From positions 6,262,001-6,326,000 of the forward strand of contig JAGUCH010000001.1 of the NCBI GenBank assembly GCA_019096065.1: a stretch of DNA of 64,000 bases, given 5' to 3'. The position numbers were made by a program, and so were the translations under genes. This stretch comes from Paracyclopina nana (taxonomy: Eukaryota; Arthropoda; Copepoda; Cyclopoida; Cyclopettidae). The notes under the pieces are model-generated. The model did not search any database. It was given only the letters and a program-made list of their open reading frames with translations, and was not told where the DNA came from. This document shows positions 1 to 64,000 of the stretch, piece after piece; the stretch's first letter is position 1; each line of letters begins with the position of its first letter.

Positions 1-891
1 TTGACGCTTCTCACGTGCCTTTATATGATATTGAATTTTGGCTGACTTCGATCGGGCTAGTGGCTTTTGAAAGGTAAATAAAAATTGCACGAGCATCCGT
101 CACATGCAAGATGGTGTGAATTATAGCTTTGAATCGTAAATGCATTTGCATCCTTTGAATGCACTTTTAAATGGTGCACACAAGTTCAACCGGGCGAAAT
201 AAAACTCTCCTTTTCCTTTGCAGATCCTCGGAGTGTTGTTTTGTGGACCGAAAATTGGCGCAAATGGCAAATTTGATCACAGCTTGGTGCGGTCAAGGAG
301 TTGTTATTACGCTGATTCGGCTCTTGTGATTCCGTGGATCTGCACTGTGGGTTCGAATGGGCGCCAAACGTTGGCAGCTTCACGACTCGCGCTGCTCCGT
401 GGTGCAACTTTCGCAGCGACGAGCGCCAGGGCGCTTTAGCTTTACCTGGCCCAAAAAGCGGCTCAGGTACCAAAGCCCTCAGTGTCCAAGAGTGAACCAC
501 TTCGTGAACACACGGTGTTACGCGCAAATACGAAGGCAGAATCAAGTCGACGTCCTCGGCCGTTTACAAAGGTTCGATTTCCGCTAAATATCGGATAGCA
601 AAACGTTGGAATTCTCAAAGGACACTTTTCCTGCTCCACTTGCTTTGCCCAAGGTTGAGCACAAAGTATTGGAGAAGAGCTTGCAACGGCAATCTTATTC
701 TCATTTTGGTAGCTTTAAAACGCATCCATGGTTTTTGTAACCAAAGCAAAAAGGAGGATTTTTATGGCACGCAAAAAACGGCCAACTCTGAGCACCAATT
801 GGTAATTCAGCGTATTATTGTTATTATTCCAATTTTCATTCCAGCCGAACGAACTCTCCTTTGGTGTACAATCAAATACCAATTTGTGCAG
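1..891. other. Upstream region of the Kirre-like gene
   Basis: I found no protein-coding gene here. A pyrimidine tract followed by cag at 221-223 and a second possible acceptor, ttgtgcag ending at 891, could be 3' splice sites for 5'-UTR exons of the Kirre-like gene. Short open frames at 186-909 show no family resemblance. A four-codon upstream reading frame (ATG at 895, stop at 907-909) sits just before the main start. Promoter position is not determinable. Confidence 0.3.
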
Positions 892-916
892 GACATGAGT
901 GGCCTATAGAAATAAA

Positions 917-1187
917 ATGGCGTCCAAAAACCAAATTTGGCTGCTGCTCATGGTGCAGGCTCTAATGGGCCCGTTTTGCTTGAGTGCCAAAGTGTCCGAA
1001 ATCGGACAGGCTTTTCTCCGAGAGCCTGCTGACCAAATTGCAATAGTGGGCGAACATGTCACTTTGCCTTGTCGTGTAGTGAATAAACGAGGTGTGCTTC
1101 AGTGGACTCGAGATGATTTTGGTCTTGGCACCGACAGAAATCTCACCGGATTCAAGCGCTACAAGATGACTGGTAGCGACGAAGAAG
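917..1187 (+). CDS. kirre/rst-like: Kirre-like exon 1: signal peptide and first half of Ig1
   Basis: It starts at ATG 917 with a hydrophobic leader, followed by the family hallmark QAFLREPADQIAIVGE and the first Ig1 cysteine in VTLPC. It also contains LQWTRDDFGLG, typical of Ig1 in Roughest and Kirre. It ends ...DEE plus one base of Gly at a gtaaga donor (phase 1). The open frame runs on into the intron to 1348, but that part does not resemble the family. Confidence 0.92.
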
Positions 1188-4100
1188 GTAAGACCTATTA
1201 CGGTCAGCTGGCTCAATCTAAAATTATTGATTCTCGTGTCTTAATTAGCGAAATGACAGTGCTCCAGCTTTCAATTAAGGCCACAAAGTTTGTTCATTAC
1301 TCTCTCAACTTTGAGCAATGCAGGCAACTTTTGCTGAACCCCGGATGAATGTTTAGTATCGTCTTGCACTCTTTTGGTATTTTTTCACCCGGACAAAGTG
1401 CATTTATTTGCACTACTAAAGTTACTTTTCTGCTGGCCTCCATGCTGCACATACAGCACATTGCTTTTTCTGGAAATCGGATTTATTACGAACCAAGGAG
1501 AAATCTTGCCCCCCGAGATTCATATCTTCTTCGTCTCTGATTTCCTGTGCTGCCTTTTTACGAGACAGCCTTCCCATTCAAAAAGAATTAATCGAAGCTG
1601 ATGTTTGATAGCCTTAAATGCACGGTTGCTATTTTTTGTGTGACTGGCTAACTCCACGAAAATCTGAGAAAATTTGCGCTCTGTCCATAATATTGACATT
1701 CCAAAGCATGTTTGTGCTTCCTTATCCAATGTCACTTTCTCTATGAAAAAATGTGGCTGAAACCGCCACTCAGCGTTGCTGTACGTCATCTCATGTCAAG
1801 CTGAAAAAAGTCACCTGAAATTAAACTAGCCCTATAGCCCCTGCTGCCCTTTCTGTCTATTTCACTAAGGCTTTTTATGTGAGCTCGTAAAATCTTCTTT
1901 CTCTGTCAGTCTTAAGCGTTGAAGTAGCTCAGAATAATGCGGTTTTGCGGCAAATGCGTTGTATAAAGTTGCAGCGGGCATAACCTGTCTGCCATAATTT
2001 TGGTTTTGGGTATGATTGTACGCTAATGGATTCTCTTGAGGTACTCAGCTTAAAGGGACTTCTAAAGAAAAAGTGCGTCGCAAGATGTCGGATGTCTTCT
2101 GTTTTACAAGCCTGTCTTGAGTTGAAGGAAGGCTCCTCGATGATGTGTCGTCTGTAGGATGAAGGTTTCTAGCAAGAGTCTCTCACCTCTGCACTGCTTT
2201 GTTGATGATCCTATAAAACAAGTTTTATAGCTCCCTACAACCATTTTCGATTTCCAATTCATACCTATCAACAGCAGCATGTGCGGCCTATTTTGGAAGA
2301 TGCTTTCAACTCATTAGATTAGAGTGATTATTTAAAAAGTCTGAGGAATGCCTGCCTTATCAGATGACACCCCTGAAGTGTTGTCACCTTGTACGGTTTT
2401 GATTATCATGGCTCTTGGAAGAAGCCATTGTTAGCATAAGTCTGCCTAGTGCCGTGGAATTTTTCTCGGGCTCCTCATTTTCCCCTTGGATTGCACTCAG
2501 ATGATCCACTTTGACGCTAATTGGAGGGTTAGAATTCCAAAAATAGCTTTTTTGTCTCCTCGTGATTCCTTTCCATCACGTCGAGTTCATTTTTGGTGGG
2601 GTGGTCGACGAAGCTCATTGATACTTGCACTGACTGCTGACCTGATGGAGCGCTTGCATGACATTTGGGAAAAATCAATAAAAGCACTCAAAATAGCTAA
2701 TGCACTTGTTCTGTCACCCTTTGGACAATTTGGCCTGAAAAATGACCCGGCGTGAAAATTTTATAAGTCACGAGGTGTGAAGTCTCCCTCGTGATTGTGA
2801 AAGATTGCTGACTTAATACTGTCTTTTTTTTTACGAGAAACGCCAACTTTAGGGGACCAAACAAATACTGCTCTTTGCTACCGATCATTATTTTGTAGCA
2901 ACGTGGTCGTAAATTCTTTATAAATGTATTTTTTATGAGGGTAGTTTCGTGGCCTAAATTGGGAGCTTTTTAGATTTTATGCTGTCATTTGCCATTTTTT
3001 GCCTCTTACCCGCGGTTGCACTAATTGGATCTACTGACAAGAGAAATGCTCTTATCCAGTGATTGAATATGCCTGGCTAGAATGATGAAGCCGCATTTTG
3101 AGCCAAAGCTAAATCCAAAATATCATGTCTTCTTTCCAGGAGATTACACTTTGGACATAAATCCAGTGGATTTAGAAGATGATGCTCGTTTCCAATGTCA
3201 AATTGGAGCTGCAGATGGAATAGCTCCCATCAGATCAAGATATGCTACTTTAACAGTTAAAGTTCCTCCAGAGCCCCCAAAATTGTTGCCTTCGGGAGAT
3301 GAGCTAAAAACTGTCGAGGGCAGACAAGTGGAGCTTCGATGCGAATCGAGAGGAGGAAAACCTGCTTCTGAGGTGAGCCTCTCTAAAAACACTTATTCCA
3401 CAATAGGTCTTCAGAGACCCATTTTATGCAAATCGTTCCTACATGAAGAAAACATTATGGCGTTGTAGAAGAAGTTATGTAAAACAGCACCAAAGCAAAA
3501 TAGCTGTGTCAACGTGTATCAGAAGTACCAGTAATTGTTATATCAGGGCCATCCCTGTGATGTTCCTCGTCAAAATTGTAAAATAGAAATGATTGCTCTT
3601 GAACTTGGCTTGTCAAAAAAGCTTTTGTTGGAAAACGTGGTCGATTGCACTATTCAATCAGATATTGGCTTTTTTTCCTGGCCTGCCCTTCCTACATTGA
3701 ATAATATCCTTCCATGTCTAGCCTCTAAAAAATGCACTTTTCAGATCACATGGATGGATGACCGAGGTCTCGTTTTGACCGAGGGTGTCCGCACAGTTCA
3801 GGAATTGATGGACGACGGCAAACGTTATGTCACTGTGTCCATTCTGAAATTCGTGGCCACAATCGAGCATCATGGACGGAATTTCACTTGCCAGGCTCAG
3901 AATTCCGCCAATCGACTCCCAGCGTCAGTCAGCACGAGGTATTTACATGGTTTTATTCAATGAATTGAGGAATGTTTGAGGGTCCATTCTTAATCGGATT
4001 AGAGCTGTATTATTTCAACCGCACCGGTTGCCCTTTGAGGCTCGTGCCGCTCTCGTTTTCCCACAAAAATTATTCACAAAGCTGCTTTATCTAAAGCTTG

Positions 4101-7100
4101 CATCTGGGAATAGGATCTGCGACTCAGATGACAATCTGAGCAAGTGGAAACATGATTTCCAGAGTCGGAGCATTTTGTTAGTTTATATTGGTGCGGCTAG
4201 GATATCACAGCAATGCGCCTTGATACCCTCAAGTGCCATGGCAAGTCATAATCATCACAGTAGTAGCAGCAGTGCTTCTCAACTTTCATTTCCTTCAACC
4301 CCTCCTCGAGTTCGGCTTGATTTCTTGAGCTCACTCTTCTTACGACTTACTTACAAAGAAGGAAATAGCTAATTTAGTCTACATAGTCGTGACTTTTTCT
4401 GATAGCCCCTGACATCATAAAAACTCATCTTCTTGTGAATGAACCAAATTCCTTTGCTGGCATTATTTAAAAATAGACTCCATCGTACAACAGTTTCTTA
4501 GAACCACTGGCCAGCTAAGGATCGAGCGCATAACTTTTTGTGCACTTTTAAATGATTGATCGATTCCTGCCACCGTGCTGTAGAGGCAAATAATAATCCC
4601 CTTGGAAAAAAGGGGCCTGCCAAGCCGAAGCCTAAATGGGTCACAAATGTATAAGTCATAACCTATTCCAAATTAATGCACCATAACTCATATTAATCAC
4701 TGCACACGAGAGTAGCTCTCTATCCAACGTTCTCCCGATTTGATTTATTGGCTCGCTCTGATTATGCAGAAATATGGCTTGGTATCGGGAAAAGTTGGTT
4801 GACAATCAATCAAGTACAAGTTTTTTCTCCTTCTGTTATAGGCTTCAGGTCCATTACCCCCCTCACGTGACACTCAAGTCAGATAAAGGAGATTTGCTCG
4901 AGGAAGGTGAACGAGTTCGTTTCAGCTGCTCGGCTTCTGCTAATCCTGGTCAGGTCAGCTATGCCTGGTATGTTGGTGGCCGAAGGGTTGCCGATGCACC
5001 TGATGCCTCAACTGAACTGGTTCTAGACCATGTCGACAGGCGACTCCATAATCATCTTGTGAAATGTGAAGTTACCAACCCTATTGGCAGATCGGAGCAG
5101 ACTGCTGTGCTTAACATTGCATGTAAGTAGCCGCCATTACTGACTCCCCAGTGAAGAAGTTTCCCTTTTTTGATTCTGCAAATGCATCTCGGGCTCACCC
5201 AAGTGGCAGAGTATGCAATGCCTGGCCCACTGGCGCTCAAAGTGTATTTTAACTCGGTTTGGTGGTCTAATTTACACGACTGCTGCATTATGCTAATAGG
5301 ACATTCCTAACGCGAGAGTACCCCTTAATATTGCTCTTAGGAAGCTCTTATTGCAATCTCGTTTTTTCCTCCCAGATGCTCCGATGTTTGTCACTCGTCC
5401 CATCAGCGCTGCAGGCCTGCCTGGCGAAAAGCTCACGTTAGCCTGTGAAGTTGACGCCAATCCCAGGCCGTCCTATAAGTGGTACAAATTGGAGCAAAGC
5501 AATTATTCCATGGTAGGGACAGCCGGCAACTTGACCATTGAGGTTTCACCCGAAACCGCAGGACAATACGAGTGCGTTGCCAGTGCTAGGGGTGGCTACT
5601 ACGCTGCCGTCAAATCTCAGGCCACGATTTACATCAAATCAAAGCCTGAAATCAAATTCGAGCCAGAGGATCGGATGCAGAAGGCATTCCTGCATGGCGT
5701 CGGACAAGTTCATTGCACCGCGAGGAGTGTGCCCAGTGCGGAAACAGTTGAGTGGTTTGATGGCTCAGAAATCATCATTCCATCCGATGAGTCGGGCAAA
5801 TATACAGTGCAGGAAAATAGGTCATTGGACGGTGTCAAGTCAACCCTGATAATCCGCAGAATGGAAGAGGCTGATTTCAAGGATTATACTTGCAAAGTGA
5901 CAAATTCACTGGGCACAGATGTGGCCACTTTTTCTCTTGTTGAGCAAGGTAAGCAAGCTTGGCAATTCTTTGCACGTCTCCGCTGCCAAATTAGTCAGGC
6001 GAAAAAAGCCCTTTTTGCATGGCGTGTTAAAATACTTGCGACCCATAAGCGTAAGCACTGCTAAATAAAACAACTTAACTTTTTTGCGCGAATTCTACGC
6101 CAATATGTTTCAGTTACTTGTTCTCGAAATTTGACTAGGTACAAATACTTAAATAAAAACTTCCGCTTGAGTAATTAGTGGAATATTAGTTTTGCTAACT
6201 TAGCTGGAAGAACGAAACCTTTGATAGATTGACAAAAAAAAGTTTCCTCTAGATGCTCGCAAAAATTGCGAGCGTTTTTTGCTGGCTGCACAAAAGCTCA
6301 TTACATGCTTGTCTACATGATTTGACACATGCCAAGGCCCCCTACGACGAGTTTTAGAGTAACAACAACCTGCAAAATAATGTTGTGCCAGCAACATTGG
6401 TTACTGAACGTATTGACAGGCAATTCTTGCCAAGATAATTAATACATTTGCCCAGCGTTCATTATTTACTTGAAAAATTGCTTGCTTAGAGGCTCGAGGT
6501 GAACAGCCTTTTAGGGGGGCACTACTTTCAAAAGGCCATTTATAGATAGCAGATCTTGCAGGCGCACGGCCGTTATGCTTAATGAAGGTCATTTTCTGGC
6601 CCTTTTCCATTATGCACTACTCTTGGTGTAAGATTGTAACAGCAGACATGCCATAACACAATCCATCGCAGGCTAAGAAAATACGTGCAACTTTTTAAGG
6701 ACTTTTCCCATTTCTCTTTCCAGAATCGGTGCCATTGATCATGGTGCTGTCAGGAGTCATCGGAGGCCTCATTTTGACTGTCCTGATCATTCTGATTGTC
6801 CTGCTGATCAAGCGATCCAAGTCTGCTGGTGGCGTCAGCGGAGGGTGTTCTGGGAGTGGGAAAAATGGCTCTGATATTGTTGTCATTTCCAAAGACAGCC
6901 ACAAAGGTTCAGATGGCGTGAGCAATAATTCTTCAGAAATGAAGGTGGAAGTGAGAACCTCTTCAAGCCTCTCCAACGGAGAAGATTGCTGGGAAGGCTC
7001 TGATGATTCGGGCCCGAGAAGACAAATTATTATGCCCAAAACTGTGGACTTTGTCGATGGAAATGTTGTTGAAGTTGGCGGACCGACAAACTCAGCCACG

Positions 7101-8438
7101 CACTTGATGGCAGCCACATTACCCCCATACAATAAGGCTGACGCAGTAAGTTTTTCCTTCATCAACTTGATGATTGAGCGGAACGAAATCACATTAGTAA
7201 TTACCCATTTTTCATGCCTCTTTAGAAACAATGTGCCACGCCGCGTTTTTTCTTCCCTTGCGTTTTCCATTCCCCTCATTGCACGGGCGCTGCTACTGCC
7301 GCGTATGCTGGGAGAAAAAAATGTGAAATCGATGGTTTGATTCTCATCTTCTCCCAGCGAGCTGCTGCTACGTTCGTGCTTTGAACTCATTTGCACAATT
7401 GGTGCAATTAACTTCCTGTGCAGTACTACTTTCTCCCTTTTAAATCCTTTGAAAAGCACGACCCAAGTTCAGATTTTCGAGCAGATAGAAAAAGGTTTCT
7501 CCGTCGTCGTTTCCTGCTGCCTCCACTTTTGCTCGTTTTCAATGTTAAATTTGGTTAGCGCGCAAAAATTCCGCTGCATGCTGGCAGAATTTCTCCTTTG
7601 ATGAGCGGTAGCACCTTGGGAACTGAGGCTTCAACTTTAGAATTGATTGCCAGGTCACAAAGATCACCATCACATAAATACACAATGAGCAGCAACTTTG
7701 GAGTCTTCGTCGTAGGAAATTGGGTCACCCCCTCGCCCGAGTTTCGCCTTCAGTTTACATTTTCGACAAAACGTAATCGAGAATTGAAACGAATCAATCT
7801 TGCATCGAAATTGCCGACTTTTGTATAAAAAGCTCTCTCGTCATTATTGTGCATCGAACACAAATAAATCGCCATTTTCTCCTTTTTAGCCCAAACTCAA
7901 CGGAGGAAATTATGGATATTATCACACCAACACAACCAGCAATTACGGCAGCTACAACCATGCCTTCACTTCGAGCCCCTCTCAAAATGGAGCAGTGGCT
8001 CCCGCCTCATCTGGCGGCGCGATATTGCCTCCAAATTTGAAGCCGACTTATGACAATTTCAATCCCAACGACATGGCAGGGCATGGCTTGAACATTGACA
8101 AGCCATCAGGTGTGACAAGTTTTGCCACCAATCGATATTCTCTGCACGTGCGAGCCTCGCCAATTAGCCCCACCTATAGTCAATTTAGCTCCGGTGTGAG
8201 CGTTAAGAACGCTTACCCGGGTGTGGTGGGGGGCAACGGCTACGGCGGCGGAGGCCTCAAAAATGCAAGCTTCGACTACGTCCCTTCGGACCAGCTACGA
8301 AACTACACCAACCGTTACAGTGTTCCGGACAATTATGCCGTGTACGTGAATTCAACCGGGAGCCCTTTGCCCGTGGTGCCAATTCAGGAATCCCCCAGCA
8401 ATTCCATCAAGACTGGCTCGTTGGCCACTCATGTTTAG
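917..8438 (+). CDS. kirre/rst-like: Kirre/Roughest-type immunoglobulin cell adhesion receptor (seven exons)
   Basis: This gene encodes a single-pass Ig-superfamily adhesion receptor of the irre cell recognition module (Roughest/Kirre, vertebrate Neph). In flies these proteins bind Hibris/Sticks-and-stones in myoblast fusion, nephrocyte diaphragms and eye patterning. Exons are 917-1187, 3140-3372, 3745-3938, 4842-5122, 5376-5948, 6724-7145 and 7890-8438. Every junction has GT-AG borders and matching phase, and the joined length is 2,523 nt (840 aa). Visible parts: a signal peptide (hydrophobic run WLLLMVQALMGPFCL), five Ig domains with paired cysteines (for example VTLPC with ARFQC, and LTLAC with YECVA), a membrane helix at about residues 521-545 followed by IKRSK, and a cytoplasmic tail ending THV, the PDZ ligand conserved in this family. 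The length lies between fly Roughest and Kirre. I cannot tell which fly paralogue is closer, and a single ancestral copy is possible. The ATG at 917 is chosen because it directly precedes the signal peptide. Confidence 0.93.
3140..3372 (+). CDS. kirre/rst-like: Kirre-like exon 2: end of Ig1, start of Ig2
   Basis: It follows the acceptor tctttccag. It encodes DYTLDINPVDLEDDARFQC, which is the strand F cysteine region of Ig1, and then PPEPPKLLPSGDEL, the Ig1-Ig2 linker. The Ig2 cysteine is in VELRCES. It ends GGKPASE at a gtgagc donor in phase 0. Intron 1 before it (1188-3139) contains no other recognisable coding sequence. Confidence 0.93.
3745..3938 (+). CDS. kirre/rst-like: Kirre-like exon 3: second half of Ig2
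   Basis: It follows acceptor cttttcag and begins ITWMDDRG with the Ig core tryptophan. The partner cysteine is in RNFTCQAQNSANR. It ends with two bases of an Arg codon at a gtattt donor (phase 2), a slightly weak site that nevertheless restores the STR-LQVHYPP junction. Confidence 0.92.
4842..5122 (+). CDS. kirre/rst-like: Kirre-like exon 4: Ig3
   Basis: It follows acceptor ctgttatag in phase 2 and starts LQVHYPPHVTL, the standard Ig2-Ig3 boundary of this family. It has the Ig3 cysteines in VRFSCSASANPG and LVKCEVTNPIG and the tryptophan in YAWYVGG. It ends LNIA plus one base at a gtaagt donor. Confidence 0.92.
5376..5948 (+). CDS. kirre/rst-like: Kirre-like exon 5: Ig4 and Ig5
   Basis: It follows acceptor tcctcccag. 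A split Tyr codon gives the LNIAYAPMF junction. Ig4 carries LTLACEVDANPRP and YECVASARGGYY; Ig5 carries VHCTARSVPSAETVEW and YTCKVTNSLG. It ends VEQ plus one base at a gtaagc donor. This is the largest exon and has no intron between the two domains. Confidence 0.93.
6724..7145 (+). CDS. kirre/rst-like: Kirre-like exon 6: membrane helix and proximal tail
   Basis: It follows acceptor ctctttccag. It begins ESVPLIMVLSGVIGG and continues into an Ile/Leu/Val-rich helix stopped by IKRSK. The tail is Ser/Gly-rich with acidic stretches, including WEGSDDSGPRRQ. It ends LPPYNKADA at a gtaagt donor in phase 0, which joins exactly to the next exon. Confidence 0.88.
7890..8438 (+). CDS. kirre/rst-like: Kirre-like exon 7: distal cytoplasmic tail with THV PDZ ligand
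   Basis: It follows acceptor cctttttag in phase 0. It encodes a Tyr/Asn/Gly/Ser-rich tail with several candidate phosphotyrosine sites (GGNYGYYHT, LKPTYDNFNP, ASFDYVPS, NYAVYVN). The last residues are SLATHV, with a TAG stop at 8436-8438. The C-terminal THV matches the PDZ-binding end of Roughest/Kirre proteins. Confidence 0.9.
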   Translation, partial: PKLNGGNYGYYHTNTTSNYGSYNHAFTSSPSQNGAVAPASSGGAILPPNLKPTYDNFNPNDMAGHGLNIDKPSGVTSFATNRYSLHVRASPISPTYSQFSSGVSVKNAYPGVVGGNGYGGGGLKNASFDYVPSDQLRNYTNRYSVPDNYAVYVNSTGSPLPVVPIQESPSNSIKTGSLATHV

Positions 8439-11400
8439 TCATTCTGTAACCGCTCATTATTTCTCTGTGATAAAGCCAAATAGAAATTTTCTTGTTGATC
8501 ACCACTACTACATGTGTGTTTCACTTTCTCTCATCGTCGTGTCAACTTTCAGCATCATTTGCGCGACGACTTCTTGGTATGGTTGTGAATAATGCATTGT
8601 GATTTCGCTATCAGATACACTGCCACATAAAGTCAACCATCCATCCTTTTCTAAGGGAGAGAAATTTCGCATGTTGCTGCACTAGCTTGGCATCAACTGG
8701 TTTATTCTTACTAATGCCATCTTAAGGTTTACTAATATGCATATTAACCTGGGCCAGCAAATATGGAAATGGCTTTTGCAACTCGTTTTTTCAGACCAGG
8801 CACCCCTGAGTGCTGACAGTGCTCCAGATACCACCGAGGCATTTCCTATTGTTTACGTACCATGGTTGGCGGTAATACTGCTGCTATGCTGTTGTTGTAT
8901 GTTGAAGTAGTGAAGTTTGGCCGAAAGCCTTTCTTTGTCTTTCAAGGTAGAGGAACTTTCTTGTTCCGCTTTCGTCTGCCATAATAAGCTGAAAATAGAG
9001 TCACTGAGATTGCCCTCCCATATGGTGCATTGTGAAATCGACAGGCGCATTATAGCGTAGTATGGCAGTATTTTGGCATGCCATTCTTAAGGTTGCACTT
9101 AATCAATACAGGTATGAGTAGCATCATTGCAATGACATGTGAGATATGTCTCGATGTTGGTTAGTGGGCCAAAAGATTTTATTTCCAGCAAACCTGGGTA
9201 CATAAGAGCCAAGCTGGCAGCCGATTCCTCAATGAAAGAGGAGCTAGACACAATAGAAAACTGCTGTTGAACTGATTATCGGGAAAGTGTTTGTGTGGGG
9301 TCTTTCTTTGGTTTGCCAATCTGGTATAATACCATTCATGCATGTCGTGCTCTTAAACATGATCACAGCGTGCTGGGAAGTCGCCTGAGATTCACATTCT
9401 ACTTCAAGGAGTTCCTGGATTTGTGATTTGAGCAGAAAGCGGGTGGTGTACGGCGATGCAGTGCCTTTTAGCTGCTCTGGATGCCAGCTCATGTTATAGC
9501 ACACTACGCATATTATTTATGAAAAGCGGGACCCCACGACTCTCACGGAAGTCTTTGAATGGAAAATGCTAGTCCAGGTTGCTGCTGATGCTGCTCTTAA
9601 AGAAATGTGAAAAGGCAAAAAGGATGTTTATTCGTGATCCAGTGTGGGATGGTATTCAGAGCATTAATGCACAAACCATTGTGCTCACTATTTTAATGCA
9701 TCTGCAGACAATGGAGTTATTTTGATCCATGATCATAATGATGCCACAGGCATCTCATTTCTACATTCCTTTCTCTTATTGTTGACTGATTAAGTACGCA
9801 CCAAGTTGCTTTTCAAGGGGTAGCGCACCGCCAAAATTATGTGCCAAGTATAACGTGAGCAAAAAACTTTTTGTTTGACTCAATGTAAGAGCCTTACAGC
9901 AGCTCGATCCTCCAGACCACCAGATGAAACCTATAAATAAACAACTGTCACGGACAAAATGCAAAAAGAATAGTCTACTCCTGGTAAAACGGAGGAAGGC
10001 TACAGTTTCTCACAAAATGCCATCATGCTTGTTGTATTATAGTAGTTTGCACCACGTAGGAAATGGCCTATGTATTGCTCTTAAAAGCCTTACCTACCTT
10101 TATCTACCACCAGCTAAAAGTAGTATTGCCCTGAAGGCCAGGCAACCTTTATGACATTTTTATTTTCCTGCATGGCAGCAAACGTGGAACCTCCCACTCC
10201 AATAGATTAGTAAGACTGATAGTAATAGAGCGAGCCATGAATTTTATGGCCTGTTATATTTTTCACCTGTGCTCAGGTGTTAAAAACAGCGAAATTGCCA
10301 TCAATTTGTGAGCAGGGAGTCCAGTTACGGCTTAGGTGATGGCTTTTAGCCACAAGAAGATCGACGTTTTGCCAAAGAGCCCAATCATGCAAAGGAAGAA
10401 CAGGAATTCCAAGCAGTTTACTCACCATTGCATATGGAGACGTTATATCTAGAGTGGCCATCATTTTTTAGCTACCATAGTGAAAGCTTCGCGAAGCACA
10501 TTTACCCCGCAGTGCTGGCAATCTGGCTATGGCTTTTAAAAAGTGCACCTGATATTTATACACATGTTTTGCAACATAGCAGCTTCTGCTCCTACCCGTT
10601 CGACTCTTTTGCAAACCCACATTCTTCTCGAAAATTAACTCTCTAGCTACATTTTTGCATTGTAATCGGATTATTTATCATGGCGCATTGTTCTGCGACA
10701 CCTAAATGACCCTACCAAGATACCATAACTAAGGCAAACATTACATTGCGTTGCGGAGAAAGGGACTGTAATAAAAGCACGCGTACACGCCAATTTCAAG
10801 TGGCCAAAAGAAAAGAAAATAGCTACAGAGATAATTGAAAGATTAGCCAATTGGTAAAATAATTTACAATAAAAAGGTGATGGAAAGCTGAAAAGTGCGC
10901 CAACCGAGGCAAATATGGTGCAAAATGTATTTTTTTATCCCTTATCAGTCGCTGCGTAATGATCAGGCATACAAAATGCCCGCTTCGACTACTACGAATA
11001 AACTTATTTTGCAGGACTCATTGCAATATAATAGAAGATATCTCAAGACCAATTTTATCTATGCCGAAACACTTTTCTAAATTGCCAAGATGGTATGCAA
11101 AAACACTCCACAATAAGATAACTTCGAGGTGAAAATATTGCTGGCCAAAAAATAGTTGACATTGACACTAATTGGTGCCATAATTAAGCAAGAAAAGGCC
11201 AAAACCAGCGCACGAACATTTTGTTTCTCTGCTCTTCGGCACTAAAATGCGAGATCTTGGCATTGATGTTCGAGCTGGCTGGTAACTAATCAGGTATGGT
11301 TAACTTGGAAGCTAAAACAAGTTGTTAGTGCAAAAATTCTTCTATTCTAATGGAATTTTGCTTCAGGAGAGCGAATTATCTAATAACACTGAAAAGACGA

Positions 11401-14400
11401 CTAATAAACCTATTGAGCAATAATTTTGTTTGAAGGTTTTTCCTGATTAAGGAATACTAAACTGAATAGTAGTTGCGGCGATCAAAAACTGGCTTCTGCA
11501 GAGGTGGATTTGAGGCGTAAGGGTAACAAAGCAAAGCCATGTAAGTTTCCAGCCCTAAATTCCACATGTCACAGCTTGAAACGAAGAAAGTCGCGACATC
11601 CCCATCTGATATGAGACTAGCTGAGACCACACTGCTGCGGCCGAACATTACGGGTTCTGTGCCAATCTTCAAAGTGAAACTTAAAGAACAGGAACACATT
11701 AATTCAAGACCCGCTGGTAAATAATATCAATTATGCCACAACTTTTCTCACATTTATTTATGAAGCAGCCGACTTTTTATGAGCCTCCCTTCCACTTTGC
11801 AATGCTCTGTGCTGTACAAGAATGTTGTTGTGTTAATTGTGTCAAAAGCCCCACAAGTCATGATTGAAGTCACGAAAAGAAAATGGCCCTTGGATTTATT
11901 GCTCAATCTGGTCGGGGAGGAGATAGAGCAATAGCCTTGTTTGTGGGTCTCTTTTTTATGGCTATGAGGGCATTTCTTAAGTGTATCAAATTGCTGCTCC
12001 AACCGGAATAGTTGCTTGTCATTCATTCTGGCAATCTGCGTACTGTACTAATGCTCCGCTGATTTGTTGACGTAGCATTGCTTATGTTTTATTTTTGACC
12101 TACTTTACTGGCTGTTAGTGCGTCTTCTGCGCTCCTAAAAGCCGTATCAAATACACCTGCAACCACAAAGGGTCAAAGAGTGGAGGGGAGATCGAGATCA
12201 TCCTACTGCGTGAACTTACCTTATGTATATACATTTACTAGCTGCAAGCCTTATTGTTAGCAACATAAAGGAAATAATGTCATGTTTATTGCCTTTCATG
12301 CAGCAAGTAAAACGATAAAAGCAATAATAAACGTATTGCATGGACCAAAGCATGAAATCCAATTAATTCACAAGTACTGCAGGATCTGCCTGGGATACAA
12401 ATTAAGATCCTTATCGAGGAAAATGGCACAGAGAAATGACTCTCTAATAGTCTTTTCGTGTTTTGCTTTCATCTGTACCGGCCTTGAAATAATAAGTACT
12501 AGATTGTTGGTAATTTGTATGAACACGAAAATGATGATCCGGAAATTAATGCAACAACTGGCCTTTATGGCATGCTAGAACTCATATAGAAAGTACCAAC
12601 AAACGAAATTCCCTTGAAGTGAACTTTCATTCTTTATCAACTGGAAATCTACATGGGGGGCTTTTCATACCTATGCTTGAGACATTTAAGACACATTGAT
12701 TTTTAATTATCTCTCAATCCCATTAAGTAGACTCTCCATCAAAAAAGTAACAGCTTCAATAAATTGCATTTAAGGGCCAGGTCATGAGGCTCAAAAAGTT
12801 GCTGTTACAGTTATGCTCTTTTTTACGGCCAAATTAAAAAGACACTTATCAAAAAATGAAGACGCATCTCAGTGGCCAATTTAAAAGAGCCTCAGGTCAT
12901 ATGGATTATTACATCTAGTTTTAGCTTTGCCCGTAGCCATAAATTCGGATCCTTGACTACTAAAAGTAGTCAACTATAGAATCTTGTCTTAAAGGACCTT
13001 GGCAAATGGCCGTAAAAATGGCAAAAAATCCCGAGTTTTTCCGGAGAGACGAAACTTTTATTGTAACAAGTTTTTGCTTGTGTTAAGTCAACCCATGCTC
13101 ATAATGGGCAAAAGGGTGAATTTTTACTAATTCTGAATCGTAAGAGAGCTAGCATGTTTTTTAATCATCGCACTTACTCCCTCAGCAAGTACACACGGAA
13201 CACGAAAACAGAGTATTAATTTTTCAAGCATACATTGAATATACAGATGAGCTCTTCGTGAGACCTGGGTAATTGAAGCTATTTGTCGTGCAGCAATGAT
13301 TGATTTTTGGACTTGAATGGGTTCGCACATAAATTAAGCGAACACCTAATCAAGGAAACGGTCTTTAGCATACCACAGAATTGAAAAATCCACATTGAGT
13401 ATTTGGCCCCTGTTGTACGTAGAATAGCCATAAAACCTTTATGCTATTCAAATCTGATAAGTACTCCGCGCAACTTTTATGGGTCAGTCACGCAATCTCA
13501 ATTAGCAGTTTTGCAACCTAAAAGCATTTTGCGACAATTATTTCTTAACTATGGAACCGGCTCATTCATGCGAGCGAATTTTTGAGTGAAATGGAAGTGA
13601 TGCATAACAATTTTGATGAGTTTCTACAGCATGATGATGATGATAATTGTCGGCATACTTCATTAACATGACACCCGGACATGAGGCCGGAGCTAATCTG
13701 AACCAAAAATGGGCTGCAAGAAGTGCATCAAACGTGATAAAGGCTAAGCATGAAGCCGACATCAACCGATGATTGAGAAGGTATTTTGACCCAAAGTTGT
13801 GATGGGGCTGAGGCAAAAATGCTACCCAACAGACAAATGCACTTTTTGCAAATGATTAGTAAAGTATTCTCTCCGCATTTTAAAGCCCGCGATTGGCAGG
13901 TAGGAGAGACATTTAAAATTAGATTTAAATTAGCAAGAAAACAGAAGCCAAACTGTTTGCTGTGGTTTGAACGGCTAATAGAGTAGGTTAATTGAAACAA
14001 AGGCAACATTTGCATTTTCAGCAACAATTACAAATGCCCAGTTTTTATGACATCACGACATCACTCGGTTGTAGTTGTAACAAATCACTTAAGCGCCGAA
14101 CTACATGCAGCGCGGCTTCTATGCAAACAAAAAAATCAATTCTGGTTAAGGCAACAAATGACTTGAAGAACTCATTTGGCGAAAATTGGCCTTTACAAAG
14201 GGTGCAATCAGAGCCTCATTACGTTCGTCTTTTTTTCGGCGAGACCCGTACAAATTACGATTATTACAGATTGTAACTGATGCTTCGCAGCGCGGGGCTG
14301 CAAAGAGGCAAATAGGTGCATCCACCAGCACATTAAGCTTCATATTTTGTCTCATGTGCATGGCCACACATTCTCAGGGAAACAAATGGAATTTTTCCCC

Positions 14401-16793
14401 TTGCTCACTCTGACAGTTGAGGAGCTAGCCACATTTTCTTCCAAATGATGATTATTATTGCATGGGTAATTTTCGTGAGTCCACCAAATTGAGCCAAAAA
14501 AGGCTGACAAAAAGTTGCGCAAAAATTGCCATCAGCAGCTCTAGCTGCAGCCTAAATTGAGTCGTGTTCGGGTCCATTGATCCTTTAAAAGCATCTCAAA
14601 GTCATCATCGTCCACTTTCACTGAGGAAGAAAATACTTGAGTGCAAAAAATTATCCCAGTCAACTGGGTCAAACGTGATCGGATTGAGTCTTTTTGCCGC
14701 AATATAGTAGAATAGCAGAGCTCAGGGGTAAAACCAGTTCAACTTTTAGGGGAACAAGAAAACTCCTTGTCATGGTGATTTCAACGACAGTGTTTTCTTA
14801 TCAGTCAAAACAACTCTGTTCTTACTTGTCATTGGCGCCAGAGAACCAAAAAGCTCACTCTGCTTAGAAACCCACAAAAACTTGAGCATCATGGCCTTAT
14901 CAATTTGAATTCTTAGCTGAGAAAATTCATTCATCCTTTCACACAAACTTTTGAGTTGGAATCAGGGCGAATAATTGATAACTCTCAACCAGCATTCAAA
15001 CTGATTGTCAAATTGAATTTGGAGCCTGAGTGTCAATTTACTCTGTCTCTCTGATGGCAATCATCACTTCTCAAGTATGGCGTTTTCCTCAGCATCATCA
15101 TTTTGTGATTTCAATCACCTTAATGATCCTTCTTGGCCATCACGTACAGTGGAGTTATTATTGTTAAGTGGGGTCTCAAACAGAACTAAGTAAATTTCGC
15201 GCACTTGGCCCCAAATCTACAAATGGTAGTTAATGGGAAAAATAAACTAGGGCTACAAATACTTTCACTCGAGCTTTTCTTGGCGTGGATGCTTCATTTA
15301 ACGGTTCTCAAATGAGCCAACAAAGAAAAGGGTAAAAAGGGAGCTTGGGCCACCCCAAATGTTTTAAACTTGTCCAGAATGGGACCATTTAATTCCCTAC
15401 AGAGTCTGGAGTCTTTGCATGCTGACCAGTTATTTTGATGGAGTCATGGCTCAGCATTAACGAGGGCGATAGCAGAGTTACCAGGCTTTTATTTTGTCTC
15501 GCACACATGGTTTAATGCTGTTACGTTGTACGCTGCATGAACGCATAAAGATTGGAAATTGCTTCATGGTTATTGCCCAAATAAAATGAGCATCTGTGAT
15601 GGCTTTATTAATGAGGGAAGGTGGTCCAATTGAATAACGGGCCTAATGTTGAAAAACGCCGATCTGGTAACATGGCCTACATTTTTCTGATGAGATTTTT
15701 AAAGCATTGCAACACTTTTTCCTAGTAAATGAGATGGATGAACTGCCAATTATACACTCATTTTAATGAGCGTCTTGCGTGCAACATGCATGCACGCTTG
15801 TCTCTCACTTTTGAGCATTTCTTCTTTCCCTTCCAAAAGCATTCCAGCGCAGATCCTCCCAGTTTCTTTGTTGAAATGTCAAAAATCCTTCATTTTCTTG
15901 CATAGAAGACATCACTTCCTGTTTTTCACCCATCACAAGCTTGACAAGGGAAATTTTTTTCGCTCACTCACAGGCAGAAGGCCCAAAAGTGACTCGACAA
16001 ATTTATTGAAGCTACTTCTATTTTCATGACTCAGGCATAAATAAAAAGTACGAAATTTTGCAATAACGACAGATGGCTGCCCCATATAAAAGCTTGAGGT
16101 GCACTTATAACAAAAATGGCACTCATTTTGCTGAATCGAGTAATTAAAACAGTTAGGGCAAGAATTCTGAAGGTTCATCAAATAAAGCCATTGTTTCTAA
16201 GCGGTATGACATTTTTTTAGAACCTCAATCTCGTGTGGTGTCATTAAAGGAGAAGAAGAGAAACTGTCCCATAAAAATGTTCAGCGATAGTATTTCTTGA
16301 TGGGCCTCAGATGATGCCAGAAGCAGACAATGAGGCCATAAAATAGCTCAAAAGATCCTCATGTGCCAAAAATGGCTGTAAAGTGAAATCCCACAGGAAG
16401 AATAATAATCATTCTAAAATACCTTATCCAATTTCAGGTGCATAACAGATGATTGCTCACACATGCCTGCCTCGTGTAATCTCACAAAATACCTTATTTT
16501 TTGCTATTTTCGCAGCTTTGATCTTCGGAAGGCTCAACCATCAATTGAAAACCGTTTGAATTCACTTGAGCATTTAATTTTTTGCTTCATGTGGCGGCTT
16601 CCATCCAAAGAGCTCTCATCTCTCAATTGAAGACCTCCTGGATTTTAAAGATGAGATGTAATAGATGAAGTTGGCTGCAAGGAAATGAAATCTAAGAAAT
16701 AAAATATCTGGCTATAGTGGGTCTTTTCATTTTTAGAAAGAGTTCTGGCACGTTCAGCAAGGTAATTAATTTCCATGATCGGAATCGTTCTTT
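8439..16793. other. Intergenic, no gene recognised
   Basis: It starts with the 3' UTR of the Kirre-like gene. No clear AATAAA lies within the first kilobase after the stop. The remaining sequence is AT-rich with only short, low-quality open frames on both strands, none resembling a known family. Small (ATG)n-type runs occur near 13630-13650. I saw no long repeats here. Confidence 0.5.
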
Positions 16794-16876
16794 ATGAAGT
16801 GTCAATTCCACAAAGTCGCTCTACATCCTAATATTTATAGCCCCGTTTGTAAACTAGATTACCGCTTTTTCTTCAG

Positions 16877-16988
16877 CTTTTGCAATTTGGTTTGTATCGC
16901 AATTCCTCTTCAAAGAAGAACGGCTCTTACTTGGCTTGACGGCATAATTGAAAAGCCCGCGGATGAAGAACCAATTGTGATCACAAAT
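16877..16988 (+). CDS. Possible orphan internal exon, unassigned
   Basis: A 112-nt segment is bounded by tttttcttcag and a gtacgt donor. It is open in one frame, ending KPADEEPIVITN. The splice borders and the acidic peptide are suggestive. I recognise no family, no matching neighbouring exon was found, and a MITE begins 45 bp downstream. It may well be chance. Confidence 0.12.
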
Positions 16989-17032
16989 GTACGTACAAAA
17001 AAATACATTCCTATGGTTCCTCCGTTACCTAA

Positions 17033-17181
17033 GGGCATTCTCATATTGCAGTTTGGTCAAATCAAAACTGATTTTAGTTAAGCCAAACTGATTTTGGTTA
17101 AACTAAAAACTACAAGAATGCCGACTTTGGGTTTAACTAAAATCAGTGTGGGTCAGACCAAACTGCGATGCGAGATCGCCC
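17033..17181. repeat. Palindromic MITE, family C (copy 1)
   Basis: A ~149-bp imperfect inverted repeat starts GGGCATTCTCATATTGCAGT and ends with the complement (CTGCGATGCGAGATCGCCC). The arms hold repeated motifs such as AAACTGATTTTAGTTAA and GGTCAGACCAAACTG. A better preserved relative lies at 52998-53166. No coding capacity, so it is probably a non-autonomous DNA transposon. No clear target duplication remains. Confidence 0.7.
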
Positions 17182-17966
17182 ATTCAGTCTCATCCTTTCT
17201 AGGTCGGGCGCAAGATGATCTATAGTATAAGGTGAGCTCTATGCGCAGCTTTACTATAGCACGTCATCGGACTATGCTATGGTAGGGTGCAGGACAAAAT
17301 TTCTATTTAAATCTGTGGATTTTTCTTTGTGTTAGAATATATGGATTCAAAATTATCCCCAAGAACCCATGAAAACAGCCAGAATTTATGTTATGAAGAG
17401 CTAAAGTTTGAAAAAGGCTGGTAACACTTTCAGGCATGTGATGCGAGCAAGCGTGAGCGCTCACTCTCATACTGGTTTATCCAGTTCTTGAATTTGAATT
17501 TCGCGCTATTTTTATGTACTTGCGCTACTGGAGCTCTCCCTTGCGGAGGACAAAATAACTATCATAGTTTCGTGATTCAAAAGTAGAATTGTTCCGTCAG
17601 GATTGCTCGATAGAGATGCCCCTGGGTCGGGCGGTGATGACCGGCGACGCACAGGAACGGAGCGTAAAATTCAGGGCATTTCTACTAGATTAACTCAATT
17701 TTTAGCATGATTTCAGTAAAATTATTAGATCTAGATGTTAGCTAATAAGCTGTTGGAAAACGCTTCTTTTTGTCAGCTTTACGGAGGGTTGAAATCAAAG
17801 AGAGCAAGAAAAAGTAAGGCTATTTTGCATAATCCAATCCATCATGATGCGTCCATTATGCGTCTCAAATGCGGAGCTCTCTTCGGAAGAAGAGAGCTCT
17901 CTCAATTTCAGAATAATTATCCTTTGAAAGTCAGCGAGATCGAAAGCATCAGTACTTTTAATAATA

Positions 17967-19168
17967 ATGGATTTTCTTATGGTTCGAGATTTGCTAAACT
18001 CTTTCGAACAAACATTTTTTTCAAATGGGACATTGGCACAAAATATTTATCTAACAGTTATATTCTTGATAATAGAAGTCCTTGGCAATACTTTGCTAAT
18101 TTCAATCCATCTGTATGAAAAATTCGGACAAGATCCCAGGAAAAGGACCTCAAACAACATTTTGATATCAGATTTGTGCTTGACTTTTTTGTGGTACAAC
18201 ATTTTCTCCCTGCCAGTGATGTTTATTAGACTCTGCTTTGGGCCAATATTAGGTAAGCTTTTCACCAGATATCATGTTCAATTTTCAAATTGGCTAATGA
18301 AATAATAAGCATAGACTCCCCCGAGAAAAAACCTCTTAACTTGTCAAACTTAATTTGCAAAAGAGATGCTTCCCTCATGTTTTTCATAACATTCATGCAA
18401 ATTGCTAATCAAAGTACTAACTTAATTCATGCCTACCCGTTTAATTTTAATATTTTAGGATACCATGCGTGCGTGTTCCTTTTCTCATCCATCTCTGTAG
18501 TCTGGATCAAGTGCGTCTTCGCAATAGCCGAGGTTGCCACGCTGAGATGCCTCTACATAGCCAATTGGTCCAAAATGTCTTTAATCAGCGATGACTTCGT
18601 AGCCTTATTCTTAAATCATGTCAATACCATGATTGCCGTTCTTCTAACAGCACTCAGATTTTTTAGCCGAGAAATGCAAGGAACAATCCATTTTAAGTTC
18701 ATCAGTGGTGACTACTATTCAGTCAATGAATATGCCTCGGTTGTGTTCAAGAGGTGAGAAATTATTTCTTAAGCTGTCAATTTAAACGAAACCCGTTTCT
18801 TTTGCAGCGCTGCAGTTGTTCCAGTTGCATTAGCTGCCTTCTTGACGGTCGCGTCTGGGTGTGGCATCGCATACAAAAAATATTTCAAAAAGGACGAAGT
18901 TGAGCCTTTTTTTAACACCACCGCAAAGAACAAAAATATTTTTGGCAATTCCAGCTGGATTTTCGCTGTACTTGCACTATTGCTTCCCACTTTGGGGTGC
19001 ATTGTAATCAATTTCTCTGGAACTGTCACAAATAATATAACCTACGTTCATGTATACATGCTAATGTATTTTCTTCCTTCAGTATTATTGCCCATTGCAT
19101 TCTACGCTTCGAAGCCAAAAATCATCAAAGTCTCTTTTGATATTGTCTTAGAAGCCCTAGGTTTGTAG
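17967..19168 (+). CDS. Divergent rhodopsin-like 7TM receptor (three exons)
   Basis: This gene probably encodes a plasma-membrane G-protein-coupled receptor with unknown ligand. Exons 17967-18252, 18459-18753 and 18808-19168 have GT-AG borders and matching phases (1 and 2), giving 313 aa. Visible features: a potential N-glycosylation site (SNGT) before TM1; TM1 with the class A GN pair (EVLGNTLLISI); TM2 with the conserved Asp (ILISDLCLTF); a Cys at the start of TM3 (GYHACVFLF); TM5, TM6 and TM7. Odd points: the DRY motif at the end of TM3 is replaced by LRC, TM4 lacks its usual Trp, TM6 lacks CWxP, and TM7 ends LLPIAFY instead of NPxxY. The C-terminal tail is short. It may belong to a lineage-specific receptor family. 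I am confident that it is a 7TM protein, but not of its class. A frame overlapping the 5' part at 17735-18118 looks like a shadow. Confidence 0.72.
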
Positions 19169-19204
19169 TACAATCGGTACATCTCATGTAAACATGATTT
19201 AGAT

Positions 19205-19210
19205 AATAAA
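19205..19210 (+). terminator. Polyadenylation signal of the 7TM gene
   Basis: A perfect AATAAA lies 37 bp after the 7TM stop codon and is followed by a T/G-rich stretch (ttttgttgggtgg), as expected for a cleavage site. This supports 19168 as the true end of that gene. Confidence 0.65.
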
Positions 19211-19229
19211 TAATTTTGTTGGGTGGAAT

Positions 19230-21920
19230 GCGTAAACTTATGTTAAATGAGGCCCGCATCATTTTGAGGTAATTTCAGTTGCGAGATGAGCCTTGAAACT
19301 GAGACTCTTTCTCCTCCTAAGGGCTAATCACCGTCAAACCATGGAAAATGTCAATTATGCTTTGCCTCCGTTGTCCTCTCTCAACTAGATTTTTAATAAT
19401 GGTTGCCTATGCAATGGTAGATATAATGAAACTTATACTTTCTGATCTCCATAAACTATGGCCATCAAGGCTCATCCAAATAAGAATGCCAAAAGGTTTT
19501 GTGGCCCCCTTCGAATTGCTTAGGTTTCATGCAAATGGTATTTACGATTGCTTCTCAAAAATGAGTTTACCATAAGGGCACAAAAGCTATTTTTTACTCT
19601 GTTAAAGGCCTTTGAATGGGCAGGCTTGATGATTAGTTCTTGGGCTCGTGTGTGGTCTGTCAGAGAAGCATCAGCATGATTCGAGCACATTTGAAAAAAG
19701 AAGGCTTGCCTGGTAGTGGTAACCCAAATTGCTGGCACGAAATTTCTCTGCCTTTTTAAATGGCTTCCTCAAGATTAAACTCGTTTGTTATTCTGACGCC
19801 AAGAAAAACAGATGAAATTAACTTCCATCCATCATCAACTTTCTACGCGGCTATCTCTCTTCTAAAAATCAACTATTAGGTCACCCTTTCAATTCATAAT
19901 CGTCGAAGTTTCTAAAATGACAACTGTTAGTAATTAATTTTGGAAGAATTATCTTCATGCTGATTTGCGCAACGCAGACAACTTTCTGACCGGTCTTCAA
20001 AAAGATTATGAGAGTCTGCACTTTTGTGTTGACAAATATCCTCTTAAAGCGTGTTTTTCCAAGGAATGCGAGATTTTGTAATGATCAAAACCTATTAAGA
20101 CTAAGAGAGATGTAGGCGTTATCTGTGAAAGATCAGCAGCAAATAATCACTAAAGGCAATAGCTTGGCTAATGAAGCAGACCTTGGCTTAGATTTTTTCA
20201 ATGGAGCTGTTGTTACTGCATCAATTATGGCGCACCTTTGGCATCATTATTCATGTGATTTTCTTATCCTAGACATAATTGGTCTTCTTCTCACCCCCAA
20301 CAGTCAGTCATGAATTATGGTGGTCTCCATTTGGATCCTGAATGCTTTTCTAATGACTTTGACGAAATAGTACCACATACAGAGGCCCCATATTTCTATG
20401 CAATATGTGGGAAGAGCAGTTGAAAGGTCATCAAAACTCAGGGCTTCCTAAAATCACAATTTCATTGCTGACCTTCTTGAAAGTATAGCACTAGCGGATC
20501 ATGATGATGACGTAGCAAGTATAAAGCGAAGAGCATTCAGCTATTTTTGCAAGTCGCCCACACAAGTAGAAGGGAGCAACTGAGATTGGTGAGTGAGAGC
20601 TAGGTATAACCTAAAATTAGGTAAAAAGAAGCTAATTAAAAGAAAAACTTTCTCATAATTTGGCCAATGGAGTCTTTTAGGAAATGTGAAGGGTCAAGTC
20701 TGCAGACAAGAAGCAAGCAAGACATTATTTTCTTAGGACTGAAAATTGAGGCTATAAAAAAGCCACAAAGCATTAATTTGCGCGGCCCACGAATGAAGCT
20801 TCTGAAGAAACTTTCTTCAAAACTGAGCCTCAAAAAGGGTCCTATTTGATTTATAAGTGTATTTCAGATTACCATCAAATTGTTAAAACAGCGGACAAAA
20901 CCCATTCTTAGCCAGGCTGTTTTGTTTATCTTAAATGCTCTCCTTGCATGACAATGGCCTTTGTAGCGTATAGCAGAAATTCAATTTTGCAACATCACTA
21001 GCCAAGCGTCTAGAGGTAATTCTAAGAGGGAGACAGTTGAAGCTAAAAAGAGGGACCTGGCTCATCCTGAAAAAAATTGTGGGACATCTTCAAACTGAGG
21101 AATGCCAAGAAGCTTGTTAGCACAGTAGGAGAATTCTTGTGTAAAAATGCTGCTTTGACATGTTTCAATTTCCCAGTTTCAAAGCAAATCTTTTTGGCAT
21201 GCTGATCATGATAAGGCTGAAGTGCTTTTGAGGTTTACCACGTGGGTTTATGTTATAGCAGTATTACACGCGGCCCTTTATGGAGTAAAACAGAAGCCAT
21301 AACGTGGAGGGCAATTTAATGTGCAATTTTATCAACATGAGAAAAATTCCTGAGATAGGCTTTAAGAGCATCATTTGGCGGAATTTTACATATTTTTCTC
21401 AGCGGCAGCAGTAGAATAATAATGCAGAATAGTGCAAAGGGATTTGTTTGTTTAAACCAGCAGGGTGTCACCTGGCTAAACTGCCAATGATCGTTTTACA
21501 ACTGAGGAATTCCTTGGGAAAAATACCATTGCCTTGCTTGCTTACTCCTGAGCTCGTCCATTTTTAAGTTATCTGCTTTGAGGCCAATTGTTGCTCGTCA
21601 TCTGTACCTTTAATAGTGATAAAATATATCGGTTCTGGAAGCTAGCGTTTACTAGGTGGTGGCTTTAGCATTTGACATTAATCAGACTCGTCTCGTTTAA
21701 AAACCCATTGTGCTGGAGAATAATTGCTACTGGCAACGACATTTGTCAGTGACTCCATGATCCAGAAAGTGGGTGGAGCTGCTGGCCACAAAGTGCAAAC
21801 TCATCTTTTGCCAATTCTCAAAAATCAGGTGGAATTTTCCTCTTGCTACCAATTTGTCAATCAGCAAGCACAGCTTATTTTTTTATGAAGTTGAATTTGC
21901 TCATTGTAAGGGGCGCCATC
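19230..21920. other. Intergenic, no gene recognised
   Basis: AT-rich sequence with only short open frames lacking family resemblance or splice support. I saw no RNA gene or long repeat before the foldback element that follows. Confidence 0.4.
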
Positions 21921-21924
21921 TTTA

Positions 21925-23022
21925 AGCTAGACACATTTTGTACAGTTGGAATAAGTTAGACACCTTTTGGCATAGTCATTTTTGGTTAGACACATTTTTC
22001 ATGACTGTCATGTTTTAGCATAGACACCTTTTGGCATAGTTGGATTTTGTTAGAAAGTCAAGATGTTTTAATTTAGACACACTAGCGTAGTACTTTTAGG
22101 TTAGACAAATCTTAATAACTGGTATGCTTTAAGTTAGACACCTTTTGGCATAGCACTTTTAAAGTAGACACCATTTTTGTGATAGGAACATTTTAGGTTA
22201 GACACCTTTTGGTACAGTACTTTTAGTTTAGACACATCTAGACCTTTTAGGTTAGACATCTTTTGGTTCAGTACTTTTAGCTTAGACACACCAAGACGTT
22301 TTAGGTTAGACACCTTTTGATACAGTCCTTTTAGCTTAGACACACCAAGACGTTTTAGGTTAGACACCTTTTGGCGTAGCACTATTAGATTATACATGTC
22401 AAGACACCCCACCGGATAAGTCCCTGATAATTATTATATGAAAATCATGATGAAGCATTAATTAAGAGTAAAACCCAGCTTGAACCAAATTATGAAAAAC
22501 TTGAAAAAGCTTGAAACCCAAAAAATGCAAAGCTTGATAACCCAGTGTCTATCATAAAACGTCTTGGTGTGTCTAAGTTAAAAGTACTATACCAAAAGGT
22601 GTCTAACCTAAAACATCTTGGTGTGTCTAGGCTAAAAGCACTGTACCAAAAGGTGTCTAACCTAAAACGTCTTGGTGTGTCTAGGCTAAAAGTACTGTAG
22701 CAAAAGGTGTCTAACCTAAAACGTCTTGGTGTGTCTAAGCTAAAAGTACTGTACCAAAAGGTGTCTAACCTAAAACATACTAGTCACTAATTTGTGTCTA
22801 CTCAAAAAGTACTGTGCCTATAGGTGTCTATCATAAAGTGTACTAGTCATTGAAATTTGTCTATGCTAAAAGTGCTATGCCAAAAGGTGTCTAAATAAAA
22901 ATATCTTGACTTTCTAACAAAATCCAACTATGCCAAAAGGTGTCTACACTAAAGCATAAACGTTGTCTAACCTAAAGTAACTTGGCGTGTCTAACTTAAA
23001 ATGACTTGACTTTCTAACATAA
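21925..23022. repeat. Foldback element of tandem TTAGACAC units
   Basis: Two ~480-bp arms are built of diverged 54-bp units. Each unit is two half-units starting TTAGACAC, for example TTAGACACCTTTTGGCATAG and TTAGACACACCAAGACGTTT. The left arm (about 21925-22405) reads in one orientation and the right arm (about 22550-23022) carries the reverse complement. A ~150-bp spacer without the motif lies between them. The arms could pair as a very long hairpin. The open frame on the minus strand at 22134-22412 is a product of the repeat (repeating KVSNLK/GVSKLK), not a gene. This is probably a foldback-type transposon. Confidence 0.85.
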
Positions 23023-25801
23023 AAAGTTCACCCATTGTAAGCTTACAAAAATGGTAGCCGGAATTCTGCATTGTTTATAGTCTCCAAATATGCTAGAATG
23101 TTTTTGATACTGATCTTGAGGGTTTTTGAGTGACAAAAAATGTGGAACTTTGACTGATGGCAATTAGTTTTGCCGCTTTGAGAATAACATTATCACAATT
23201 AGTGTCCCATTTGCGGTACCAAGCTGATGTTGATCAGAAAGGATTTTTTCAACTTTTGTGGTTGCGATGTTGCACGGTGGGTTTGGGAACAGAAAAACTT
23301 CAACTGAAGATCAAGGTACGTACCTCACGAGGTTGTCCACTTTTGAGAAGAAGAGTTTCAAAAAGCCTTGGGCTTTCGCTTTGATGAAAATCAAGAAAGG
23401 GTAATAGGCGTTAAAAATGTTGGTTTTCGCCTAAGCACACAGCTATTAGGATTTTCTGTTGTGTCACTTCAAAAGTACTAGATCACCTGAAAGCAATTTT
23501 TTCACTGAACTTGAGGTATAATTTGTGTCTCTCTATGCCTAACATCTATAATATGTTCCATCTTCATTTTTTTGTAGCAGTTCTCGTTTGATAGATCTAC
23601 CTTCCAACGAACGCTTGAAAAATAATAATATTACTTTTGGACAACCTTGTTCCTTCAGTGTTTGTTGTTTTAAAATCAGCCTTTCTCACATTTCGCTTTG
23701 TTTGTTGAGTAGTTGGGACCCATTGATTTACAACCATAGGACAACAAAAATTGGCTCTTTTGTCATCCTACCTAATCCTAGAAGCAAATTATACACCAAA
23801 ATTTGCTACTCACCTCAAATCCGGTGTTTGCGTCTGCGATTATTAGCATTAAAGAGTAGCAGCGGCAGCGCCAAATTAAGTCTTCATGGAGGTCGCATAT
23901 CGGGCAGGTCAAAATTGCCATGATTGCCACTTCAAAAAGTTCGGTCAATTTTCTATCCGAAATTAACCTTTTTTTGCATTCGCTGTGGTAAGGCTAGCTA
24001 AAAGATTTTGATGCAAAATCTTTTGGCTAGCTTGACGGGAGGCGAGAGCCGAGTGAAAACTGAAAACAAAAAAGTAAACAAACTCAACAGCGTTCGGTCG
24101 CAACAATCGGGCCGATTTTTTAACTCAACCTTATCGTGAAAACCTAATTTTTTTCTTGATTCATAGAGGGAAAAAGCCTGTCAATCAAGTTTTACAAGGT
24201 GAAAATATAACATTGTTGCGTTACTTGGATGAAATGTTTTGCCAAAGAAACGAAGATAAATATTTACTACAAAACATTGTTTTAGACGCCCGAAATATAT
24301 CTTGTCGTATCTCTTGACTAGTTGAGACTTGAGCAGCAGGCCAAAAATGAAAATAGACGCTTGCGAACGAAAAACACCAAAGAAAGCTAACAAACTAATC
24401 ACGGTGAAACGATCGGAACTACAGAATTCATTTAGTTAATACATGGACGAACGAAAGCAGCTCATTTCATTAAGTGAACAACATATTTTTGAGTCAGGTA
24501 AGAGCATCTTCTAGCTACTTAATTTACGAGACATTCTAGAAGAATCTTTTCTGGCAAACCAGACTGTTACGTACTCATTACATGAAGTAAAAAGAGTCCC
24601 ACCCCCAAGACTTTATGTCAAAGGAATAGATAATTATCACTTGTTGAGAAAAAGAACCCTTTTTCCTTGTGTGAAGAAAAACGTCTGACCTTGTCTTCTC
24701 TTGAAAAAGAAGCTCTCACAATAAAACTGAGACTAACGTGGGCGCACCAGCACTAAAAGCCAAAATCTCACTTTCCAATGTCAGATTCGATTTGAAGTCT
24801 CCCAATCACCTAGCAAACGAGGCATTGACATGACAATTTATCTATTTATGCCATCACGTTGTGTTGGCTTACAAAATAATGTCCGTAGCAAAAAACCTGC
24901 TTCGGTCAATTTTTCTTTTATATCATGAGCAATTTCATTAACATAGGAAGCTTTGTTTTTTTAAAGACTGGATCCTTCCGAGCACTTTTAATGCTAATAG
25001 CTCTTCATTGACCTCTGAAGTAGTAATAATTACAAGTGGTTGTTATAAACGGGCAAATTGAGCTCTTAATTCAACAGCAAATTACTGAAGCTTGAAAGGC
25101 TCAAATCACGATTTCAAGTTTTAGGCTGTTGTTGTGGCAAATAAACTGAAAAAACTTCGTGCACTTGAACAACAACTAAAATGCTCAGGTCTAGTTTGTT
25201 GGAAAGCATGACGAGACAGAAAAAACTGACAGACACTCATGATGAGCATCAACCCACCTGCATTTTTAACTTCATTTCCAGCCAACCCCATTTCTCTGCA
25301 GACAGCAGCTTAGTTTGAATGCCTTGTAGCATTCTATACATCAGTTACAGTATCATTTCAATGATAAGAAAAATGTAGGTCTTGTAGTCACTTTTTACTA
25401 CTGCTCATGCTGCTGCCCGTAACGCTTGCTTGTTCTTTGTTTTTTATCTCGGATGGTCCATTTTTGGTAAGACAAACTTACGACTTTTCATTTGAAACCT
25501 TGCTTTGATAAGCATAACCCGGCCAATTCGCTCCTTGGGTCATTTCTCGAAGGACGGGATATTTTTGAGAAGTTGCCCATTTGGAATCTAGAGATGTTTA
25601 ATTTGACCCAGAATACAATAAGTATATTATAGGTTTTTTAAAAAAACATGCACGGGGGAAACCTCGTGACATGTGTGCCCCTTCTTGTCAAAGTGTGTGC
25701 AATGAGGCTTTTATTTCAAGCTGAGAAATCAGTGGAGTGCAATCTGCTCATCCAAACCTGAACCAGTGCATCACCTTGGTTGCAGTGTAAAAGTAGACTT
25801 T
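23023..25801. other. Intergenic, one hairpin
   Basis: No gene recognised. Apart from the hairpin at 23993-24031, the sequence is AT-rich with short open frames (for example 23588-23923, plus) that have no family resemblance. Confidence 0.4.
23993..24031. repeat. Short perfect-stem hairpin
   Basis: GCTAGCTAAAAGATTTT and AAAATCTTTTGGCTAGC form a 17-bp stem with one mismatch around a five-base loop (gatgc). It could be the collapsed core of an old palindromic element. No terminal repeats or target duplication are evident. Confidence 0.6.
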
Positions 25802-25946
25802 GGCTCATTATCTTCCGCGTCTTTGATCGTAGCATGGTTGCGGTTGTTATCGGTTCTTATTTACTGACGAGGTTGCGATGTCAGTAAATAAGAAGCGATA
25901 ACAACCGTAACCAAGTCACGATCAAAGACGCGGAAGATAATGAGCC
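25802..25946. repeat. Palindromic MITE, family B (intact copy)
   Basis: A 145-bp near-perfect palindrome starts GGCTCATTATCTTCCGCGTC and ends with its complement. The arms also contain CTTTGATCG, GGTTGCGGTTGTTATCG and TTATTTACTGAC. The flanks read TTT on both sides, a possible 3-bp target duplication. A rearranged relative lies at 52229-52351. Confidence 0.8.
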
Positions 25947-27522
25947 TTTAATTCGATTGCGCCCCCACAATAACTGGCCTGTAATTTAAGACAATCAGCA
26001 GTGCTATTATTCGTGGACATCCTTAGGAAAAAAATACGTTGAACTGCAGTCTACAAAGAGATTTACATCTTCCAAACGAATGATGCCGTAACGAGGTGGG
26101 AGGTCAGCTTTGCTACCACTAACTAAAACTACAATCCTAGCAGTATAAAAGGGCAAAAGAGCGAGCCAGGTCAAGTGCAACACATGATGAATGTTCACTT
26201 GGCATGGCAATACTTTGCATTTCTGGCATTTCAGGGCTGCTATTACTAAAAAGGCCCCTTTATGATAGGTCATGCATTCATGCTGAAGTTTCTACCACTG
26301 TAGGTAATTTAAGGTTCCTGGAGATTTCAGAGGCCTGATATCATACAAAAATGTCCCCGTAGGTTCAAGCAAGTCAACGACCTTGTGAGGTACCGGATCG
26401 TGGTAGTTTTATCTGAAAAAGAACTGAAGAAGTCAAGAACAGCCGAGGGGACAATCAAAGGGCAAGTTGAAACTTTTAGATACTTATCTCCTCTTTAGCT
26501 TGCTTTTTGCATGTCACTTCAGCAGCAGGTACAAAAGGTTTTAAAAAGAAGGAGAGAAGAAAGGAAACATTCCGGCCGTTCGCCTCTCCTCGTCTATCCA
26601 AGATTTACTCTAGAAAAGGTCAACGGAACAAATATAGTAGCAATATGCTAGCAGCTATTTTGTGTTGAATGCTGCGTCGAAAATTAGCTTGAACATACGA
26701 TAACCAAGATTATTTTCGGGAACTGTTTCCTTACGTCTAGATAAATCTTTGACAAGCATTGAGGCCTTGGATGCAGCATTGTAAACAAATGCATCAGAAA
26801 GTCTAGATTAGAAAAAATACAATTTTGGTCAAGGCCTTTTTCAGACTTCACTGTCTCGACAATGGTTTTGAATCATGCTTCAAGTTTCGTCACGAAACAT
26901 TTCAAATCATCTGTCCTCACCCAATCCATCATGGTGCAGTGAATTTTCTAGTTGAACTCGAAATATTCAAGATTGCTATCTTGTCTATAGAGTAGTCATT
27001 TCGATTTATCAATGCATCTGTTTACTTTCCTTAAAAGGGCTATCAGTGGCCTGTATCTGACTTGAAAAACTGCACCAATTTCCAAATTCGATAATCCAAG
27101 TATGGAATGTATTGCTTCTTTATCTTACTTCTACACCTAATTGACAGGACAAGACGATACTAAACCTATGAAAGCTCCATCTAATGCAAAAATAGTTAAT
27201 TTTTTTATGGTCAATCATCATCGGATGGTGTCCCCTCATGATGAGGATGTTTTCTTTTTTCAAGAATATTTTTGGTGGTAATAGATAAGTATCACCAAAT
27301 CAATGTCAGACTGCGTGTAGAATTTGAGAAAAAGAACAGATCAACATTCCTAAATAAAACATCATGGCAAAACATGTCAAAAGAACAAATATAAAATATT
27401 TTACCTGGTGCGGTCAAGTAAATCAAAAAGAAATGCATCGGTAAAAAGTGAATATTGACTTAGTGTCATTTTCATTGTCGTAAATATGGCCGAGCCTTCA
27501 AGGTACATTTAAATACTTTACA
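25947..27522. other. Intergenic, no gene recognised
   Basis: AT-rich sequence without recognisable genes. The longest open frame (minus, 26007-26273) has no family resemblance. Confidence 0.4.
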
Positions 27523-28133
27523 CCGCTCCACAGTAGGGTCACTCCTAATAAAAAAGTCGCATCATTGAAAAGTATGTGAAAATGCACCGTAACTTCAAGA
27601 ATGCCAAAAATTGGCATTACTTAGATAAATCCCATTCTAAATCATAGGAAAGTTATTCTAAAGCTAGAAAAATGTAAATAAATTAGGTTTTTAGGCAGCC
27701 AATTGCCTAAATTGATCAAAAGCACCCCAATTTTAATAGAAATAGCCACAAGTTTGGTTGGCAAAAACTCCTCCAAATCTCATAAGTATGTGGATATATG
27801 AACACAACAGGGGTACTAAATTATTCCAAGGTGTCCTACTGAAGTTTTTTGGAAAGCATCTTTGAGGAATGCTGAAGTCCAAGGGATCTATTGGCACATA
27901 TGATTTTTTTCTGATTTTCTTGCAGCCTTTTGGCATAGAGTTTCATTGACAAAATCTGAGTTTGATAAAATAAAATCTCTGAAGATAACATTTTAGTAGC
28001 CCAAAAACATCAAGGAAGTCAATTTTGAAGTATTAGCATCAATCTAGAGCCGAATTAGTGATGGCCTTTTTCGCACAATTTTCAATGAAAACGATGCGAC
28101 TTTTTTGTTAGAAGTGACCCTTCTGTGCGCTCC
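27523..28133. mobile_element. Non-autonomous element with ~50-bp terminal inverted repeats
   Basis: The left end (about 27526-27576) reads CTCCACAGTAGGGTCACTCC then TAATAAAAAAGTCGCATCAT. The right end (about 28072-28131) carries the complement with few changes (AAGTGACCCTTCTGTGCGCT). The ~500-bp interior differs between the two sides and holds only a weak frame (minus, 27733-27936), so no transposase is encoded. Superfamily unknown. Confidence 0.65.
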
Positions 28134-28637
28134 CGTCAAAATGCAAGACTGATAGCATCAAAAAGTTGAAACTATTTCTTTTCAATTAGATAAATTAATC
28201 GTGTCCATCAAGCAGTCCTCAACAATTTGAAGCTCATTATTCATTTGAAGAGCCAAATAAATCTAGGCATGGATCATCTGACCGTAATTCAGGCGATATT
28301 ATCAGCGTTACATCAGCTTCAATTTGTAATTATGGGGTGAATTATAGTTGATCATCTGCTGACCATAATACGAGGTGAATTATCAGCATAGCAACTTTTA
28401 AATTGCAATTCACCAAACCTCTAAAACTGATTTTAGCTATTTTGATGACTTTTAAAGAAGGAAAAGTTGGTTTTTTCCGTAATTATAATTGCGCATACAA
28501 TGCTGCCTAATTTGCAAGATAGAATTTCAGCAAAAAAGCTAAATATTAAACCAACAAAAAGCGCAGTAAAATTACCAGGTGACACATGTTATGCTTGTTA
28601 TTGCGATCGATGTTACGGCGCTCATAATTGAAGCTGA

Positions 28638-28848
28638 AGGCCGTTCTCATATTGCCGGAAAAAGCTAAGCTAAGGTGAAAATAGCTAAGCTAAGGTAAAA
28701 ATAGCTAAGCAAACGCTCAACATTTCAAGCAAAGCAGCTGCTTTTTGTGAATGTTGAGCGAAATAACCGGTTTTCGTTGCATAATTTTTACCTTAGCTTA
28801 GCTAATTTTACCTTAGCTTAGCTTTTTCCGGCAATATGAGAACGGCCT
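28638..28848. repeat. Palindromic MITE, family A (copy 1), 211 bp
   Basis: The ends read AGGCCGTTCTCATATTGCCG and its exact complement, with subterminal AGCTAAGCTAAGGT repeats in both arms. It is flanked by TGA on each side (28635-28637 and 28849-28851), a 3-bp target duplication. The middle contains ACGCTCAACATTTCAAGC and GTGAATGTTGAGCG. No coding capacity. The 3-bp duplication would suit a PIF/Harbinger-like transposase, which is an inference. Confidence 0.88.
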
Positions 28849-28851
28849 TGA

Positions 28852-31800
28852 ATTACGAGATGATCAGGGCCCTAATCTATTGCTCTTTGGAGTTAGCTGA
28901 ATGTAAGATATCACCTACGCGATCTAACATTTTACATAGTTGCATATTTTGCCATTCCGCTAAAAATGATCTCATAGAGAAGCGGGCGTCCGAGTGTTTG
29001 GCATTCCTCTTTTTGCAGTATTTTTATGGGCTCAACGTATTTCCACTGAAATTTGACCTTGTATATTGCGTGATTGTTGCTTTAATGTACAATTTTCGCA
29101 CCTAAAACACTTTTTTGTCGCCCAGGGGCAGAATAGTAGTGTTTTTCAAAATGTACCTGACACGCTTGTTAGCTATCCATGCAGTATGAGTTAGAGTTCT
29201 CTATGAAGTGAGAGACAATCTCAGTACCAAGATTCCCTCTGCAATTAGTCTCTCATGTAGATGGAAAACTTCTTTGCACCTGCGGATACCTTGTGGAATT
29301 CTCTTAGTCACACAAAAAATGCATTGATATTGAGGAAAGTCAATTGACGCGTCTTTTTTTACAGTCAGTGTCAGTAAAACAAGCAAGCATCTTCCAACAC
29401 CATCATCAGATTATCATCATCATCAACTCTTTGAACGCACGCAAGTTAATATGCCACAAAAATGGGGCTGAATTTGCCGCCAAATTGCCACTTTACTGGA
29501 AAGAAAAATAGCCGGGGAAGTTGTGCAAAAGTTCAATTGAGATAGAACAAGCATGAAGTCAAATTAGACACTTCCCTCGTGTTTCAATAATCAATGTTTA
29601 TGGGCTGTGCATTTCAGTACTGTATCATTTTTATTAAGTCAGGCTCCCGTAATCGTACTGATTATCTCAAGAGAAATGTTTTCGTTTAATGCACGACTAT
29701 GAATCAAGTCATAATATCCTTGCCTGATAGAGACTGCCAAAACATCAATATAAAGCAAGTAGATTGCTGGCTTTGGAGACCTTTTGACAATCATGCAAGT
29801 TTGCACCTACATACTATTTGAAATGAATGTGAGAGAGCTATTTTGCTTACAAAATACTATGTTTCAGCTGAAAAAAACCCCCACATTTTACAATTGATAA
29901 ATGCTTGAATAGGTCAAAATATTTTGGGAGGCAAATCGAGGTGTGCTAGGGCCGACTCATGGCATTCGTGCCGAAAATCATCAAGATTTTTTCGGAGGCA
30001 GCAGCATAATACAGGTTGCTAATGAAAATAAGACCTGATCTAGCTAAAGTTTGCCATCATTTGTTTTAACGATTCATGGTGCCAACAAATTCTTGGCAAT
30101 TGTCATCTCTGATGGCAACTACCTAAGGGGTGGTGGGTACTGCTACTTTCGAGTCAGACTTTTGGCAGTAGGGGGGACCTGTGGTCTTCTGATTGCTTCT
30201 ATTCATTGACTATCATACATCATCAATTTGACTTGACGAGGAGCTTCTGTGCCCCATCATCATCAAGAGCCAGTAAAAATGTTGGAATTTCAGCCACCAT
30301 TCAAATCCAACCACAAAAATCTTGTTATCGGTGTGACGTGCACAATGCAACCTTTTTATCACAATTTTTACCTCGCCCGAGTATAATATTTTCACTTTAA
30401 GTCAATATGGTCTCTATTAAATGCCAAGATTAGAGATCCTATACCTATGAAATAACAGCAATTACATTTGAAACTTAAGATCTCCTCTGCTACTTAAAGG
30501 CAGTCCTAATTCTTAAGCTAAGCCGGCCTTTTGGAAAAAGATCTGGAAAATCTTTTGGCAGTAAGAAGAGTGGGACCCATAATTTGTCCTCCTGGCACTT
30601 TCTGGCTTTTCCCATGACTGCTCTTAGAGATTTGTTGGTAAGACAAAAGAATCTGCATTTTGTAGTAGTTGATGTCTTCCACCAACACCATGACCCCTGC
30701 TGATCCTGTTTGTTATTGCAAACCAAAAGCTTCATTGCTCCCTGCCATGCTGAGCACTGCACTGTGAGATTTTAGAAATTTCAACCCTTTTTCCAAAATA
30801 AATACTAAACGAGAGAAATGTATTCTTATCAACGCGACTTGAAAAAAAAATGGTTTTTCTAACCTTGAGCTTTGTCCCAGTGTGGCCAGAGAAATGAGGA
30901 ACCTTTGCAAAAAAGGTGTTTACTGCCCCAAACCATGCAGCAGCCAGGATTTTCTGACAAAATTCACAGATTTTACGATTATTGTTTGTTTTCCACTCTC
31001 TAAAGAATGCTGCAATTCCTTATTTGTCGCAGTTTTGGACATGCTGCGATAATCTTGGATGCTTACTCAAAATGATGGGAAGTTTATGAAAACCACCTGG
31101 CAACTAGCAAGCAGACATTGAAATTGCGTTTATTGTACGTTTCCACAAGAATCGTACGTTGAATATTCCTGTTTTCGTGCATTTGACGGTAAAAATGGGC
31201 GGCATGCAAAAGATAATCGTGGTGACCTCTTATCTGCCACTCGGAGTCTTGGTGGGCTGAGTCTTCTTATTGTCAATTTTGGGTGGATGCTGCAAAAGAA
31301 TTGTCAGCTTTTTGGCAAATAGGAAAAATAACTTGTTTTCTGGGAGAAAAGGCAAAAAAATGAAGGATAATGTTCTTGTTTATGTCATAAATTGGGCAAT
31401 AGGAAAATTATGAGATGCACGTGACTCGCTGACAAGCTTTTATTGCCCTAAAATTGTTGTCACGATGCAGTCATGATCTAATCCTACTTTTCAATATTAG
31501 CAACTCGACGGAAAACACACGAACACGGCCATAAAAAGTCCATTCCCCAATGCTATTGTCACCTTCGAAAGTTGTAAACGTTGTGCGCTCGCTTGCTAGC
31601 TATCAAATTCCAAGTGTTTGATGAATGTGGAAAAATAATTGGCCAATATTTTTAGCTCACGCTGGCTTGCTCAAAAAACTGGTGTGGTGAGGCAAAAAGT
31701 GATACCTTCCTTGAAATGTTAACGTGGTCAGAGCAAATAAGGGCCAACTTCAAAACAGCTCAAATAGCAGCCTCTAGGTTCCTTCAGAAGCTATAGCGAT

Positions 31801-34800
31801 ACGCGATGAAAATGGTAGACGCCATTGTCTTTATGTATTACAGAAAAACCAGCCATTTCTCAATTTTGCATGAATCCAATGCTTTTCATTTCGACAGATT
31901 TCTGCCATTGTACAAAGGAGTGAAAAATCAAGATCTTGGTCGCCGTTTTCGCCCACTTGGCAAAAAGGTTCAACTTTAGCGCTCATTAGTAGAGGTGAGC
32001 ATGTAAATAAGTCATTGTCAGGCAAAAGGAACAGTCAATCGATCCAATTATCGTCCCGAGCTCATTCCGTTTTTATGCATGTTTGAGACCCCGAGGGGCA
32101 AATCTTGACGTTCAAATGATCCCTAGACCATCAACAATATCCACCCAGAGTTAATGAGTCTCCTCACTATGTACCTTTAAGCTCTTGCAGGAAAAAAAGT
32201 GGACCTGGCTTGACACAAAGAAGATGTTCAATTTGAAACAAGACTGAAGCGCATTTTTTCAAGCTTTTAACGCTCATAACGAATTAAAAAATTGAAAAGA
32301 AGAGATTGATGTTGGTGTAGCACTAAATATATAAATAAGTATATAAGTAAAATATAAATTACGTCACATTGGGTGGCTTTGAGCTTTGCAGTTACTTCTT
32401 GTCAGTCAGTCTCCATCTATGAGTAGACAAAGTGGTTCCTTTAAAGAAGCCTCCAAGAAGTGAGACTATCAAAGGTACGTTGAAACTACTTCTCCTTTTA
32501 TTTTTGATGCTGTAATAGCTATAATTCTGATTGAAGGACAACTTCTATGCTAAGGAAGCACTTTTTCAGGGTTATCTATTCTGATGAATGCGTGTCGGTA
32601 TAGGCATTGAAATCACCTGTAGCAATCAGATTTGGTGAATAACATCTTACCAAAAGCTGAAGCTCAACTTGATCACATCGTGAGATTACCTGAGAAAATC
32701 ATAGGATTAGCATTGTACTAGTAGTTGCTAGACTCGCAGGATCATTTATCTAATCTGTAAATTGCTCTTGATACTGCCAAGAGGGAAAGACGACCATTCA
32801 TAACATTAAAAACGAGCAAGCTGAACCATCCCAACCAGTCATCAATTATTATTCCTTGAGCGAAAAAACTTTAAATGCTTTTCAATGTGCTGCCCATGCA
32901 TGATGCATTTTTGATGAGCAGTTTGTGTCTGGTCGGGTGAATCTCGAGGTGAGCTGATTACCGGTTTGAGCTCCTTCTTCTTCATGATCATAGCATAGGT
33001 AGGATGATTGCTATCGAATACTTTTTCTCTTGGAATGGATGAATGCCAAAATCAGTGGCCTCCTTGTTGGTAACTCTGTGATTATCGCTTGCGATTCTCA
33101 AGTGAGGAATGATGATGGCAGTGATGATGGGAGCAACAACCCGGCCCTTGGCCCTGGCATTCTGGGCAAGTCCAATTAGTTTTAAAGACCTGATAGCCAA
33201 AATCGTTTTCACATAAAAAAGTTCATGCTTTTTTGCTCTTCATAACCTGAAAGATATGCATTTGTGAGCATAAAAATTACAATGTTGAATTTTAATTAAA
33301 AGAATCCCTTTTTGAGTAATTAAGCGCCCCTTCCAGGCACACTCTGGCCGCAGGAGAGAGTACCATTTTTATAATGGCTGTTAAAAGTAGGGGAGACGGT
33401 TGAGGTTGGCCCTGAAGATCGCTTTCACATCGCCTATTGTAGGCTGCTTTTAAAAACGCAGCCATTATTGCATAGTACTACTCCCGCTTGGTTTGACACC
33501 AATTTATCCCAACAATAGACGTGTATTGCTCGCCATAATCTCAAATAGGCTGATTTGCCGTGAAGGAATTCTTCTTTCGCTATGGAAGTTATCAGGTCGT
33601 GTGATCTCTAACCCAAGTTGTTTTGATAATTGTAGCAGTAAGCAAAGCCAAGCGGCTGGAAGCAACAACACCTTAGATTTTGCGCTTCGGGCATCAATTA
33701 AAATTGCTTGGGGCCCCCCAATCACAAGATGTCCATCTTGGAATTATTTGCCACTGGCTTGATACATACATGATCGATGTCGAAGATTGAATGAAGCATG
33801 GCCTATTTTGCTGCACAAGGGCCAAAGATTGATCAAGCCTTCATCATTGCAGTGAATGGATGCAGCTTAAATTTCTGATGATGAGGTGCTATTGTTTGGG
33901 GAAGAGCTCCCAAGCTCCTCGATTGGAAAGTGGCAGTTAAAAGTATCATTAACTCTTGTTGTAGCAGTAGCCCAAACGAGCCACAGTTTACCGCCTCATT
34001 ACGTTGCTACCATGGCCTCCTTGATTAAAATTGGTCACCACTACTGTGCATGCTGGGATAATTTGTAATAGTCATGCTGCCATCTGAGGGGTTTGTTAGT
34101 TTTGAACTTCAATTGGCCACGTCCATCGCCTCCGATCTTATTCGTTGTGTTTCAGGGCTGGCGGCTTAGATTTTTGTCAAATACAGTCCAAGATCATCAT
34201 GCAAGCCCCAATCTCGACCTCATTATTATAAAAATCCATGTCTGGAGTTCATTTATCAAAATGAACCGGATTGTGGTAAGTCAATTAACTCGAGTGAAAA
34301 AGGTCAAAAGAATTCTTGACATTCTCTATTTGACTCATATTGGGAATTCGCGACGGTTGACCGAGCCACATGGTCCCTAAGGATTGTTGTTGGATGAGAT
34401 TCTGTTATTTTTCAAGGTGAGACTAATTCACCCAATCAGAGTCCAATTATCCGCTTCCTCTATGAAGAGTTTTTCAAAAGGAAATGTTCACTCACTTTGG
34501 GCTCGTCCCCTCCTTCTTCCCTTTCTTTTTCACTCTCCCATTGAAAAGAGACTGCCAATTTTATTTCAAAATTGAAAAACAACTTGAGAGCCTCCCATCA
34601 TGGGAGCATTTTTTCTCTGCCTTTGTGCCTAATTTTGGGGCCCCCAAACACGGAAAATTGCCCATACTCAGAACTTGGAGCAACAATATTTACTAGAACA
34701 GGAGCTACCAGGCGAGGTGTAAATGATTGTACACTGGTCATGATAGTACGTGACTCAAGTCAAATAGAACAGAGTTATAAATGAAAAAAGTCGTCATCAT

Positions 34801-37800
34801 TTTCCAGACTCATTTCTAATGAGGATCATTTGTCCAATTGTTAAGTGCACCCAACAAAAAATACTCCACAGTCGCGTGGATGAGATCAAAAAAGGTTCTC
34901 TCATGAAAAATGCAAAATTCCCCAATCATCACTGGCGTAAGGTGAAAAAGGCCATTTTTTTATTCGTTTGATTCGGCCATTTTTCTCATCGTGTTGGTCC
35001 CACTGTGTGACTGGTCATTTTATATTGTAGTAAAATTGAAGTTCCAATTTCGACTCCATCCACTTATCATCTTTCATTTTGTCAGCAAAAAGTTGCAGAG
35101 ATTTTTTCAACGGCTGCTAATGTAAAATTTCACAAAAGACTTAATTGTTTAAATAATATATTTCAATTATGGACTCTAACATTGCAAAAAAGTTGCGCGG
35201 TTGCGAGATTTGTTTTCATTTTTGAAGTTGCGCCACCACGTTGTTGATTTGCAGTTTCATCTCCCGTTTCTCGAACCGGTGAGTCAACAAACTTTTACGA
35301 GGATTCCTTTGCTTCGTCTGATACTTCAAGACAAATGTGGTTTGACGTGAGAAGAGCTCGCCGCCATCCCAAATTCGAGTCGGATCTTTTCAGGTATTTT
35401 TTTTAAAGCCCAAAAACGGCCATTTACTGCGAGTCACTGCAGAAATTAGACGTGGGCGTGGGTGTTTGAAAAGTTGTTTTCCACTCAAATTGACCAAGAT
35501 TTTACTCGTGCCATCCTGATTGACCATAATCAAGATTAGATAGTATGCTTAATTTATGCGAGAGTGGAGAAAAACAAACAATTTTGTGAAAATTCTGACG
35601 CCTAAAGGGCGTTTGCTATCGATTTTCGTGAGGATTCTCACAAAAAATACACCGATTTCGTGAGGAATTGAGTCTCACCTTTTAATGAGCTCCGAAGCAT
35701 ATTCTTTTCGCAATTTACATGCTACAATCGTTTCCAAAAGAGCATTAATAATAGGCTAACAACACGGAATTCTGACTTAATGCGCGTAAAAAAGGTTTCC
35801 AGCCGAATTCCCGACCGACCAATCTAAGCAAAAAAAAACATTGGCCTTCTTTTGAAAAAAACATCCTTGGACCTCTTCTTCTTTCTTTAAATACCGAGTA
35901 CGAACTTTTTACGATGACATCTTTCAACTTTTATCTCCACTTGAGCTAATTAATCTTGGCGATAAAAATTACTGCGACTCTGAACTTGACCCTTTGCTTC
36001 TTTTTGTGATGACTATCTTTATTAAGAATCTTGTAGCTTTGAAATATTGCTTGTCTTGTCGGTCGGGTGTTGTAGCTCTTCCTCTCGACTCTCATGAGAA
36101 TTAGTGATTTTGACCTCTCCACTTGATCTCTCGGTCAGAAATCGAGATTATGGCCCAGGTGTTGAGCCTGGCTGCCTTGGAAGTACTGTTCTACGTTGAA
36201 AATAACCTTTTTCAATGTTAGGAAATTGTTTATGGTCTCTGCTTATCAGATGCTGCTCGCATACCACAAAAGAGACAAAAGAAAACTTGTCATCTGATCC
36301 CACCCCAGCAGTAAATTATTCACATAAATCCCACGCTCTACCGCCAGCTTGGACCCTTCGTGGTGTGAAAGCTCACACTTACCTTTGCTATCAGAAAATT
36401 GGGTACCAGCCTAAAATAGACACAAATCGCAACATCAAAGCTCACGTTTGCATTAGCATAAAATTGCCAGGGTTGCTGATGCGTGCAGCTACTACGTCCA
36501 CTAGATTTCTGATTGGAAAATTTACGAGATCCACTCCATGGACACTGTAATTACAACCTTGATAGCTAACAATGATGGCTCTCAAGTTTGATTTTAGAAT
36601 GTGGGCTCAAATCGGCGCATCTTGAGCTGTTAGAGTGCATTTCGGGGCACATTAAACCTCTTTTATTTCTTCCTTAGCCTCGACCATGACACGAGCAGTG
36701 ACGATGTGCACTTTTTCAAAGTCTTTGTGGCAATCCCCAAGTCGCGCTGTCTGTCTGTTGTTTATCAATGGTGTATCTTTATATATGGCATCCGAGCTCG
36801 GTGTTCCATTCCGACACCTCCATTTGTACTTCAGGTAAGAACTCTATTGGCCATTTTTCATGGCTTGTTCTTCTTGGCTAATAGTTTTTCACCCGAATTT
36901 CGAGGCAAGTAACCAGCAAAGAGGGTAATTGCCACCTCTGCTCTGCCTGCGGTCAACCTTCTCGAGAGCAACAACCACGATAACACCACATAGGGCCAAA
37001 CTCACCTGCAGTTTTTTCCACCCAAACAACTTTTTTGTCTCTCAGCTTCTTTTGCTCTCAGACTTTGGTTTTAAATTTGTCTGATAGCTAAGTAAGCAGA
37101 AAAAGTTTAGATGTTCATTGGATTTTTTTCAACCCATTCAAAAATAGCATCTGATTTGAGGCATGAAAAAGTGTCATTCTATTGATCAATCATAGAGTTG
37201 GCTCCGGATTGTAAAAAACAGACTCATACTGATGGTTTGAAACGATCTTCAGCGATTAACTTTTTGTAGAGAGGCCGAGTAGTTGTGTCAGATGACCAGA
37301 GCCTCGCGGTAGTAGTGCTGCTTCAGTGTTGTTGCCTCTAGCAAGTTTCCACTAGCCATCCACTCAAGAACTTTGCTCCGCTAATCGGCCGCAATCTTAC
37401 ACTTCTTCTGAAAAGTGTTCTTTAACAAAAAATTCAGTGATAAAGCATGCTTTGTCGAGTGGTGGCACAATTTGAAGTTTAGAGTGTCCTGATTGCTTGG
37501 AACGAATTTGTATCCAGTTTTCATACTTTGGATGCTTTAAAAAGATGCCTGAGCACGTCAAAAGAATTTAGCTTTGATTTACAAACCTTTTTCTCTGCGA
37601 TGTAGTTTGAAAATCTGAAATTTACTGAAGTGATCAAAAAGTGTGATCACAAAATAATCGGTGCCCGTCTACTGACCACTTTGCCTCATTCATTCCCACT
37701 GACCTTGCAATTAAAGCCAACTTCTTATAAATCATGGTAAATTGCTGTAATTTGACGCAACGTAAATGAAATGCCACTGAGAAGAGTAATAAGAGCTGAT

Positions 37801-37815
37801 TTTGAAATTTATCAT
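28852..37815. other. Long intergenic region, no gene recognised
   Basis: Nine kilobases of AT-rich sequence. I found no exon pattern with supporting splice sites, no family resemblance in the short open frames on either strand, no rRNA or tRNA, and no long repeat. Unrecognised regulatory sequence for the flanking genes could be present. Confidence 0.4.
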
Positions 37816-38303
37816 GCTAGATGGCGCCACTGTAAGGTAGTACAGCTGTTTACGCATGACGCTTTGACGGAAAAGTGTGAAAAAAATATTTTAAGGTTAC
37901 GCACTCAAAAGCTGCTAAAAATTGCCAGTATTTTGATAAAACAGCCCAAATCACTAATTACCTGATGAAAAAAGTTTTTATCTGGTAGCGCCATAAAAGC
38001 CAACATTATTTAACTCTGCTCTGATTGGTCTAAAAAAAGGCGGAAAATTTCAAATTACATTGCAATTGAAGAATTTTAGCATTTTCCCGCTTTTTTTCTG
38101 CTGATTGGCCTGATTTTTTTAACTAAGTAGCATGAAATGTAATAGGGATCAAATATTATTTATCGAATTTTTGAGAAATCATATGGGAAGGCCAATTTTT
38201 TGGCAAATTTCGAATTGCTATTTAGCTGCCTCTGTAGTGAACATACTACACGGCTTTTCACGCTAGGGTGCGCTGACTGTACTACGTAACAGACGCCATC
38301 GTT
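37816..38303. repeat. Possible element with weak terminal inverted repeats
   Basis: The left segment gatggcgccactgtaaggta (from about 37820) resembles the reverse complement of the right segment near 38300 (gatggcgtctgttacgtagt). Both continue with a GTAGTACAG-like motif. The match is only about 30 bp and imperfect, so this is tentative. Confidence 0.3.
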
Positions 38304-40142
38304 CCTTATAGGGGTACGCGATGATCTGAAAGAGATCAAAAAGTCAAACGCTACAAAAAAGCATCATATTCCTCGATCGTTTTATTTTGCCATAAACTTT
38401 GGCCAACGTCCGTCATTGCCTGTCATAAATACCCTTATCCTCTATTGGTTCAGCAATGTTGTTGCAATTTGAGGCAATAAAGCCAAGTCGATGGAACCCT
38501 CGCCGAAGAATACTAATGATTCTGTTCGGAGCAGAGAATTAAAAGCTTGTTGCAAAGGTTGCGTGAGTCTGGTCCGAGAGTTTGCGTTGCATTAGCCATC
38601 TCCTGAGACATAGATTTAGTTAGTATCTCGGCGCTACGTACAGGCCTAGGTGTGCGTTAACAGAGATTTTGTGTATATTTCAACAGTCATCGTTGTTTGC
38701 ATGTATATTTTCTTCACTCAGTTGACAAGGATTGTTGATTTTCTCATAATATTGTAATATTTTTGTAGCATTCGTTATTTTTAGTAAGCATCATCCTCAC
38801 AAGCTGAAATATCTGTATGCTGCATTCTTGAACAATATTGTAGTGGTATTAAAAATCTTTGATGTAGAAGTCGTACATTTAATTTGCCCGAATTTTGAGT
38901 CAAACAAAGGGTTGTTTTCGTCTAGCACCGCGCAAACAGTTGAATATTGTTAGCCAATCATTTAGAAGTTGTTGGTGCCTTTTTTCTGTTCTTCGTGCAG
39001 CTAACGTGTTACATGCATATTTCTCGTTAGAATTGTGTGAGAGTAGTAAACTTTCAGATAGGATAGGTGTCTAATTGAAAGCATCGATGCTCGGTTATTT
39101 ATCTTTGTCAATTGCCATTTCGATAACGTAGAAAGCAGGTCAAAAGTGTTACATATTTTTGGTTGTTTTTGAAAAATCATTTTTTCGTTCGGCGTGCAAA
39201 AACAAGGAGTAGTGATGTGTTGGTAAATTGAATTGGAGCTAGATGATAAAATGCCTTCTTGCTTGCTTTCTTAATATGCTATAAGTTGTAATAGTACTTT
39301 GAGGAGGATGTAGGCATGCAAATATCATCGTAGTCACAGACCGCGCGTGTGTAGTATAATTGTTTTTGGGAGGGTTTGCAGCTGACCAAAAGTCATAAGC
39401 TTTTCCACTGAGCCGTTCATTATGCTATGAGATTCCCCAGTCATCACTGAGCTCGGTTGGAAAGTCTTGCTTTTTTGGACAAAAGTTGCTTGCCTGGATT
39501 AGAGTAACATTTAGAAACCTTTGTGAGCATTAGGCAGTTTTTTAATATATCAGCACAATGGCCATGTGTGTGTGTGTGTGTGTGTGTGTTTCGAAAAAAC
39601 CTGAATGACGATACGAAACAATTAGACGCTGAAATCAATGGTTGTGGCGAAAAAAGTACTATGATGGGCATTTGTCAAACATGATGATGATATTACAAAT
39701 CACAGATTATCACATGTTCTTTAAGAGTGTTGCTTTTAATTCGAGCAGATCTTGCCAAGTTGCCGTCAGCACTCGTAATCAGCGTCCGCTAGAGCTTTGG
39801 TTTTATGTACACTGTTTTAGGTCCTTGGTTTAGATACATAATAGCAAAGATCGTTGACAAGCACCTCAGAGGAGAAAAAACAACGCAATTCTTTTAGCAT
39901 GAGTTACATAGCAGTAGATGATAGTATATCAAATTGGAAAAACAGTGAGCAGCATATTTTGCTTTTTAAAGAGAGACAGTTGCAGCAGCAGAGAGAAGTG
40001 GGGCACCCCCAGGCAATATGTTTACTTAATGCTCTAACAATATGCTTCTTGAATTCTCGTAAGTATGCATGCACAGAAAGAATTAATTTTTCTCGTCGTT
40101 GCAGCCTCGCTTGTTGGAATTGAGCCGTGCATCTATCCGTCT
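38304..40142. other. Downstream flank / likely 3' UTR side of the nicotinic receptor gene
   Basis: No coding sequence recognised. Read on the minus strand, candidate poly(A) signals are ATTAAA near 39736 and 39541 and AATAAA near 38385. None can be chosen from sequence alone. It contains a TG microsatellite. Confidence 0.35.
39565..39590. repeat. (TG)n microsatellite
   Basis: About 12-13 uninterrupted TG repeats lie downstream of the receptor stop codon, read from the minus strand. They may fall within its 3' UTR. Confidence 0.95.
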
Positions 40143-40727
40143 CTACGTGACAATGATGTGCGGGGCCGAGACGAGGACCGCGATTGTCGCGATGATGGTG
40201 AACGCGGTGAAGGTCAGCAAGCAGACGCGATCGAGGACCATGGCCGCGAACTTCCAGTCGTTCTCGATGGCCGCCGTGTCCTCGTCGTCGCGAATCTTGT
40301 CCGTGATCACGCGCAGCTCTTTCAGAATGAGGCTGAGCTCCCGGAAGGCGCCCGGGGGGAAGCTGCCGCTCTCCTCCCGGTCTCCGGAGGCGGAACTGTT
40401 CATACCCGGAAGCGAGGGCAGCCCGCCGGTGGACGAGGGCACCCTGGCGAACGAGTTGTTCACGTTGTTCGGGCCGCTCGAGTTGTTTCCCATGCCTGGG
40501 GGGTGGGTGTGCGAGGGGTGGTGCGGATGGATGTGCGGCAGGGTGGACGAGGGCCGGAAGTCGTCGTCCATGTCGAGCACGTTGGCCAGCAGGCTTTTCG
40601 AGGAGCGCTCCTTCAGATCAAGCTCCTTCATCTTGTTCTGCATCATGATGGTTTTACGGGTGATTTTCTCGCCCGGTCGGCCCATCCGGAGCGCCCAGGG
40701 GATCCATTGTAGGAAGACACAACGTAC
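40143..40727 (-). CDS. nAChRalpha6-like: nAChR exon 10: intracellular loop and M4
   Basis: 585 nt from acceptor ggcggcag to the TAG stop at 40143-40145. It encodes [20 protein letters not shown], the conserved [19 protein letters not shown], a variable His/Pro/Ser/Gly-rich loop ([12 protein letters not shown]), the pre-M4 amphipathic helix and M4 ([19 protein letters not shown]). It is one uninterrupted exon and is much richer in G and C than its surroundings, which creates long antisense open frames. Confidence 0.95.
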   Translation of the reverse strand, partial: VRCVFLQWIPWALRMGRPGEKITRKTIMMQNKMKELDLKERSSKSLLANVLDMDDDFRPSSTLPHIHPHHPSHTHPPGMGNNSSGPNNVNNSFARVPSSTGGLPSLPGMNSSASGDREESGSFPPGAFRELSLILKELRVITDKIRDDEDTAAIENDWKFAAMVLDRVCLLTFTAFTIIATIAVLVSAPHIIVT

Positions 40728-43700
40728 CTGCCGCCAAAGCACAGTTTACTTCTCGTTTCAAGAGCGAAGCCGCGAGAGCATGTGGAGCAGCCAGCCATCG
40801 AGAAAAGTGCATGATCAATTATGGAAGGCCATTTTTTGGCGGTGCAGTGCAGTGGCGGCTTCCCCGCAACAACATACAGCTCAAGGCCAGATACACTTCT
40901 TGTGTATCTCTAGGCCGCAAGTGCTGCTGCTCCACATAGTCTGGAAGCATGCAAGATTCATTACCCAATTCGGCATCTCGTGAGTGTCAGCCAATCTGTG
41001 ATGGTAGTTGAGAATCATAATGGTTGTCACGACTGATGATGCCACCATAAACATAATGCAGTTGAAATACGTTCCTAGGGAAAGGTAAGTCATTTAGTAA
41101 GCTTACATTTGGCCATCTGCCTTCTTGTGGTACAGCATGGTAAAAAATGACTCTGGCCGCTCTCGAGCCAACATTTGTAGCGTATAGGCACAATGATGCC
41201 CCTGATTGTTATCATATTGCGAGCAACCAATGTCATTTTTATGTCAGCATCCATCGCCGGAGCGGTCTCATTCTTTTACAACTACCAGAGTGCCATTGAA
41301 CCGCGCCAAGCCATTGATATGGAACGGCTCCTGATGAATGCTGATGATGCCATAAGGAAATTATGATTTATCGTAGTAGACTTGAGGAAAAAGCTATCTA
41401 TGAAGAAAAGGGCATGCATTTCGACAAAAAATTAGAAAGGCAAAAGGGGATTTTGCTTAAATGTAGCAAAAGTCACATAGAACATTAATTTAGTCAGCTT
41501 CAAAGGAATGGACTTCCTTTTGGCATTTCTTGGCTTTTCAGTTTAAAGTAGATTAGGCAGAGAAATTTAGGATTGGAATTTAAGCAGACTACAACCATTT
41601 GAACCTTGTTGCAGATTTTGATCGATTTTTTATGTCTTCACCTGTTAGGCGCACAACTTGATGGGCTGTGCTTTTGATTTAGTCTCGATAATTATCGTTC
41701 CTGTTGTAACTGTGAGTACTTTTTTGGCTTGGTTTAGGTTTGGCTTTTATATTCTCATCGCTGAGATAATTTTTAGTGAGCAGCATGGCTTCAGATTTGG
41801 GGTTACAAGGTCAAAGCTGAGTCTGATTTGACCACAAGGTTGAAAGCAGAGAAACTTGTATTGATTAGACTGAGTTTATTCTGTAAGTATATGCTTGACA
41901 GTGTTACAACCCCTTTAGGTTTTGTAGGTATATGATTTTTTTGAGTAATTTGTAGATTTTTTTTGGGGAAGCGGATGATGGATGTGTGTCGTTTGTTTAA
42001 GGTGTTTTAGCATATTTAGTGATCTGCTAAAAGGGGCTTTATGGGCTGAAACAAAATGTATAGTTGTAGTGTCTAATTATTTTAGGTAGTTTTTAGTGTT
42101 TTTTTCTGGTACGTGATTGGCACATGTCCGTTTTTACTGTTTTTAGTGCTTGTCTCGTGTTTTAAGTTTTTTAAAATTGATATCAGTATATTTAAATTGA
42201 AAAAGAAAGATAGAGATAGAAAGAGCATGTTGTTAGTTTATGCAGAGTAAAGTATTTTTCATTATTATACATATATCTTTCGGTCTCTGAATGCTGAACA
42301 AATGGCACAAAAATAGTCACGGCATGCAACTTTATTGGCTGGCTGGCTTAAAAAATATCCAACTTTAAAAGTTAGCCTATCTGAAGAGAAAGAGCTTTTG
42401 AGAATGTTGTGTTAGATCAGCATGCGAGTCTATTACGAAAAAAACCAAAATAATGCAACTGCATGGTAGTAGTAGCTTTCCTTTTTGCGATGCAGCAGTA
42501 CACTGGCATCACATATGACCATGATATCAAATGAATAACGTTTATATACTTTGCAGTTCATCACACAGAGGGAGGAAGGATATATAGACATTCTTCAAAA
42601 CGACTAAAAACAAAAAGTTTTGAAGAAAACGCCATCTATAATCGCGTCGTCAGATCATTCCGCTAAATGGCATGCAAGAGAAAGCATTACTTCTAGGATT
42701 ATACGTAAATAGATTTGCTTTGAATTGACAATATTACAGGGATTGATTGATAGTATGTCAGCATGTATTTTTCTGAGGGCCTTGCTTTTTACTTTTTTCA
42801 CTGAAACACACTTGAGCATTTTCAACATCAGGTATCTCACATTTTTGCAGCGGCGATGTATCAAAAAAAAGAAATTTAAAAAACAAGGAGAACACTGAGA
42901 GATGTTGGAAATATATCTGGGTTACTGTTCTACCATCCAGGGTAGTATTTTTGTATATAGAGAGTAGTGTGGTAGTAAGCTCTTTTTTTTATGTTAACAC
43001 AATCCCTTTAGGTGGTGAAGTTTAAACAGCAGGTTTAATTGTTCTTGCTTTGCATTACATTACAGTAAATAAACAAAAAGCAGCAGAATGAGGCATAACC
43101 AAATATATATGCTGACCTATCAAGGGGGTTGCATCACTGACTGGAAGCATTTCTCCTACTATTGTTGCAAAGATTGTTATGGATAGCATGATTGCAACAC
43201 CTGGAAGGAAAATAAGTGTTCGCATTTTTTGATATGCTCTGATAACAAATCTTAGAACGATCTATCTTCGTGTTCTTTTCTCTTCCCCTGATCTATGTAA
43301 TGTGAAGTCGTCAACAAGGTTCAACTGCTTTCAATTGGTAGTAATTTATAAGAGTAGTAATTTTGTAATAGTACTCTATTACCATGCACAAAGTGGAAAA
43401 ATAAAAGTAAAATTTGGGCTGTGCTGAAAGTAGTAGTAGTTTTATGTTGTCACATGTTTCTAGCATCATGCTAAGTATTACAGTAATATAGTAGTAATGA
43501 TGATAGCAGTAAGATAGTAATAGTATTGTAGATCTATCTTCAATAGTGAATAAATATAATTCAGATGTGAGGACCCAAGCACCACCAGCTAGAGACTGGC
43601 TCCAACTGTTGGTGATGGAAGCCCACGCATGAATAAGATATATCTAATGTCACACCAGTTGTTTACAAGAGAAAGTAGTAGTATGTGGAGGAGGAAGTCC

Positions 43701-46700
43701 TAGTATTTTAAGCTGACAAGAAGGACTAGATACTTTGGAGGTAGACATAATACACCTCTAACCTATGAGCGGAGTTGCATCCGAAACTGGGAGCATTTCA
43801 CCCACAATTGTAGCAAAGATTGTGATAGATAACATAATCGTTACACCTGAAAAACAAGCCCTTCAATCAATATCAAAACAGAAAACCACACACTGGCATT
43901 AACAATTAGTGTAAATGTAGGAGCAGCAACTGACTTAACTGTATATTGTACATGCAGCTCACACCAAGAAAGTTGGCAAAATGCAACGTGGTGGTTTAGC
44001 TACACAGTTTTAGATTTCAGCGGTTGTTTTAAATCAATGATTGTTAGCATCATAGTAGTAGTCGTAATAGGTCTTAGCAGTACTTGCAAGGTGAGCCATT
44101 TTGTACCAGTTCTCCTTAGTTTTGAAGGTTCTTTGGTTAAGCTGTTAAGTTTTCTTAGCAATTTAGTGTCAGAGACTACTGACTGGTTAAAATCGAAAAA
44201 GAGGAAAGCACAGTATATATGGTATGAAAAAAATGGCAACAACACCATTCCCAGCTGAGATCCAAGCGAAATGAGTGCTAACCTAGGATTGGTACAGCAT
44301 CGCTGACCTTAGGCAACATCTCCGTTACCATAATGCTAAAAACTGTTAGTGATAATAACACTGTTACTCCTGAAATGAAAAGCAAGTATTGTTGTATTCA
44401 GTGGTGTTAATTAGAAAGCAGGTGGTGTAGTAGTACGTCTTGGGACTGAAGCAGAGGGCGGTTAACATGGTCATATAATATAGTAAATAGTAGAAAGAAT
44501 TGTTTTTAGCATCATAAACCTAGCAACCAACCAAATTATCCTAGGAAGGAGCTTTTGCCGAAAATTAAAAAGCAATATTCAAGCCGCTGAGACATCAATT
44601 CAAGCAAGTTGTGTGACGCAGGGGATCTGTTTTGTACAGCCTGTCCAGGTGCCTTTTCCATCGGCTAAGATGGAAAGTTGGCTGGACACACTGCTAAATC
44701 TTACAGTATTGTACTACAACGTACGTCCTTCTACTTTTTGCAGATATTTCTCATGTTGTCTGGTGTCTTGTGAAAGGTAGCGTAGTTTATAGAGAGTATT
44801 GTGAAATGATGATAATGATGAAAGATTTCTATATAAGAGGGGGATTTCTTACACCCATTTATTTGATTTGCTTTTATGCTCGATCGCAGTTCATTAGATG
44901 TCGATCACATTGATAATGATGGAAGTAAAAGGTTGCTTAACATACATGATAGTTGATTTCTGGACTTCCTAAGTTATTTTTACCTAGTAAAGGAACTGCA
45001 TCACTTGTGGCTGGCATAGTATCAGCCAGAACTTGTGAAAATACAGTTAGTGACAGCAGAATTGTTACACCTGAAATTGTAGCAGTAATCACATGAAAGC
45101 TATATGTGACCCAGTTGATTCTACAAGACAATTTGTAGTTTCTGTGTGACAATCGTATGTTGTTTTTACTCAAATGGTTGCAGTTACTGCGCATAGTAGC
45201 ACTTCTCCTCAAGTGAAATTTACCTAGCAGAGGGTTGTCAGAAGATACTGGCATTAATGTTGAAACCATGTTTAAAAATACAGTCAAGCTTAGAAGAATT
45301 GTCACACCTGCAAAATGTTTGCAACTTCTAGGGTTAGTTCACACTGATAATTGAGAAATTGTTGAAGTATCTGTGTCTCCTTTTTTAGTTGTATCAGTAA
45401 GTAGTAGTAGTAATCTGTGACAAGAATAAGAAACTACAGCCATGGAAAACAAACGTTCAACACATAAGTATAACTAAAGAGCAAAGGCACATTCCAAAGT
45501 GGTGGTTGCACCATTCAGCAGAAATATTATTGTATTTTGTATGAAGAGGTTTGAGAGATATATGTAATGTTTTTTTCTACTACATGTTGATTTGGGTATA
45601 TATAGAAGTAGTAAGTAGCAGTCAAGAGGAGCAAGTAAGTAGATCAGTTGATGTGTCTTCTCACATAATAATCATAGTTGAAGCCTAATTGTATTCACAG
45701 CAACCCATTGCCAACTAAATTATCTGCAATCGCTCAAATGGTTGTTAAATCTGCCTTCAATACAATCTAAGTTTCTCAATAGTAGCAGCAGCGTTTGTTT
45801 TTACCTAACAAAGGAATTTGGAGTGATGTCACAGGCATAGCGTCACTGATACTTTGCTGAAAAACTGTCAATGAAAGGAGGACAGTTACACCTGAAAGAT
45901 CAAAATTCAAACGTAGGACTCAAATAAGTATGACAGGCTTGTAGAATATAACTGTATGGTAATTATTATATCTGTTGCGCGTCATCACTTTCAAAAAGCT
46001 TGTTAGACAAATCATGCTAATGTATTATGATAGCTATAAATGATGATAGCAGTATGGTAGTAGTACATAGTAGATGATGGACAGGCAAAAATAACCATTT
46101 TTCTACCAACATACAAACAGTTGTAGTAATATAATGGTTTCAGAGCTGAGTATACAGATATTTTTTGTAGGTAGTAAAGTAGGTGTAGTGTTTTTCTGTT
46201 GTAAAAAGTCTAAAGATTCCTTTTTTAAAATTGCTAAGTGTCACGAAAGATGCTAGCTCCACACTTCTGACTAAATGCAGTTATGTGTGGTCTCCGGCCT
46301 TAGGTAAAAAGAAGTAAAAATACTTAGGTTGGCCTTCAAAAGTTTTGTCAGAACAAAGAGCTCAAAGTGAGTGAGAAGTCTTTGGGGAAAAGCCAACAGA
46401 GAAAGATCAGTATTCAAATAATTATTGTTTGTATTGACAATCTAGGGTGTAGATTTCTTCACTTGTTCTGTTATGTTAAATGATGGCACATTAGAGGGGG
46501 AGATAATGGTTGTAGAAAAATAAGAAGAGGCATGCAACATGCTTGTCATGTCTTCTCCTCGGTTTAGCAACATTGTTCAACAACCCTCTCCTGTACAAAA
46601 GCCAGGAGACTCTGAGGACTTTCAAAGTTACCAGTGATTCCTTGGCATGTGTTATTATTAATTTGATAGATTCCTCATTCACCAAAGGAACAACCACTCT

Positions 46701-49700
46701 TAAGTTCATCATCACATTGAAAGCAATAAAAGTGAGCGTTAGAACGTAGTAGTGGAAATTCGATCTTGACAAATCGACATGCAAAAATGCTGGATATAAG
46801 GCTGATGTTTCTTATTCACTTGTCAACCAGATTAAGTCTAATAGTGTATTATGAAAGAGTTACAGATATGAAGTTGTAGCATGCATTAGTAATAGTAGTA
46901 TAACGAATGAAACTTATATAACACCATGCCAATGAAAAAGAGGATTTTTGAACCATTGCATTTATCTGATAATTTGAATAGAATAATATAATGATATGGA
47001 ACCATGCATGCATGATGATATTAGGTTATTTTAAATTTCTAGTCACTATTTTTTCGAATAGCTCCTTCATTCAATGCTTTTAACAATCATTTGATTAATA
47101 TTGGCGGTAACCTACTCGAAAAGTTCTCTACTAGTTTTCCCGCTAAGATTTTTTCAACCCTGAATTTAATGAATAATTTCTCGGTTCTTCGTCAGTTTTC
47201 AAATGTTAGCAACTGTTTTCGTAAAAGGGATTTTGCATGTAAATAAAAAATGGAAGTAGTGCTTACCAAGTGAAAGTTTTTCTCCAGAGTCTGGAGGAAG
47301 TGTAAAACCAAGAACAGCCATCGATGCAATGAGAACACACGGAACGATGAGGTTGAAGAAGTAATACAGTGTTCTCCTTCGAATTTTGATGACAAAAGTG
47401 ACATCAAGGTAAGGTTCTGGACAGCAATCATAGTAAACCTCATTTCTCTTTCCAGGAACACCTAAACGTAAATAATTGAATTAGTCAAAATTGAGGTCCT
47501 CGCTAAGACAGAGGTTATCAACAATTATTAGCAATAGAACAAAGGAGAGGAAAATGGAAACTAAAAAGTGTAAGTTCAGTAGGATGAAATTACAACAATG
47601 TTTTTATTTTATGATTGGGTACTATTAATAGATCAAAAACTTCACGTTAAGTAGCAGCTTGGATTGTAACATTAGCGGTTTAAAAGCACTACTAAGCACT
47701 TAAAGGGTTTTGTATTGCATGCAGGCCCTAACAAAGAAGTTTTGCTCGATTACCTCAATTTCATTGGGTACACAAATCTTAAAAGTTGTAAGTAGGAGCT
47801 GCGAATAATGGTTTGAATTGGTACCATGCCAATAGAGCTTTTTTTGCATTTTTATTTATGATGCAGTTTGGTCCACATTTATTCGTTTGAAGTCCCACTC
47901 TTTGCCCTTTTAAGGGGACATAAAATGTTTGACTTATTTAGAGAAAGGGCCTTAAGAATGAATATTTCTTAATTATTAGGCCGTTCTCATATTGCCGGAA
48001 AAAGCTAAGCTAAGGTAAAATTAGCTAAGCTAAGGTAAAAATTATGCAACGAAAACCGGTTATTTCGCTCAACATTCACAAAAAGCAGCTATTTTGCTTG
48101 AAATGTTGAGCGTTTGCTTAGCTATTTTTACCTTAGCTTAGCTATTTTCACCTTAGCTTAGCTTTTTCCGGCAATATGAGAACGGCCTATTGATTTGCTG
48201 CTGTACTCAGAGCTTTCTCTTTGTAAATTAAGTTAAGTTTCTTTTAGGCCCTGACAATGTTATCACCAATATAACGCGCGATATTATACTGACATTTGCA
48301 AATATCAGGCAATCATTTTTTTGAATTTTGTCTTTGGAATCGGTCTTGAAGTACCAAAAGACATCATACAGCAAAATCGAAATTCTCAGTTTCTCAGTAT
48401 TTCTCTACGATATTTTGCCAAAATATCAGCAGTAATATGCAGGTGCACAGGCCCTTAATTGTTTTCATCCACTTATACAGACTTTACAAATCTCACTAGA
48501 ATGAATCACGAATGAAAAGTTGAATAGTGATGATCTTTCATTTTGCATACATATTTTGGCATTTTGCTTATCACCAGAATGTGAATGTGTTTTTGTCACT
48601 AATTTGTTGGTCAAAAGAGCTAGTAGGCATTGGAACGGTCTTTGAATAAAGGGTTTCTCTAATAAAGGGCGTTTTGTAAGTTACTTATATTAGTGAGTGT
48701 CGTTCATAGTAGTTTTGAAAATTATGGGTTGTACCGTTTAGTTTGAAGGGCATGTTGAAGTGTTTAAGAATATGTTAACAGACATTTTATTGCAAATCAA
48801 CTATCTAGGGCTAATGTAGCAGATTATTGCATTTTTACCACAATTGGGAGACAGAAAAAGAAGAATAGTTCTAGGCCATGAAGGAGTAGCAAAGTTAGTC
48901 ACAACTAATATGTGGATTTGGACTTAACCAGAGTTAGTCAATGACCAAAACTGGCTAGAATGCAAGCCACTAATAGTGAAGAGACGTGATAGTATATGAC
49001 AGAGTGGGTTACAAGAACATACGTTTATCAATGGGAGTTAGAAGCTTTATCGGGAATAGCGCTTAGTTAGCTAAATATTTGTAATCATTGGTAAGTGGTT
49101 TAACACTGATGATCAGCTATTGATTTAGACATGAAAGATAGCAGCAATAGTGCTGTACGTATATTCCAAATCAGCACATTATTACCTAGTAGATGCCACT
49201 CTCCATTGAGGACAAAAGTACTCATGTCTCCCTCGCCCTTGTCGTTATTCATGTTTAAATCCAACTGGAAGGCCAACTTCTGTTATCATATTGTTTTCTA
49301 TTTGCAACCAGCCAGACTCTCTTACAGAACAATAAAAATTGCAATTATATGCTTGGGCGGCTGGCCAATCCTCTCATAGGAGTTGGTCAGCAGCAAATAT
49401 TCATAGTTCATCATCCCCTTCTGGTTGTGATTGTAGAGGTAAGTTAAGCAGGAAAAAGAGTACATTCAAAGCAAAAATGAGAAAGAAACCTTGTGACATT
49501 TCACTATCATCTCTTTGGCCAACTGTAGCATTAGCCAATTCTTTTTGAGATGGTGCATGTTGGTAACAGGTACAAACTCAAACAACATTTACTATATAGC
49601 TATATATACTTATGTATTTGTGCTATGTGCTATTCTGATGAATGAATAGTCAGATGCACAAGGTTAATTAGCTTCTCTGAAGTACTCATCCTTCAAACAA

Positions 49701-52174
49701 ACAGCAATGACAGTAGTATATGAGTTGTATATAAATATATTTATGTATTGTAATGAAATATTTTCAAAAAGGTATTATAGTTAGGAAGTATTCAATCAAA
49801 CAAACATGTTGTAATTTGTTTTGATGCAAAAACCAACGAAAATAATCTTTGAAAAAAGCATCAAATTGCTTCATCAAATTCAGTGAGCATACCTAACAAA
49901 GCCCATTCTCCATTAAGGACAAATGTTGAAATGTCTCCTTCTTCGCCATTTAATTTCAAGTCCAACTAGAAGTATGGATTGTATTAGCAAGCTAAGTACT
50001 CTGTTAAAATCGCTGAAAAAGACCTTTGATTTTGGTACACCAAGGAATTAAGTGAGCTTTGGCTAGTTGCAAAAGTTGTACGATAAGAGATTCAGAGAAC
50101 TTACCTTGAACCCATTGTAGGTCCAACTGCCAAACTTCATCTCACAGTCTTGGTCATCGAATGGAAACCAAGTTATATCTATTTTACAAGTCGATTTGAA
50201 GATTCCTGGAGGGATGTATGTACACCTCCCCTCATGAGTGACCACCACATTTGTTGGATATGTGCCATCGAAGGCTTCATCAGCACTAAAGAGTTTTGTG
50301 AATGGCAGGTGCGTCAATTGTTATCAACTATATTAATACACTCATTGAGTTTGAGAAGGAACCTACCTGTTGTACATAAGCACATCTGGTTTCCAGAGCT
50401 TCGATGGAGGCATTCTTATATCTTCAATGTTGCCATACTCTGATTTATTCCACTTCATGTTGATGTCGTTCCATTCCTAAGGCATTAAGATTATAGCTTA
50501 GCAACGTTTAGAGAGAGGCTAGATAATCTTATTAGCATGCTCAGGAAACTTTGACTCACCTCACGCTTTGGGGCTAACATGAAATGTGAAACAAAATCGA
50601 GCTGCTGTTGCATCACACTTATGTTTTATGTTAGCTCCAAGCTTGCATCCCTATCTTATAAAAAGGAGTTTTTTTAAAAAAGGCATGCAGCAGCATTTGT
50701 TTACAAAAACGTGGCTGCGATCCAAAATTCATCACGAATGCAAAACATAAAATGAAACTAAGAAAATCGTTTCTGTGTATGTTAACTCTTTTTTAGTGTA
50801 GTTTTGATGGAAGGTAGTAAGTATTAAAGTTATGATAATGCTACAACTGTAACCCCTAGGTTAACAACAGCAAGTAATAAGTACCATTTTAGTAAATTAC
50901 GCCTTGTGCTGACTGAATATATAACTATCACCTTTATGAGGTCTTTTTAAGTAGTATGTACATTAAAATGAATTCTGTGCTCCTAAGGGGTGATTACATT
51001 TGCCCTTAGGTCTGCTGTAGTACATGTTTAATTATGTGCAACCAAAACAATGTATGAAGAAGACTCAATGAAGATGATATGACAATTTCCTTTGATTGTG
51101 TTGGTCATTCATACACATTGATTGATTTTTTGGCGGATACTTACCAAATTTAGCCAAACATTTGTGGTAAGAAGTTGATTTTTTTCATCCTAGTGTAAAC
51201 ACAGGAAAATTCATGTTTGGCATATCTACTGAAACGGCATAACACTACAGTATTTTTCTTCCCCATGTTTACCCCTCCCTGGAATCCTCCCTCTCTATAT
51301 CATGCAGACCCGGGTGACATCAAAACATGTAATTTTGTTTATATTCAAACTGTTATGCTTTGATGCTGAAATACAGCATCATATCTTTTCATCCCCCTTC
51401 CTCAACTAAAAGATGGTTTAATTTGAAATACATAATTTCTAATCGTTGATCGTTTTGTTGTTTTCATTTGATTTTTAAGCAGCATCAGCAACACTGATTA
51501 TATGTTAAGGTTCATTTTAGTAGTTGTGTTTGGTGTGTACGATGCACAAAACAGTGTTTCATTAAGTTGATCCACAACTTTCTTTATGAGGAGGGATTGG
51601 AAGAAGAAAAGAATCTCACACTGACCAAGAAGCTTGTCAACACCATGCAAAGTTCATATCCAATGTAGTTGCAAACTTAGAATAAGTAGCTGTCATCCAC
51701 CCTAGAGAAGATATCAGGTGTTGCGGTGTCACCTCATCAATTTGAAGAACTCAGAGTCATATGTGACACTTTCTTTGACTTTCTCTTAAGTGAGATGACA
51801 GCGTCCTCATCCAATTTGCCAGCGCAAAGCAGCCCACAGCACTTACCAAATTTAACCAAATATTTGTAGTAAGGATTTGATTCTTTTCATCCTAAATAAA
51901 GGAATGCAACATGGTGCTTAACTTTAAAGTAGAAATTTGCTATTCATGTGGAACCCCCATTTATAAGAAATCAAATCGTGTGTTCCCTAACTTTATTTTT
52001 TTTAGTTAATGTTAGGTCACATAAATTTACTTACCACATCAATTATTTGTTGCAAAGTCAGTCCGAAGAGGAGAGTTAGTGGCTCTGACTCGTTGTAAAC
52101 TGGCCTTTCCAATGTATTGTAGTGTTCGAGCAAATCATTGAGCAGCCTCCTTTCATGTGGTCCGCCATAAACAT
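40143..52174 (-). CDS. nAChRalpha6-like: Nicotinic acetylcholine receptor alpha subunit, alpha6/alpha7 type, with alternative exons 3, 6 and 8
   Basis: This gene encodes a Cys-loop ligand-gated cation channel subunit of neuronal and synaptic membranes, the class targeted by spinosyns in insects. Joined in transcript order with one copy of each alternative exon, exons 2-10 code for 508 aa; the signal-peptide exon 1 is not found. Visible hallmarks: [20 protein letters not shown] at the N-terminus; loop D WLNLEWND; loop [11 protein letters not shown]; loop B GSWTYNG; a 13-residue Cys loop [15 protein letters not shown]; vicinal cysteines YYDCCPEPY, which mark an alpha subunit; M1, M2, M3; the intracellular [20 protein letters not shown] segment; and M4 ending SAPHIIVT. 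Exon order is 2, 3 (two copies), 4, 5, 6 (two copies), 7, 8 (six copies), 9, 10. Exon borders follow the insect alpha6 gene. Phases agree at every junction. The expansion of exon 8 and the doubling of exon 6 are the unusual parts. Confidence 0.95.
40965..41074 (-). CDS. nAChRalpha6-like: nAChR exon 9: M3
   Basis: 110 nt between ttccctag and a gtaatg donor. It completes the Gly shared with each exon 8 cassette and encodes [20 protein letters not shown], then [16 protein letters not shown]. The split Gly appears to align with the thrips alpha6 residue (G275) changed in spinosad resistance; here it is wild type whichever cassette is used. Confidence 0.95.
43117..43200 (-). CDS. nAChRalpha6-like: nAChR M2 cassette 8f
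   Basis: 84 nt between ccttccag and a gtcagc donor, phase 1 at both ends. It encodes [19 protein letters not shown], then VSDATPLIG. 6', a pore-facing position, is Ala where every other cassette has Thr. The gtcagc donor is the weakest in the array. Confidence 0.92.
43763..43846 (-). CDS. nAChRalpha6-like: nAChR M2 cassette 8e
   Basis: 84 nt between tttttcag and a gttaga donor, phase 1 at both ends. It encodes [19 protein letters not shown], then VSDATPLIG, one residue shorter in the loop than 8a, 8c and 8d. It has Ile at 11' and 13' and Glu at 20'. It differs from 8f by a single residue. Confidence 0.93.
44283..44369 (-). CDS. nAChRalpha6-like: nAChR M2 cassette 8d
   Basis: 87 nt between tcatttcag and a gttagc donor, phase 1 at both ends. 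It encodes [19 protein letters not shown], then [10 protein letters not shown]. 20' is Glu, and the loop carries an extra basic residue (Lys). Confidence 0.93.
44984..45070 (-). CDS. nAChRalpha6-like: nAChR M2 cassette 8c
   Basis: 87 nt between caatttcag and a gtaaaa donor, phase 1 at both ends. It encodes [19 protein letters not shown], then [10 protein letters not shown]. The M2-M3 loop [10 protein letters not shown] matches the insect alpha6 form. 16' is Gln and 20' is Asp. It lies only 153 bp downstream of 8b, the tightest spacing in the array. Confidence 0.93.
45224..45307 (-). CDS. nAChRalpha6-like: nAChR M2 cassette 8b
   Basis: 84 nt between attttgcag and a gtaaat donor, phase 1 at both ends. 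It encodes [19 protein letters not shown], then VSSDNPLLG. The helix core is the closest here to insect exon 8 (LTVFLNMV). The 20' ring residue is neutral Thr instead of an acid. Confidence 0.93.
45805..45891 (-). CDS. nAChRalpha6-like: nAChR M2 cassette 8a
   Basis: 87 nt between atctttcag and a gtaaaa donor, phase 1 at both ends. It encodes [20 protein letters not shown], then [10 protein letters not shown]. The pore positions 6' Thr, 9' Leu and 13' Val are conserved, 16' is Gln and 20' is Asp. The M2-M3 loop is the most divergent of the set (TSLQ in place of SDAV). Confidence 0.92.
46640..46752 (-). pseudogene. Possible decayed seventh M2 cassette
   Basis: In the gap between exon 7 and the first intact cassette, a minus-strand frame reads [13 protein letters not shown], loosely like the M2 core ([12 protein letters not shown]), and is followed by a proline a few residues on. 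There is no AG acceptor at the expected place and no SD-PLLG ending. It is either a relic or chance hydrophobic sequence. Confidence 0.15.
47267..47461 (-). CDS. nAChRalpha6-like: nAChR exon 7: loop C and M1
   Basis: 195 nt between acgtttag and a gtaagc donor, phase 1 at both ends. It encodes [17 protein letters not shown] with the vicinal cysteines, then M1 ([20 protein letters not shown]), and ends SGEKLSLG at the cytoplasmic start of M2 (-1' Glu, 0' Lys, 2' Ser). All exon 8 cassettes splice to this point. Confidence 0.95.
47978..48188. repeat. Palindromic MITE, family A (copy 2), 211 bp, within nAChR intron 6
   Basis: It has the same termini (AGGCCGTTCTCATATTGCCG) and the same 211-bp length as the copy at 28638-28848, but the asymmetric centre is in the opposite orientation. 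It is flanked by ATT on both sides (47975-47977 and 48189-48191), a 3-bp target duplication. It sits between exon 7 and the second exon 6 copy. Confidence 0.9.
49186..49264 (-). CDS. nAChRalpha6-like: nAChR alternative exon 6, copy 2 (loop F variant, two residues longer)
   Basis: A 79-nt exon between ggccttccag and a gtaata donor, with the same phases as copy 1. It encodes [18 protein letters not shown] followed by LNGEWHLLG. The loop F insert NNDKGEGD is longer and of different charge from copy 1, while the flanking STFVLNGEW is identical. That pattern indicates a functional alternative rather than a decayed copy. Confidence 0.92.
49893..49965 (-). CDS. nAChRalpha6-like: nAChR alternative exon 6, copy 1 (loop F variant)
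   Basis: A 73-nt exon between tacttctag and a gtatgc donor, entering in phase 0 and leaving in phase 1. It encodes [16 protein letters not shown] followed by LNGEWALLG. It spans the beta8-beta9 loop F region that borders the agonist pocket. Its alternative lies 628 bp downstream. Confidence 0.92.
50105..50285 (-). CDS. nAChRalpha6-like: nAChR exon 5: Cys loop and loop B
   Basis: 181 nt between actctttag and a gtaagt donor. It encodes [20 protein letters not shown] through the complete Cys loop [15 protein letters not shown] and loop [10 protein letters not shown]. It ends in phase 0, the phase at which either exon 6 copy begins. Confidence 0.95.
50367..50476 (-). CDS. nAChRalpha6-like: nAChR exon 4
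   Basis: 110 nt between tgccttag and a gtaggt donor. It encodes [20 protein letters not shown] and onward to WKPDVLMYN plus two bases of Ser. It contains loop A of the agonist site. Confidence 0.95.
51145..51189 (-). CDS. nAChRalpha6-like: nAChR alternative exon 3, copy 2 (3' copy)
   Basis: A 45-nt exon encodes [15 protein letters not shown], bounded by ttacactag and gtaagt, phase 0 at both ends. It lies 657 bp downstream of copy 1. Either copy, both or neither would keep the reading frame, so exclusivity is not enforced by frame. Confidence 0.93.
51847..51891 (-). CDS. nAChRalpha6-like: nAChR alternative exon 3, copy 1 (5' copy)
   Basis: A 45-nt exon encodes [15 protein letters not shown], bounded by tttatttag and gtaagt, phase 0 at both ends. 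It carries the loop D tryptophan. It differs from copy 2 by two conservative residues (Ile for Leu, Ile for Val). Insect alpha6 genes have the same exon 3a/3b pair. Confidence 0.93.
52035..52174 (-). CDS. nAChRalpha6-like: nAChR exon 2: N-terminal extracellular segment
   Basis: 140 nt between acceptor cttatttag and a gtaagt donor. It starts in phase 1 (two bases of a split codon), encodes [16 protein letters not shown] through [11 protein letters not shown], and ends in phase 0. Because it starts mid-codon, an upstream exon with the initiator Met and signal peptide must exist. Confidence 0.95.
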
Positions 52175-52228
52175 CTAAATAAGAAATATAGAATTGCTTT
52201 ATAGGAAGGTTTTTTCTTCTCCTTGATA

Positions 52229-52351
52229 GGCTCAATATCTTCGGTGTCTTTGATCGTTGCATGGCTGCGGTTGCTATCGGTTATTATTTACTGACATTGC
52301 CACCTCGTCAGTAAATAAGAACCGACAACAACCACAACCATGCCACGATCG
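52229..52351. repeat. Truncated family B MITE, fused to family A
   Basis: It begins GGCTCAATATCTTCGGTGTC and shares CTTTGATCGTTGCATGG, TTATTTACTGAC and the complementary arm with the copy at 25802. The right arm stops at CACGATCG, where family A sequence starts directly. It lies 54 bp upstream of nAChR exon 2 in transcript sense. Confidence 0.75.
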
Positions 52352-52478
52352 TTATGTAACGAAAACCAGTTATTTCGCTCAACATTCACAAAAAGCAGCT
52401 ACTTTGCTTGAAATGTTGAGCGTTTGCTTTGCTATTTTTACCTTAGCTTAGCTTTTTCCGGCAATATGAGAACGGCCT
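52352..52478. repeat. Truncated family A MITE, right part of a chimera
   Basis: From TTATGTAACGAAAACCAG to the intact right terminus GCAATATGAGAACGGCCT it matches the right two thirds of the copy at 47978-48188. The left terminus is missing and replaced by family B sequence. Confidence 0.8.
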
Positions 52479-52862
52479 AAATGAGTCATAACCAAAATAG
52501 CTCTTCTAATAAAGCTTAACAAGTAATTGATCCAGTCATCATTTGTACAACATTTATGAAAATACCCTCGCACTGTTGCTTTCACTGCTTTGCTTTTCTA
52601 TGGCTCAGAAGTGGTTGTTGACCACACCCAGCAGAAGATCTGAGAACCATGAAAGCACATATTATAGTAAGAGTGGGTTGGTTGAGTTTCCTTTCCTTTT
52701 TGGCGCAGTCTGTATGTCTTCAATGGCCTTTGTGGGCTCTAGCATAAAATACCTGCATCATTTTCTCCCAAAATGTGGGCTGCTTTCTTTTTAGCAAGCT
52801 GTTAATGAAAATTAAGCTTTCCTACTTATGGTGTTTAAATTTGGTTTGCCTCTCGTGTCTTA

Positions 52863-52982
52863 AGCCCGGTTCCAACAAGGAAAATCAGCATAGTCAGGAG
52901 ACATAACTTGACTTATTAGCCCAGTCAGGTTACAGCTAGCACGCTACTATGCTATGCTGATATCCCGTGTTGGAACCAGGCT
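52863..52982. repeat. Palindromic MITE, family D (copy 1)
   Basis: The ends read AGCCCGGTTCCAACAAGGAA and TGTTGGAACCAGGCT, with TTA on both sides (52860-52862 and 52983-52985) as target duplication. It is 120 bp and non-coding. Confidence 0.85.
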
Positions 52983-52997
52983 TTAAGCTAGGCTACG

Positions 52998-53166
52998 GGG
53001 CGTTCTCATATCGCATTTTAGTTAAACCAAAACTGATACTGGTTAGACCAAACTGACTTTTGTCCGGACAAAAGTCAGCATTCTTGTAGCGTTTAGTTTA
53101 ACCAGAATCAGCGTGGTTTAACTAAAATCAGTTATGGTTAGACCAAACTGCGATATGAGAACGCCC
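52998..53166. repeat. Palindromic MITE, family C (copy 2)
   Basis: 169 bp. The ends read GGGCGTTCTCATATCGCATT and its complement. The arms have TTAGTTAAACCAAAACTG and TTTTGTCCGGACAAAAG (a perfect internal palindrome). It is related to 17033-17181 and lies only 15 bp after a family D element. Confidence 0.82.
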
Positions 53167-54297
53167 TTACAACATATCATAAATACAATTAGCCTGTATT
53201 CTATGATGCAGCTGGGCGCACGAGCTAGCAGGGGCCATACAACACTTATGTTCAACATCTAGGCATCATCAGGCTACGGGTTTTGGTGCCATAGGTTGGT
53301 GCTTACTGTACTTGACCGATGTAATAGTTAATAGTTAACGAGCTCTATAAACTATGGGGCAATCTGTATAGGGCATGTAAAGGGATCATAGGAAGTATTG
53401 ATTTCCGCAAAAGGCGGCTGTAACTCCTAGGAGCAAACTGTGTTTCCAGAGGCCACAAGAGGATTGAAGAGCTGATGGAGGAACCATGCTAGCTTTACCA
53501 GGAGGCTCTCAACTTTTCCACTTAGGACCTACACATTCCAAAAAAGCCAAGTTACCATACAACCTTATTGAAATACGACCTAGACCATTTTCTAGTTGGG
53601 AGACGATTTACATACTATTTTGAAGAACTAATCACCCCTTTCAGTTGTCTTGAAAGGAACAAAATCGCTACTTTAGCAAATACTTCTACAAGAGCAATAT
53701 GAAGGAATAACGAAGCCAATCAGCTATCAACTTGTCCGGAAACTTTTGTGAATGATGCTACAGCAAAAGTTATCTCACAAATGAAAATTCTTACACAAGT
53801 TCCTGCGTGCCCTAAATATGTCTCAACTTTGCTGATTTAGAGCAAAAGGGCACTCATTCCTTTTCTTGTCGAACTATATTTGAAAAAGGGATCAGTGCCC
53901 GAACGACAGGCATTGGGTTCAATTAACAAGTGTAAATTAATCAAGAAACGAAATCGCTAGCTCAAAAGGTAAGTAGCAGCATAAAAAGACTTACGAAACA
54001 TCAAAAAATTGCTAGCTTCATAAGAATGTTATGAAAATATTTGCTTTTAGCTAACATGCTCAAGAAACTTGAATTTGCCTAGTCAATTCTAGATATAGCT
54101 CTAGATTTTATTGAGTAGATCGTTCTGAAAACTCAGTTCCAAAAAAACAGCCTAAAGGTGGCCGGCCGGTCTACGGTAGCTCAACATCTGCCCAATTTTG
54201 TTCCACCGTTAATTATATTATGTAATGCTATTTTTTATTTGGTAATTGTACCGAGAAACCATGAGCCCCTCAAAATTTCGTTCCGATCGGAGCTGTA
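53167..54297. other. Intergenic between MITEs
   Basis: No gene recognised. AT-rich sequence without an open frame of note on either strand. Confidence 0.4.
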
Positions 54298-54444
54298 AGC
54301 CCGGTTCCAACAACAAAATAAGTATAGTATAAGTACGATTAACCAGTATAGTATGGAGCGCGCGAGCTAGCACGGATCATACTTTACTTATAAGTATAAG
54401 TAAGGTGTCCATACTATCCTGATTTTCATTGTTGGTACCGGGCT
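54298..54444. repeat. Palindromic MITE, family D (copy 2)
   Basis: 147 bp. The ends read AGCCCGGTTCCAACAACAAA and TTGTTGGTACCGGGCT, with GTA on both sides as a 3-bp target duplication. The middle contains GAGCGCGCGAGCTAGCACGG. Confidence 0.88.
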
Positions 54445-54701
54445 GTAGTTTGAGCTGTACCTTAGTAAATTTTTTCCAAAATAAAGTTCAGCTGTTGTTG
54501 AGAACGAGATGCTCTCATCAAAATATTACTGAATCCAGACATTAAAAAGATTAGTTTAGTGCATATATTTCAATTAACCATAAAAGTATTATGCAGATGA
54601 GCGAACATACTTGCTAGGACCTAGCTTATTTTCAATGCTGGAACTTCAATGATCAAAATAGATGTCATTCAATGTTTTTGTACACTTGTATTATTATCAA
54701 T

Positions 54702-54826
54702 TTAGCCTTTACTTTTTGGTAGCCTTTCTCCAATCTAGCCTTTGGCCAATTAGCCTTTCACCATTAAGCCTTTAACCTATTAGCCTTACACCAAATTGCC
54801 TTTTACCGTTTAGCCTTTAACCAGTA
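54702..54826. repeat. Minisatellite of ~15-16 bp TAGCCTTT units
   Basis: About eight diverged units of the form TAGCCTTT(A/C)ACCAAT occur in tandem on the plus strand (for example TTAGCCTTTCACCA, TTAGCCTTTAACCAG). No coding potential is apparent. Confidence 0.8.
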
Positions 54827-55746
54827 GAGCCAAATTCAGTGCTCTTGTCAATTCCCTATCTTTTGAAGAAAAATGCAGTACTACTTGGTTTTCCGTGCTG
54901 TCAGACGATTTTTATGAATATAACTCGAACTTACTAAAGAAAAATCAGTCACAAAAGAATCCAAATCATATTGTTGACGCTGAGATTGGTTTTTCTGACA
55001 CGTGAAGAAACCATCTATTTTCATATTTAGGCAACTTTTGGCACTCAAAAAGCGGTTCGTAATTGAATGGGGAAGGCAATTATGCTGATGACAGACTAAG
55101 AAGCTAGGCTTTGGCAAAGTAGGAGTACGTAAGGAAGTGTCAGTTGAATGCTGCCTTAGTTGCTTGTACTTTTGTGGCCCTGGAAGGCTTCCAAGATCGT
55201 TATCATTTGCTGAGAAGAAAGCCAGCCAGTTTTTAGCATGATGAAACAAGCTAGACAAAAGTGTCTCATTTTTGGCTCAAACCTTGGGCTCTATGAATAG
55301 GCAAACGTTCCACTTATTTCCAGAACAGGGCTTTCTTCTAATTCTTATTTGCCTTCAAGAATGTTTATGTTAAGCATTTGCAATCACCGACGTGTGGCTT
55401 CTTTCTTTATCTCCGTTTTCTTCCACTGGCATGATAAGAAAATGCTTGCCTGCTTCTAGTCATTTTCGACAGAATTTGTTTTCTGCTTCACATGGATGCT
55501 TAGCAAGCCATTATTTTACTCTGCTGAAAACAAGAAGCTGCCCTCTGGGCCCAGGCTATATCCACTCATGTGGGAAAGACATGCGAATTTCCTCAAGCAA
55601 GAGTGGTTTTAATCTTCTCCGAGAAGAAAGCAAAATTACTTTGGCGATATCAGGGCCTTTAGATTATGCAATCACTGCAATGAATTCTTGCCAAGTCAGC
55701 AATTCAGCGCCAGAGGCTGATTTCAAGTCCAATTTCTCCACATTAT

Positions 55747-55901
55747 AGCCCGGTTCCTACAATGAAAATCAGCATAGTATGGACACCTTACTTTTACTTA
55801 TAAGTATAGTATGGTGCCTGCTAGCTCGCGCGCTCAGCTGCACCAGACTATACTTGTTAATTGTACTTATACTATACTTATTTTGTTGTTGGAACCGGGC
55901 T
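55747..55901. repeat. Palindromic MITE, family D (copy 3)
   Basis: 155 bp. The ends read AGCCCGGTTCCTACAATGAA and TGTTGGAACCGGGCT. The centre (GCTAGCTCGCGCGCTC) is the reverse complement of that in copy 2, so the two copies are in opposite orientation. Flanking triplets TAT and TAG match only in two bases. Confidence 0.85.
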
Positions 55902-56011
55902 TAGATTTGAAAACTCATTTCTGGTAAAAGCCCTTGCTGTTTTTCTGAAACAATTTGGCTAGTTTTCTTTCTCTACTCAATATATTTCTCAAAGACTTCC
56001 ATCGAATCCAA

Positions 56012-56134
56012 GGCCTGGTTCCAACGAGGAATATCAGCATATTATTGTATAGTAAACCAGTTAAGTCAGGTCAGGCCGAGCTAAGCGCGCGAGCTAGCTG
56101 TGACTATGCTGATTTTCATTGTTTGAACCATGCT
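56012..56134. repeat. Palindromic MITE, family D (copy 4, diverged)
   Basis: The ends read GGCCTGGTTCCAACGAGGAA and TTTGAACCATGCT, with the GCGCGCGAGCTAGC core. It is shorter and more mutated than the other copies. No clear target duplication. Confidence 0.7.
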
Positions 56135-59100
56135 CGAGCCTTGAATCGGTTGGTGAGTTATGAAGTAACTTTTCTTTACCTATGCTGCTTCATTTTGCCT
56201 TCGTTTGTTGATGTTAATAAAAAACTATTGAGTTTTTTTGCCGAAAAAAAACAGCCTTCGTATTTGGAAGGCTTTTTTTCTTGTGATTTATCAACATGCG
56301 ACTTCTGGAAAACCAAATAAGTCATTTTTCAAGCTCTCAGTCGAACAATCCCTTTTTTGCCTCCACAACGGACGGAATCGAGAATATATCTCTGAATTTA
56401 TGATGGCAGAAATGATATCGTTAACCCTGCTTTTAAAAGTCAAATGGCACAAAAAATCTTGCTAACCGATGCGTCATAAAATAAAATGACTGATTCGAAT
56501 GACAAATTCGAAGCAACCCAAATTAAATCACTAAAGGAACAAGCCTAAACTGGGTGGAAAATCTAGTGGTTAATTTGCATTTATTGGCAGCTTCCTCAAA
56601 GTTTTCCCGTTTGTCAAACTTTTTGTGTGCCAAGCGCTCTACCAAATGTTGTCACAATGGGCAAATATGGCTGGCATTGGTCCATCTTTTTTTTTAAACT
56701 GTCCTTTTTCTATGAGACAATTTTTTGCTACTGCAAGCCAAGATTAATATTCTCAAATGCTACAAATCTCTGACCCTCGAATAATGAGAATAAATGTATT
56801 TCGTATAGCCTTCTGCTTTTCGCAGATGCTCTCAGTTTACTAATGCAATGTGAGGAACTTCTTACGAGGCTTTAGCCTAACGACTTTGCGCCTAGTCTCT
56901 GCTTCTGGTTCACCAATCTGATTGAATGTTGTTGACTTCATTCGTCTTAGGAAAGTTAAAAGCCAGGTCTGGCTTTCTTGTATTTTTCTACGAGCTACAG
57001 TGAATTGTGTTGGTAAAGCCAAAATAAAGAAAAAGAAGGAGAGGATTTTAAAACTCGTGGCACAAAGGCAGACCCATTTGGTTGGTCTGCGAACTAGAAG
57101 CCTTCCTACTTCCAACTTTTCTTGATGCTGCTACTCAATAATGCAACATCACTTTTTATGACTTTGCTTTCAGAGAAAAGAGGTCAATCTCGCTCAAAAG
57201 AGAAAGTGAAAGGAGGAAACTTATTCTTTTCTCTATTTCTGAAAACTGAAACAGGAAGTCAATGATTTCTCCTGACTACCGTCTGTCTCAATGTTTCATC
57301 TTTTCAGCTGAAACTTTTCATTGTGAGGTTTTTTTTGTATAACGTTAAAAGTTAAGCACTACTAGAACACTGAAAAATCTGAAGTGTGCACATCGCCAGC
57401 ATCAGTCAGTCAGCGGTTCCATTTGGTGCACTTTTTGCAGTAGTTTCCAAAATTCAAAAGACTTTTTGTCCTTGAGTGCTGAAGTTTGTGGCAGCACAAA
57501 AGTCCTTTGTTAAGGTCTGTATAAATATTCAAATTAGGAGCTCTGAGTCGCTCTGATCAACACTTCTCCCCTCGCACAGTTGCTGGTTGATGTGGTAGAC
57601 TATGAGTGTATGGTGCAAAGTTAGCAGGAGCTCTTCTGACTGATCATCAGATAGCTCCGCCAAAGACAAATTGAATTTCGCCAACTTTTTCTAGTTTGAA
57701 AAGAACCATGTTATTCAGCCAGCCGTAGTTGCAGCTAAAGTGGAGCAGGATAGGTTCAATTTCGGAGGAAGGGCCAGAGGACAGACAGGAACTGGGAATT
57801 TCCTCCTCAGTCAGCACCGGCTAATACATGCTCAAGGCTTCCCATGGCTCATTTCCTATAGGAGCCAACGTCCTTTAAAGACCGTAAAACAAGGTAGAAG
57901 AAGGAATGAATGTAGTCACCGACAGCAGTTGGGCAGACCTTTTAGGCCAGTGGGATAGGATTCGTGGCTTATTAGCCAGTCGTCTTCGCGGCAATTACAA
58001 ACTACTCAGGGAGCACCATTAGCTTGAGTTGGGATGATAATCGCTGTGGAAGTGGTCAAGAACTCGTAGATGTTAATCGGAGCTCAACACAAGAAAGCAA
58101 TCATGACAAAGCTCAGGCAGCAAATAGAATTAGCGTGTCTCCCGAGGCGAAGAGTGAAAGCAATCAAAGATTCTCTGTGACCTTATTTGCCTGTAAAGTG
58201 AAAAGCGCAACTTTCATTATTGTCTTCGAGGGCCTTGGTAGTGATGCTACTACTGCTTCATTTTGAGCCTTTCGCCAAAGCTAGGGAAATTTCCCCCTCG
58301 AGGCCAATTGTTGAGGGAGCTTCGTAGCCTTTCTTCCTTCTTCATGCAAAACTGCTGAGCTCTCATTCTGTAAAAGTGCGACACTGTTAGCTTACAGAAG
58401 CGGCTGAACAGCTTTCATTGCATTGATTGGGGAAGAGAATTGAGTTTGAGAAAATCTCGAATAAGCGTCATCAGGCTGCCACATTTGGCTACAACAGAAG
58501 TTAATATCTTTAGCTGCGTGCTGAAGAAGGCAGGGAATGTCTGACCGACCTCACTGTGCTTAACAAGGCCTTTGTTGACGGTCTTCAAAATCAAATTTGT
58601 CTTCACAACTGTCAAGCGATCTTGAGTGGAAAAAGGGAGGTAGTACATGACAGATTGAGGGGGAGAAGAGGACTTTCTTGATCGGCCGCAACGCATTGAT
58701 GCTGCATAGAAAAATGTCCCATAACCAGAAGCTTGCAAGGCACGCGAGATGGAAACTTGGTCAGAAGTCTTTTTTCCTCTGCTCCTCCTCTTAAAAGAGG
58801 ACAGTCAGTGTTTAGAACACCCTGTAGGATGGCAAAAGTGCTTTCTCTTGAAAGCTTCTACGGCAACGCATGCTCCCAAAGGCACTTTACTCCCATATTC
58901 CAATCTCTTGTAATACTAAACTAGCGCCTTGCGCATGTTTCATTCTCATCTTGCCTTCAAGATATCCGAGTTTCTTCACGCCTAAATCCCTCTCTTCAAC
59001 TGATATGATGCTTCTCTTGGCGCGTGCCTCAATTGTGCAGCTGTCCTTGAGATGGATGTGCCAATTGTGGCACACCATTACTGTTTTTGTCATTTCAGGC

Positions 59101-62100
59101 TTTCAATAACGAAGCTGTAAATAGCTCAATTAAACTAACCAAAAAAGAAAAAAAGGAGGATATTTCTGCGTGCAGAAGTTTCTTTCCCGAAACTCATCTA
59201 GGAGATGAAATTTGCACCGACAGCAATTACAGAGATGAAAGCTCTCCAATTAACATCCACGTCGGTCAATTTCCTCTCCTGCTTCAAAGCTATGATTTTC
59301 ATCCCCCTGTAACAAATTCAGCTAACTAGTATACTATGCAGCAACGTTTAATTAGTGCTTTTAGTCTCAGGGGAGCAATTTCCCGAGATACAGCGCCAAA
59401 GCTGCAGCTTTCCCCGAAATAATTCAACATTTACGTGGAGCTGCTGCATGTTGGAACATAGCTATTCTACGCAGATCAAAGCAGCCAGCACAAAAGTAAG
59501 GCATATGTGATACTTTGAGCAATTTGCCCGTGCGCGAGTGCACAGTTCATAAATAAAGACCCTGTTCACCCCAACCCTTTGATCTTTAACAGGAAACGGT
59601 ATTTAAAAAACCTAATGGGGTATTTAAATACCGTTACCAGGTAACTATCGAAAGGCTTCATAAAGACCGACCCATTGATAGAAAATTGAAAAAATTATAG
59701 ACATATCTGAAAATGTTTCAGCTTATGGAGCTGGAGCATGTTTTGGTAAACCAGACTTGCTTTCATGCACTCAATGAAATGAATGTTACTATGTCAATGT
59801 TACAAGATAACCAGACTCGAGCCAGACGTAATTGGGAGCGGTGTAGGAGGCGTAGAAATTATTTCATCAACTACCCAAACCATGTACTACGTGTGTAGTT
59901 ATGAGCATTGCCATTACGTTAACAGCTAAGATTCCATAGTTACGATTAGTGCCATTGAGACAGCCTTTGTAAGCTTTTTGGCCTTTGTTTGAATCCGAGG
60001 AAAAGGAAAAGAATAGGCTATTTTTCCCATTACTGAACCGTACCATCCCATAGAAGATGCGTTAGAGTTCTCGTCGCACATCTTTGTCTCCTTAAGTAGC
60101 TGGGAGCTTTTGAGCCGAAGCAATGTTCTCAGCTACGCCATTATTTCTTCGTACTGATATGGTATTGTTCAACAGCTGCAAATGTCAAATTAGATACAGC
60201 AGCAAAGAGTCCTGTTGGATCAACTTTGTTGACCATTGTTTTGGCTGAATATGATTTGTGACTTCTTGGATTCTCTATGCAAAGCTTTTTAAGAGGATAA
60301 CTATGTAAGCAGTGTTATTTATCAATCTTTTTGCCGCCAATTGGGCTCGTGTGAAATACAAATATTTTTGTTTCCTTTGCGTCGACATGCTCGGTCAAAA
60401 CGTCGTTGCTCTTTGCTTTTGTGTGAGAGAATGATAGGTCGGGAAAATGCCATACTTTGAATGCCGGAAGCATGCAAAGGAGCTGTATTGTAGTTGTCGA
60501 ATTGAATAGTTTTAATGGCTTGCAGTTGATCAGTCTCCGTTGCGGCGTGGCCTGAGAGTACAACCTAACGGACCTCTATCATGTTAATCTTGAATAGCAT
60601 CAGAAGTATTGTACTATATACATTCTTAACTAGAGCTTTGGATGAATCAACTCTGCTAGGTGAGATATATTGCTATGCTTTGAGAACACATCAACCATCG
60701 CTCATTTTTCATGTACTGACTTTCAGAGCAGATCCATGAATTTTCCCCGGCAAATGTGGTGTGAAGAATTGATCAAAACGTTTTCAGCAGTGTGGAGTGC
60801 CCTGCTCGATCGATGTGGAGGATGTACTACATAATCCTCCGAAAGCCATGTCTCCTCTGCTGTTCAATGGTATCTTTCTTTTCTTTCCATTTCCTCCCTG
60901 TCATTGGATGTTGGTGCAGCCTTGAGCATAATTAATGGCTGGCTCTAATGGGAGCCAGGGCCTTTGAATGCAGTAACAGTAACAGCAGTAGCAGCAGCGC
61001 AAAAGTCATAATACGTCAAATGCTCGAGCAACTAGAGTGGCACGACTGCTGTTGGTTATTAGCCATATTTTTCCTAATATCATAATCGTAGGAAACTCAT
61101 GGGGATTGATATGGAGAGCCACCAGACGAGCGAGAACGAAAGTCGAACCACCAGAAATGACAAGCCCAGAATAAGTAATTCTGTTAATGAAGTCATCCAT
61201 CTTAATAAGGAATTATCTTCATCTCTATGAGCTTTCAGATGAATATTTTCATTACTGGTCATCAAAAAGCAATGAGTAAGCTTGGTGGTAATTCTCGTTC
61301 AGCTACGTCAGCTCGGGTGTAATCAAGGAACTAAAAGTATAGATCTGGCGTGGCCTCAAAGCTGCCTTAATCACATTCTCTGTGGCGCTTATGGCTGCTG
61401 CAGAGACTTGAGAAAAGTCGATTTCAAAGCTCTTTCATTCCGGAGATGAGTATCAATCTTAGACGGTGTTTATTTAAGCCTATGCAAACATCCCCTTTCA
61501 TATGTAAATATGGATTGCTGCTGAGGAATGAGTCAATGAACACCAAAGGTAAATGGGGATCATTGAAGAAAAAATCTTCCATGCTAAGAAGGAACGTCGT
61601 CGCCTCATTGCAACTCGACCTTGACAGTCCCAACGATCATTGAGGGAAACAATGTGCCAGAACAATCTTGTAGTAGAATAGAAAGCCGGAGCAGAAATAA
61701 TCCGACCATAAAAACGTCTCTCATCTGTCTCCAGAAAAAGCAAAATGTGTCACCGCCAGACAACAGCAGTACTGCCAGAGAGCAAACCTCGCGCAGGAAA
61801 AAATCCCATTATTTTTCATCACAATCCACTGAATTACAGCTCCTTATCAAACATAAGGAGCGCGTAAGAAGAAAGCTAATGCCACTGGCATCTTCGTGAA
61901 GACGCTCTGTGATCCATCCAATAAGAACGAGTGGGTCCTTATCCAGAAAGTGCGGAGCGCACACCTGATCCCTTGTTAAAAAAGAAAATTGCTGCAATGA
62001 GGAATGCATTTGGTGCTTTTTTGTGGCTTCCCCTGCGGCTGCTGCTTGATACGATCCCCTAATGTGCATTTTTCGGTGAGAGCTAGATCCATATCTTTTT

Positions 62101-64000
62101 CCCTCGCCGTGCCACGATGATGATGATGATAGACCTATCACAAAATAATAGCTGCTAGCTAAGAAACGTTCTATTTCCGAGCAACGAGAGAAATGCTTAT
62201 GTGTGAGCAATGCGTACAATAATTGTGCCATTGTTACTCTACCGTGGGCTCGCTTTCAGGCCGGAGTCCAATATGTTGTGTCACAAGCTCTCCGATACAC
62301 TCAGGATGTATGGGAGCAATATCATAAGCGTACTATTTTTATAGACACTAATATATTGTTGAGCCAGTCATTCGCAGGCTTTGCTCGCTCTTAATAGGCT
62401 CTTTGATAATGAGCTTTTGCACAGCACACTCAGTGGAAAACATATCACGGCGACGTGTACGATGATGTTACAGAAGGAGAATGGACATTATGGGCTGATA
62501 TGAGCGAGGAAAGCCCATACTGCGAGGCTAAATAAAACTTGACCGTTGCATTGAAGGACGACGACGTGTATGACGTGATCATGGTCAGACAAAAACTACT
62601 TCTCTTTTGTGTGCTGTAGCAGTATCTCGAGGAGGAGACAATACGCGCAAGGGAAGAGGGATACAATGGCTAAAAAATAGTAGAGCGCCGCGCAAGCCGT
62701 CTAGTACGGTTATTCATATAATGGATGGGAAAGTCTATCTCATGCACACTAGCTAGCCCTTCGAGGAAAATGCCACAATACTGTGGATACTACTAATCCA
62801 AGGAGCCCCCGCATGTGCCCACCTTTATCAAAATAACTAGGAGACGTCAGCCTTATCCAAGGACCATGTAATGGTCCTAAGAAACCATTGCATTGGAAAA
62901 ATGTCGTTTGCCCTCCCGTTGCACAAGAGTTGGGCGACGGCCTGAGAATACGGGATCGTCGTCATATCCGTAATCGCACCAAATCACATATGAGCTGGTG
63001 TGCGCAAAAGTACATTTTTTCTTGGGTGTGTTGTAACTCTTTGCTTTCTCCTCTTCCATAATATAGTAGCATGGGTGGAGAAGCTTGAAAAAAATGAAAG
63101 CAGTTCCCACCATAATCTTGGTATGCTTGACCGAGTCGGCCAAATTAGATTTCATGCTCAAGTAGCTTACATCATGCACGGAAAATAGCTTCATGGTAGA
63201 TGCTAAAAAAATTGGAAAGGCTCAACTCGATGGTAATTGGAATATTTTTGTACATTACAAAGCTTGGAATCATATTGCAAGAGAAGGCATCAAATTGCCA
63301 TAGCAAGGGACAAACTGAATGCTCCGAACATGTGTGTCCATTTGGACTAAACATTCCTGATATTTGTTGAGCAAACAAGCAAGAAGACAAAAGAAAGGCA
63401 GTCGGATATCAGGCTCTGGTACGGTAAGTATACTTGCTTACGGCAGAACAAAATGCTGACTAAGCTCAAAGAAGTCGCGCAGCTCACAGATGATACTTGC
63501 AGCTAGCTCAACTATCTACACTGGATATAGCACACAGCTCAAATCAACACAAAATAGAGGCTTACGCGAAAATGACATGATTGCAAGATCATGTTTCAGA
63601 GCTGACACCCCCTAACTGTTACGACAGAGGGACTTGTCACTATGCACCAGCTATATATAAGTAATGGTCTTGTTGGTGGTTGCATAATGTATTTTTCCAG
63701 AAGTCAGGAGTGAATTATGGGATCAAACAAAAGGTGATTATCACCTTGCCGTATTGAATACGCATGAGTCGATTTATCTTATATGAAACATCATTAGGGT
63801 CACATTAGGGAAGATACTCCACTCCCTTTGATGGTCATTCCTGCTACTCCAGTGCATCAAAAGATACTTAGGGGAGTGGGTTTATAAATACCACATATAT
63901 TATAGGGATAGGTTTTTTTCGTGGCAGTGCTCAATCCATTCTTCTTTCACATATCTATTGGCACATCATAGAGAGGAGAAGGAAGCAATGGGGGGCAAAA
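56135..64000. other. Right flank, no gene recognised
   Basis: Short open frames on both strands show no family resemblance and no consistent splice pattern. Small features are a hairpin at 59595-59635, a CAG/TAG-rich run near 60971-60998 and a (GAT)n run at 62115-62130. The missing first exon of the nicotinic receptor should lie on the minus strand here or beyond the window edge; I could not identify it. Confidence 0.4.
59595..59635. repeat. Hairpin with AACGGTATTTAAA stem
   Basis: AACGGTATTTAAA and TTTAAATACCGTT form a perfect 13-bp stem around a ~15-base loop. No target duplication is evident. Function unknown. Confidence 0.6.

Follow-up and report, generated by a model that had tools for sequence, protein, structure and literature searches.

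In the excerpts of the papers cited here, insect alpha6 nicotinic receptor subunits of Drosophila, Tribolium and Apis were described with the exclusive exons 3a and 3b and with three versions of exon 8, named 8a, 8b and 8c (PMC1919356, PMC2064938). All six exon-3/exon-8 combinations were detected by RT-PCR in Tribolium, where 8c lacked a conserved glutamate whose position was not given in the excerpt (PMC2064938). In Tuta absoluta, the loss of exon 3 removed 45 bp, equal to 15 residues (PMC5111602). Extra alternative exons were reported for RDL and GluCl of Tribolium, with three exon-3 versions affecting the extracellular domain near loop D (PMC2064938), and an exon triplication for tick RDL (PMC9219234). 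Further, the exon 9 cluster of Dscam1 in Coleoptera was described with a downstream docking site and selector sequences (PMC8042237). No description of an exon-8 set with more than three versions was found in the openly licensed literature, which was searched largely at the level of listings.

Six intact alternative M2 exons were found at 43117-45891 on the minus strand of the window (the whole 64,000-nucleotide stretch of Paracyclopina nana DNA analysed here), flanked by the exons for M1 and M3 in one nicotinic receptor gene. Every one of the six cassettes was open in frame, was bounded by an AG acceptor and a GT donor, began and ended in phase 1, and coded for M2 from position 5' together with the M2-M3 linker. 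The first-pass annotation of this DNA had described six segments of 84 or 87 nt with these signals, flanked by an exon 7 ending in SGEKLSLG and by an M3-coding exon 9, and the six segments were found where they had been placed, with both flanking exons as described (Table 1). Two exon-3 versions, which that annotation had overlooked, were also present in the gene, so that two exon-3 and six exon-8 versions gave 12 possible isoforms.

Table 1. Positions of the exons, cassettes and candidate pairing sites of the array gene in the window.
Feature	Position	Strand	Description
Exon 2	52035..52174	-	N-terminal extracellular domain, GPHERRLL...QQIIDV
Exon 3, first version	51847..51891	-	45 nt, 15 residues, phase 0
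Exon 3, second version	51145..51189	-	45 nt, 15 residues, phase 0
Exon 4	50367..50476	-	
Exon 5	50105..50285	-	Cys-loop, C-x13-C
Exon 6	49186..49264	-	
Exon 7	47267..47461	-	YYDCC vicinal cysteines, M1; SGEKLSLG end at M2 position 4', phase 1
Cassette 8-1	45805..45891	-	87 nt, 28 residues
Cassette 8-2	45224..45307	-	84 nt, 27 residues; no acidic residue at 20' (Thr)
Cassette 8-3	44984..45070	-	87 nt, 28 residues
Cassette 8-4	44283..44369	-	87 nt, 28 residues
Cassette 8-5	43763..43846	-	84 nt, 27 residues
Cassette 8-6	43117..43200	-	84 nt, 27 residues; differs from 8-5 solely at 6'
Exon 9	40965..41074	-	M3
Exon 10	40143..40727	-	M3-M4 loop, M4, SAPHIIVT end, then stop
Array region, exon 7 to exon 9	41075..47266	-	seven introns
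Candidate docking site	41584..41611	-	in the intron between 8-6 and exon 9, the last of the array; pairing extends over 41560-41625
Candidate selector after 8-1	45711..45777	-	pairing score 58; reached by 0/400 random segments
Candidate selector after 8-2	45168..45190	-	pairing score 37.5; reached by 12/400 random segments
Weak candidate selector after 8-5	43312..43335	-	mixed results

The layout resembled that of insect alpha6 in several respects: exons 3 and 8 were alternative in both, exon 8 coded for M2, exon 3 had the same length as in Tuta absoluta (PMC5111602), and one exon-8 version was devoid of a conserved glutamate (8c in Tribolium, PMC2064938; 8-2 here, with Thr at 20'). The premise of the first-pass annotation that insect alpha6-type genes carry alternative M2 exons agreed with the three recorded in Drosophila, Tribolium and Apis (PMC1919356, PMC2064938). 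Unlike the insect genes, the copepod gene had six exon-8 versions instead of three, two of them nearly identical in protein, the linker length differed by one residue between versions, and a second gene of the same genome had the double-cassette layout with three exon 8s. Judged by its sequence, the array is a variation on the known alpha6 exon-8 cassette, at twice the insect number. It also shared with the RDL and GluCl sets the enlargement, in one lineage, of an alternative-exon set of a Cys-loop channel gene; however, the Tribolium sets change the extracellular domain, whereas here the pore and the gating linker vary and the count is six. The likeness to Dscam1 lay in the tandem alternative exons and in a candidate site of a downstream intron that could pair with selectors lying among the cassettes. 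Dscam1 clusters have far more than six cassettes and their variable part is an Ig domain; here there were just six, the variable part was an ion pore, and the pairing was supported for two or three introns and predicted from a single genome sequence.

The spliced frame remained open through to a normal C-terminus and contained the Cys-loop in exon 5, the YxCC-type vicinal cysteines of loop C in exon 7 and, also in exon 7, the GEK cation filter ahead of M2 (SGEKLSL). Among solved chains, alpha-7 was the best match, occupying the top 13 of the 60 listed (69 matched) with E values from 1.2e-155 to 1.8e-143, and the next among those listed was alpha-4 (E 6.1e-106). Two features of arthropod alpha6 were found as well, namely two 45-nt exon-3 versions and several M2-coding exon-8 versions between the M1 and M3 exons. 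The gene is provisionally assigned to the cation-selective nicotinic alpha subunits of the alpha7 / arthropod alpha5-6-7 type, and it presumably resembles Drosophila alpha5-6-7.

The number of cassettes was assessed by several scans. The Pfam model detected three of the six at E <=0.001, and the five cassettes other than 8-3 were recovered at E <=1 with a query made of 8-3 and exon 9. An M2-exon profile was built from nine exons, these six and the three of the second gene, and therefore scored the six as part of its own making; over the whole window it returned exactly six cassettes (45.9-58.0 bits), followed by a match of 8.4 bits, and the best score among 10 Markov-simulated windows was 10.2 bits. 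No seventh or decayed cassette above this chance level was found in the whole window by the profile scan. The open frame at 46491-46811, M2-like by eye, received no score with the same profile and was rejected. The array was carried by a 17.8-Mb contig, with no N letters in 40001-53000. The assembly lacked COX1; TTAGG repeats at the end of one contig were consistent with an arthropod, and nine contigs of 6.3-17.8 Mb, with some 0.3 Mb left for a tenth, suggest n = 9.

A paralogue with two exon 3s and three exon 8s lay 1.7 Mb away in the same genome, with its exon types in the same order as in the array gene. In 40 kb around it, the nine-exon profile matched its three cassettes at 51.8-62.1 bits and nothing else above 7.9 bits. 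The shared two-type layout and type order suggest that a smaller array predated the split of the genes and later grew in the array gene. An expansion, putatively lineage-specific as proposed at first, was supported by the six versions as opposed to three both in insect alpha6 and in the gene's own paralogue, but the array is not wholly new, because the paralogue has the two-type layout.

The six cassettes were compared in all 15 pairs. The proportion of synonymous differences (pS) was 0.56-0.98 and that of nonsynonymous differences (pN) was 0.07-0.48, with pN lower than pS in 15/15 pairs and synonymous sites near saturation throughout. Nucleotide identity was 75% between 8-5 and 8-6 and 44-60% in the other 14 pairs. 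The closest pair, 8-5 and 8-6, shared 26 of 27 residues, the sole change being Thr/Ala at 6', while 15 of the 26 codons for identical residues differed (pS 0.74). No stop, frameshift or lost splice dinucleotide was present in the six. At 20', Glu was found in three cassettes, Asp in two and Thr in one (8-2). These data indicate long purifying selection on the cassettes as a set, and every cassette would be expected to be used, singly, at some place or time. The earlier suggestion of six different pores held for five clearly different versions, but not fully for 8-5 and 8-6, which were near-identical and differed only at 6'.

The hexamer UACUAC was counted as separate clusters in the array introns, with 18 sense and 2 antisense clusters in the 5.7 kb (seven introns) of the array gene, where 1.4 were expected, and 6 sense and 0 antisense in the 2.9 kb of the paralogue, where 0.7 were expected. 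Equal-size background windows over 295 kb contained at most 6 (array gene size) and 4 (paralogue size). Among the 6-mers shared by the array introns of both genes, UACUAC ranked second, behind TATATA. In both genes, the array introns were thus strongly enriched in UACUAC on the transcript strand only, which is new here. As the 2.5 kb of exon-3 introns of the paralogue contained no copy of it, the element does not mark alternative exons in general. The possibility that it served as a selector core pairing with GUAGUA was rejected; GUAGUA occurred just twice in the array introns, in two different introns. UACUAC was accordingly read as a putative protein-binding element instead.

The likeness to a miniature Dscam-type cassette array, drawn by the first-pass annotation, received partial support. 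A candidate docking site in the last array intron fitted two or three of six introns: its pairing was well supported for those that follow 8-1 and 8-2, and that following 8-5 was a possible third. For the intron after 8-5, the best score over the whole intron was at chance level (219/400) and the duplex energy was reached by 18/150, but the score at the dock itself was reached by 0/250. The intron before 8-1 paired weakly with the dock (32/400, 51/150, P 0.016), and no pairing support for the dock was obtained for the introns after 8-3 and 8-4. The convergence of at least three introns on one site with at least the observed summed score occurred in 2/384 simulations, and the convergence of three introns regardless of score in 19/384. 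Two alternative docks were rejected. For a dock in the first array intron, the five-intron total was reached by 5/60 shuffles and the six-intron total was 149 vs 177 for the last intron; in the paralogue, the total was reached by 23/63 real loci and no clear dock emerged. One of six paralogue intron pairs was reached by just 3/150 random segments and was not counted as support.

We consider it a serious possibility, though somewhat less probable than its opposite, that tandem duplication or short repeats produced both the pairing and the UACUAC excess as by-products, with no role in splicing. Tandem duplication would copy motifs in one orientation, some of the UACUAC sites were short CTA repeats, and in a stricter control that used entire real loci the same six-intron total was reached by 5/62, two of these being one repeat locus at a contig end. 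The 14-nt core word of the dock, CTRCAACCATTTGA, had 122 genome sites with one mismatch allowed, about four times the 33 of the reversed word. An origin of the dock from a dispersed repeat was nevertheless disfavoured, as a genome search with the 121 nt around the dock, which skipped very common words, returned nothing but the query at E <=10, and two of the five exact CTRCAACCATTTGA sites in 92 Mb lay within the array, in opposite orientation. Moreover, the introns were otherwise nearly unalignable, and motifs retained at saturation suggest constraint; the high rank of UACUAC was common to separate array introns of two genes, and its antisense form was lacking in those of the paralogue.

It is rather unlikely, in our estimate, that actual use is confined to one or a few cassettes and that the others are rarely spliced or cryptic exons. 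In insects, use was very unequal (8b > 8a > 8c), with no 8c cDNA recorded for Bombyx in the excerpt of the source (PMC1919356), and because one cassette can dominate there, equal use of the six is not expected here either. None of the six donors had the form GTRAG (gtaaaa, gtaaat, gtaaaa, gttagc, gttaga, gtcagc), and gtaag was found in 3/6 donor-bearing constitutive exons (2, 5 and 7) and in both exon 3s. However, rarely used exons should have decayed over the time implied by near-saturated synonymous sites, and the set was under purifying selection and intact.

That the cassettes are not strictly exclusive, some transcripts carrying two or none and coding for dominant-negative or silent subunits, seems less likely again. 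The symmetric phase would preserve the frame upon double inclusion or skipping, and steric block is not expected with a shortest array intron of 153 nt, which is long enough to splice. Both exon-3 versions were included together in Bombyx, mostly in adults, but apart from that case none of 30 insect cDNAs in the excerpt had duplicated versions of exon 3 joined (PMC1919356), and a subunit with two or zero M2 helices should form no pore. Finally, the near-identical peptides of 8-5 and 8-6 could point to an assembly artefact or to collapsed alleles, a check named by the first-pass annotation, but this explanation retains practically no probability, since near-saturated synonymous sites in all pairs exclude alleles or recent copies (44-75% nucleotide identity), the region is gap-free, and the seven array introns yielded one match at E <=0.01 (70 nt, 77%), which links the first of them with the one separating 8-5 from 8-6.

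The reading that we favour, and regard as probable, is that the array is a cassette set in which alternative exons encode the upper pore and the gating linker of an alpha5/6/7-type subunit, with a proposed splicing control. Exon 7 would contribute the invariant selectivity filter (GEK, -1') and the beginning of M2, the stretch of M2 from 5' through the M2-M3 linker would come from one of the six exon-8 versions, and exon 9 would supply M3. Any cassette could be joined in frame because its length is a multiple of three and both ends are in phase 1, and exactly one would be needed per working subunit, as the protein would gain an extra M2 from a double inclusion and have no M2 if all cassettes were skipped. 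It was proposed that UACUAC elements, bound by a putative RNA-binding protein, control which of the cassettes are seen, and that the dock pairs in turn with the selectors after 8-1, 8-2 and perhaps 8-5, looping out the intervening cassettes and offering one donor to exon 9. The choice would alter the pore mouth at 15'-22', the residue at 20' and the length and charge of the linker, and would probably change conductance, calcium entry and gating, not the sign of the ion. The lowest calcium permeability would be predicted for 8-2, with its Thr at 20', and a difference in desensitisation or block through 6' for 8-5 and 8-6. A bolder version, in which a library of six pores is controlled by a downstream RNA dock in competition with selectors and by a UACUAC-binding factor shared with the paralogue, and 8-5 and 8-6 have been kept apart since an ancient duplication solely for a Thr/Ala switch at the pore-lining 6', is considered improbable. 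Under this bolder version, 8-6 might represent a genomically fixed equivalent of A-to-I editing, which would likewise turn Thr into Ala at 6' if it acted on the 8-5 codon (ACG to GCG).

Spinosyn insecticides have the insect alpha6 subunit as their target, according to the excerpts of two reports (PMC5111602, PMC6393475). The breadth of alpha6-type isoforms bears on pharmacology beyond insects. Nicotinic conduction, and the way in which binding opens the channel, are governed by the M2 helix and the M2-M3 linker. As six natural, selection-tested versions set in an otherwise constant subunit, the cassettes offer structure-function studies a ready-made series of mutants, among which 8-5 and 8-6 form a natural one-residue experiment at 6'. 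Additionally, with the array, the paralogue and the shared intronic element at hand, the way in which nicotinic cassettes are chosen can be put to a direct test. As predicted from the sequence, a single gene would be able to produce channels in six versions that differ slightly in their pores.

The gene lies on the minus strand of the window, within a contig of 17.8 Mb; the genome assembly comprises ten contigs and 92 Mb. At the ends of this contig, (TTAGG)n with variants was observed at one and a CTGGC repeat array at the other. Exons 2 to 10 were modelled; the signal-peptide exon was not located. With a single exon 3 and a single exon 8 joined in, the reading frame continued without interruption from exon 2 as far as a normal C-terminus, and the predicted protein contained a C-x13-C Cys-loop, vicinal cysteines (YYDCC) and SGEK ahead of M2. 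Among 60 solved chains listed of 69 matched, the 13 best were alpha-7 nicotinic receptors. The intron that separates exons 6 and 7 holds an inverted repeat, long and almost perfect as judged by eye, that looks like a small MITE-type element.

Between exon 7 (M1) and exon 9 (M3), six exons were found, each 84 or 87 nt long (8-1 to 8-6, in transcript order), all bordered by AG and GT and in phase 1 at both ends. The six such segments described by the first-pass annotation were thus all present, and its array span was exact. A profile built from nine M2 exons matched exactly these six in the window (45.9-58.0 bits), followed by a match of 8.4 bits, when the best score across 10 simulated windows was 10.2 bits. 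As the profile included the six cassettes themselves, the scan informs on their number and on missing copies, not on their discovery. Independently of it, a query of cassette 8-3 plus exon 9 recovered the other five, and a Pfam model found 3 of the 6 in a genome search.

Features of the six-cassette gene and related loci (window positions unless a contig or locus is named; C1, contig JAGUCH010000001.1)
Feature	Position	Strand	Content
Cassette array	43117-45891	minus	8-1 to 8-6
6' codon of 8-5	43839-43841	minus	ACG (Thr)
6' codon of 8-6	43193-43195	minus	GCA (Ala)
Shared stretch, intron before 8-1	46011-46075	minus	
Shared stretch, intron before 8-6	43465-43533	minus	
Candidate dock, last array intron	41584-41611	minus	
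Inverted repeat	~47979-48190		
Paralogue	C1:7.98-7.99 Mb	as six-cassette gene	
MP type			8-1, 8-2, 8-3; paralogue first and second
LP type (VSD linker)			8-4, 8-5, 8-6; paralogue third
Locus of the other subunit gene, L004	C1:8272001-8282000		
Subunit gene and terminal exons in L004	L004:~3190-6370	minus	three M4 copies
Contig end, L010	C1:1-10000		
Contig end, L011	C1 end		

Judged by their codons, the cassettes are old and maintained. In all 15 cassette pairs pN was lower than pS, which was close to saturation (0.56-0.98), with individual values being rough because the Nei-Gojobori estimates rest on 26-28 codons. Cassettes 8-5 and 8-6 shared 26 of 27 residues, yet 15 of those 26 codons differed. 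Taken together, these values exclude decay, recent duplication and collapsed alleles, the last of which had been named as a possible refutation of the array. The sole amino-acid change between 8-5 and 8-6 was Thr to Ala at 6', a position that lines the pore. A-to-I editing of this codon in 8-5 would yield Ala, the residue encoded in 8-6.

A second nicotinic gene, the paralogue, was located 1.7 Mb away, with exon 3 in two versions of 45 nt and exon 8 in three, and a profile scan of 40 kb revealed no further exon-8 copies there. By sequence, the cassettes of both genes sorted into two types, MP and LP, with MP ahead of LP in each. Support for the LP group (92.7/78 in the nucleotide tree, 84.5/61 in the protein tree) was modest because only 28 codons were available. 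The simplest history would be that the ancestral array already held two or more types when the gene duplicated, and that it later grew to three plus three in the six-cassette gene. Two other nicotinic genes examined (L004, L005) carried M2 and M3 within one open frame. L004 encoded a different subunit without vicinal cysteines (EEYYTSQ), followed by three tandem terminal-exon copies coding M4 (VIEDWKYVAMVLDR..., VIQDWKYIAMVLDR... and VIEDWKFIAMVLDR...). Every copy stays in open frame until a stop codon of its own; these are perhaps alternative M4 ends.

In the introns of both arrays, 6-mers were ranked without prior choice of motif, each by whichever of its two z-scores was smaller, and TACTAC came second after TATATA. 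It formed 18 sense and 2 antisense separate clusters in 5.7 kb of array introns in the six-cassette gene, and 6 sense and 0 antisense in 2.9 kb of those in the paralogue, against a background of 0.25 per kb on each strand, taken over 30 stretches that total 295 kb, and maxima of 6 and 4 in background windows of equal size. The exon-3 introns contained 3 in 1.5 kb in the six-cassette gene and 0 in 2.5 kb in the paralogue. UACUAC resembles, but differs from, the ACUAA element described as bound by SF1 and QKI (PMC13004596). A 70-nt stretch, 77% identical and including UACUAC sites, was common to the introns before 8-1 and before 8-6; with an E limit of 0.01, no other match was seen between introns of the array.

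A single site in the last array intron, the candidate dock, had complements in the introns after 8-1, after 8-2 and, less clearly, after 8-5. When each intron was paired locally against the full last intron, the best score was 58 after 8-1 (null maximum 48.5; 0/400 random as good), 37.5 after 8-2 (12/400) and 33 after 8-5 (219/400). Duplex energies at the dock, which was picked from the same data, were equalled by 0/150, 0/150 and 18/150 random segments, respectively, and ungapped scores by 0/250 for each. The intron before 8-1 paired weakly (32/400, 51/150, P 0.016), and the introns after 8-3 and 8-4 gave no signal. When random genomic segments were used in simulations, at least three introns converged on one site in 19/384 runs; in 2/384 they did so with a summed score at least as high as observed (2/266 with random docks). 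The six-intron total of 177 was matched by 0/250 random-segment draws and by 5/62 whole real loci, two of the five being the two strands of a single repeat locus at a contig end. A genome search with the 121-nt dock region gave no second copy. The exact word CTRCAACCATTTGA occurred 5 times in the genome, twice inside the array in opposite orientation; with one mismatch it occurred 122 times, versus 33 for the reversed word. We proposed that the dock and its partner sites probably constitute a partial docking system.

Insect alpha6 genes are described with exons 3a/3b and 8a/8b/8c, of which 8b is used most, then 8a, then 8c, and 8b was the sole exon-8 version reported from Bombyx cDNA in the same sources (PMC1919356, PMC7017565). 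For Tribolium, use of all six exon-3/exon-8 combinations and the replacement of a conserved glutamate in 8c are reported (PMC2064938), and in Arachnida one alpha6 clade is given as the counterpart of Drosophila alpha5-6-7 together (PMC9219234). The predicted copepod gene agreed with the insect alpha6 type in every feature tested, but had six exon-8 versions rather than three, and no report of more than three in one gene was found in the literature searched.

With M2 positions numbered from a table of PMC5447003, residues 5', 9', 10', 12', 14', 23', 26' and 30' were invariant across the six cassettes, and the bulk of the variation fell at 15' to 22' and in the linker. The 20' residues were Asp, Thr, Asp, Glu, Glu and Glu from 8-1 to 8-6. 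The linker was one residue shorter in 8-2, 8-5 and 8-6 and lacked Asp in 8-1, and 8-4 carried Lys at 24'. Exon 7 encodes the -1' glutamate and the start of M2, and these would stay constant whichever cassette is used. Since in a published model of vertebrate nicotinic receptors calcium permeability depends mainly on the charge at 20' (PMC5447003), and the -1' glutamate is constant, cassette choice would be expected to alter calcium entry, conductance and gating, but not the sign of the ions conducted.
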